Positions 1 through 35,844 of a DNA stretch of 35,844 nt are shown here, piece by piece; within the stretch, counting starts at the first letter, position 1; every line of letters begins with the position of its first letter. The position numbers were made by a program, and so were the translations under genes. The stretch lies in contig VBKF01000103.1 of NCBI GenBank assembly GCA_005888095.1, positions 1 to 35,844 of the forward strand, given 5' to 3'. Origin of the DNA: Deltaproteobacteria bacterium (lineage in GTDB: Bacteria > Desulfobacterota > Binatia > DP-6). Under the pieces are notes generated by a model, which saw nothing but the letters and a program-made list of their open reading frames with translations, ran no database searches and had not been told where the DNA came from.

Positions 1-312
1 AAGCCTCGCTTGGCTATCCCATCGCCTGGGGAGCGCGGCGGCAGATCTCCTCAGAACCAAGAGGGGGAAAACCCGACAGGCCGCGGCCCGGCGCTTGCCG
101 CTGCACATGCGACCCCGGGCCCGCGGGGGGACCGGCTCTGCGAACCCCAGTTCACAGCCCGGGCAGGCAGCTGCCAACTCTTTGAGCGGCGGAGGCGGTG
201 CCCCTGGCGCCGCACCGCAAAAAATCGAGGAAACCCGAGCCCCGGGGCCATCGCAACCTCGTCGCCGCGCCTGGCATCCAACTTGCGAAAGCTCACGACG
301 GAGACTACGGCA
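1..312. other. Leading stretch with no recognisable gene
   Basis: I see no supported gene here. An open frame runs through it into the small gene that begins at 313, but its translation is low-complexity Arg/Pro/Gly sequence, so the downstream ATG is the better start. Short GC-rich inverted repeats occur around 112-130, but none has the form of a known riboswitch or terminator. It is probably the 5' intergenic region of the two small genes that follow, or the tail of a feature outside the window. Confidence 0.5.
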
Positions 313-495
313 ATGCCACCGAACGTCACGCTGCTCGATCTCGTGAACGCCGTCGCCCGGCACGCCCGCTCGGAGGCCGAGATCATGGCCACGGTCGTCT
401 ACCTCGTGAACCGCGGCCATGTACGCCTGTGCGGGACCTTCAAAGGGACGCGTTTCGGGACGCGCTTCGAGCTGGAAGCCCTCGCGGTGGCATGA
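313..495 (+). CDS. Small conserved-type hypothetical protein, 60 aa (copy 1 of a two-copy family)
   Basis: I do not recognise a named family. The 60-residue protein starts MPPNVTLLDLV and reads as two helices followed by a short beta wing (ATVVYLVNRGHVRLCG), like a mini winged-helix fold. It is clearly paralogous to the 58-residue protein on the minus strand at 3626-3802: both share VTLLDLV, an EAE..ATVVYLVN.G.VRL core and a G.F.G.RF tail. The start at 313 was chosen because the paralog starts at the equivalent residue and a GGAGA lies just upstream. The next small gene follows 19 bases downstream and is probably cotranscribed. A nucleic-acid-binding role is only a guess from the fold-like pattern. 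Confidence 0.7.
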   Translation: MPPNVTLLDLVNAVARHARSEAEIMATVVYLVNRGHVRLCGTFKGTRFGTRFELEALAVA

Positions 496-514
496 TCGCG
501 GAAGGAGATAGACC

Positions 515-718
515 ATGTCATTCGTTCCAGGAACACGCTGCCGCTCGACACGCACGATCGTGTATCCGGGCGGAGTCGTTCGCCGGTCCACGCCAGGGAC
601 TCTGATCTCGCTGCGCGAGAACCTCGGCCGCGAGCTCTTCACCGTCGACTTCGGCGGCCAGAAGCTGATCCTCTTCGCCCACGAGATTGAACCCGTGAGC
701 GAGGAGCTGGCGGCATAG
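515..718 (+). CDS. Small hypothetical protein, 67 aa, beta-rich
   Basis: A 67-residue protein with a strong Shine-Dalgarno (GAAGGAGA) about 6 bases before the ATG. The sequence alternates short predicted beta strands (TRTIVYPGGVV, GTLISLRENL, LFTVDFGG, KLILFAHEIEPV), suggesting a small SH3-like barrel. It has no signal peptide, membrane segment or cysteine cluster. It lies 19 bases downstream of the 60-residue winged-helix-like protein and may work with it. No function can be assigned from sequence alone. Confidence 0.65.
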   Translation: MSFVPGTRCRSTRTIVYPGGVVRRSTPGTLISLRENLGRELFTVDFGGQKLILFAHEIEPVSEELAA

Positions 719-740
719 CCGGGGACCCGCCGCCGCCGGG

Positions 741-2015
741 CTACGAGCTCGTGCCGCGCTCTGCCACGTACGCCGGCTCGACTGCCGGGGGCGCGACCTT
801 GGTCGGCATCGCCACCGTCGCCTCGACCCCGGCCTCCGGCGCGTGCATGCGTGGAGCGAGGCGCCCGAGCGCCAGGTAGAGCGGCGCGGCGAGCGCGAAG
901 AGCGCCGCTCCGATCGCCCACGCCGTCGGGATCCCGAGGTCGCGCGCGACGAGACCGAGAATCACGAGCCCCGAGGCCCCGCCCAGGGTGAAGAAGGTCG
1001 AGCGCACCGAGAGCACGGTCGCGCGCTCGGCAGCTGCGACGTGCTCGTTGGTCCATGCGAGCAGCACCGGGTCGCTCAGCCCGAAGGCGATCTCCTGGAG
1101 AACGAGGCCGGCGACCATGGGCGCCGCGGTGACGGCCGTGGCCGCGACGGCCACGGTGGCGCCGCGCCACAGAGCGGCGGCCGCGAGCACCGTCTCGCGC
1201 GCGAATCGCCGGAGGAGGCGCGGCAGGATCGCATTGCCGGCGAGGGCCGTGAGGCTCAGGAGCGCGACGATCCAGCCCATCCGCCAGAGCCCCTTGCCGA
1301 CGAGAGCCTCGAGGCGCGGCTGCCAGAGGATGTGAAGCGGGAAGCTCGCGAACGCCCCGATCCCGGTGAGCGTGCACAGCAGGATCAGCACCGGCGCGGC
1401 GCGCACGACGGCGAGGCCGTCGAGCGCGGTGCGCCCGAGGGAGCGTGGGACCGCCCGCGCGCGCGTCTCCCGCATCGACGCGGCGGCGAACGCCGCGGTC
1501 ACGACGAACAGCGCACTACACACCAGCCAGGGAACCCTCCAGCCGAGCTCGGCGAGATAGCCGCAGGCGACGCCCCCGACGATCATGAACGCCCGCGCCA
1601 CGACCTGCCCGCGAGCGAACAGCCTGTCCGTCGGGCGCGCGTCGCCCTCGGCCCGCACCCCATCGACCGCCCAGGCCTCGAGCGCACCGCTCGCGAGCGT
1701 CGTGCCCACGGCGTCGATGACCTCGGCCACGAGACAGTCGGCAAAGTCGCGCGCGAACGCGTAGAGCGCATAGGCGGTCATGCGCACCATGCACGCGGCG
1801 AGGAACGACCGTTTGCGCCCGAAGCGGTCGGCGAAGGCGCCCGTCGGCACCTCGAACACGAACACCGTGGTCAGGTAGGTGGCGAGCACCGCGTTCATCT
1901 GGAGGAGGTCGAGACCGCGGCTCAGGAGGAACAGCGGGTAGATCGGCGCGATGAAGAACTGCGCGAGCGTGTAGAGCCCGGAGACGACGTAGTACGTGCG
2001 CTCGGTGCGGGTCAT
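741..2015 (-). CDS. MFS transporter
   Basis: A 424-residue polytopic membrane protein of the major facilitator superfamily. The N-terminus (MTRTERTYYVVSGLYTLAQF) leads into TM1, and the loop between TM2 and TM3 carries the MFS signature ADRFGRKRS after VFVFEVPTGAF. About 12 hydrophobic segments follow. The substrate is unknown; single-gene MFS carriers of this layout are often drug or metabolite exporters. I chose the ATG at 2015. An in-frame GTG at 2072 would add 19 residues without membrane character. The gene points away from the cytochrome-like gene's upstream neighbours and stands about 70 bases downstream of that gene, on the same strand. Confidence 0.85.
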   Translation of the reverse strand: MTRTERTYYVVSGLYTLAQFFIAPIYPLFLLSRGLDLLQMNAVLATYLTTVFVFEVPTGAFADRFGRKRSFLAACMVRMTAYALYAFARDFADCLVAEVIDAVGTTLASGALEAWAVDGVRAEGDARPTDRLFARGQVVARAFMIVGGVACGYLAELGWRVPWLVCSALFVVTAAFAAASMRETRARAVPRSLGRTALDGLAVVRAAPVLILLCTLTGIGAFASFPLHILWQPRLEALVGKGLWRMGWIVALLSLTALAGNAILPRLLRRFARETVLAAAALWRGATVAVAATAVTAAPMVAGLVLQEIAFGLSDPVLLAWTNEHVAAAERATVLSVRSTFFTLGGASGLVILGLVARDLGIPTAWAIGAALFALAAPLYLALGRLAPRMHAPEAGVEATVAMPTKVAPPAVEPAYVAERGTSS

Positions 2016-2086
2016 GGGCGCAGGCGCCGTTCTAGCCGCGCCCTGGCGGCCGCTCAAACCACGCACCTCCACGCTCGTCGCGCGGG

Positions 2087-2353
2087 TCAGCTCGTGCCGG
2101 CGTGCGCGGCGAGGTAGTCGAGGAGCTCACGCTCCTCGTGCGCGCTGAGCCACGGGAGACGCCGCTGGGCGAACAGGCCGTGCATGCGCTCGATCTGCGC
2201 CTGCCACATCGGGAACGTCATGCTGCCCGGCGCGTAGAGCCGATGGCAGCCACCGCACCGCGCGCGCAAGACGGCCGCCCCCGGCGCGTCGGGATCGGGG
2301 AGGGCCGGCCCGCAGCCGAGGGCGGCCGCCAAAGCGAAGAGCGCGGCCCTCAG
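2087..2353 (-). CDS. Small monoheme cytochrome c-like (lipo)protein
   Basis: A small protein with one CGGCH heme c attachment motif, followed by a downstream Met (SMTFPMW) that could be the distal heme ligand and a C-terminal helix typical of short c-type cytochromes. Heme attachment requires export. A TTG at 2332 starts inside the hydrophobic stretch, whereas reading upstream in frame gives LRAALFALAAALGCG, a lipoprotein-like leader. The only upstream start candidate before the overlap region is a CTG at 2353, which would overlap the stop of the pterin enzyme as CTGA. I therefore place the start at 2353 with reservation; the TTG at 2332 is the alternative. The partner redox protein is not in the window. 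Confidence 0.6.
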   Translation of the reverse strand: MRAALFALAAALGCGPALPDPDAPGAAVLRARCGGCHRLYAPGSMTFPMWQAQIERMHGLFAQRRLPWLSAHEERELLDYLAAHAGTS

Positions 2354-2847
2354 AACGCCTCGCGGCAGTACGCCACCTGACCCGGCGCCTCGGCCACGCC
2401 GACCTCCAGCGACACGAAGGCCCGGCCGCCCGCTTCCGCGCGCAGCGCGTCGCGCAGCCGCCCGAGGAGGTAGGCCGCGAGCTCCTCCGCGGAGCTGTGT
2501 GCGATCGGCAGCAGCCGCACGTCGCTCTCGGGGAAGCAGAAGCGCTCGCCGCCGCTGGTGATCACCTCGACGGCGCCCTCGGTCCGCACCGCGGTCAGGC
2601 AGTCGCTCTCGAGCGGGAGCAGCACGCGCTCGTCGAGCTCGCGGCAGAGCTCGTGCGCCACCCGCTTCACCAGCCCGAAGTCCAGCACGTAGCCCTCCGG
2701 ACCGAGCTCCGCCTCGACGCGGACCGAGACCTGGTAGTTGTGGCCATGGAGCGGCTCGCGGAAGCCGGGGTAGGCGATGAAGTGGGCTGCCGAGAACTTG
2801 AGGTAGTCCTTCGCGACCACCACGCTGTAGCGCTGCGGCGCGGCCAT
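2350..2847 (-). CDS. 6-pyruvoyl-tetrahydropterin synthase family protein, PTPS-III type
   Basis: A 165-residue PTPS/QueD fold protein. The zinc-binding histidines are visible: H22 in FSAAHF, and H34 and H36 in LHGHNY. QueD enzymes have CxxxHGH here; this protein has no cysteine but E31 in the spacing ExxHGH. In the family literature this is the PTPS-III signature, in which glutamate replaces the catalytic cysteine and the enzyme makes 6-hydroxymethyl-7,8-dihydropterin from dihydroneopterin triphosphate, bypassing FolB in folate synthesis. That function is inferred from the motif. The ATG at 2847 fits the family length. Its stop overlaps the presumed start of the cytochrome-like gene. No queuosine genes are nearby, which also argues against QueD. 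Confidence 0.85.
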   Translation of the reverse strand: MAAPQRYSVVVAKDYLKFSAAHFIAYPGFREPLHGHNYQVSVRVEAELGPEGYVLDFGLVKRVAHELCRELDERVLLPLESDCLTAVRTEGAVEVITSGGERFCFPESDVRLLPIAHSSAEELAAYLLGRLRDALRAEAGGRAFVSLEVGVAEAPGQVAYCREAF

Positions 2848-2881
2848 TGAGGAAACTGTAGCAGGCCGACAGCGTGGTCGG

Positions 2882-3562
2882 TCAACTGGCCGCCGCGGAA
2901 CGGCGAGCGCGTGCCGCGCGGCGAGCGAGCCGGAGCGCGACCAGGCCCGCCATGGGTGCCAGGAGGATCCACGTCGTCAGCCAGATCGGCGCGCCCCCGA
3001 CGGCCGCGCCTACGTACGTGAAGCTGCCGACCTTCGGGAGCTCTCCGAGGGCGGTCGCGAGCATGAACCAGTGGAACTGGAGCCGGACGAGCCCGCAGCC
3101 GTAGCTGACCGCGTCGAAGAAAGGCGGCAGGAGCACGCGCAGCGACAGGACGGTGAGGAAGGTCGTGCCGGACCGGGTGCTGACGTACTCGTCGACCGCG
3201 GCGAGGCGCTGCGTGCGGACGAACCGTTCGGCGAAGGGACGCCCGAGCGCGCGTGCCAGGCCGAAGCAGGCGCTCGCCCCCAGGAGCAGCCCGACCCAGC
3301 CGATGCCGAAGCCGACCCATGGTCCGTAGACGTAACCCGCCGCCATCAGCAGCGGCGGCGACGGCAGCGGCGCCACCACGGCCTGCGCGACGAGGAGTGC
3401 GATCAGTGTCAACGGACCGAGCGCGCCCGACGCACGCACCCGGTCGGCGATCCGCGCGGCGTCGAGGTGCGTGAGGTCGACGGAAACCCCCGCGACCGTC
3501 AGGACGACGGCCGCCCCGGCGAGGGCGACGAGCGCGGCAATCCTCGGCGCCGAGGTCGCCAT
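2882..3562 (-). CDS. TVP38/TMEM64 (VTT/SNARE-associated) family membrane protein
   Basis: A 226-residue integral membrane protein. It has an N-terminal membrane anchor (residues ~8-26), then a VTT-type core with the Pro/Gly-rich re-entrant segment LPSPPLLMAAGYVYGPWVG and the GLLLGASACFGLARALGR segment typical of the DedA/TVP38 superfamily. A conserved-type FLTVLSLRVLLPPFFDAVSYGCGL stretch follows, then C-terminal membrane helices and a basic tail. Members are thought to act in lipid or membrane homeostasis; the bacterial role here is not established. It stands 34 bases upstream of the pterin gene on the same strand. The start at 3562 gives the expected N-terminal helix. Confidence 0.8.
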   Translation of the reverse strand: MATSAPRIAALVALAGAAVVLTVAGVSVDLTHLDAARIADRVRASGALGPLTLIALLVAQAVVAPLPSPPLLMAAGYVYGPWVGFGIGWVGLLLGASACFGLARALGRPFAERFVRTQRLAAVDEYVSTRSGTTFLTVLSLRVLLPPFFDAVSYGCGLVRLQFHWFMLATALGELPKVGSFTYVGAAVGGAPIWLTTWILLAPMAGLVALRLARRAARARRSAAAS

Positions 3563-3625
3563 GCCGGGCGCCTATACGATGGCGGGACGAAGCCGAGCAA
3601 CATGCCATGCAGCGGCGATCGTCAA

Positions 3626-3802
3626 TCAGGCGGCGACGGCCCCGAACTCTTCGAGGGCGAAGCGGGCGCCGCGGAAGTTTCCCGCCAGGCGGACCTTGCC
3701 CGAGTTCACCAGGTAGACGACGGTGGCGATCACCTCCGCTTCGGTGCGCGCGAAGTCGGAGATCGCCGTCACGAGATCCAGCAGGGTGACATGCTTTGCC
3801 AT
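3626..3802 (-). CDS. Small conserved-type hypothetical protein, 58 aa (copy 2 of a two-copy family)
   Basis: A 58-residue protein, MAKHVTLLDLVTAISDF onward, ending EEFGAVAA before a TGA. It has a clear Shine-Dalgarno (GGAGG, about 8 bases before the ATG). It matches the 60-residue protein at 313-495 along its whole length: VTLLDLV, AR.EAE, ATVVYLVN.G, VRL.G.F.G.RF. Conservation between two separate loci is good evidence that both are real genes despite their size. It lies about 108 bases downstream of hpnE on the same strand and 63 bases upstream of the TVP38-like gene, so it may be read from the hopanoid transcript. Function unknown; a winged-helix-like fold is possible. Confidence 0.75.
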   Translation of the reverse strand: MAKHVTLLDLVTAISDFARTEAEVIATVVYLVNSGKVRLAGNFRGARFALEEFGAVAA

Positions 3803-3910
3803 CGCGTTCCCTCCTCGGCTTCCCGTTGGAGCAATCCCGATGCCAGCAGCGGCGCGCCGCCGGAGCTGGGTCCGGTGCCAAGCGCGCTTATCGGCCTGCT
3901 AACTCCGTTG

Positions 3911-5305
3911 CTACGTGGCGGGCGCCGCCGCTCTGCCGCGCGACAGCACCGGCACGGGCCGCGCCCGCGACGCCACCGCCTCGAGGGCGCGATCCGCCGC
4001 CGCACGGCCGGACAGGACGGCGCTCTCGATCGTCGCCGGCAGGCCGGTCTGGATCCAGTCCCCCGCGAGGAAGAGGTTCGGGAGGGGTGTCTCGACGCCC
4101 GGTCTCGCGGCGTCGGCAGCCGGCGTGAGCGAGAGCGTGGCGTGCCGCTCGCGGATGACGAGCGTGCGCCGCACGCGGGCTGCCTGCACGGCCGGCAGGA
4201 CGGCGGCCGCGTCGGCCAGGACCTCGGCAGCGATCTCGTCGTCGCCGGCGTCGTCCCAGAACCGCGCGCCGCTCGTGACGCTCGCCAAACGGTGGCCGCC
4301 GCCGGCCGCCGGACCGCAGTCGAACAGCCACTGCGCGCGGCCGCCGAGGAGCCCGAGGAAGGGCGCGCCCCAGGCGACGGGGCGGTCGAGCCAGAGGTGC
4401 ACGCTGACGATCGGCGAGGTCCCGACGGCGGCGAGGGAGCGGAAGGGATGCGCGTCGCGGAGCGGCGCCGGGACCAGCCGGAGCAGCGCCGCCACCGGAA
4501 CGGCGAGCACGACGGCGTCCGCCTCGACGCGCCTCCCGTCGCGCAGGACGAGCGCCTCGACGCCGTCCCGGCCGAGCGCCAGCGTCGCCGCGGCGGCACC
4601 GGTCACCACCGTGCCGCCCGCCTGCTCGAGGGTTCGCCGCGCGTCGGTCGTGTACAGCTCCGAGAGCGGCACACGCGCGAGCGCGAAGCGCGCGGCGCGG
4701 GCGCCCGCGAAGAAGGCCTTGCGGAGGACCGCGGCGAACGGCGCCGCCGCCGCCACCTCGGGCGTCTCGTTGAGCGTCGCGATCGCCAGCGGGTGCCAGA
4801 ATCGCGCGCATGCGGCGCCCCGCTGCCCGACCCTCGCCAGGGCCGCAGCCACCGTGGTGCCGGCGAGCGACGCCGGCGCGCGGGCGGCCAGCCGGACCGC
4901 CCCCACGAGCAGCCGCACCCGGTCGCCCGGGGCGAGCAGCCGATAGCGGAGCAGCGCCGCGGGGGCCTGGAGCGGGCCGGGCAGCGGCGGAGCGGCGACG
5001 GCGCCGAGGCCGAGCGCCGGATCGGCGAGCGCGACGTGCAGGCGCCGCTGGAAGGCGAGCTTCGATCCGGCGCCGATCTCGGCGAGGAAGTCGAGCGCCG
5101 CCGCGTAGGCGCCCATGAGCGCGTGCGGCCCGTTGTCGACCACGTCGCCGGTGGCGGGATCGGTGAAGGAGTAGGCGCGGCCGCCGAGGAACGGCCGGCG
5201 CTCGAGCAGGGTCACGCGCGCGCCGCCACGGGCGAGGCGCACGGCCGCCGCGAGGCCCGCGAAGCCGCCGCCCACCACCGCGACGTGCGGCGGCCCGGCG
5301 CTCAT
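3911..5305 (-). CDS. hpnE: Hydroxysqualene dehydroxylase
   Basis: A 464-residue FAD-dependent amine-oxidase-fold protein that converts hydroxysqualene to squalene, the third step of the HpnCDE route. The dinucleotide-binding motif VVGGGFAGLAAA is at residues 10-21, followed by the LLERRPFLGGRAYSF segment that positions FAD in the squalene/phytoene desaturase family. The C-terminal FAD motif LFLAGDWIQTGLPATIESAV is also present. Phytoene desaturase (CrtI) was considered, but the length and the position directly after hpnC and hpnD fit HpnE. Its ATG overlaps the hpnD stop as ATGA, so the two are translationally coupled. It is the last recognisable enzyme of the mevalonate-hopanoid operon. Confidence 0.9.
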   Translation of the reverse strand: MSAGPPHVAVVGGGFAGLAAAVRLARGGARVTLLERRPFLGGRAYSFTDPATGDVVDNGPHALMGAYAAALDFLAEIGAGSKLAFQRRLHVALADPALGLGAVAAPPLPGPLQAPAALLRYRLLAPGDRVRLLVGAVRLAARAPASLAGTTVAAALARVGQRGAACARFWHPLAIATLNETPEVAAAAPFAAVLRKAFFAGARAARFALARVPLSELYTTDARRTLEQAGGTVVTGAAAATLALGRDGVEALVLRDGRRVEADAVVLAVPVAALLRLVPAPLRDAHPFRSLAAVGTSPIVSVHLWLDRPVAWGAPFLGLLGGRAQWLFDCGPAAGGGHRLASVTSGARFWDDAGDDEIAAEVLADAAAVLPAVQAARVRRTLVIRERHATLSLTPAADAARPGVETPLPNLFLAGDWIQTGLPATIESAVLSGRAAADRALEAVASRARPVPVLSRGRAAAPAT

Positions 5306-6201
5306 CCCGTCAGCCGGTAGAGGAAGCTCAGATGCGGGCGCGCCCAGGCCGCCATGGCGAGGGCCGCCTTCTCCGGCCGCGTGAGCCGCACCTTCGGCCC
5401 GAAGACGTCATAGTGCCGGAACATCACCCGGCGCAGCAGCTGCTCGTAGATGAGACGCATCGCCTCGGCAGGCGCGAGCGCCGGCCGGTCCTCCTCCGCG
5501 AGCAGGAAGCGCGCGCGGCCGTAGTGCTCACCGGCGCGCGCACACTCGAACGCCATCACACCCTGAAACGCCTCGGTGCACCGTCCCGCGAGCACGTCGT
5601 CCTCCCGGCAGTCGAAGCGCCGGAGGTCCTCGCGCGGCAGGTAGATGCGGCCGCGGCGCGCGTCCTCGGCCACGTCGCGCAGGATGTTGGTCAGCTGGAA
5701 GGCAAGCCCGAGGTGCACGGCGTACTGGCGCGCCGAGGGGTTCTGGTAGCCGAAGATCTCGATCGCGATGAGACCCACCGAGCTGGCCACCCGATGGCAG
5801 TACTCGGCGAGGTCCCCCTCCCACGTCTCGTAGCGGTCCCGCCGCAGGTCCGTCTCGACGCCCGTGATGACGGCCTCGAAGTGCTCGCGCGCGATGGCGA
5901 AGCGCTCGACCGTGTCGGCCAGCGCGACGCCGATCGGGTGGCGCGGCCGGCCCGCGTAGACGGCGTCGAGCTCCGCGCGCCAGCGCGCGAGGAGCCGCGC
6001 CGGATCGGGCGTGCCGCCGGGCTCGTCCGCGATGTCGTCGGCCGCGCGGCAGAACGCGTAGACGGCGCACAGCGAGCGGCGGCGCTCCGGCGTGAGCAGC
6101 CGGAAGCCCCAGTAGAAGTTCGACGCGGCACGGCGCGTGCGGGCGGCACAGTACTCGTATGCCGCGCCGAGCGGGGTGGTGGCGACGGCGGCCGTGCTCA
6201 T
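5302..6201 (-). CDS. hpnD: Presqualene diphosphate synthase HpnD
   Basis: A 299-residue trans-isoprenyl diphosphate synthase-fold enzyme that condenses two FPP to presqualene diphosphate. The first Mg-binding Asp cluster is ADDIADE (residues 54-60). The second is in LTNILRDVAEDARRGRIYLP, the HpnD pattern (HpnC has LTNFWQDV at this point). The open frame extends upstream to 6855, but that part is a shadow of hpnC. The ATG at 6201 overlaps the hpnC stop as ATGA and gives the family length. It is coupled at its own end to hpnE in the same way. Confidence 0.93.
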   Translation of the reverse strand: MSTAAVATTPLGAAYEYCAARTRRAASNFYWGFRLLTPERRRSLCAVYAFCRAADDIADEPGGTPDPARLLARWRAELDAVYAGRPRHPIGVALADTVERFAIAREHFEAVITGVETDLRRDRYETWEGDLAEYCHRVASSVGLIAIEIFGYQNPSARQYAVHLGLAFQLTNILRDVAEDARRGRIYLPREDLRRFDCREDDVLAGRCTEAFQGVMAFECARAGEHYGRARFLLAEEDRPALAPAEAMRLIYEQLLRRVMFRHYDVFGPKVRLTRPEKAALAMAAWARPHLSFLYRLTG

Positions 6202-7088
6202 CGCCAGAGCCCTCGCACGACGAGCCGCAGCAGGTCGCCGCGCCCGAGCGTCGGCCGGCGCGCGAAGACGTCGTAGCCGGCGGCCTCGATGCGGGCGAGG
6301 ATGGCGAGGCCGCCGCGGGCGAAGATGCGGACCTCGTGCCGGAGCCGCCGCCCGACCATGTCGGCGAGCGGCAGGCCGCGCTCGAACAGCGCGCGGGTAC
6401 GGGGGACCTCGAACGCGAGCAGGTCGCGGAAGCCCGCGTTCACGCGGCGCGTGGCGAGCGCCTCGTGGCTCCCGGGGCAGCGCGCGAGATCCTCCTCCGG
6501 CAGGTAGACGCGGCCGCGGTCGAGGTCGCCCGCCACGTCCTGCCAGAAGTTGGTCAGCTGGAGCGCCGTGCAGATGTCGTCGGCGCGGCTCTGGCGCGCG
6601 GCGTCGCGATGGCCGAAGAGCGCGAGCACGAGCCGCCCGACGGGATTGGCCGAGCAGCGGCAGTAGCCGAGCAGGTCGGCGAAGGTGGCGAAGCGACGGG
6701 TCTCGCCGGCGGCGTCGCGACGGAACGCCTCGAGGAGGTCGCGGAAGGGCTCGAGCGGCAGCGCGCGTGCGGCGATGGTGTGGCCGAGCGCCAGGAAGAC
6801 GGGATCGCCGGCGGCGCCCGGGTCGCGCGCGCAGGCGAGGAGCTTCGCTTCCCACGCCTGCAACCGCTCGAGCCTGCCCGTCGCCTCCCCCTCGTCGGCG
6901 ATGTCGTCCGCGCCCCGCGCAAAGGCGTATACCGCCGCGAGGTCCTGGCGCAGCCGCCGCGGCAGCAGCCAGGAGCCGATCGTGAAGTTCTCGTAGTGCG
7001 TGCGCGCGACGCGGGCGCAGTGCGCGTAGGCGGCCGCCACCTCGACGCCGCCGGGCTCGCGGCTCCGTTCCGCCGGCACCGCGCTCAT
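6198..7088 (-). CDS. hpnC: Hydroxysqualene synthase HpnC
   Basis: A 296-residue squalene/phytoene synthase-fold enzyme. In the HpnCDE route HpnC turns presqualene diphosphate into hydroxysqualene. The first Asp-rich motif, ADDIADE, starts at residue 60 and the second is LTNFWQDVAGDLDRGRVYLP. The N-terminal HYENFTIGSWLLPRRLR and the SANPVGRLVL segment are characteristic of HpnC rather than HpnD. The ATG at 7088 lies 4 bases after the squalene-hopene cyclase stop. The gene is thus placed between the cyclase and hpnD, as in many hopanoid clusters. Confidence 0.93.
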   Translation of the reverse strand: MSAVPAERSREPGGVEVAAAYAHCARVARTHYENFTIGSWLLPRRLRQDLAAVYAFARGADDIADEGEATGRLERLQAWEAKLLACARDPGAAGDPVFLALGHTIAARALPLEPFRDLLEAFRRDAAGETRRFATFADLLGYCRCSANPVGRLVLALFGHRDAARQSRADDICTALQLTNFWQDVAGDLDRGRVYLPEEDLARCPGSHEALATRRVNAGFRDLLAFEVPRTRALFERGLPLADMVGRRLRHEVRIFARGGLAILARIEAAGYDVFARRPTLGRGDLLRLVVRGLWR

Positions 7089-7092
7089 GCCG

Positions 7093-9048
7093 TCATCCTT
7101 CGCCCCTGGCCGCCAGCCGGGCGCGGTACTGGCCGAGCGCCATCAGCGGGAAGTAGTGACGGTAGAGGTGGTAGCGGAGGTAGAAGTGGCGCGGGAAGCC
7201 CGTGCCGGTGAAGAGACGCTCCTGCCACGTGCCGTCCGGGCCCTGCGTGCGGACGAGCCAGTCGACGCCACGCTCGACGGCGGGGCTCGACGGGCCATCG
7301 GCGGCGAGCAGGCCGAGGAGAGCCCACGCGGTCTGCGACGGCGTGCTCTCGCCCTTCCCCGCGAGCGATTCGTCGTCGTACGAGGCCACCGTCTCGCCCC
7401 AGCCGCCGTCGGGGTTCTGGTGGGTGGCGAGCCACTCGACGGCGCGCCGCACGTAAGGCGCCCGCATGTCCTCGCCGATCCGCTCGAGCCCGGCGAGCGC
7501 GCCCCAGGTCCCATAGATGAAGTTGACGCCCCACCGCCCCCACCAGCTCCCATCGCTGCGCTGCGTGCGGCGCAGGAACTCGACCGCCCGCCGGGCCCGC
7601 CCGAAGTCGAGCCGGTAGCCGATGGTCCCCATCAGGTGCAGCACGCGTCCGGTCACGTCCTCGGTCGGCGGGTCGATCATCGCCTCCATGTCGGCGAACG
7701 GGATCCGGTTGAGGAACGCGGCCGTGTTGTCGGTGTCGAAGGCGGCCCAGCCGCCGGTGCGGCTCTGCATGCCGAGGGTCCAGTTGAGCCCGTAGGCGAT
7801 CGCCCGCCGCCCGGCCGCCGTCTCGGCGGCGGGGAGCGCGTCGAGCACCGTCAGGATCACGGCCGAGTCGTCGACGTCGGGGTACCAGTCGTTGGCGAAC
7901 TCGAACGCCCATCCGCCCGGCTCGAGCGTCGGGTTGAGCACCGCCCAGTCGCCGGGGCGGAAGATCTGGTTCGCGACGAGCCACTCGGCGGCGCGGCCGA
8001 GCGCGGGGTGCGCGGGGTCGAGGCCGGCATCGAGCAGCGCCCTGGCCGCCAAAGCCGTGTCCCAGTTGGGCGACACGCAGGGCTGGTACATGAGCGTGCC
8101 CTCGCACTCGACCAGGAAGTCCTCCACGCCCTGGATGCCGCTCATCATCGCCGGATGATCGGCCGCGAAGCCGACGGCGTGGAGCGCGAGCACGGAGTTC
8201 ACCATCGCGGGCTGGATGCCGCCCCACTGGCCGTTGGTGTCCTGGTGGCGCAGGAGCCACTCGATCGCGCGCGCCACGGCGCGGCGGCGCAGCCCGCGCC
8301 AGGAGAGGGGAGCGAGCGTCTTCAGCGCGCGGTCGACGGCGAGGAAGAAGTTGCGCGTCGTGACCAGCTCGGGCGAGCGCGCGAAGGCCAGGTCGTCGCG
8401 CGTCGGCGCCCGCAGCCAGAGCTCGGCCACGGCCGCCTCCGCCGGGAGCCGCACCGACGGGCGGTGCGCCAGGAGGAGCGTGAGCGGCACCACCGTCCCG
8501 CGCGCCCAGCTCGACATCGCGTAGATGTTGAGCGGGAACCAGGGCGGCAGCAGGACGAGCTCGACGGGCATGGAGGGCACGCCGGCCCACGGGAACTGGC
8601 CGAAGTAGGCGAGCCAGATGCGCGTGAAGACCCCGGCGCGGGCGAGCCCGCCACGGCCGAGGATGAAGTCGCGGGCGCGGACGAGCGCCGGCTCCGTCGC
8701 GCTCATCCCGGTCAGCTTGAGGGCGAAATACGCCTCGATCGTGGTGGACGGGCCGCCAGGCCCGTTGTGATAAATCGGCCAGCTCCCGTCCGCCTGCTGG
8801 AGCGCCAGCAGCCGCTCCGCCAGGCGCCGCTCGACGTCGGGCCGCTCGCGGCCGAGCAGGCGATTGAAGAAGACGTACTCGGCCTCCATGGTGGCGTTCG
8901 CCTCGAGCGGCGCATGCCAGTAGCCGCGCGCGTGCTGCGTGGCGAAGAGATACTGGCTGGCGCGCGTGATCGCTTGCGCCACGCGGGCAGCGAGGCCCTC
9001 CCCCGCCGTGCCGCCCACCAGTGTCAGCCGTCCCTCCGACGCGCTCAT
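7093..9048 (-). CDS. shc: Squalene-hopene cyclase
   Basis: A 651-residue membrane-associated terpene cyclase that folds squalene into hopene/hopanol. The catalytic acid motif DxDD is seen as DVDD at residues 391-394, in PDVDDSAVILTVL. Several QW repeats stabilise the alpha-barrels: QQADGSW, QDTNGQWGG, QRSDGSWWGRWG, QNPDGGWGE and QGPDGTWQE. Length matches bacterial SHC. The ATG at 9048 follows the mevalonate kinase stop by 3 bases. The ribosome-binding sequence (GCGAAGGA) is inside the end of the kinase gene and is part of an 18-base sequence repeated at another junction of this operon. Confidence 0.95.
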   Translation of the reverse strand: MSASEGRLTLVGGTAGEGLAARVAQAITRASQYLFATQHARGYWHAPLEANATMEAEYVFFNRLLGRERPDVERRLAERLLALQQADGSWPIYHNGPGGPSTTIEAYFALKLTGMSATEPALVRARDFILGRGGLARAGVFTRIWLAYFGQFPWAGVPSMPVELVLLPPWFPLNIYAMSSWARGTVVPLTLLLAHRPSVRLPAEAAVAELWLRAPTRDDLAFARSPELVTTRNFFLAVDRALKTLAPLSWRGLRRRAVARAIEWLLRHQDTNGQWGGIQPAMVNSVLALHAVGFAADHPAMMSGIQGVEDFLVECEGTLMYQPCVSPNWDTALAARALLDAGLDPAHPALGRAAEWLVANQIFRPGDWAVLNPTLEPGGWAFEFANDWYPDVDDSAVILTVLDALPAAETAAGRRAIAYGLNWTLGMQSRTGGWAAFDTDNTAAFLNRIPFADMEAMIDPPTEDVTGRVLHLMGTIGYRLDFGRARRAVEFLRRTQRSDGSWWGRWGVNFIYGTWGALAGLERIGEDMRAPYVRRAVEWLATHQNPDGGWGETVASYDDESLAGKGESTPSQTAWALLGLLAADGPSSPAVERGVDWLVRTQGPDGTWQERLFTGTGFPRHFYLRYHLYRHYFPLMALGQYRARLAARGEG

Positions 9049-9051
9049 CTA

Positions 9052-9990
9052 TTAATATCCTTCGCTCGCGCTCACGGCCGCTGCCTCCGTCGCCGCGCCG
9101 ACGTGCGCGACGATCGTCTGCGTGCCGTCGGCGCCGAGCGCCGCGGCCAGCCGCTCGGGCGCGCGGGCGAGCGCGATCACCGCGCCGCCCGCCCCGCCAC
9201 CCGTCAGCTTCGCGCCGAGGGCGCCCGACGCCCGCGCCCGGGCAACGAGCGCCTCGACCTCGGGCGCCGACACGCCGAGCGCCTCGAGCAGCGCCTGGTT
9301 GCGGTCGAAGGCGCGGCCGAGGGCGGCGAGGTCGCCCGCCTCGGCGGCGCGCGCGCCGTCCTCCACCGTGGTCGCCACCGCGTCGAACAGCGCCTCGTGC
9401 CGCGCCGGCTCGGCTTCCCAGCGCGCGCGCAGCCCCATGACCGCGGCGCCGGTGCTGCGCGGCCGCGCGCCGAAGGCGATCACCAGCGGCAGCGGCACGG
9501 CGGGCCGCACCGGTGCGATCACCGCCGGCGTCCCGCGCACGAACCGGAAGCAGCCGCCGAGGGCGGCCGCGGCCGGGTCGATGCCCGAGGGGTGACCGTG
9601 GAAGATCGCCTCGAGGCGCGTGGCGATGGCGACCTCCTCGTCGCGCACGAGCCGCCGCCCCGCGGCGGCCGCGAGGGCGCGCAGGACGGCCACGGCCAGC
9701 GCCGCCGAGCTGCCGACCCCGACGCCCGCCGGCAGCTCCGAGCGGACCCGGACGACGACGTCCCGCGGCTCGAGTCCGACCGCGGCTGCGGCCTCGGCGA
9801 CGAGCCGCGCGGACCGCGGGTCGTCCGTGTACCCGTCGCTCTCGAGCCGTGCCGGCCCGTGGCCGGCCACGGCCTCCGCCTCGAGCCCGAGCGGCAGCCC
9901 GGCCGCTAGCGCCGGACGACCGTAGACCACGGCGTGCTCCCCGAGGAGGATGACCTTGCCCGCGGCGCGTCCGCGAGCGGGCAGCCTCAC
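9052..9990 (-). CDS. mvk: Mevalonate kinase
   Basis: A 312-residue GHMP kinase that phosphorylates mevalonate. The N-terminal AAGKVILLGEHAVVYGRPAL is the mevalonate kinase signature, followed by the ATP-binding loop PAGVGVGSSAALAVA and the C-terminal KLTGGGAGGAVIAL motif. FHGHPSGIDPAAAALGG holds the catalytic Asp region. A longer open frame reaches 10647, but it is antisense-free read-through over the reductase gene. The GTG at 9990 overlaps the reductase stop as GTGA and places the first beta strand correctly. The last codons (VSASEGY) belong to an 18-base repeat discussed in the findings. Confidence 0.92.
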   Translation of the reverse strand: MRLPARGRAAGKVILLGEHAVVYGRPALAAGLPLGLEAEAVAGHGPARLESDGYTDDPRSARLVAEAAAAVGLEPRDVVVRVRSELPAGVGVGSSAALAVAVLRALAAAAGRRLVRDEEVAIATRLEAIFHGHPSGIDPAAAALGGCFRFVRGTPAVIAPVRPAVPLPLVIAFGARPRSTGAAVMGLRARWEAEPARHEALFDAVATTVEDGARAAEAGDLAALGRAFDRNQALLEALGVSAPEVEALVARARASGALGAKLTGGGAGGAVIALARAPERLAAALGADGTQTIVAHVGAATEAAAVSASEGY

Positions 9991-11270
9991 GAGCGCGGCT
10001 CCAGCGCGCGCAGCAGCTCGCGCGCGCGGTCGATCTTCACCTCGCCCGCCGCCAGCAGGCGGCGGCGCAGCTCCTCCGCTTCCTCGCCTCGCGCCCCCGC
10101 GGCATGCGACACCGCACGCGCGTGAAGCGCCATGTGCCCCTTCTGGATGCCCTCGGTGGCCAGCGCGCGCATCGCCGCCAGGTTCGAGGCGAGCCCGACG
10201 GCCGCCATGATCCCGGCGAGCTCGCGGGCGCTCGACACGCCGAGGATGCGCAGCGCGAGGCGCACGCGCGGATGCGACTGCACCACCGGGCCCACGGTGG
10301 ACACCGCCACCGGCAGCTCGAGAGAGCCGACGAGGTGGCGCTTCTCGATCTCCCAGCGGCTGAGCGAGCCGTAGGCGCCGTCGCGGCACGCGTAGGCGTG
10401 CGCCCCCGCCTCGATCGCGCGCCAGTCGTTCCCCGTCGCGACGGCCAGCGCGTCGATGCCGTTCATGATGCCCTTGTTGTGCGTGGCGGCCCGGTAGGGG
10501 TCGGCCGCCGCGAACTCGTACGCGTAGAGGACCCGCTCGGCCACCTCGGCGCCGTCCTGCCCGTCGCGCTCGAGCGCCGAGAAGGGGATGCGGACCGCGG
10601 CGCGCGCCAGGCGCCGGTCGGCGAGGTTCGAGAGGATGCGGAGGCACGCCGTGCCGCCCGCGATCTCCTCGACCATGGGCGAGAGCGCCTCGACGAGCGA
10701 GTTGACGGCGTTGGCGCCCATCGCGTCGCCGGTGTCGAGGAGCATGTGCACGACCACCATGGTCTCGCCCCGCGGCGAGCGCACGAGCCGCACCTCGACG
10801 TCGCGCGGCCCGGCGCCGCGCCGGCAGAGCCCCGGCGTCGCCTCCTCGGCGGCGGCGAGGAGCCGGGCGCGTGCCGCCCCGAGGCGCTCGACCGCCGCGC
10901 CCGGGTCGGGGACGTTGACGAGCTGGATCTGGCCGATCATCGCCCCGGGGTCGGCCTCGGCGACGAAGCCACCGCCGGCCCGCGCGATCAGCGCGGCGTA
11001 CGAGGCCGCAGCGACCACCGACGGCTCCTCGATCACCATCGGAATCACGCGGTCGCGCCCATTCACCTGGAAGTTGAGCGCCACGCCGAATGGCAGGGCG
11101 AACGTGCCGACGGCGTTCTCGATCATGATGTCGGCGACATCGAGCGGCAGGGCGTCCGCCGCGGTCAGCGCCTCGACGTCGGCGGCCGACAGATCCAGCG
11201 CCTCGGCGAGCCGCCGGCGCCGCTCGTCCACGGTGAGCTGGTAGAACGCCGGAATGCGTGACGTACTCAT
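9987..11270 (-). CDS. mvaA: Hydroxymethylglutaryl-CoA reductase, class II (degradative-type sequence)
   Basis: A 427-residue class II HMG-CoA reductase, nearly the length of the Pseudomonas mevalonii enzyme (428). Catalytic residues line up: E81/E82 in EEPSVVAA, K266 in HNKGIMNG, D182 in the nucleotide-loop motif DAMGANAVNS, and H379 in KGHMALHA. Class II enzymes often prefer NADH, but preference cannot be read here. In this operon, next to all the kinases, the role must be biosynthetic (HMG-CoA to mevalonate). The ATG at 11270 overlaps the isomerase stop as ATGA. HMG-CoA synthase is absent from the window. Confidence 0.94.
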   Translation of the reverse strand: MSTSRIPAFYQLTVDERRRRLAEALDLSAADVEALTAADALPLDVADIMIENAVGTFALPFGVALNFQVNGRDRVIPMVIEEPSVVAAASYAALIARAGGGFVAEADPGAMIGQIQLVNVPDPGAAVERLGAARARLLAAAEEATPGLCRRGAGPRDVEVRLVRSPRGETMVVVHMLLDTGDAMGANAVNSLVEALSPMVEEIAGGTACLRILSNLADRRLARAAVRIPFSALERDGQDGAEVAERVLYAYEFAAADPYRAATHNKGIMNGIDALAVATGNDWRAIEAGAHAYACRDGAYGSLSRWEIEKRHLVGSLELPVAVSTVGPVVQSHPRVRLALRILGVSSARELAGIMAAVGLASNLAAMRALATEGIQKGHMALHARAVSHAAGARGEEAEELRRRLLAAGEVKIDRARELLRALEPRS

Positions 11271-12322
11271 GCGCCTCCTTCCGCAGCGAGCCAGTCTCTC
11301 AGCCGGCCTCCGAGGACCACGGGCGCCCGCCCGAGGGCCTCGAGCTCGCGTGAGCCGGTGAGCACCATCGCCAGCTTGAGACCGGCGACGAGACGGTCGA
11401 CGTACGCGCCGGCCGCCTCGACGCCGCCCTCGCGGTAGGCGCGGAAGATCGGCAGGGCCACGCCCGCCGCGCGCGCGCCGAGCGCGATCGCCTTGGCGAC
11501 GTCGAGCCCGGTGCGGATGCCGCCGCTCGCGATCAGCTCGAGGCCGAGGCCGCGGAGCGCGATGAGGGTGGCCGCCGTCGGGATGCCCCAGTCGGCGAAC
11601 AGCGCCCCGAGCTCGCGCTCGCGGCTCCCGGCGCGCAGCGCCTCGACCTTCACCCACGACGTCCCGCCCGCACCCGACACGTCGGCCGTGCGGACGCCCG
11701 CGGCCTTGAGACGCTCGCCGACGCCGCGCGAGAGCCCACAGCCCGTCTCCTTGACGACGATGGGGAGCGGCAGCTCGCGCACGAGGCGCGCGAGCGTCGC
11801 GAGGCCCTGTCGGAAGTCCCGGTCGCCATTCGCCTGGATCATCTCCTGGGCGGGATTCAAGTGGATGCAGACGGCGTCGGCCCCGACCGCCCGGGCGAGC
11901 CGCTCGACCTCGCCCGCCGGCAGCGCCGCGGCCTGCACGATGCCGAGGTTGGCGAGCACCAGCGCCGTCGGCGCATGCTCGCGGACCGCGAAGGTGTGCG
12001 CCAGCTCGGGCGTGCGATGCATCGCGCGCTGCGAGCCGAGCCCGAAGCCGATGCCGTGCGACTCCGCGACCTGCGCCAGGCCGCGGTTGATCGCCGACGC
12101 CTCCTCGGTCCCGCCGGTCATGCCGCTGATGAGCAGCGGCGCGCGGAGCCGCTTGCCGAGCAGCGTGGTGCCGACGTCGACCTCGTCGACCGCCAGCTCG
12201 GGGAGCGCGTTGTGGACGAGGTCGACCTCCTCGAGGAGCGTCGTCTTGCCGGCGTACTCGACCTCCGCCGCCTCGCAGAGCTCGAGGTGGGAGCGCTTGC
12301 GGTCGCTGATCGTCTCAGCCAC
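11267..12322 (-). CDS. fni: Type 2 isopentenyl-diphosphate delta-isomerase (FMN-dependent)
   Basis: A 351-residue TIM-barrel flavoenzyme interconverting IPP and DMAPP, using FMN, a reduced nicotinamide and Mg2+. The N-terminal ISDRKRSHLELC, the APLLISGMTGG segment, GLGSQRAM, the glycine-rich VSGAGGTSWVKVE and the FMN phosphate site SGGIRTGLDVAKAIALGA are all typical of Fni. The start is a GTG at 12322 that overlaps the end of phosphomevalonate kinase by 8 bases. It sits between the kinase and HMG-CoA reductase, as in several bacterial mevalonate clusters. Confidence 0.95.
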   Translation of the reverse strand: MAETISDRKRSHLELCEAAEVEYAGKTTLLEEVDLVHNALPELAVDEVDVGTTLLGKRLRAPLLISGMTGGTEEASAINRGLAQVAESHGIGFGLGSQRAMHRTPELAHTFAVREHAPTALVLANLGIVQAAALPAGEVERLARAVGADAVCIHLNPAQEMIQANGDRDFRQGLATLARLVRELPLPIVVKETGCGLSRGVGERLKAAGVRTADVSGAGGTSWVKVEALRAGSRERELGALFADWGIPTAATLIALRGLGLELIASGGIRTGLDVAKAIALGARAAGVALPIFRAYREGGVEAAGAYVDRLVAGLKLAMVLTGSRELEALGRAPVVLGGRLRDWLAAEGGA

Positions 12323-13310
12323 TCGTCACCCCCTCGGGCGCGATGGCGACCGGCAGCGGCACGATGCCTGCCTCCTGCCAGGCGGTCCGCACGCGTGCCG
12401 CCTGCGCGGCCGAGGCCGCGAGCGCGATGCCGCAGTCGCCCGCGCCGGCACCCGAAGGCTTCGCGACCGCCCCCACCCGCCGCGCCGCGGCCACCAGACG
12501 CGCGAGCGCCGGAGTGACGATCGGGATGTCCACCTCCGAGCCGAGCTGCGCGAGGAGATCCGCCGAGCGGTCGACGGCGTCCGCCAGCGCCTGCGCGTCG
12601 CCGCGCTCGATCGCCTCGGCGGCCCGGAGCGCCACCTCGCGGAGCGGGCCGAGGCTGCGCGGCTCGCGCGCCGCCGCCGCGGCAAAGCGCGCGAGGAGGA
12701 GCCCCGTCGGCGCCGGCTCGCCGGTCCAGCCTGCCACCAGATGGATGCCGCGCGGCAGCGCGCGGGCGTGGACGCGCAGCCCCGGGTCTTTTCTGCGTAC
12801 CTCGACCACCCCTCCGTGCACCGCCGCCGCGAGGTCCGCGCCGCTGCCGCGACCATTCTGGAAGAGCGCGTTGGCCGCGAGCGCGCGCTCGAGGATGCCG
12901 TCGCGCGTCGGCCGGCCGCTGGTCGCGAGGAAGGCCGCCACGGCCGCCGTCAGCGTCGCGCTGCTGCGGCCGAGCCCGAGCTTCCGCTCGCCGACGAGGA
13001 AGGGACGCGAGTCGACGACGACCTCGGCGCCCAGGTGGGCGGGCACGCCGCCCCGCTCGGCGACCGCGTGCAGCGCGGCGAGCACCACGCCCGCGTCACC
13101 GCCCGGCATCTCGTTGCGCCGGGCGGGCGCCTCCCACGAGGTGCCCTCGGCGAGCGAGCGGACGATGAGCGGCCCCGGCTTCTCGCCGAGCGTCACCCGC
13201 ACCTCGGCATGGCGGTCGACCGCGGCGATCACGGCCGGGGCGCCCATCAGGACCACGTACTCGCCGCTCAAGAAGAGCTTCCCCGGCGCGCGCGCCGCGG
13301 CCTCGGTCAA
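12315..13310 (-). CDS. Phosphomevalonate kinase
   Basis: A GHMP kinase of 331 residues that converts 5-phosphomevalonate to the diphosphate. The N-terminal ARAPGKLFLSGEYVVLMG is the usual phosphomevalonate kinase start. The ATP loop is KLGLGRSSATLTAAVAA and the third GHMP motif is KPSGAGAGDCGIALA. I chose the TTG at 13310 because GAAGGA stands 6 bases upstream and the first strand then begins where family members do. In-frame GTGs at 13334 and 13340 are alternatives; the latter would overlap the mvaD stop as GTGA and add 10 residues (VSVSASEGHR), with a GAGG upstream. Confidence 0.88.
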   Translation of the reverse strand: MTEAAARAPGKLFLSGEYVVLMGAPAVIAAVDRHAEVRVTLGEKPGPLIVRSLAEGTSWEAPARRNEMPGGDAGVVLAALHAVAERGGVPAHLGAEVVVDSRPFLVGERKLGLGRSSATLTAAVAAFLATSGRPTRDGILERALAANALFQNGRGSGADLAAAVHGGVVEVRRKDPGLRVHARALPRGIHLVAGWTGEPAPTGLLLARFAAAAAREPRSLGPLREVALRAAEAIERGDAQALADAVDRSADLLAQLGSEVDIPIVTPALARLVAAARRVGAVAKPSGAGAGDCGIALAASAAQAARVRTAWQEAGIVPLPVAIAPEGVTSG

Positions 13311-13336
13311 TCTATGTCCTTCGCTCGCGCTCACGC

Positions 13337-14314
13337 TCACGCGACCACCTCGGCGCCACGGCCCGGCCCGCACGCGAGGATGCGCGCGACGCCCGGCACC
13401 GCCTCGAGCGCCGCCGCCACGCGCGCCGCGTCGGCCGGCGCGCAGAGCACCTTCACCTGGGGCCCGGCATCGATGGTGAAGAAGGCGGCCACCCCCTCGG
13501 CGCGGAGCGCCCACACGCGATGCATGCACTCGACCGTCGCCGCGCGCCAGTAGACGAGCGGCGGCCGTGCCGCGAGCGCCGCCGCGTGCATCTTGAGGGC
13601 GCTGTGCTCGGCGACCAGGCCGAGCGCTTCGATATCGCGGGCACGGATCGCCGCCCGCGCCTCGGCGAGGTCCGCCTCTGCGCCGGCGACCCAGGCGGGA
13701 TAGAACGGCGAGGCCGCCGTGCGCAGCATGCCGTCGCGCGAGGACACGGCCTTCGGGGCCGTGCTGGTGACCGCGACGACCGTGCGGAGGTCCCAGTGGT
13801 CGATGGGGGCGAGCGGCTCGGCGAACGAATCGACGCCGTCCGCCCGCTCGCCCCGATGCCACTCGACGAAGCCGCCGAAGATCGAGCGCGCTGCCGATCC
13901 CGAGCCGCGCCGGGCAAGCGCGGAGAGTGCCGAGGGGTCGAGCGTCAGGCCCGCCGCGCGGCTCGCGGCGAGCGCCAGCGCGGCGAACGCCGCCGCCGAC
14001 GACGCGAGCCCGATGCCGCGGGGCACCGTGCTGCGCATCACGACCTTCGCCTCGCGGCGGCGGGCCGCCGCGCGGACGAGGTCGAGGAAGCGCACGACCC
14101 GCTTGGCCTCCTCGCCGGCGGCGTCGACCCCATCGATCACGACGTGATCGGCCTCGCCAGCGCCGAAGTCGACCGCGGCCTCCACCCCGAGCCCGTCGAG
14201 GGTGAGCGAGATGCTGCCCGTGGCCGGGAGGTTCAGCGCCGGGTCGCGCTTGCCCCAGTACTTGACCAGGGCGACGTTCACGTTGGCGCGAGCGGTCGAG
14301 TCGGCGCCGACCAT
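13337..14314 (-). CDS. mvaD: Diphosphomevalonate decarboxylase
   Basis: A 325-residue GHMP-superfamily enzyme that performs the ATP-dependent decarboxylation of diphosphomevalonate to IPP. The signature NVALVKYWGKRD is at the N-terminus, followed by NLPATGSISLTL and the phosphate loop RGIGLASSAAAFAALALAAS. I chose the ATG at 14314, which places the signature about as far from the start as in other MvaD proteins and gives the usual length (~325). A GTG at 14353 would add 13 residues. Neither has a strong Shine-Dalgarno. This is the first gene of the minus-strand mevalonate-hopanoid operon. Confidence 0.92.
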   Translation of the reverse strand: MVGADSTARANVNVALVKYWGKRDPALNLPATGSISLTLDGLGVEAAVDFGAGEADHVVIDGVDAAGEEAKRVVRFLDLVRAAARRREAKVVMRSTVPRGIGLASSAAAFAALALAASRAAGLTLDPSALSALARRGSGSAARSIFGGFVEWHRGERADGVDSFAEPLAPIDHWDLRTVVAVTSTAPKAVSSRDGMLRTAASPFYPAWVAGAEADLAEARAAIRARDIEALGLVAEHSALKMHAAALAARPPLVYWRAATVECMHRVWALRAEGVAAFFTIDAGPQVKVLCAPADAARVAAALEAVPGVARILACGPGRGAEVVA

Positions 14315-14364
14315 CTGAATGGTGGGCTCTTGTAACGCGTTAAGTCCGTCCACGCACGTCCACG

Positions 14365-14398
14365 GCCTGACCGATCACTCTAAACCGATCGGTCAGGC
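14365..14398. promoter_or_regulatory. Inverted repeat upstream of the mevalonate-hopanoid operon, possible operator
   Basis: Perfect 12-base arms GCCTGACCGATC and GATCGGTCAGGC are separated by a 10-base spacer. The right arm contains the 10-base palindrome ACCGATCGGT at 14384-14393, the type of core bound by many TetR-family repressors. The repeat begins 12 bases upstream of the GTG at 14353 and about 50 bases upstream of the preferred mvaD ATG, in the only sizeable gap before the operon. A role as repressor site is inferred. A 7-base A-run (14406-14412) lies just beyond it. I could not fix a -35/-10 pair with confidence. Confidence 0.5.
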
Positions 14399-14491
14399 GC
14401 CTTCCCAAAAAAATCCCGTGGGCCAGGACGAGTTTCTCCCGCCAACGGGCGAGTTCAAAATTGTCGAATCACCGCGCGTATAGAGGCTCGG

Positions 14492-15025
14492 TCAGGTGCT
14501 GTCAACGTCCCCCGCCCCGAGCGCGTGAAAGAGGCTCGACTCGCGCTGGTAGAACCCCTGCGTGTGCAGCGAATCACGCAGGCGGAGGTAGGTGTAGTCG
14601 AGGTGGTGGCAGATCTCGTGCAGCAGGGTGCGAAGAAACGTCCGGTAGGCAACCACCTGACCGCGCTTGGCGGTGATCATCCACACGCGGATGACGTCCC
14701 GGGCGCGGCCGTTGGCGGGCGTGTAGAGCCCGTGCAGCTCGCCTCGCCGCGTCGGTGGACGCCGCAGCTCCACGCGCACTCGAACCGCCGGCACACGGAG
14801 CGCGGTGCAGATGCCGTCACCGATGCGCTGCGCGACCGCCTGAACGTCCTCGGGCCGTCCCGTTGCGAGCGCCGCCGGCAACGCCGCGACGGCCTCCCGC
14901 AGCGCCGAACCCGACGCCAGGGGCACCGACGTCACCCGGTCGCTCGCCGCGGCGACGCGCTGCAGCGCGGGCGGCAACCGTCGATACCAGGTGGGACGGA
15001 CGGGCGGACGAAACTCGACGGCCAT
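14492..15025 (-). CDS. Putative zinc metallopeptidase-like (zincin) protein
   Basis: A 177-residue protein with a gluzincin-type HEICHHLDY motif near residue 140, fitting HExxH (H, E and H as zinc ligands and general base) followed by a second histidine. Further on, DSLHTQGFYQRESSLFHAL contains other candidate ligands. No signal peptide is visible. The family is uncharacterised to my knowledge, so protease activity is inferred only from the motif. The open frame extends far upstream to 16429, but that part is antisense to the methyltransferase, so the ATG at 15025 is the start. It is divergent from the methyltransferase, with 60 bases between starts. Confidence 0.75.
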   Translation of the reverse strand: MAVEFRPPVRPTWYRRLPPALQRVAAASDRVTSVPLASGSALREAVAALPAALATGRPEDVQAVAQRIGDGICTALRVPAVRVRVELRRPPTRRGELHGLYTPANGRARDVIRVWMITAKRGQVVAYRTFLRTLLHEICHHLDYTYLRLRDSLHTQGFYQRESSLFHALGAGDVDST

Positions 15026-15085
15026 CGTCGCCGGGCACTGTACCGGAGTCGCGCCGTCGGTCCAAATCTGTGCTACCCGCGGGCC

Positions 15086-15847
15086 GTGATCCCCATCGAC
15101 CTGCTGCTCGATCTCGTGCGCGGGCTCACTGCGTCGACCCCGCCCCCGCGGGGGCTCCCGTACCTGGGTCTCGAGCATGCGAGCGGCACCGGGTTTCATC
15201 TGCTCGACGCACTCAGCGCCCGCGGCATCTTTCGCAAGTACGAGCTCGTGCTCGACGTGGGCGCCGGTCTCGGGGGACGCGCGCGCTGGCTCGCCACCCG
15301 CTTCGGCTGCGAGGTGGTGGGCGCGACGCTCACCGTCGAGGAGGCGGCCGGCGGGACGCAGCTCGGACGCCGGAGCGGTCTTCGCGCCCAGGTGCGGCTC
15401 CTGCCCGCCGCGCCGCAGGCGCTCCCGTTCCGCGCCGCGCGCTTCACCCACGTCTGGCTCGTGGAGAGCCTGTCGCGCCTGCCCGACGCGCAGGCAGCGC
15501 TCGCCGAGGCCTACCGCGTCGTGCGCCCGGGGGGGTGGCTCGCGGTGCAGGACCTCTTCCGCACCGGGCGCGCTCGGGCCGAGGTCCCGGGCTGGCGCTT
15601 CGCCGACCCCGAGGTCTACGTCGAGGCGATCGCGGCTGCGGGCTTCGTCGACATCCAGGTCCGCGATCGCAGCGCCGAGGCGGCCGAGCGCGCGCCGCGG
15701 GCGATCGCGGCCCGGGAGCTGCTGCACGCGAGGCTCCGCAGCGACCCGCGCCTCGCCGCGCTGGCGGCCGAGCGCGAGACGCTCGGCCGCGCGCTCGCGG
15801 CGGGCGTGCTGCGCGTCGTGCAGCTCGTCGCCCGGCGGCCGGCGTAG
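15086..15847 (+). CDS. Class I SAM-dependent methyltransferase
   Basis: A 253-residue Rossmann-fold methyltransferase. Motif I (VLDVGAGLGGRARWLA) starts near residue 55, an acidic strand-2 region follows, and YRVVRPGGWLAVQDLF is the post-motif III strand. The pattern resembles UbiE/CrtF-like or sarcosine/glycine-type small-molecule methyltransferases, but the substrate cannot be named. The GTG at 15086 was chosen because the upstream extension of the open frame is antisense to the zincin-like gene. No strong Shine-Dalgarno is visible. Confidence 0.8.
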   Translation: MIPIDLLLDLVRGLTASTPPPRGLPYLGLEHASGTGFHLLDALSARGIFRKYELVLDVGAGLGGRARWLATRFGCEVVGATLTVEEAAGGTQLGRRSGLRAQVRLLPAAPQALPFRAARFTHVWLVESLSRLPDAQAALAEAYRVVRPGGWLAVQDLFRTGRARAEVPGWRFADPEVYVEAIAAAGFVDIQVRDRSAEAAERAPRAIAARELLHARLRSDPRLAALAAERETLGRALAAGVLRVVQLVARRPA

Positions 15848-15860
15848 GCCCGCGGGCCGC

Positions 15861-16232
15861 TCAGTCCTTGTCGACCGGGTAGCCGAGCTCCGTCCACCGC
15901 CGCCAGCCGCCGTCCATCGAGACCGCCCGGCGGTAGCCCATCTTCTGGAGCGCATCGGCGGCGAGCGCCGAGCGGAAGCCGCCCCCGCAGTAGAGGACGA
16001 TCTCGGCCTCGCGATCCGGGATGCTCTTCTCGATGTCGCGCTCGATGATGCCCTTCGAGAGGTGCCGCGCGCCGCGGGCGTGGCCCTGCTGCCACTCGCG
16101 ATCCTCGCGCACGTCGACCAGGTGGAAGCGCTCGCCCGCCTGCTGGCGGCGGCGCACCTCTTCGGGCGTGGTCTCGCGGACCCGTGTCTTCGCGTCGGCG
16201 ACGAGCCGCAGGAATCCCGGCGAGTGCTCCAC
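15861..16232 (-). CDS. Single-domain rhodanese-like sulfurtransferase
   Basis: About 123 residues forming one rhodanese domain: TTPEEVRRRQQAGERFHLVDVREDREWQQGHARGA is the first half, and the active-site loop is LYCGGGFRSAL with a catalytic cysteine. The C-terminal MDGGWRRWTELGYPV matches the family. Such proteins carry sulfane sulfur as a cysteine persulfide. The GTG at 16232 is my choice of start; earlier in-frame starts exist but add Pro/Arg-rich sequence. It is convergent with the methyltransferase gene (13 bases between stops). Confidence 0.85.
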   Translation of the reverse strand: MEHSPGFLRLVADAKTRVRETTPEEVRRRQQAGERFHLVDVREDREWQQGHARGARHLSKGIIERDIEKSIPDREAEIVLYCGGGFRSALAADALQKMGYRRAVSMDGGWRRWTELGYPVDKD

Positions 16233-16427
16233 GGGCGGATGCTTAGCACGAGCGCCGGGCGATGACACCGCCCTGCCGTCCGTGGCACATGTGTCGCGTC
16301 CAGAGTGCCATGCCGAGCGGCCGTGGCCGGTAAAGCGCCCGGCCTGCGGCGAGCGCGCGACCCCACCCGTCGGGCACTCCGGTTGCTCATGGGCCAGGTA
16401 CACCCGAGTGGGCACGGAGGAATCGCC

Positions 16428-17642
16428 ATGTATCAGCTCCTAGCGTTTGCGGTCTCGCTGCTTCTCCTGAGCGTGTCGCCGGCCTTCGGGTGCAACAAGC
16501 ACTCGGACTGCAGCGACGGCGATCCGTGCACGATCGACACCTGCGACCCGGTCTCCCGTACCTGCCGGCACAGCGCGGCCATCGATGGGACGCGGTGCGA
16601 CGACCGCAACGCCTGCACGCAGAGCGATACGTGCGCGGGAGGGCGCTGCATCGGCGGCAACCCGATCGTGTGTGCGGCGGAGGACCAGTGTCACGTGGGG
16701 GTCTGCGACCCCAACACGGGTCGGTGCTCGAACGCGGCCCTGCCCGAGGGCGCCGTGTGCGACGACGGTGACGCCTGCACGCAAACGGACACGTGCCAGG
16801 CGGGCGATTGCACCGGCTCGAACCCGGTCGTGTGCGTCCCCATCGACGCCTGCCACGTCGCCGGCACCTGCGATCCGGCGACCGGGGTCTGCTCCAACCC
16901 GTCGAAGGACCCGGTGGTGTGCGCACCCGTGGACCAGTGCGCGATGGCGGGAACGTGCAACCCGGCGACGGGCCTCTGCGTGACGCCCCCGAAGCCGGAT
17001 GGCAGCCCCTGTGACACGGGAAGCCAGATCGTCTGCTCGGTCCCGGACTCCTGCCAGGGCGGGACGTGCGTCGAAGGCGGCGGCGGGGACCGAGACGGCG
17101 ACCACATCTGCGACGCGGACGACAACTGCCCCGACTACGCGAACGACGATCAGGGCGACCTGGATCACGACGGGATCGGGGACGTCTGCGACGGCAACGA
17201 CGCGAAGCTGATCGTCACGTTGCTGCGCATCCGCGGCAGCCGTCGCGCGGGAAGATACGGCAGCGTCAGCGCGAAAGGGAAATTCCTGATCGAACCCGCA
17301 TCGCCCATGCAGTCGTTCGACTCGCGAGGAGGGATCACCGCTCGGGTGACGGATGACCTGGCGCTCGACCAGACGGCCAGGTGGGAAGACGCGGAATGCC
17401 GTTCGCTCGGTCGCTCCATCGCCTGCGGGAAGGGCAAGGAGCCATTCCAGGTGAAGTTCAGCGCGATGTCCTCGAACCCCGACGTGATCAAATTCAGCGT
17501 GCGCTTTCCGCTCCCGGCCGATCCCGCCGTCCTTCATCCCCCCATCAGCCTGACCTTCACCACGCACGGGATCATCGACCGCGTCGGGACGATCGGCGCC
17601 TGCCGAGCTTCCGCCAGCTCGATGCGCTGCCGGCAGCCCTAG
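16428..17642 (+). CDS. Secreted Cys-rich repeat protein with a thrombospondin type 3-like motif
   Basis: A 404-residue exported protein. Residues 1-21 form a signal peptide (LLAFAVSLLLLSVSPAFG, then Cys). Residues ~22-220 hold repeated Cys-rich units of the form CDDGDACTQTDTC...G.C...NP.VC, seen at least four times, likely disulfide-bonded. A calcium-binding thrombospondin-3-like segment follows (DRDGDHICDADDNC and DLDHDGIGDVCDGND). The last ~150 residues form a beta-rich domain with three cysteines that I do not recognise. Such proteins are frequent on cell surfaces in Myxococcota-type bacteria. A GGAGG lies 8 bases before the ATG. No neighbours suggest a specific role. Confidence 0.85.
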   Translation: MYQLLAFAVSLLLLSVSPAFGCNKHSDCSDGDPCTIDTCDPVSRTCRHSAAIDGTRCDDRNACTQSDTCAGGRCIGGNPIVCAAEDQCHVGVCDPNTGRCSNAALPEGAVCDDGDACTQTDTCQAGDCTGSNPVVCVPIDACHVAGTCDPATGVCSNPSKDPVVCAPVDQCAMAGTCNPATGLCVTPPKPDGSPCDTGSQIVCSVPDSCQGGTCVEGGGGDRDGDHICDADDNCPDYANDDQGDLDHDGIGDVCDGNDAKLIVTLLRIRGSRRAGRYGSVSAKGKFLIEPASPMQSFDSRGGITARVTDDLALDQTARWEDAECRSLGRSIACGKGKEPFQVKFSAMSSNPDVIKFSVRFPLPADPAVLHPPISLTFTTHGIIDRVGTIGACRASASSMRCRQP

Positions 17643-17727
17643 CTTAGCTAGCTAGGCGTCGACTCCAGACCGAATCTCCGCGCGCGCCGCGCGCGCGGCC
17701 GAGCGAAGCGAGCGGGGAGTGAGGACA

Positions 17728-17771
17728 CGGCGGGCTGCGCCCGCCGGGGCGAGGGGCGGGGAGCCCCTCGC
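17728..17771. terminator. Pair of strong GC hairpins between convergent genes
   Basis: Two adjacent perfect hairpins: CGGCGGGC/GCCCGCCG with a 3-base loop (17728-17746), and GCGAGGGGC/GCCCCTCGC with a 5-base loop (17749-17771). They sit between the convergent secreted-protein and amidase genes, just before the amidase stop. There is no T-run, so they would not be classical Rho-independent terminators, although hairpins without U-tracts often separate convergent genes in GC-rich genomes. The region upstream (17678-17716) is CG-alternating and contains gagcgaagcgagc, so a REP-like repeat is an alternative reading. Confidence 0.45.
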
Positions 17772-17775
17772 TGAC

Positions 17776-19188
17776 CTAGCACAGCGGCGGACGACGCTCG
17801 TGCCAGTGGGTCGCGCGCTGGTACGCATGCCCGGCCGCGAGCACCCGTCCCTCGGCGAACGGCGGACCGACCAGCTGGAGGCCGACCGGCAGGCCGGCCG
17901 ACGTGAACCCGCAGGGCAGCGCGAGCGCCGGGAGCCCGATCAGGTTGAAGGGCGCGGTGAAGCGCGTGATCGCCTGGGCGGCGTCGAGCTCGTGGCTGCC
18001 GAGGCGCACGAGCAGCTCGGCCGGGCGCGGGGCGACGAGGGGCGTGGCCGGCAGCGCGAGCAGGTCGGCGCGTGCGAAGGCCGCGCGCGCCTCCTCGTAG
18101 AGGCGCGTCCGCAGGCGTTGCGCAGCCAGATAGTGGTCCGCCGCGACCATCTTGCCGAGCGCGAGGTAGACACGCAGCTCGAGACCGGCCCGCGCGCGCC
18201 GCGGCCCGAGCAGCGCTCCGAGCGCGCTCTCGGCCTCGGCCAGGATGGTCGCGCCGAGCGCCGGGTTGGCGTGCTCGAGGGACGGCAGCGCGACGTCGGT
18301 CACCGCCGCGCCCGCCGAACCGAGGTCGGCGAGCGCCGTCTCGACCGCCGCCGCGACCTCGGGCTCGATCAGCTCGCAGGCGAACGCGCGCGCCACGCCG
18401 ATCCGCACGCCGCGGAGCGGGCGGTCGAGGAGCGCCCGATAGTCGGGGACCGGCACGCGGGCGCTCGAGGGGTCGGCCGGATCGTGGCCGGCGATGGCCT
18501 GCAGCACGAGCGCCACGTCCTCGACGGTGCGTGCCAGCGGTCCGACGTGGTCGAGCGTCCAGGCGAGCGGCGTGACGCCGGCGCGGCTCACCCGGCCGTA
18601 GGTGGGCTTGAGGCCGGTCACCCCACAGAAGCTCGCCGGGATGCGCACCGACCCGCCGGTGTCGGTCCCGAGCGCGGCCGGCACGAGCCGCGCGGCGACG
18701 GCCGCTCCGGAGCCGCTGCTCGAGCCGCCGGGTACGCGGTCCGCCGCCCACGGATTCAGCGGCGTCCCGAGCGCCGCATTCACGCCCGTCGGGCCGAAGG
18801 CCAGCTCGTGCATGTGGGTGGTGCCGAGCACGACCGCCCCGGCGGCCCTGAGCCGGGCGACCACGGTCGCATCGGCCGCCGCGGGCCGATCGCCCGCGAA
18901 GGCCGGGCTGCCGTTGCCGCGCACCAACCCGCGCACGGCGAACAGGTCCTTCACCGCGACGGGGACGCCGGCGAGCGCGCCTGCCGTCCCGCGGGCGAGC
19001 GCTCGGTCGGCCGCGGCCGCCGCCGCGAGCGCCTCCGCCGGCGTGACCGCGACGAAGGCGTGCACGTGGCGATCGAGAGCCTCGAGACGCGCGAGATGCG
19101 CCTGCACGACGTCCGCAGCCGTCGCCTCGCGCGCGCCGAGCAACCGCTGGAGCTCCGCCACGCCGAGCCCGGTGAGCGCGGCGCTCAT
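17776..19188 (-). CDS. Amidase signature family hydrolase
   Basis: A 470-residue amidase-signature protein. The Ser-cisSer-Lys triad is visible: K80 in VPVAVKD, the cis-Ser region GGSSSGSGAAVAA (about 156-158), and nucleophile S180 in GTDTGGSVRIPA. It resembles GatA and also AtzF/allophanate and biuret-type amidases; substrate is not decidable. Its ATG overlaps the stop of the small GatC-like gene as ATGA, which suggests an obligate two-subunit enzyme. No gatB is nearby, so tRNA amidotransferase function is unlikely from context. Confidence 0.85.
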   Translation of the reverse strand: MSAALTGLGVAELQRLLGAREATAADVVQAHLARLEALDRHVHAFVAVTPAEALAAAAAADRALARGTAGALAGVPVAVKDLFAVRGLVRGNGSPAFAGDRPAAADATVVARLRAAGAVVLGTTHMHELAFGPTGVNAALGTPLNPWAADRVPGGSSSGSGAAVAARLVPAALGTDTGGSVRIPASFCGVTGLKPTYGRVSRAGVTPLAWTLDHVGPLARTVEDVALVLQAIAGHDPADPSSARVPVPDYRALLDRPLRGVRIGVARAFACELIEPEVAAAVETALADLGSAGAAVTDVALPSLEHANPALGATILAEAESALGALLGPRRARAGLELRVYLALGKMVAADHYLAAQRLRTRLYEEARAAFARADLLALPATPLVAPRPAELLVRLGSHELDAAQAITRFTAPFNLIGLPALALPCGFTSAGLPVGLQLVGPPFAEGRVLAAGHAYQRATHWHERRPPLC

Positions 19189-19376
19189 GCGCCGGCGTCG
19201 TCCACGAGCCGCCGCGCGGGCGAGAAGGGCTCGGTGTCGCCGAGGTCGAGGGCCGCGAGCGCGTCGAGCGAGGCGAGCACGGGCGCCAGCCGCTGCTCGA
19301 TCACGGGCACGAGGTCGGCAGGCAGGTCGAGCCCGGCTGCCGCCAGCCGCTCGCTGAGAGACGGCGGGCCGGCCAT
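19185..19376 (-). CDS. GatC/AtzG-like small subunit
   Basis: A 63-residue helical protein that ends LASLDALAALDLGDTEPFSP. The LD..LDL.DTEP pattern is that of GatC and AtzG-like proteins, which wrap around and stabilise an amidase subunit. It lies 2 bases after the helicase stop and overlaps the amidase start by 4 bases, so all three are probably cotranslated. It is shorter than canonical GatC (~95), more like AtzG. This supports a specialised amide hydrolase rather than the tRNA amidotransferase. Confidence 0.65.
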   Translation of the reverse strand: MAGPPSLSERLAAAGLDLPADLVPVIEQRLAPVLASLDALAALDLGDTEPFSPARRLVDDAGA

Positions 19377-19378
19377 CC

Positions 19379-21376
19379 CTAGCGCAAGCCCCCGGACTCG
19401 ATCACCTGCATCCCGGGGAGGATCGTCTCGGGGAGATCCTGCACGAAGCGCGACGGCTGGCCGAGCACCATGCCCGCCGCCCGGTCGTAGATGTCGATCG
19501 GATACGACAGGTAGAGGTTGTCCTTGGCGCGCGTCACCGCGACGTAGAGCAGGCGGCGCTCCTCCTCCACCTCGTCGCCGTCGTGCAGGTTCAGGTACGA
19601 GGGAAAGCGGCCGTCGACCAGCCAGATGACGAACACCGTGTGCCACTCGAGGCCCTTGGCGGAATGGATGGTGGAGAGCGTCAAGAGGCCCTCCTCGACG
19701 TCGGCGGCGAGCACGTCGCCCACGCTGTCCGTCGGCGGCTCGAGGGCCATGTCGGACAGGAGCGAGGCGAGGCTCCGGTAGCGGCCGGCGATGGTGATGA
19801 AGTGCTCGAGGTCCTTCTCCCGTTTCGGGAAGTCCTCGCGATGGATCTGCCGGAGCATCGGCGTGTAGAACCCGACCACGCGCGCCACCTTCTCGCCCGG
19901 CGGCACGTCGTCGGGCGCGATCTCGGCGACGAGCGCCGCCAGCCGCCCGAGGTCCTTCGCGTAGGCGCCGCGGCGCGGGTAGGCCGCCAGCCGCTCGCTC
20001 ATCGCCTCGATCGTCGGCGCCTCGGCGAGGTGCGTGAAGACGTCGTCCGCGGTCTTGGGGCCGACGCCGTCGAGCAGGAGGAGCACCCGGTGCCAGGACA
20101 CCGCGTCGCGGGGGTTGGCGACAATCCGGAGATGCGCCAGCACGTCCTTCACGTGCGCCGTCTCGATGAACTTGAAGCCGCCGCGCTTGACGAACGGGAT
20201 GTCGGCGCGCTGCAGCTCGAGCTCGAGGTCGAAGGAGTGGAAGCTCGAGCGGAAGAGGACGGCGATCTCGCCGAGCGGTACGCCCTCCTCGCGCAGCTCG
20301 AGGATGCGCTGGCAGACGAAGCGCGACTGCGCCTGCTCGTCCGCACACTGGAGCAGCACGGGTGGACCGCCGGCGCCGCGCTCGGCGTGCAGGATCTTGG
20401 TGTGCTTCTCGGCGGCGCGCTCGATGACGGCATTGGCGAGGTCGAGGATCGGCTGCGTGGAGCGGTAGTTCTGCTCGAGCTTGATGATCCGCGTGCCCGG
20501 GAAGAGGTCCGGGAACTCCATGATGTTGCGGAACGTCGCGCCGCGGAAGGAGTAGATGCTCTGGCTGTCGTCGCCCACCGCCATCACGTTGTCGTGCGCC
20601 ACGGCGAGGCCGCGCACGATCTCGGCCTGGAGGCGGTTCGTATCCTGGTACTCGTCGACCATCACGTAGCGGTAGGTCCGCGAGAGCTGCGCGGCGACGT
20701 CGGGTTGATCGCGCAGCAGGTCACGCAGCAGCACCAGCAGGTCGTCGTAGTCGACGAGGTCCTTCTCGCGCTTGTAGCGCCGGTATTCCTCCTCGAGGCG
20801 GACGAGGTCGTCGAGGTGCTCGTAGAGGTGGACGTAGCCGTCCTCCAGCAGCGCCGGCACCGTGGTGCTGCGGTTCACCGCCATGCTGAAGATCTCGACG
20901 ATCGCGCTCTTGCGCGGGAAGCGTCGCTCCTTGCGGTCGAGGCCGGCGCGGCTCCGCAGCAGGTTCACCACGTCCTCCGAGTCGCTGCGGTCGAGGATGG
21001 TGAAGCCGGGCTTCATCCCGAGGCGGCGCGCCGTGCGACGCAGCACCGTGTTGGCGAAGGAGTGGAACGTCCCGCCCGCCACGTGCTCGCAGCTGCCGCC
21101 GACCAGCATCGACGCGCGCCTGAGCATCTCCTCCGCCGCCTTGCGGGTGAAGGTGAGGAGCAGGATCTGGGCCGGGTTGACGCCCGACTCGACGAGCCGC
21201 GCGACGCGGTAGACCAGCGTGCGCGTCTTCCCGCTCCCCGCGCCGGCGACGACCAGCACCGGACCCTCGAGCGTCGTCGCCGCGGCATGCTGCGCCGGGT
21301 TCAGCTCGCCCTCGTAGTCGATCCGGTAGCGCCGTTCGGGAGCGTCCGACCGGGGGCGAAGCGTGTAGGTCTCCAT
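19379..21376 (-). CDS. UvrD/PcrA/Rep-type superfamily I DNA helicase
   Basis: A 665-residue 3'-5' helicase. Motifs occur in order: Q-motif region LNPAQHAA, Walker A AGAGSGKT (residues 44-51), LLLTFTRKAAEEML (Ia), VDEYQDTNRLQ (II), GDDSQSIYSFRGA (III), EQNYRSTQPI (IV), LSTIHSAKGLEW (V) and LLYVAVTRAKDNLYLSYP (VI). It is slightly shorter than UvrD (~720). The specific paralog (UvrD, PcrA or Rep) cannot be fixed. The ATG at 21376 is 92 bases from the divergent coiled-coil/RelE protein start. The gene is followed closely by the amidase pair, which has no obvious functional link. Confidence 0.92.
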   Translation of the reverse strand: METYTLRPRSDAPERRYRIDYEGELNPAQHAAATTLEGPVLVVAGAGSGKTRTLVYRVARLVESGVNPAQILLLTFTRKAAEEMLRRASMLVGGSCEHVAGGTFHSFANTVLRRTARRLGMKPGFTILDRSDSEDVVNLLRSRAGLDRKERRFPRKSAIVEIFSMAVNRSTTVPALLEDGYVHLYEHLDDLVRLEEEYRRYKREKDLVDYDDLLVLLRDLLRDQPDVAAQLSRTYRYVMVDEYQDTNRLQAEIVRGLAVAHDNVMAVGDDSQSIYSFRGATFRNIMEFPDLFPGTRIIKLEQNYRSTQPILDLANAVIERAAEKHTKILHAERGAGGPPVLLQCADEQAQSRFVCQRILELREEGVPLGEIAVLFRSSFHSFDLELELQRADIPFVKRGGFKFIETAHVKDVLAHLRIVANPRDAVSWHRVLLLLDGVGPKTADDVFTHLAEAPTIEAMSERLAAYPRRGAYAKDLGRLAALVAEIAPDDVPPGEKVARVVGFYTPMLRQIHREDFPKREKDLEHFITIAGRYRSLASLLSDMALEPPTDSVGDVLAADVEEGLLTLSTIHSAKGLEWHTVFVIWLVDGRFPSYLNLHDGDEVEEERRLLYVAVTRAKDNLYLSYPIDIYDRAAGMVLGQPSRFVQDLPETILPGMQVIESGGLR

Positions 21377-21468
21377 CGGCGCCGGGAGCGACTGTAGCGT
21401 GCGCGGTCAGGGCCGGCAAACCACCGCCCGCTTCGAGGCCCGTCGCCCTGCGGGGCAACTCCGGTAGA

Positions 21469-22671
21469 ATGTCGCCCGTGCCGCTCCTTTCGCCGCTGAC
21501 GCCCGACGAGCGCAGCACGTTCCTCGTCGTCGCGCTGTCCGAGAAGAGCCTCATGAAGCTCGTCGGCCGCCTCGGCACCGCACCCCCGGGCACGCGACTC
21601 GACCGGCTCGGCACGTGGGACCTCGCGTGGAGCCTGGTCGACTACTACGAGAGCGATCCCGAGGTGGCGGAGACGGTCGACCGGACGCTCCGCAAGGAGC
21701 TCGGCGAGTCGCCGCTCGCCGGCGCGGTCGCCGGCGAGGGGGGCGCCAGGGCGGTGGCCGATCTCCTGCTCGAGTCGCGCGACCCGGCGCGCGACCTCGC
21801 CTGGGCGCTGCTCGGCACGAGCGCCGAGGGCGCGGGGGAGCTGGCGTCGGCGCTCGTCAAGACGATCATCGCCGAGTTCGACCAGGCCGACGCGCGCGCC
21901 CGGGAGACGGAGGAGGCGCACCCGGAAGAGGTCCCGCCCGAGCCGCCGCCCCCTGCCGCCGAGAAGCTCGCCGCCGACGCGGCCAAGGAGGCGGCCCGCG
22001 CGCAGCGCGCGCGCGAGCGCACGCTGAAGCGTCTCGGGGGCCTCAAGGAGCGGCTCGTCGAGCTCGAGCGGAGCGTCGCCGCCGCGCGGCGCGAGCTGCG
22101 GGAGTCGGAGGAGGGCCGGGCGCGGCTCGAGACGGAGCGCGACCGCCTGCTCGAGGAGCGGGAGGCGCTGCGGGCGCGTCTCCAGTCGGGGACCGCCGGC
22201 GAGGTCGCGCGCCTCACGGACGAGCTGGAAGCGACGAAGCGGCGGGCGCGGGCCCTCGACGCGGAGCTGGAGGAGGCGCGCGAGACCGAAGCGACGCTCG
22301 CGGCACGGCTGCGCGCGCTCGAGGCGGAGCGCACGGCGCGGCCCTCGGAGGGCGCGGAGGAGCGCGCGCCGGCCACCGGCGCCGGCTGGAGCCTGCCCGT
22401 CTTCAGCGACGAGTTTTACGAGTCGATCCGCCGCTGGGACCGCAAGATCGTGCGCAACGCGTTCGAGAAGATCTACCGCCTGGCGGAGGACTGGCGGCAC
22501 CCGAGCCTGCGCGCCATCCCGCTCGAGGGGCTGCCCGACCATTACCGCATCCGGGTGGCCACCGACGTGCGCCTGATCTACCGGCCGCTCGACGGCGGGC
22601 GGGTCGAGATCCTGTCGCTCATCGACCGCGAAGACCTCCAGCGCTACATCCGGCAGGCGAAAAGCCGCTGA
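21469..22671 (+). CDS. Coiled-coil protein with a C-terminal RelE/ParE-type domain
   Basis: A 400-residue protein of unusual architecture. Residues ~1-140 form a helical, acidic domain I do not recognise. Residues ~155-300 are a long Glu/Arg/Ala-rich coiled coil, and residues ~312-398 (FSDEFYESIRRWDRK to DREDLQRYIRQ) match the RelE/ParE toxin fold, with YRIRVATDVRLIYRP as the hallmark strand pair. The domain keeps arginines typical of mRNA-interferase relatives, but toxicity is not shown. No small antitoxin gene is adjacent. The ATG at 21469 leads straight into the N-terminal domain. It is divergent from the helicase and convergent with senB, 6 bases apart. Confidence 0.75.
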   Translation: MSPVPLLSPLTPDERSTFLVVALSEKSLMKLVGRLGTAPPGTRLDRLGTWDLAWSLVDYYESDPEVAETVDRTLRKELGESPLAGAVAGEGGARAVADLLLESRDPARDLAWALLGTSAEGAGELASALVKTIIAEFDQADARARETEEAHPEEVPPEPPPPAAEKLAADAAKEAARAQRARERTLKRLGGLKERLVELERSVAAARRELRESEEGRARLETERDRLLEEREALRARLQSGTAGEVARLTDELEATKRRARALDAELEEARETEATLAARLRALEAERTARPSEGAEERAPATGAGWSLPVFSDEFYESIRRWDRKIVRNAFEKIYRLAEDWRHPSLRAIPLEGLPDHYRIRVATDVRLIYRPLDGGRVEILSLIDREDLQRYIRQAKSR

Positions 22672-22677
22672 CGCCCG

Positions 22678-23631
22678 TCACCCCCGCCGGAGCTCGCCGA
22701 GGAGGCTCGCCCAGCCGCGCCGCTCGGCGTCCGGCGCGACCAGGGGCGCGCGACGGCGGCACGCGCGCGCGAGCCGCGCGTAGAAGGCCCGGTCGCGTTC
22801 GGCGCGCCCGAGCAGGCGGGTGAGCGCGCGCGTGGCGCCGGCGGGGAAGTAGCCCGGGTGGTCGGCGCCGAGCAGCCCGACCGACCCCGGGATGCGACTC
22901 GCCAGCACGGGAACCCCGCTGGCGAGCGCCTCGGAGATCACGTTCGCGCCGCCCTCCATCCTCGACGACAGCACCATGAGCCGGCAGCGGGCGAGGATCG
23001 TGCGCGTCTCGCGGTGGGGCCGGTCGCCGAGCCAGCGGTAGCGCGGGTTCCGCTGCATCTCGTCGCGCGCGCGCCGGCGCATGGCCGGTGTCATCGCGCT
23101 GCCCACCTGAAGGACCCGGATGCGCGAGTCCGGCGGCAGGCCGCGGGCGGCAAGCGCCGTTCGGAAGGGATCCTTCTCGGCCCTCAGGTGGCCCGGCACA
23201 CAGACGTCGAAGGTGCCGGCCGCATGCCGGCCGGCGCGCACCGGGAGCGCCGACTGATGGATGACGCGCGCCTTCGGCCGGAGCGCGCGAGGGAGCTCGC
23301 GGAGGGCGAGCGGCTGCAGGGCGACGAGCCGCGTCGCGGCCTCGAGGGCGCGCACGGCGGTGCGGCTCCGGTGGATGTCGCGGTAGACGTCGGTACCCGT
23401 CAGGGCGACGATCAGCGGCGCCGCGGGACGGCGTGCCCGGAAGCCGAGGGCCGCGGCGGCGCTCTTGCGCGCGTGGAGCGCGATCAGGAGGTCGGGCGGC
23501 CGCCCCCGGAAGGCCTCCCGGACGGCGACCCGGTGTCCGAGGCTCCGCAGGATGCGTGCCCAGCGCAGCGCCGTCACGCGGTTTCCGTGCCGCGTGCCGG
23601 CGCGCGCGGGACACACGATGAGGATCCGCAT
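22678..23631 (-). CDS. senB: Selenosugar synthase SenB-like glycosyltransferase
   Basis: A 317-residue GT-B-fold enzyme closely matching the pattern of SenB proteins (TIGR04348 type): MRILIVCPARAGTRHGNRVT at the start, LIALHARKSAAA, IVALTGTDVYRDIH, CVPGHLRAEKDPFRTALAAR, NPRYRWLGDRPH, and the C-terminal SRMEGGANVISEALASGVPV with IPGSVGLLG. In the characterised pathway SenB joins selenophosphate to a UDP-sugar to give a selenosugar used by SenA. The ATG at 23631 was chosen because it starts the first Rossmann strand; the open frame continues upstream without family similarity. It is divergent from the senA-like gene, 52 bases between starts. Confidence 0.85.
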   Translation of the reverse strand: MRILIVCPARAGTRHGNRVTALRWARILRSLGHRVAVREAFRGRPPDLLIALHARKSAAAALGFRARRPAAPLIVALTGTDVYRDIHRSRTAVRALEAATRLVALQPLALRELPRALRPKARVIHQSALPVRAGRHAAGTFDVCVPGHLRAEKDPFRTALAARGLPPDSRIRVLQVGSAMTPAMRRRARDEMQRNPRYRWLGDRPHRETRTILARCRLMVLSSRMEGGANVISEALASGVPVLASRIPGSVGLLGADHPGYFPAGATRALTRLLGRAERDRAFYARLARACRRRAPLVAPDAERRGWASLLGELRRG

Positions 23632-23683
23632 GCCGGGCCACGATTCTACTGCAAGCGACGTCGCCCCACCCCCCTGGCGAGGG

Positions 23684-25033
23684 ATGGCCAGTGTGTTAGG
23701 GAGCCCAAAGAGCTTGGCGCACCACGGAAGCGGCCAGAACGACGGCGCCGCCGCGCGGCTGATCGCGTGGCACCGCGACGCGCGCGCGCGCACGCTCGCG
23801 CTCGTGGCGGGGCTCAGCGACGCGCAGCTGATGGGCCCTCGGCTGCCGATCGTCAACCCGCTGCGCTGGGAGGTCGGGCACGTCGGCTGGTTCCAGGAGT
23901 ACTGGGCCCTCCGGCACGCCCGCGACGAGGCGCCGCTCCGCGCCGATGGCGACCGGCTCTACGACTCGGCCCGCGTCGCACACGACACGCGGTGGGACCT
24001 GCCCCTGCCGTCCATGGCCGAGACGCTCGGCTACCTCGACGCCGTCCTCGCGCGCGCCGTCGAGCGCCTCGCGGCGCGCGAGCCGTCGCCCGCGGAGCGG
24101 TACTTCCACCTCCTCACCGTCTCCCACGAGGACATGCACGACGAGGCCTTCACCTACACCCGGCAGACGCTCGCCTACCCGCCGCCGCGCCTCCCGGCGG
24201 TAGCGCCGCCGAGCGGCGGAGGCGCGCTCGCCGGCGACGTCCGGATTCCCGGCGGGACCTTCCGGCTCGGGGCGAGCCCCGACCTCCCCTTCATCTTCGA
24301 CAACGAGAAGTGGGCCCATCCCGTCGAGCTCGAGCCCTTCGCGATCGCGCGCGCGGCGGTGACCAACGCCGCGTTCGCCGCCTTCGTCGAGGACGGCGGC
24401 TATCGCCGCCGCGAGCTCTGGTCCGACGCCGGGTGGGCCTGGCGCTGCACGGTCGACGCCGAGCACCCCGTCTATTGGAGGCGTGCCGCGGGCGGCGGCT
24501 GGGAGCGCCGCCACTTCGACCGCTGGCTCCCGCTCGAGCCGCATCACTCGGTGCTCTTCGTCAGCTGGTACGAGGCCGATGCGTACTGTCGCTGGGCGGC
24601 GCGCCGTCTCCCAACGGAAGCGGAATGGGAGGCGGCCGCCGCCGCCGAGCCGACGCCCGACGGCCGCGGGCTTTCCACTCGCAAGCGGCTCTACCCGTGG
24701 GGCGACGAGCCACCGACGCAGGAGCGGGCCAACCTCGACGGCCACGCGCTCGGCTGTGTCGACGTCGGTGCGCTGCCCGCCGGCGACAGCGCGTTCGGAT
24801 GCCGGCAGATGCTCGGCAACGTCTGGGAGTGGACCGCCACGGACTTCCTGCCCTATCCCGGCTTCGTCCTCGATCCGTACCAGGAGTACTCGGAGCCCTG
24901 GTTCGGCACGCACAAGGTGCTGCGCGGCGGCTGCTGGGCGACGCGCGCGCGCCTGCTGCGCAACACGTGGCGGAACTTCTACACCCCGGACCGGCGCGAC
25001 GTCTTCGCCGGCTTCCGCACCTGCGCGCGCTAG
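23684..25033 (+). CDS. senA: Selenoneine synthase SenA-like (EgtB-related iron enzyme)
   Basis: A 449-residue protein with an N-terminal DinB-like domain and a C-terminal FGE-sulfatase domain, like EgtB. The likely iron ligands are H66 in WEVGHVGWFQEYW and H148/H152 in HEDMHDEAFTYTRQTL. The FGE domain carries RLPTEAEWEAA, LGNVWEWTATDF and the C-terminal AGFRTCAR. The whole pattern (ALRHARDE, YDSARVAHDTRWDLPLP) is that of SenA, which couples a selenosugar to hercynine. Confirming selenium use would require a linked or genomic senC/selD, not seen here. The ATG at 23684 was chosen; a GTG at 23693 is possible. The stop codon lies in the first bases of the adjacent repeat element. Confidence 0.85.
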   Translation: MASVLGSPKSLAHHGSGQNDGAAARLIAWHRDARARTLALVAGLSDAQLMGPRLPIVNPLRWEVGHVGWFQEYWALRHARDEAPLRADGDRLYDSARVAHDTRWDLPLPSMAETLGYLDAVLARAVERLAAREPSPAERYFHLLTVSHEDMHDEAFTYTRQTLAYPPPRLPAVAPPSGGGALAGDVRIPGGTFRLGASPDLPFIFDNEKWAHPVELEPFAIARAAVTNAAFAAFVEDGGYRRRELWSDAGWAWRCTVDAEHPVYWRRAAGGGWERRHFDRWLPLEPHHSVLFVSWYEADAYCRWAARRLPTEAEWEAAAAAEPTPDGRGLSTRKRLYPWGDEPPTQERANLDGHALGCVDVGALPAGDSAFGCRQMLGNVWEWTATDFLPYPGFVLDPYQEYSEPWFGTHKVLRGGCWATRARLLRNTWRNFYTPDRRDVFAGFRTCAR

Positions 25034-25105
25034 GAGCGCGACCCAAGACTTCTTGGGTCGCGAACCGGACGCGAGGGTGTTCCGTCGGGATCACGCCCGA
25101 CTGTC

Positions 25106-25135
25106 CTGCCGCGGCTGGCGAAGCCAGCGCGGCAG
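25106..25135 (+). repeat. Internal inverted repeat of the MITE-like element, left copy
   Basis: Left copy of a 30-base block, itself a near-perfect hairpin (GCTGGC, gaa, GCCAGC core). The right copy is at 25232-25261 in opposite orientation with a single terminal mismatch. Confidence 0.85.
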
Positions 25136-25231
25136 ACGAACACGCGCGTTTCCACGGCCGCCGCAGACCGGCCCAATCGCCAACCGGTACGCATCAGCGC
25201 CGCGAGACCTCTGGAACGGCGCGTGTCCGTT

Positions 25232-25261
25232 CTGCCGCGCTGGCTTCGCCAGCCGCGGCAC
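25232..25261 (-). repeat. Internal inverted repeat of the MITE-like element, right copy
   Basis: Inverted counterpart of the 25106-25135 block; 29 of 30 bases match by eye. Together the two make the element a long interrupted palindrome. Confidence 0.85.
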
Positions 25262-25411
25262 GGCGGTCGCGCGTGCCGCGAGCGCCACATGCTCGCGTCC
25301 GTGCCCGCGACCCAAGAAGTCTTGGGTCGCGCTCCTAGGCTTCGAGCACGGCTTCGTCGATAGTGACACTCGAACGGCCGTGGCATAGTGTCGGGCAGGA
25401 GGAGGGGGACC

Positions 25412-26550
<1,139 letters not shown>

Positions 26551-26554
<4 letters not shown>

Positions 26555-26775
26555 CCCCGCCGCTCGAGCTCGACCTCCGCGGCGTCAAGTGTCCGCTCAG
26601 CTGGGCGAAGGCGAAAGTCCGTCTCGAGGCGCTCCCCCGTGGCGCCGAGCTCGACCTCCTGCTCGACGACCCACAGGCCGTACGCGACATCCCGCGCGCC
26701 GCCGAGGCGGCCGGCCATCACGTCGTCGCGGTGGCCCACGAAACCGAACGCTGGCGGATCAGGATCGAGGCCTGA
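26551..26775 (+). CDS. TusA family sulfurtransferase-like protein
   Basis: A 74-residue TusA/SirA-fold protein. The persulfide-carrying cysteine is C14 in LDLRGVKCPLSWAKAK. The usual CPxP is CPLS here, which keeps the cysteine and first proline but not the second; such variants are known in the family. The GTG at 26551 overlaps the thiolase stop by 4 bases. A sulfur-relay role is inferred; the partner is unknown. Confidence 0.8.
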
Positions 26776-26785
26776 CAGCCCGGAT

Positions 26786-26791
26786 TTGACA
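26786..26791 (+). promoter_or_regulatory. Candidate -35 hexamer for the ku operon
   Basis: A perfect TTGACA stands 44 bases upstream of the ku start in a short gap. The expected -10 region (around 26809-26816, CTTTCTTG) matches the consensus poorly, so only the -35 is offered as a site. Confidence 0.35.
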
Positions 26792-26834
26792 CGACCCCGG
26801 GGGCTGCGCTTTCTTGCCCCCAGAGGAGGCCTCC

Positions 26835-27722
26835 ATGGCAGCGCGTTCGATCGCGTCGGAGACGATCAGCTTCGGCCTCGTCTCCATCCCGGTACGGCTC
26901 TACGTCGCCACGCAGTCGCAACAGGCGTCCTTCAACCTGCTGCACGAGAAGTGCCGCACGCGCATCCGCCAGCAGCTCTACTGCCCCAGCTGCGAGCGCG
27001 TCGTCGAGCGGAACGAGCTGGTCAAGGGCTACCAGTTCGAGCGCGAGCGCTACGTCACCTTCACCGACGCCGAGCTCCGGGCGGTCGAGGCGGCGGCCAG
27101 CCCGACCATCGACATCCACGAGTTCGTGCCCCTCGAGCGGGTCGACCCCATCTACTTCGAGAACGTCCACTACCTCGGCCCCGACAAGGGCGGCGAGAAG
27201 GCCTACCGTCTCCTCGCCGAGGCAATGCGCGACACGGGCAAGGTGGCGCTCGGGCAGCACATCAGCCGCGGCAAGGAGCACCTCGTGCTGATCCGTCCCT
27301 TCGGTGCGGGGCTCGTGATGCACGAGATGTACTACGGGGACGAGGTGCGCAGCTTCGCCGAGATCCCCACCGATGGCGCGGTGAAGCTGCGCGACTCGGA
27401 GACGGAGCTCGCCCGGCGGCTCGTCGAGCAGCTCTCGGCGGCGGAGTTCCGTCCCGACCAGTACCGCGACGAGTACCGCGACCGGCTTATGGAAGCAGTC
27501 CAGAAGAAGGTCGACGGCGAGGAGGTGACGGTAGCCGCCCCGACCGCGAAGCGCGCGGAGGTCATCGACCTCATGGAGGCGCTCAAGAAGAGCCTCGCGG
27601 GGCGGAAGGCAGGCGGCGAGGAACCGGCGGCGGGACCCGCGCGCGCCGCGAAACGGCGGCCGGCGGCCGCCGCCCGGCGGCGCGAGGCGCCGGCGCCCGG
27701 GCAGCGTGCACACAAGAAGTAG
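26835..27722 (+). CDS. ku: Bacterial Ku, non-homologous end-joining
   Basis: A 295-residue bacterial Ku homodimer protein that binds DNA ends for NHEJ. The ring-forming core is seen: ISFGLVSIPVRLYVATQSQ, FNLLHEKCRTRIRQQLYCPSC (a Cys pair possibly binding metal), KGYQFERERYVTFTDAEL and IYFENVHYLGPD. The C-terminal ~45 residues are a basic Lys/Arg/Ala-rich tail that probably contacts DNA or ligase. The ATG at 26835 follows a GAGGAGG. No LigD is in the window. The next gene starts on the base after the ku stop, so they are in one operon. Confidence 0.95.
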   Translation: MAARSIASETISFGLVSIPVRLYVATQSQQASFNLLHEKCRTRIRQQLYCPSCERVVERNELVKGYQFERERYVTFTDAELRAVEAAASPTIDIHEFVPLERVDPIYFENVHYLGPDKGGEKAYRLLAEAMRDTGKVALGQHISRGKEHLVLIRPFGAGLVMHEMYYGDEVRSFAEIPTDGAVKLRDSETELARRLVEQLSAAEFRPDQYRDEYRDRLMEAVQKKVDGEEVTVAAPTAKRAEVIDLMEALKKSLAGRKAGGEEPAAGPARAAKRRPAAAARRREAPAPGQRAHKK

Positions 27723-28577
27723 GTGAGCGCCCGGCGCGCCGCCGACGCTCGCGCCCACTTCGACACGGCGCAGGCGGCCCGCATCGTCGGGCTGCCGCCC
27801 GCACGGCTCCGGCGCTGCGTGCACGCAGGCCTGGTCGCGCCCGCGCGCGACGCGCACGGGCGGCTCCGCTTCGACTTCGTCGATCTGATCCTGCTGCGCA
27901 CCACCCGCGGCCTGCTCGAGAAGCGCGTCCCGGTCGGGCAGATCCGCCGCGTCCTCGAGTCGCTCCGCCGGCAGATCGGCGGCCGGCCGCTCACCCGTCT
28001 CAGCATCTTCACCGACGGCAAGCGTGTGGTCGCGTGGGACGGGGACACCCGCTGGCAGCCCGAGTCGGGGCAGTTCCTCTTCAACTTCGACAGCGGCCGC
28101 GTGGTGGCGCGTGCGACGAAGGTGGCTCGCCTGCCGAAGTCGGCGTCGCCGTCGCTGCCGCAGCTGAGCGCCGATCAGTGGTGCGACCTGGCGATGGAGA
28201 TCGAGAACACCTCGCCGCTCGAAGCGCGTGCCGCCTACCATCATGCCCTCGACCTCGACCCCGCCCACGTCGTCGCGCGCATCAACCTCGGCCGGCTGCT
28301 GCACGCCGAGGGCAACCTCACCGGGGCGGAGGCCCACTACCGGGACGCCGTACGGTACGACCCCACCAGCGCCCTCGCATGGTACAACCTGGGCGTGCTC
28401 CTCGAGGACACCGAATGCCCCGGCGAGGCCGCCGGCTGCTACGAGCGGGCCGTGCGTCTCGACCCTGACCTGGCCGACGCGCACTACAACCTGGCGCTGC
28501 TCTACGAGCGCGCCGGGCGGGCGCGGGACGCCGTCAAGCACCTGGCGATCTACCGCCGCCTCGTCCCGCGTCGATGA
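27723..28577 (+). CDS. MerR-like helix-turn-helix and TPR repeat protein
   Basis: A 284-residue protein. Residues ~10-75 resemble a MerR-type winged-helix HTH (FDTAQAARIVGLPPARLRRC, then LLEKRVPVGQIRRVLESL). A middle region of about 70 residues carries the short beta pattern KRVVAWDGD and QFLFNFDSG. The last ~120 residues contain at least three TPRs (LGRLLHAEGNLTGAEAHYRD, LGVLLEDTECPGEAAGCYER, LALLYERAGRARDAVKHL). It begins with GTG immediately after the ku stop, so expression is linked to Ku. A regulatory role is inferred. Confidence 0.75.
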   Translation: MSARRAADARAHFDTAQAARIVGLPPARLRRCVHAGLVAPARDAHGRLRFDFVDLILLRTTRGLLEKRVPVGQIRRVLESLRRQIGGRPLTRLSIFTDGKRVVAWDGDTRWQPESGQFLFNFDSGRVVARATKVARLPKSASPSLPQLSADQWCDLAMEIENTSPLEARAAYHHALDLDPAHVVARINLGRLLHAEGNLTGAEAHYRDAVRYDPTSALAWYNLGVLLEDTECPGEAAGCYERAVRLDPDLADAHYNLALLYERAGRARDAVKHLAIYRRLVPRR

Positions 28578-29323
28578 CGAGCACCGAGCAGCGCACGCGC
28601 CGCGCGGCGCCGACGCGCATCTCGCACGTGCTCGTCGGCACCTCGGGCTTCAGCTACCCCGCGTGGCGCGGGACCTTCTACCCCGAGGACCTCTCCGCGC
28701 GCGAGATGCTCGGCTTCTACGCGCGGCAGCTCGGCACGGTGGAGATCAACTACACCTTCCAGCGCTTCCCGACGCCGGCCCTCCTCGCCGGCTGGGCCCG
28801 GCAGACGCCCGCCGGCTTCCGCTTCGCGCTCAAGGCCCCGCAACGCATCACCCACCAGCTCCGGCTCCGCGACGCGGGCGAGCTCGTCCAGCGCTTCTGT
28901 CAGCTCGCCACCACCCTCGGCCAGAAGCTCGGGCCGCTGCTCTTCCAGCTGCCGCCCTACCTGCGCTTCGACGCCGAGCGGCTCGCGGCCTTCCTCGACC
29001 AGCTGCCCCAGGGCGTGAGCCCCGCCTTCGAGTTCCGCGACGCGAGCTGGTTCCGGGACGAGACCTACGAGCTCCTGACCCGGCACCGCGCCGCGCTCTG
29101 CATCGCCGACAGCGAGGCGTTGGCCACACCCGTCGTGGCGACGGCGCCCTTCGGCTACCTGCGGCTTCGCCGCGCCGACTATGAGGCCGCCGACCTCGAT
29201 GCCTGGGCGGCGCGCGTGCGCGAGTCGCGGGGCTGGAAGCGCGTCTACGCGTACTTCAAGCACGAGGAGAGCGGCCGCGGTCCCGCGCTCGCCCGGGGGC
29301 TGGTCGAGCGGCTCGGGGGCTGA
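28574..29323 (+). CDS. DUF72 (YecE-like) family protein
   Basis: A 249-residue TIM-barrel-like DUF72 protein. VGTSGFSYPAWRGTFYPEDL is the diagnostic N-terminal motif, followed by VEINYTFQRFP, FALKAPQRITH, FQLPPYLRFD, AFEFRDASW and VYAYFKHEE near the end. Function unknown. Its ATG overlaps the stop of the MerR/TPR gene as ATGA, placing it third in the ku operon. DUF72 genes are seen beside ku in other bacteria, which suggests a DNA-repair link but does not prove one. Confidence 0.85.
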   Translation: MTSTEQRTRRAAPTRISHVLVGTSGFSYPAWRGTFYPEDLSAREMLGFYARQLGTVEINYTFQRFPTPALLAGWARQTPAGFRFALKAPQRITHQLRLRDAGELVQRFCQLATTLGQKLGPLLFQLPPYLRFDAERLAAFLDQLPQGVSPAFEFRDASWFRDETYELLTRHRAALCIADSEALATPVVATAPFGYLRLRRADYEAADLDAWAARVRESRGWKRVYAYFKHEESGRGPALARGLVERLGG

Positions 29324-29411
29324 GAGCGCTCGCGATGGAGGTTCAAACCGGAGGATTCGAGCGCCGAGTGCAACGCCGCGAGCACGCTTCACTATCCGCA
29401 CCGGGTCGTTC

Positions 29412-29441
29412 TTGACAACGCCAGGTTCGATGCCCTAGGAA
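29412..29441 (+). promoter_or_regulatory. Candidate sigma-70-type promoter of the SCP2 gene
   Basis: TTGACA at 29412-29417 and TAGGAA at 29436-29441 with an 18-base spacer, 36 bases upstream of the SCP2-domain gene. The gap of 154 bases after the DUF72 gene holds nothing else recognised. Confidence 0.45.
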
Positions 29442-29477
29442 AACCTCGAACCCCAGCCCCCCAGAGGAGGAGTCTGC

Positions 29478-29804
29478 ATGACGCCCAAGGAGATCTTTGC
29501 CGAGATGCCCAAGAACCTGAACGCCGACGCGGCGAAGGGCATGAACTCGACCATCCAGTTCAACCTGAGTGGCGACAGCGGCGGCCAGTGGTACGTCGCC
29601 ATCAAGGACGGCACGTGTCAGGTGCAGGAGGGCACCGCGTCGTCGCCCAACATGACACTCTCGATGTCGGCGCAGGACTACGTCGACATGATCATGGGCA
29701 AGCTGAACGGCCAGATGGCCTTCATGAGCGGCAAGCTCAAGATCTCCGGCGACATGGGGCTCGCGATGAAGATGCAGAGCCTCTTCAAGCGCCCCGGCGC
29801 CTGA
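29478..29804 (+). CDS. SCP2 sterol-binding domain protein
   Basis: A 108-residue protein that is all SCP2 fold: MTPKEIFAEMPKNLN, then STIQFNLSGDSGGQWYVAIKDG, MTLSMSAQDYVDMIMGKL, AFMSGKLKISGDMGLAMKM and a short tail. SCP2 domains hold lipids such as fatty acyl-CoAs or sterols in a hydrophobic tunnel. In a hopanoid producer a lipid-carrier role is tempting, but it is not adjacent to those genes. The AGAGGAGG 8 bases before the ATG is strong. It is probably monocistronic and ends before the hairpin at 29827. Confidence 0.9.
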   Translation: MTPKEIFAEMPKNLNADAAKGMNSTIQFNLSGDSGGQWYVAIKDGTCQVQEGTASSPNMTLSMSAQDYVDMIMGKLNGQMAFMSGKLKISGDMGLAMKMQSLFKRPGA

Positions 29805-29826
29805 GGGCGGCCGCACTAGCTCGGAC

Positions 29827-29862
29827 GAGCCGGGTGGACCCGCGGCGTGGTCCATCCGGCTC
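29827..29862 (+). terminator. Strong hairpin after the SCP2 gene
   Basis: A 14-base stem (GAGCCGGGTGGACC with GGTCCATCCGGCTC, one G-U pair) with an 8-base loop, starting 22 bases after the SCP2 stop. No T-run follows, so it is not a classical intrinsic terminator, but position and stability fit transcript 3'-end formation. Confidence 0.55.
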
Positions 29863-30003
29863 CCACGTCCGCCGGGCACGCCGCTGGTGGGGAATGGGGA
29901 TGGAAGACGCAACCAGCAACGCGATTCCGCCGAAGCGGTCTCGGGTGGTGCGTCCGCCGGTGATCGGCGAGCAGCCGAGCCCCTGGCTCTAATCAGCTCA
30001 ACC

Positions 30004-30282
30004 TTAACTCACCCGTCGCAGGAGCTGGCCGAGGGCGAGCAGGATGCCGCCCAGGCTGAGGCCGCCCAGAAGTCCCGCGACCATGGCGGCGAGCAGGCCG
30101 TAGTGCCGCAGCGCGGCAGCCCAGTACTCCGCCTGGAAGAGCGCATGCTCGGGATGGCGACCGTAGGCGGCTGCCACCTCCTGGAAGTGTGCGTCGCCGG
30201 CGAGCAGCCAGCCCGCCACCGCCGCGGCGGCGAGCCCCAGCACGAGGACCAGCACGCCGAGGGCCCGGAGGAAGGTGGCCAT
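30004..30282 (-). CDS. Small membrane protein, two TM segments
   Basis: A 92-residue protein with hydrophobic segments at residues ~5-27 (LGVLVLVLGLAAAAVAGWLL) and ~62-82 (YGLLAAMVAGLLGGLSLGGI), joined by a His-rich soluble loop. No signal or known domain was recognised. Its ATG follows the stop of the AAK-GNAT gene with no gap, so the two are probably cotranslated. Function unknown. Confidence 0.65.
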   Translation of the reverse strand: MATFLRALGVLVLVLGLAAAAVAGWLLAGDAHFQEVAAAYGRHPEHALFQAEYWAAALRHYGLLAAMVAGLLGGLSLGGILLALGQLLRRVS

Positions 30283-31473
30283 TCAAGCGCGCGCGGCGGC
30301 CGCCGCGGCCGGTAGACGGCGCCGGAAGACCGCCACGCGGGCCCGGCGCCGACGATCGTACCCCACCCACTTGGCGGCGGGCACCGCGGCGGCGCTCACG
30401 CGCTCGAAGCCGAGGCGCTCGAAGAACTGCTGCGCGCGCCCGTCGACCGCACACGCAAAAACGTAGTCCAGCCCCCTGGTCTCGGCCTCCGCCAGGAGCC
30501 GGCTCACCAGCCGCTCGCCGATGCCCTCGCCCTTGAAGCGCGTGATCGTGTACAGGCCGACGATCTCGCCCGCGTGCTTGGTCGCGTAGGGCACCGTCAG
30601 CAGGCCGGCGACGCCGGCGAGATGTCGGCCGCAGATCGTCGCCCCGAAGCTCGACGCCAGCAGCTCCGCCATCTCCTCCGGCGTGCGCGGCTTCAGGACC
30701 CCCTCGCGCCGCCCGCGCTCGTGCAGGCGCTCGGCCTGCGCGAAGTCGTCGAGCGCGAGGGGCGCCACGTGACAGTAGTCGCCCTGGGTGAAGAGCGTTC
30801 CCGAGCCGACGTAGGTGAACAGCTCTTCGGCGACGCCCGCCGGCGCGCACAGGTTGACCGCCTCGACGCCGCCGGCGAGGGCGGCGCGGACCTCCACCAG
30901 GAGCGCACGACGCTCGCCCAGCCCCGACCACTCGGCCTCGCCCTGGCGCAGCAGCGTGTCGAGGAGGTTCTCGTCGACGAACGACAACCGTCCCGTGCCG
31001 ACGTCGAGCCCGCCCTGCGCGTCGACCAGCACGAGCTTCGGGACGCGCAGCCCGACGGCCAGCGCCGCCGCGTCGCGCGGAAAGCTCGCCGCGGCGGGGA
31101 CCGCGAGCACGCAGAGACGAGCGCGGCGAGCGGCCAGCCAGAGCGCAGCGCGCAGCGTCTCGGGCGAGGCGGGACCGGCCGCGTCGAGGTGCACGACGGG
31201 AACCGGCAGCCGCCGGTCCTTGCGCGGCCGGGGCAGCGCGCGGCTGCGACGCAGGGCGGCCAGGAGCCGGCGCTCGGCGGCGGGCCACCACAGGAGCACG
31301 CGCGTGTCGTTGCGGACGAGGTCGGCGACGGCCCCGGCGAGCGCGCTCAGGTCGGCGCCCGTCACCGCGGGCGCCAGCGCGAGCAGCACGCTCCGGCCGC
31401 GAAACTCCTCGAGGTAGAAATCCTTCTCGTCGAAAGGCTCGGGAGGCGGCGACCCGCCGGCCGGGGACGACAT
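30283..31473 (-). CDS. N-acetylglutamate synthase-like protein (amino-acid-kinase-like domain plus GNAT)
   Basis: A 396-residue protein. The N-terminal ~270 residues resemble a degenerate amino-acid-kinase domain (EEFRGRSVLLALAPAV at the start, VGSGTLFTQGDY at the end). The C-terminal ~130 form a GNAT acetyltransferase with the acetyl-CoA loop FKGEGIGERLVSRLL and the FFERLGFERVSAAAVPAAK segment. This order is that of ArgA-type N-acetylglutamate synthases, but the kinase-like half is diverged and no arg genes are nearby, so the substrate is uncertain. The ATG at 31473 was chosen because the upstream frame has no family match. It is 85 bases from the divergent gamma-glutamyltransferase. Confidence 0.7.
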   Translation of the reverse strand: MSSPAGGSPPPEPFDEKDFYLEEFRGRSVLLALAPAVTGADLSALAGAVADLVRNDTRVLLWWPAAERRLLAALRRSRALPRPRKDRRLPVPVVHLDAAGPASPETLRAALWLAARRARLCVLAVPAAASFPRDAAALAVGLRVPKLVLVDAQGGLDVGTGRLSFVDENLLDTLLRQGEAEWSGLGERRALLVEVRAALAGGVEAVNLCAPAGVAEELFTYVGSGTLFTQGDYCHVAPLALDDFAQAERLHERGRREGVLKPRTPEEMAELLASSFGATICGRHLAGVAGLLTVPYATKHAGEIVGLYTITRFKGEGIGERLVSRLLAEAETRGLDYVFACAVDGRAQQFFERLGFERVSAAAVPAAKWVGYDRRRRARVAVFRRRLPAAAAAARA

Positions 31474-31558
31474 CGCACGCGACCCTAGCACACGCGGCCA
31501 CCGCGGCAAGGACAGCGGCAGTTGCCTCGGCACGTCGCGAGAAGGTAAGCCGCCGCTC

Positions 31559-33211
31559 GTGTCTCGCGCGCTGCTCGCCTTCGCCGCGGCCGTCCTCGGC
31601 GCCGCACCGGTCGCCCGGGCGGGCGCCGGCGCGGTCGCCACCGAGCATCCGCTCGCCGCCGCGGCCGGCGCGGAGATGCTGCGCGCCGGCGGCACGGTGG
31701 TCGATGCGGCGGTGGCGGCGGCGGCGGCGGTCTGCGTCGTGCACGCCTCCTCCTGCGGCCTCGGTGGCGGTGGCTTCGCGCTCGTCCATCGCGACGACGG
31801 ACGCGACCTCGCGCTCGACTACCGGGAGGAGGCGCCCGCGGCGGCGACGCCCGAGCGCTTCCTCACGGGCGGCAGGCCGGACGAGGCGTTGGCGCGCTCG
31901 GGCGGCCTCGCGGTCGGGGTGCCGGGCGAGGCCGCGGGACTCGTGACGCTCCACCGCCGCTTCGGGCGGCTGCCGCTCGCGCGGGTGCTCGCGCCGGCGA
32001 TCCGGCTCGCCGGCGACGGCTTCCCCCTCGCCGAGGCGCCTCACCTGCGTCGCGAGATCGAGCGCAGCGTGGACCTGCTGCGCGCCGACCCGGGGCTGCG
32101 CGCCGTCTTCCTCGGCGCGGACGGCGCGCCCCCGCCCGCCGACTTCCGCGTGCGGCAGCCCGACCTTGCAGCCACCCTCGAGCGCCTCGGCCGGCGTGGC
32201 GCCGCCGCCCTCGCGCGGGGATCGGCGGCCGCCGCGATCGCCGGCGCCGTTCGCGAGCGCGGCGGTGTCCTCGCCCGGGCGGACCTCGCCGGCTACCGTC
32301 CGGCGTGGCGCCGGCCCCTCGCGGGAACGTTCCACGGACACCGCGTCGTCACCTTTCCACCACCCGGGTCGGGCGGCGTGCTGCTCGAGATGCTCGGCAT
32401 CCTCGCGCGCGACGATCTCGCGGCGCTCGGCGCCGGGAGCGCGACCCTCCTGCATCTCCTCGCCGGCGGCATGGCCCAGGGCTTCGCCGATCGCGCCCGG
32501 TGGTACGGCGACCCCGCCTTCGGGCCGGTGCCGGTCGCCGCGCTGCTGGCACCGCCCCGGCTCGGCCGCCTGCGCGCGGGCCTGAGCGCCGTGCGCGTCG
32601 TCGAGCCGCGGGCCGAGCTCGCCTCCGAGCACGGGACGGCGCACGTCTCGGTCGTCGACGCGGCCGGCAACGCCGCCGCCATCACGACGACGATCAACAC
32701 CGCCTTCGGTGCCGGCATCATGGTCCCCGGGACCGGGATCATCCTGAACAACGAGATGGACGACTTCGCCCTCGCGCCGGGCGTGCCGAACGCGTTTGGC
32801 CTCGTCGGTGCGGCCGCCAACGCCCTCGCCCCCCGCAAGCGGCCGCAGTCGAGCATGTCGCCCACCGTCGTCCTCGCCGGCCGCCGGCCGGCGCTGGTGG
32901 CCGGCGGATCGGGAGGCCCGACGATCATCTCCGGGATCCTACAGGTCCTGCTCGGCGTCGTCGCCTTCGGACGGCCTCTCGAGGCGGCCGTCGCCGCACC
33001 GCGCATCCACGACCAGGCGGTGCCGCCCGTGCTCGCCGTCGAGCCGGGCGTGGCGCCCGAGGTGCGCGCGGTGCTCGAGCGGCTCGGGCACCGCGTGATC
33101 GAGATGCCGGCGATCGGCGCCGTCGCCGCGGCCGGGCTCATGCCGGCCGGCGAGCCCGCGGCGGCGGGCGACCCGCGCAAGGACGGCGGCGCGGCGGTCG
33201 TGCGCGACTAG
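31559..33211 (+). CDS. Gamma-glutamyltransferase family protein
   Basis: A 550-residue Ntn hydrolase of the GGT family (MEROPS T3), probably exported: residues 1-22 look like a signal peptide (LLAFAAAVLGAAPVARAGAG). The proenzyme self-cleaves before T360 in EHGTAHVSVVD. The N-terminal ATEHPLAAAAGAEMLRAGGTVVDAAVA, the GLGGGGFALVH motif, the TINTAFGAGI and MSPTVVLAG segments, and LVAGGSGGPTIISGI are typical. It acts on glutathione or other gamma-glutamyl compounds, or as a hydrolase. The GTG at 31559 was chosen; the upstream bases lack a strong ribosome site. It is convergent with rpiB, 7 bases apart. Confidence 0.9.
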   Translation: MSRALLAFAAAVLGAAPVARAGAGAVATEHPLAAAAGAEMLRAGGTVVDAAVAAAAAVCVVHASSCGLGGGGFALVHRDDGRDLALDYREEAPAAATPERFLTGGRPDEALARSGGLAVGVPGEAAGLVTLHRRFGRLPLARVLAPAIRLAGDGFPLAEAPHLRREIERSVDLLRADPGLRAVFLGADGAPPPADFRVRQPDLAATLERLGRRGAAALARGSAAAAIAGAVRERGGVLARADLAGYRPAWRRPLAGTFHGHRVVTFPPPGSGGVLLEMLGILARDDLAALGAGSATLLHLLAGGMAQGFADRARWYGDPAFGPVPVAALLAPPRLGRLRAGLSAVRVVEPRAELASEHGTAHVSVVDAAGNAAAITTTINTAFGAGIMVPGTGIILNNEMDDFALAPGVPNAFGLVGAAANALAPRKRPQSSMSPTVVLAGRRPALVAGGSGGPTIISGILQVLLGVVAFGRPLEAAVAAPRIHDQAVPPVLAVEPGVAPEVRAVLERLGHRVIEMPAIGAVAAAGLMPAGEPAAAGDPRKDGGAAVVRD

Positions 33212-33218
33212 CGGCGCC

Positions 33219-33677
33219 TCAGCCCTTCAGGAAGCGCTGCTCGATCGCCCGGATCTTGCCCAGCCGTCGCGCGTGCCTATCCTCGGCGGTGAAGCGGGCG
33301 TTCACGAAGGCGCGAGCCAGCTCGCGCGCCAGCTCCTGCCCGACGACCCGGGCACCGATGCAGAGCACGTTCATGTCGTCGTGCTCGACCGCCTGGTGCG
33401 CCGAGTAGTGGTCGTGACAGACGCCCGCTCGGATACCGGGGAACTTGTTGGCCGCGACACCGACCCCGACGCCGCTGCCGCAGAGCGCGATCCCACGCTC
33501 CGCCCGCCCGGCGCGCACCGCCTCGCAGACCCGCTCGGCGACGTCGGGGTAGTCCGACGGCACGCTCGGGTCCTCGGTCCCGAGGTCGCTCACCTCGTGG
33601 CCCGCCGCGCGCAGGTCGGCGGCGATGACCGCCTTCAGCGGGTAGCCGGCGTGGTCGGCGGCGATGGCGATCCTCAC
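33219..33677 (-). CDS. rpiB: Ribose-5-phosphate isomerase B
   Basis: A 152-residue RpiB/LacAB-fold enzyme interconverting ribose 5-phosphate and ribulose 5-phosphate. The N-terminal IAIAADHAGYPLK is the family signature. The catalytic Cys is in LCGSGVGVGVAANKFPGIRAG and HDHYSAHQAVEHDDMNVLCIG follows. The GTG at 33677 has a GGAGG about 8 bases upstream, and earlier starts in the open frame add unrelated sequence. Possible alternatives in the family (allose- or galactose-6-phosphate isomerase) cannot be excluded. Confidence 0.92.
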   Translation of the reverse strand: MRIAIAADHAGYPLKAVIAADLRAAGHEVSDLGTEDPSVPSDYPDVAERVCEAVRAGRAERGIALCGSGVGVGVAANKFPGIRAGVCHDHYSAHQAVEHDDMNVLCIGARVVGQELARELARAFVNARFTAEDRHARRLGKIRAIEQRFLKG

Positions 33678-33894
33678 GACGGTTGCCTCCAGGCGCATGG
33701 GCTTCTGCCACCGCCTCATCCGAGCGTCAAGCTCGGTTGACCGCCGCTGCCTGCCCACTCCCCCCGTCGGTGCCGCCTGCAAAACCATGTGCTCCCAGGC
33801 GTCGGCCCACGGTTCGTCGCGGACCCTCCGGCTGGCACCTCGCTTGCTCACCACAGAGCAGGGACTGCACTTCAGCCAAGAGGAGGGCAGCGCC

Positions 33895-34185
33895 ATGATC
33901 CCAGCCTCGACGCTCGCGACACTGGCCGGCGGTCTGCCGCCGGGTGGTCTGCCCGTCCTCGCCGTCGACGCCGCGTCCCTGGTGCCCCTCCTCTGGGCCC
34001 TCGTCGGCCTCGTGGTCGCGGTGGTCGTCGCGCGAGCGCGGCGCCTGCCGCGACCTCACGACCAGGCCCCGCTCGCGCATGCCGCGGTCGATGAGGAGCT
34101 CCACCGAGCAGCCCGTCACGCGACCTCGACCTGCAGGCCGGGGATGCGGGGGAAGCTACGTCGATCGCGGCTGAGCACGGGGTAG
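33895..34185 (+). CDS. Hypothetical small membrane protein, doubtful
   Basis: A 96-residue open frame with a good ribosome site (AAGAGGAGGG) and one hydrophobic segment (LVPLLWALVGLVVAVVVA, residues ~28-46) followed by a basic region. The last ~24 codons run antisense to a vapC remnant, so the C-terminus may be spurious even if the N-terminus is a real gene. No family recognised. Confidence 0.4.
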   Translation: MIPASTLATLAGGLPPGGLPVLAVDAASLVPLLWALVGLVVAVVVARARRLPRPHDQAPLAHAAVDEELHRAARHATSTCRPGMRGKLRRSRLSTG

Positions 34186-34283
34186 CCGAGCGAGACCGCC
34201 GTCGCCCCGATCATCAGATCGTGAGCCCCGCAGGCTTGCCCTGCCTGGACGGCGCGCGTAAGCGGCGGGAGATACGATGGAGG
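34116..34283 (-). pseudogene. C-terminal remnant of a VapC-type PIN-domain toxin
   Basis: The minus-strand frame ending at a TGA (34116-34118) reads AHDLMIGATAVSLGYPVLSR and then DRRSFPRIPGLQVEVA. This is the C-terminal third of a VapC toxin: the conserved acidic residue region (HDLMIGATA), the SLGYPVLSRD strand and the RIPGLQVE end. The frame is closed upstream by a stop at 34284-34286 and the N-terminal two thirds are absent, replaced by the opposite-strand GNAT gene. No vapB is present. It is therefore a decayed toxin-antitoxin fragment. Confidence 0.8.
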
Positions 34284-34738
34284 TCACGCTCGCCGTCGGC
34301 CGGGTCCTGCTGCGCCGGGCGGCGCTCGCGGAGATCCTGCCGCTCCGCCACCGCGAGCTCCGCCCGGGCCGTGCGCTCGACGCGGCCGCCTTCGACGGCG
34401 ACGACGAGCCCGCAACCGTCCACGTCGGCGCCTTCCTCGTCCACCCGGGCGATGCGGTCGCCTGCGCGTCGTTCATGGCGCGCGATCGGCAGGGCGAGCC
34501 GGCGTATCAGCTGCGCGGCATGGCGACGCGCGCCGACCTCGTCCGCCGCGGCCTCGGGTCGGCGCTCCTCCGCTACGCGGTCGGCGCGCTGCCCGACCGC
34601 GCCCGGGCGCGCTCTCTCTGGTGCAACGCGCGACTCGAGGCGGTGCCGTTCTACCGGCGGATGGGCTGGACCGTCGCCTCGGAGCGGTTCGAGATCCCCG
34701 ATGTCGGCCCCCACCACGCGATGATCTGGCGGGCATGA
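34277..34738 (+). CDS. GNAT family N-acetyltransferase
   Basis: A 153-residue single-domain GNAT protein. The AYQLRGMATRADLVRRGLGSALLRYAV segment contains the acetyl-CoA binding R/QxxGxG/A loop (RRGLGS). SLWCNARLEAVPFYRRMGW is the family's motif B, and the C-terminus is short. Substrate unknown. The ATG at 34277 just overlaps the vapC remnant on the other strand. The stop overlaps a possible P450 start as ATGA. Confidence 0.85.
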   Translation: MEVTLAVGRVLLRRAALAEILPLRHRELRPGRALDAAAFDGDDEPATVHVGAFLVHPGDAVACASFMARDRQGEPAYQLRGMATRADLVRRGLGSALLRYAVGALPDRARARSLWCNARLEAVPFYRRMGWTVASERFEIPDVGPHHAMIWRA

Positions 34739-34782
34739 GCCTGCTGGCCTCGTGGCCCCGGCGTGAGATACAGGATCGGCCG

Positions 34783-35844
34783 ATGGAGGACCGCGACGAG
34801 ACCTACGACCCGTTCGAGGCTCTGGACCGCGCCGCAGGTGCGGGAGCCGTGCGCGACCCGTACCCGACCTTCGCGACGCTCCGCGGCGAGTGCCCGGTCC
34901 ACCACGGGCGCTTGAGCGCCGCCTTCGGGCTGCCGGAGGCGTTCGAGGCCGTGATCGTCCCCACCGACCGGCACTTCGTGGCGATGAGCCACGAGGCCGC
35001 CGTCCAGGTGCTCCGTGACGGCGAGACCTTCTCCTCGCGCGGCTACGCGGGGTCGATCGGGCTCGTGCTCGGCCACAGCATCCTCGAGATGGACGACCCG
35101 GAGCACGCCCGCTACCGCGAGCTCATCCAGCAGGCGTTCACGCTCCAGGCGATGGAGCGCTGGGAGGCGCGCCTGGTCCGCCCGATCGTGCACGGCCTCG
35201 TCGACCGCTTCGTGAATCGCGGGCGTGCCGACCTCGTCCGCGAGCTCACGTTCCCGTTCCCGATCCACGTGATCGCCGGGATGCTCGGGCTCCCGGAGGC
35301 CGACCTCCCCCGCTTCCACCGCTGGGCGGTCGAGCTGATCAACATCGCGGGCGACATCCAGCGGGGCCTTGCCGCCTCCCAGACGCTCCGCGACTACTTC
35401 GCCGGCGTCCTCGCGGCGCGCCGCCGCGACCCGCAGGAGGACATGATCAGCGTCCTCGCGCACGCCGAGCTCGACGGGCAGCGGCTCACCGACGAGGAGA
35501 TCTTCGCGTTCCTCCGCCTCCTCCTCCCCGCGGGCGCCGAGACCACCTATCGCTCGTCGAGCAACCTCTTCTGCGGCCTGCTCACACACCCCGACCAGCT
35601 GGAGGCCGTGCGGGCGGACCGCTCCCTCGTCCGCCGCGCGATCGACGAAGGGCTCCGCTGGGAACCGCCCCTGACCGGCATCGCACGGATCGCGACGCGC
35701 GACGTCGAGGTCGCGGGTGTCGAGATCCCGAAGGGCGCGGTCGTGAGCGTGTGCCTCGGCGCCGCCAACCACGATCCCGCGCGCTACCCGGCCCCGGAGA
35801 CGTTCGACATCCGCCGCGAGCAGCGGCCGCACCTCGCCTTCGCT
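34783..35844 (+). CDS. Cytochrome P450, 3' end outside the window
   Basis: The frame is open to the last base, giving 354 residues of a bacterial class I P450. The I-helix motif is AGAETT (residues 250-255), the K-helix ExxR is EGLR (289-292), and the frame ends at RPHLAFA, just before the heme Cys loop that would normally begin HLAFGxGxHxC. The window boundary is thus the only cause of truncation. ATG at 34783 is my start; an ATG at 34735 in the same frame overlaps the GNAT stop as ATGA and adds 16 residues. Substrate unknown. No ferredoxin is visible. Confidence 0.9.
   Translation, partial: MEDRDETYDPFEALDRAAGAGAVRDPYPTFATLRGECPVHHGRLSAAFGLPEAFEAVIVPTDRHFVAMSHEAAVQVLRDGETFSSRGYAGSIGLVLGHSILEMDDPEHARYRELIQQAFTLQAMERWEARLVRPIVHGLVDRFVNRGRADLVRELTFPFPIHVIAGMLGLPEADLPRFHRWAVELINIAGDIQRGLAASQTLRDYFAGVLAARRRDPQEDMISVLAHAELDGQRLTDEEIFAFLRLLLPAGAETTYRSSSNLFCGLLTHPDQLEAVRADRSLVRRAIDEGLRWEPPLTGIARIATRDVEVAGVEIPKGAVVSVCLGAANHDPARYPAPETFDIRREQRPHLAFA

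Follow-up and report, generated by a model that had tools for sequence, protein, structure and literature searches.

A mevalonate-hopanoid operon in a Binatia genome with the apparent scar of a deleted HMG-CoA synthase gene and an archaeal-type synthase set elsewhere in the assembly

Results

Gene content of the operon

The window, the whole 35,844-nucleotide stretch of contig VBKF01000103.1 analyzed here (Deltaproteobacteria bacterium, assembly GCA_005888095.1, designated G000), harbors nine intact genes on the minus strand from position 14314 to 3911 (Table 1). Their junctions, in order of transcription, are +26, -8, -4, -4, +3, +4, -4, and -4 bases. The +26 gap presumes the TTG start of pmk at 13310, which is preferred for the GAAGGA upstream of it; a GTG at 13334 is also open and would reduce the gap to 2 bases. 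Gene families were called by profile scores in bits relative to curated cut-offs.

Table 1. Features of the mevalonate-hopanoid operon, in order of transcription
Feature	Product or nature	Positions	Strand	Length (aa)	Profile score (bits) and cut-off, or basis
Candidate promoter region	Putative operon promoter, upstream of mvaD	14315..14491	-		177 bases between mvaD ATG and frame 14492-15025
mvaD	Diphosphomevalonate decarboxylase (MDD), first operon gene	13337..14314	-	325	TIGR01240 257, cut-off 171
pmk	Phosphomevalonate kinase (PMK)	12315..13310	-		TIGR01220 (best match) 140, under cut-off 166; same place in relatives
fni	Type 2 IPP isomerase	11267..12322	-	351	TIGR02151 363, cut-off 281
hmgr	Class II HMG-CoA reductase (HMGR)	9987..11270	-	427	TIGR00532 396, cut-off 260
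mvk	Mevalonate kinase (MVK)	9052..9990	-	312	TIGR00549 205, cut-off 163
shc	Squalene-hopene cyclase	7093..9048	-	651	TIGR01507 796, cut-off 431
Scar ATGACGGCATGA	Apparent remnant of deleted HMG-CoA synthase (HMGS) gene, 12 bases	7085..7096	-		Comparison with G001 (locus L034) and other relatives
hpnC	Presqualene diphosphate to hydroxysqualene step	6198..7088	-		TIGR03464 320, cut-off 250
hpnD	Presqualene diphosphate synthase	5302..6201	-		TIGR03465 307, cut-off 279
hpnE	Hydroxysqualene dehydroxylase, last operon gene	3911..5305	-		TIGR03467 399, cut-off 283

The classical mevalonate set of HMGR, MVK, PMK, and MDD is present together with an IPP isomerase. Four of these five exceed their cut-offs, and pmk is the only one of the nine operon genes to score under that of its own family. 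The mvaD product contains a YWGK motif that fits the Tyr/Lys listed for classical decarboxylases in PMC3857490. The hopanoid set comprises Shc, with its acid motif DVDD (DVDDSA at residue 391), HpnC, HpnD, and HpnE, which correspond to the HpnCDE route as outlined in PMC5462960, and HpnH, encoded on contig C109 (366 bits, cut-off 225; none of the control genomes has a match over the cut-off); all members are over their cut-offs.

A co-oriented frame (14492-15025) lies upstream of mvaD, and its relative also precedes mvaD in six of six family relatives. Downstream of hpnE there is a gap of 348 bases. A scan of both strands from 3000 to 15200 found no sigma-70-like site (0.2 expected), a result that says little because the window is about 74% G+C. 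Two overlapping terminator-like sites occur at 14432-14413, against 2.0 expected in the scanned region, so that neither scan gave anything above chance. Judging from the spacing and the conserved gene order, the operon would probably be transcribed as a single mRNA.

Conservation among relatives

We compared G000 with the six other sampled members of its family (f1; G001 to G006) and with a sample of 148 genomes of the class. By synonymous distance, G001 is the nearest sampled relative. The order mvaD-pmk-fni-hmgr-mvk-shc-HMGS-hpnC-hpnD-hpnE is found on one contig in G001, G002, G004, and G005, and also outside f1, in G032 (family f13) and G075 (family f15) of the same class. The arrangement is therefore not due to chance, and the nine co-oriented genes reported in the preliminary description do form a conserved unit. 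HMGR is 79 to 94% identical to its counterparts in G001 to G005 over nearly the full length, and 84% identical to that of G006 over 342 residues. The nine genes are under purifying selection: dN/dS is 0.10 to 0.27 relative to G001 and 0.08 to 0.27 relative to G002, and the comparison of G001 with G002 likewise gives 0.10 to 0.27.

The locus might instead consist of two adjacent operons, one for mevalonate and one for hopanoids, without a functional link. In three genomes of family f6 (G011, G017, and G080), the two halves indeed lie on different contigs, with the break between mvk and shc, and four others (G030, G036, G062, and G074) have no hopanoid gene near HMGS. We nevertheless consider this very unlikely, as three families have the ten genes in this order, overlapping or separated by short gaps at most, and a mevalonate-route gene, HMGS, sits inside the hopanoid half, as it also does in G011, G017, G050, and G080 of f6.

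Apparent deletion of the HMG-CoA synthase gene

Because shc and hpnC of the relatives are separated by a bacterial-type HMGS gene, the ancestral unit would have comprised ten genes, and the nine found here appear to be a derived number. In place of the tenth, the window retains the scar ATGACGGCATGA, in which the start codon and second codon of HMGS run directly into the final codon and the stop of that gene. Both the shc stop and the hpnC start overlap with the scar, which retains a Shine-Dalgarno-like AAGGA seven bases ahead of the hpnC start. The gene that fills this position in G001 has 414 codons; its product matches TIGR01835 best, at 342 bits, under the cut-off of 360, and is over the cut-offs of PF01154 and PF08540.

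The preliminary description correctly listed HMGS as missing from the operon, and no HMGS of the bacterial type (TIGR01835/PF01154) was detected in the window or in the whole G000 assembly. The best matches to the bacterial-type protein are partial (32% identity on contig C182 and 34% on contig C145), and PF08540 gave only a marginal match, on C182. What that description missed is that the absence appears, by comparison with the relatives, to be a deletion inside the operon.

PF01154 is present in 21 of the 29 HMGR-bearing genomes and in none of the 13 that lack HMGR. Seven HMGR-bearing genomes have neither PF01154 nor a close archaeal-type HMGS (G038, G057, G081, G087, and G096 of f15; G023 and G056 of f6), which indicates that HMGS loss can occur without an archaeal-type replacement.

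Source of isoprenoid precursors

A search for MEP pathway genes, suggested in the preliminary description, covered the two markers DXR and IspH. By profile search, neither marker was found in any of the seven family genomes, G000 included; the same searches matched 10 of 14 control genomes for each marker, 10 (DXR) and 9 (IspH) of them over the cut-off. The operon is thus the only IPP/DMAPP source detected in G000, and mevalonate should be the origin of the hopanoid carbon. FPP synthase, noted earlier as absent from the operon, is encoded on contig C117 (NF045485, 311 bits; cut-off 275).

It had also been proposed that the operon couples precursor supply to the hopanoid sink. The compact unit, its conserved order, and the failure to find DXR and IspH agree with such coupling, but the data for G000 give no support to a supply set aside for hopanoids, as no MEP route turned up that could provide the other isoprenoids. 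From established biochemistry, the same operon should also feed quinone and cell-wall isoprenoids.

An archaeal-type thiolase/HMGS/DUF35 set

Contig C182 (9,152 bases) encodes a TetR regulator, an archaeal-type HMGS, a thiolase, and a DUF35 protein; the last three represent the three subunit families of the archaeal thiolase/HMGS/DUF35 complex. The HMGS exceeds two curated cut-offs (TIGR00748, 454 bits versus 353; NF003274, 488 bits versus 244). Its best match among solved structures is the HMGS of the archaeal complex 6esq (1e-111), followed by PhlA (7e-56). For the DUF35 protein, which has a zinc-ribbon domain, an OB-fold domain, and two CxxC pairs, 6esq is likewise the top match (1e-29). 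The thiolase matches 7yvy (1.5e-113) better than 6esq (4e-77), and scores just over the cut-off of NF004720 (426 versus 420 bits) and under that of NF053570 (354 versus 600). At an E value of 1e-60 or below, an HMGS of this type occurs in 1 of the 148 class genomes, G000 itself.

Two other candidates were rejected. The HMGS-like protein of C145 scores under both cut-offs (TIGR00748, 160 versus 353; NF003274, 218 versus 244), and its group also occurs in genomes without HMGR (e.g., G013 and G021). The thiolase at 25388-26554 of the window looks FadA-type (NF006510, 485 bits, under the cut-off of 519) and exceeds the cut-off only of the general profile TIGR01930, so that it is no clear acetoacetyl-CoA thiolase.

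Among the best 80 of 585 matches in named genomes, there are 26 loci with an archaeal-type HMGS no more than about 7 kb from HMGR. Title or label assigns every one of them to Chloroflexota, and 15 also have the thiolase and DUF35 genes. A tree was built from 24 of the 26 Chloroflexota proteins (L081 and L107, cut by contig ends, were left out), one archaeal protein, and 11 chosen paralogues of the C145 group. A branch supported at 100/100 sets the paralogues apart, which also told against the C145 protein as the replacement. The C182 HMGS, in this tree with its one archaeal protein, is placed with the true archaeal-type synthases and joins a Chloroflexus protein at 94/82, a branch that is not starred.

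Could the missing gene be an artefact of assembly or binning, with HMGS lost from the contig and C182 chimeric or foreign? The assembly is a draft in 271 contigs with an estimated contamination of 2.37%, C182 is short, and its matches in G002 are spread over three different contigs. Yet start and stop codons meet cleanly at the scar, the frames to either side are intact, and no fragment of a bacterial-type HMGS was found elsewhere in G000. Outside the set, C182 is 84 to 95% identical to DNA of G001 and/or G002 across roughly 5 of the contig's 9 kb; G+C and GC3 are likewise similar. The set lies between two long matched stretches (2-1500 and 4859-7927), and because both of its flanks match genus DNA, contamination is unlikely and was set aside as the source of C182. 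Of the explanations weighed here, we regard an artefact as the least likely. The deletion and the gained set are both seen in one draft assembly, at the level of the assembly and not of reads. Neither of the genus members G001 and G002 has the set; G001 is rated only 82% complete, G002 99%. These features of the data count against displacement.

Discussion

The best reading of these results is that, within one genus, a distantly related set of enzymes took the place of the operon HMGS. We put at roughly 70% the probability that a ten-gene ancestral mevalonate-hopanoid unit lost HMGS after an archaeal-type set had been gained elsewhere in the genome. One transcription unit would carry mevalonate synthesis from HMG-CoA onward together with squalene-to-hopene synthesis. 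After the split from G001, the lineage would have gained a small operon of TetR, archaeal-type HMGS, acetoacetyl-CoA-type thiolase, and DUF35 genes; with HMG-CoA supplied by this set, the operon HMGS could then have been deleted almost exactly from start to stop. The C182 proteins, perhaps as a complex, would convert acetyl-CoA via acetoacetyl-CoA to HMG-CoA; the operon enzymes would proceed through mevalonate to IPP/DMAPP, and the C117 synthase to FPP. HpnD, HpnC, and HpnE would then form squalene, Shc hopene, and HpnH adenosylhopane.

A rather unlikely alternative is that the deletion is real and that HMG-CoA comes from leucine catabolism, in the methylglutaconyl-CoA hydratase direction, or from an unrecognized synthase, while the C182 set performs another, perhaps catabolic, C-C bond reaction. 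The seven HMGR-bearing genomes with neither type of HMGS lend weight to this idea, as does the set's own TetR regulator, which could point to a catabolic role. These points, a possible leucine-derived supply, and the closer match of the thiolase to 7yvy than to 6esq speak against displacement. Related thiolase/HMGS-like/DUF35 systems do perform other chemistry, an example being the PhlACB acylase (PMC6392133). However, the C182 HMGS scores above both curated HMGS thresholds and resembles a genuine archaeal HMGS more closely than it does PhlA; sets of the same type adjoin HMGR in Chloroflexota among the best 80 of 585 loci; and the only class genome with such an HMGS is the one that lost the operon copy.

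Displacement, our preferred reading, can be set against known systems. The C182 set matches the archaeal complex in its three predicted subunits, with an HMGS 51% identical over 346 positions that keeps the catalytic-type Cys, His, and Glu stretches. It differs in its bacterial host, its own TetR gene, and a thiolase nearer to 7yvy. The Chloroflexota HMGR-HMGS-thiolase-DUF35 clusters contain the same archaeal-type set (HMGS 55 to 63% identical) beside class II HMGR, whereas the C182 set is away from the mevalonate operon.

Mevalonate clusters of the Gram-positive type contain mvaK1-mvaD-mvaK2 with fni, mvaA, and mvaS. The operon described here encodes the same enzymes, for the classical route via phosphomevalonate kinase and diphosphomevalonate decarboxylase, but runs unbroken into shc-hpnCDE, and HMGS is missing from it, whereas in relatives HMGS lies among the hopanoid genes. 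The same four hopanoid genes adjoin in the hpnCDE-shc cluster presented in PMC5462960. That paper assigns the non-mevalonate route to all of its cultivated Acidobacteria genomes and, with reference to its Figure 7, most mevalonate genes instead to one SD22 environmental genome; a figure legend in PMC12583986 has mevalonate-pathway genes colored in hopanoid gene maps of Alphaproteobacteria. Given these figure legends, the mevalonate-hopanoid linkage may partly be in print. A literature search, with subscription papers mostly outside it, found no description of a mevalonate-hopanoid operon or of an HMGS swap.

If the displacement is correct, it would be a recent, nearly scar-perfect, non-orthologous replacement of an enzyme expected to be essential; sister species preserve the earlier arrangement, and a likely replacement has been located. 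A more far-reaching and doubtful proposal is that hopanoid synthesis runs on a pathway reassembled from two lineages: an archaeal-type thiolase/HMGS complex that channels its substrate would feed a bacterial mevalonate-hopanoid operon whose native HMGS was excised within a single genus. Under the same proposal, the operon of G032 and G075 may be a private mevalonate line for hopanoids, with MEP serving the rest of the cell. These two genomes keep the ten-gene operon along with both MEP markers, and such relatives permit a direct test of a hopanoid-reserved precursor supply. In the lineage of G000, hopanoids are expected to show the mevalonate labelling pattern, a point relevant to the interpretation of isotope labels and of hopane biomarkers.

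Operon structure and apparent loss of its HMG-CoA synthase gene

All nine genes named in the preliminary description were found on the minus strand with every frame intact, and the tight spacing that it claimed (4- or 8-base overlaps and gaps of up to 26 bases) was borne out by junctions of +26, -8, -4, -4, +3, +4, -4, and -4 bases. In profile searches, eight of the nine exceeded the curated NCBIfam cutoff of the expected family, the exception being phosphomevalonate kinase (best match TIGR01220, 140 bits against a cutoff of 166). The HMG-CoA reductase (HMGR) is class II, Shc contains the DVDD motif, and MvaD contains the Tyr and Lys listed for classical decarboxylases in a passage of PMC3857490. 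Because a 348-base gap follows hpnE, the two genes beyond it (see the table) probably lie outside the operon unit.

In the same-genus genome G001 (locus L034), a bacterial-type HMG-CoA synthase (HMGS) of 414 residues lies between shc and hpnC and overlaps shc at its stop codon and hpnC at its start codon, in each case by ATGA; its best match is TIGR01835 (342 bits against a cutoff of 360), with PF01154 and PF08540 above cutoff. At this place the window retains the HMGS start codon and second codon, joined to the last codon and stop, and a Shine-Dalgarno-like AAGGA in the scar region is now seven bases upstream of the hpnC ATG. Next to the scar, the window and G001 are 87% identical over 300 bases of shc upstream and 80% identical over 301 bases of hpnC downstream.

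HMGS and FPP synthase had both been described as absent from the operon. A search of the genome holding the window (G000) located FPP synthase on contig C117 (NF045485, 311; cutoff, 275), together with two more polyprenyl synthases (C91 and C104) and HpnH (C109; 366; cutoff, 225), and found no bacterial-type HMGS: the L034 protein gave just partial matches (32% and 34%), PF01154 gave none, and the sole PF08540 match, on contig C182, was marginal (23.8 bits, or 26.1 with its neighbors; cutoff, 25.1). PF01154 is present in all six other family members (in G003 on a second cluster). Of 42 genomes tested, none of the 13 that lack HMGR gave a match, against 21 of the 29 that carry it, the other eight being G000, G023, G038, G056, G057, G081, G087, and G096.

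Coordinates of features in the window and in fetched loci (L) and contigs (C)
Feature	Location	Coordinates	Remark
Nine-gene operon	Window, minus strand	14314-3911	
HMGS scar	Window	7096-7085	ATGACGGCATGA
VTT-domain gene and 6-pyruvoyl-tetrahydropterin-synthase-like gene	Window	3562-2350	Beyond hpnE
Imperfect palindrome	Window	25030-25338	About 309 bases, 77% identity with the reverse complement; between sulfatase-modifying-factor-type gene and FadA-like thiolase gene
TetR-type regulator	C182 (L033) of G000	1623-2276	First of four adjoining genes
HMGS, archaeal type	C182 of G000	2273-3322	TIGR00748, 454 (cutoff, 353); NF003274, 488 (cutoff, 244)
Thiolase	C182 of G000	3319-4464	Third of four adjoining genes
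DUF35 protein	C182 of G000	4468-4860	Fourth of four adjoining genes
Dispersed repeat	L033	8985-9152	About 150-170 bases; 90-94% identity on other contigs of G000 and relatives
HMGS-like protein	L253 (C145 of G000)	4566-7147	DUF35-like part in same frame; thiolase adjoining
Broken HMGS	L037 (C4 of G003)	13610-14747	Two frames, one internal stop
Second HMGR	L035 (C186 of G001)	8190-10489	Directly adjoins polyprenyl synthase; oxidoreductase-like frame alongside
Co-oriented Shc-like gene, mvaD, and HMGR	L116 (MAG labeled Lysobacteraceae)	2236-7981	

Operon order in relatives

Of 145 genomes searched for HMGR, 29 have it, G000 included, and its surroundings were examined at 19 loci in 17 genomes besides G000 (leaving out G023, G030, G036, G050, G056, G057, G074, G081, G086, G091, and G100). 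The order mvaD-pmk-fni-hmgr-mvk-shc-HMGS-hpnC-hpnD-hpnE is found on a single contig in G001, G002, G004, and G005 of the same family, in G032 (family f13), and in G075 (family f15); G006 has a compatible order split across two contigs, and G100, at a locus taken around HMGS, has the stretch mvk-shc-HMGS-hpnC-hpnD-hpnE. In G003 the operon extends to hpnC with HMGS broken in place, and its other cluster, HMGR-shc-HMGS-hpnD-hpnE on contig C7 (L038), is more distant; HMGS may have been displaced here for a second time within the family. The nine-gene order of the window, without HMGS, recurs in G087 (L046) and G038 (L049) of f15, and in G096 (L048, f15) up to the contig end inside hpnD. The f6 HMGR loci examined (G011, G017, G043, G062, G068, and G080) are limited to mevalonate genes; in G011, G017, and G080 a contig separate from HMGR carries shc-HMGS-hpnC (-hpnD-hpnE), which is also present in G050. 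No hopanoid genes were seen near HMGS in G030, G036, G062, and G074, the HMGS of G030, G036, and G062 being more distant (28-33%). The second HMGR of G001 (L035; class II, 61% identical) stands without the operon.

An archaeal-type gene set as the likely replacement

The four-gene set on C182 is likely the replacement for the lost operon HMGS. Its HMGS retains Cys, His, and Glu stretches and its thiolase Cys and His stretches, which we take to be of the catalytic type, and its DUF35 protein retains two CxxC pairs. The best solved relative of this HMGS is that of the Methanothermococcus complex 6esq (1e-111, 51% identity over 346 positions), with PhlA far behind (7e-56). The same complex, which a passage of PMC6392133 describes as thiolase, HMGS, and DUF35, is the top match of the DUF35 protein (1e-29) and the second match of the thiolase (4e-77, after 7yvy at 1.5e-113).

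In a scan of 148 class genomes, with scoring limited to 14 candidates in any one genome, only G000 had this HMGS at E <= 1e-60, and the next-best matches in 42 genomes tested were about 40% identical or lower. One of these, on C145 of G000, falls below both the TIGR00748 and NF003274 cutoffs; its HMGS-like part has relatives in many genomes of the class, including some without HMGR. In a tree of 37 proteins, the C182 HMGS groups with 24 Chloroflexota proteins and 6esq, separate from 11 class paralogues (100/100), its position inside that clade not being firm.

On either side of the set, C182 resembles the same-genus genomes: bases 2-1500 match G002 (88%), 4859-7927 match G001 (87%) and, as far as 7905, G002 (84%), and 8020-8750 match G001 (95%) and G002 (90%). 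The set falls between 1500 and 4859; leaving C182 itself aside, nothing in the seven family genomes (G001 being rated 82% complete) matches this stretch beyond short, weaker segments (67-86%, at most about 340 bases). Upstream of the 4859-7927 block G001 and G002 have different genes. The set has a G+C of 0.73 (0.70 and 0.72 alongside) and a GC3 of 0.92-0.94, compared with 0.94-0.96 for the operon. Together, these observations favor a late gain by the G000 lineage over a foreign contig, with both loss and gain known from this single draft genome. The region is also rearranged, since the matching stretches are spread over three G002 contigs.

Comparison with known systems

Named loci were compared using the best 80 of 585 from a scan with the window HMGR. 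Of these 80 loci, 26 have an archaeal-type HMGS no more than about 7 kb from HMGR; the 26 are all Chloroflexota by record title or sequence label, and 15 of them also have thiolase and DUF35. Such loci are a precedent for the set in bacterial mevalonate synthesis. The class Chloroflexi is described in a passage of PMC3857490 as encoding mevalonate genes without the DXP route. No hpnC, hpnD, or hpnE was recognizable in the examined DNA of the 80 loci, and a Shc-like gene (42%) beside mvaD and HMGR was found only at L116, possibly a separate mevalonate-triterpene cluster, barring a weak match at L057 (28-31%). Every part of the G000 arrangement belongs to known kinds.

HMGS can also be missing without a C182-type replacement, because seven HMGR-bearing genomes (G023, G038, G056, G057, G081, G087, and G096) have neither a recognized nor a C182-like HMGS; in G087, rated 99% complete, DXR, IspH, and HMGS were all not found. 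Either the class has another enzyme or HMG-CoA source, or assemblies miss genes. HMG-CoA is an intermediate of leucine breakdown. For Myxococcus, a passage of PMC9548883 describes the opposite traffic, from HMG-CoA to isovaleryl-CoA.

Mevalonate and MEP pathways across the class

The search for MEP genes, with DXR and IspH as markers, found neither in any of the seven family genomes, G000 included, so mevalonate is the sole IPP source detected there. The dN/dS values of the nine operon genes are alike in the three same-genus comparisons (0.10-0.27 for G000-G001, 0.08-0.27 for G000-G002, and 0.10-0.27 for G001-G002). Across the class, DXR matches came from 12 of 31 genomes (8/8 without HMGR; 4/23 with it, namely, G032, G038, G075, and G081) and IspH matches from 17 of 42 (12/13 without HMGR, the exception being G012; 5/29 with it, namely, G032, G038, G057, G075, and G096). 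Neither marker was found in G087 or G100, and only DXR in G081. From this distribution, MEP looks like the common state in the class, which the tested genomes of the window's own family (f1) and of f6 would have lost. Among the species analyzed in PMC13001223, a passage gives MEP in 82.9%, mevalonate in 12.0%, and both in 2.4%, and reports that operon arrangement is more frequent for mevalonate genes.

Both markers occur together in HMGR-bearing G032, G038, and G075. With a complete ten-gene operon as well as both MEP markers, G032 and G075 are the best test cases for the idea, raised in the preliminary description, of a mevalonate supply tied to hopanoids.
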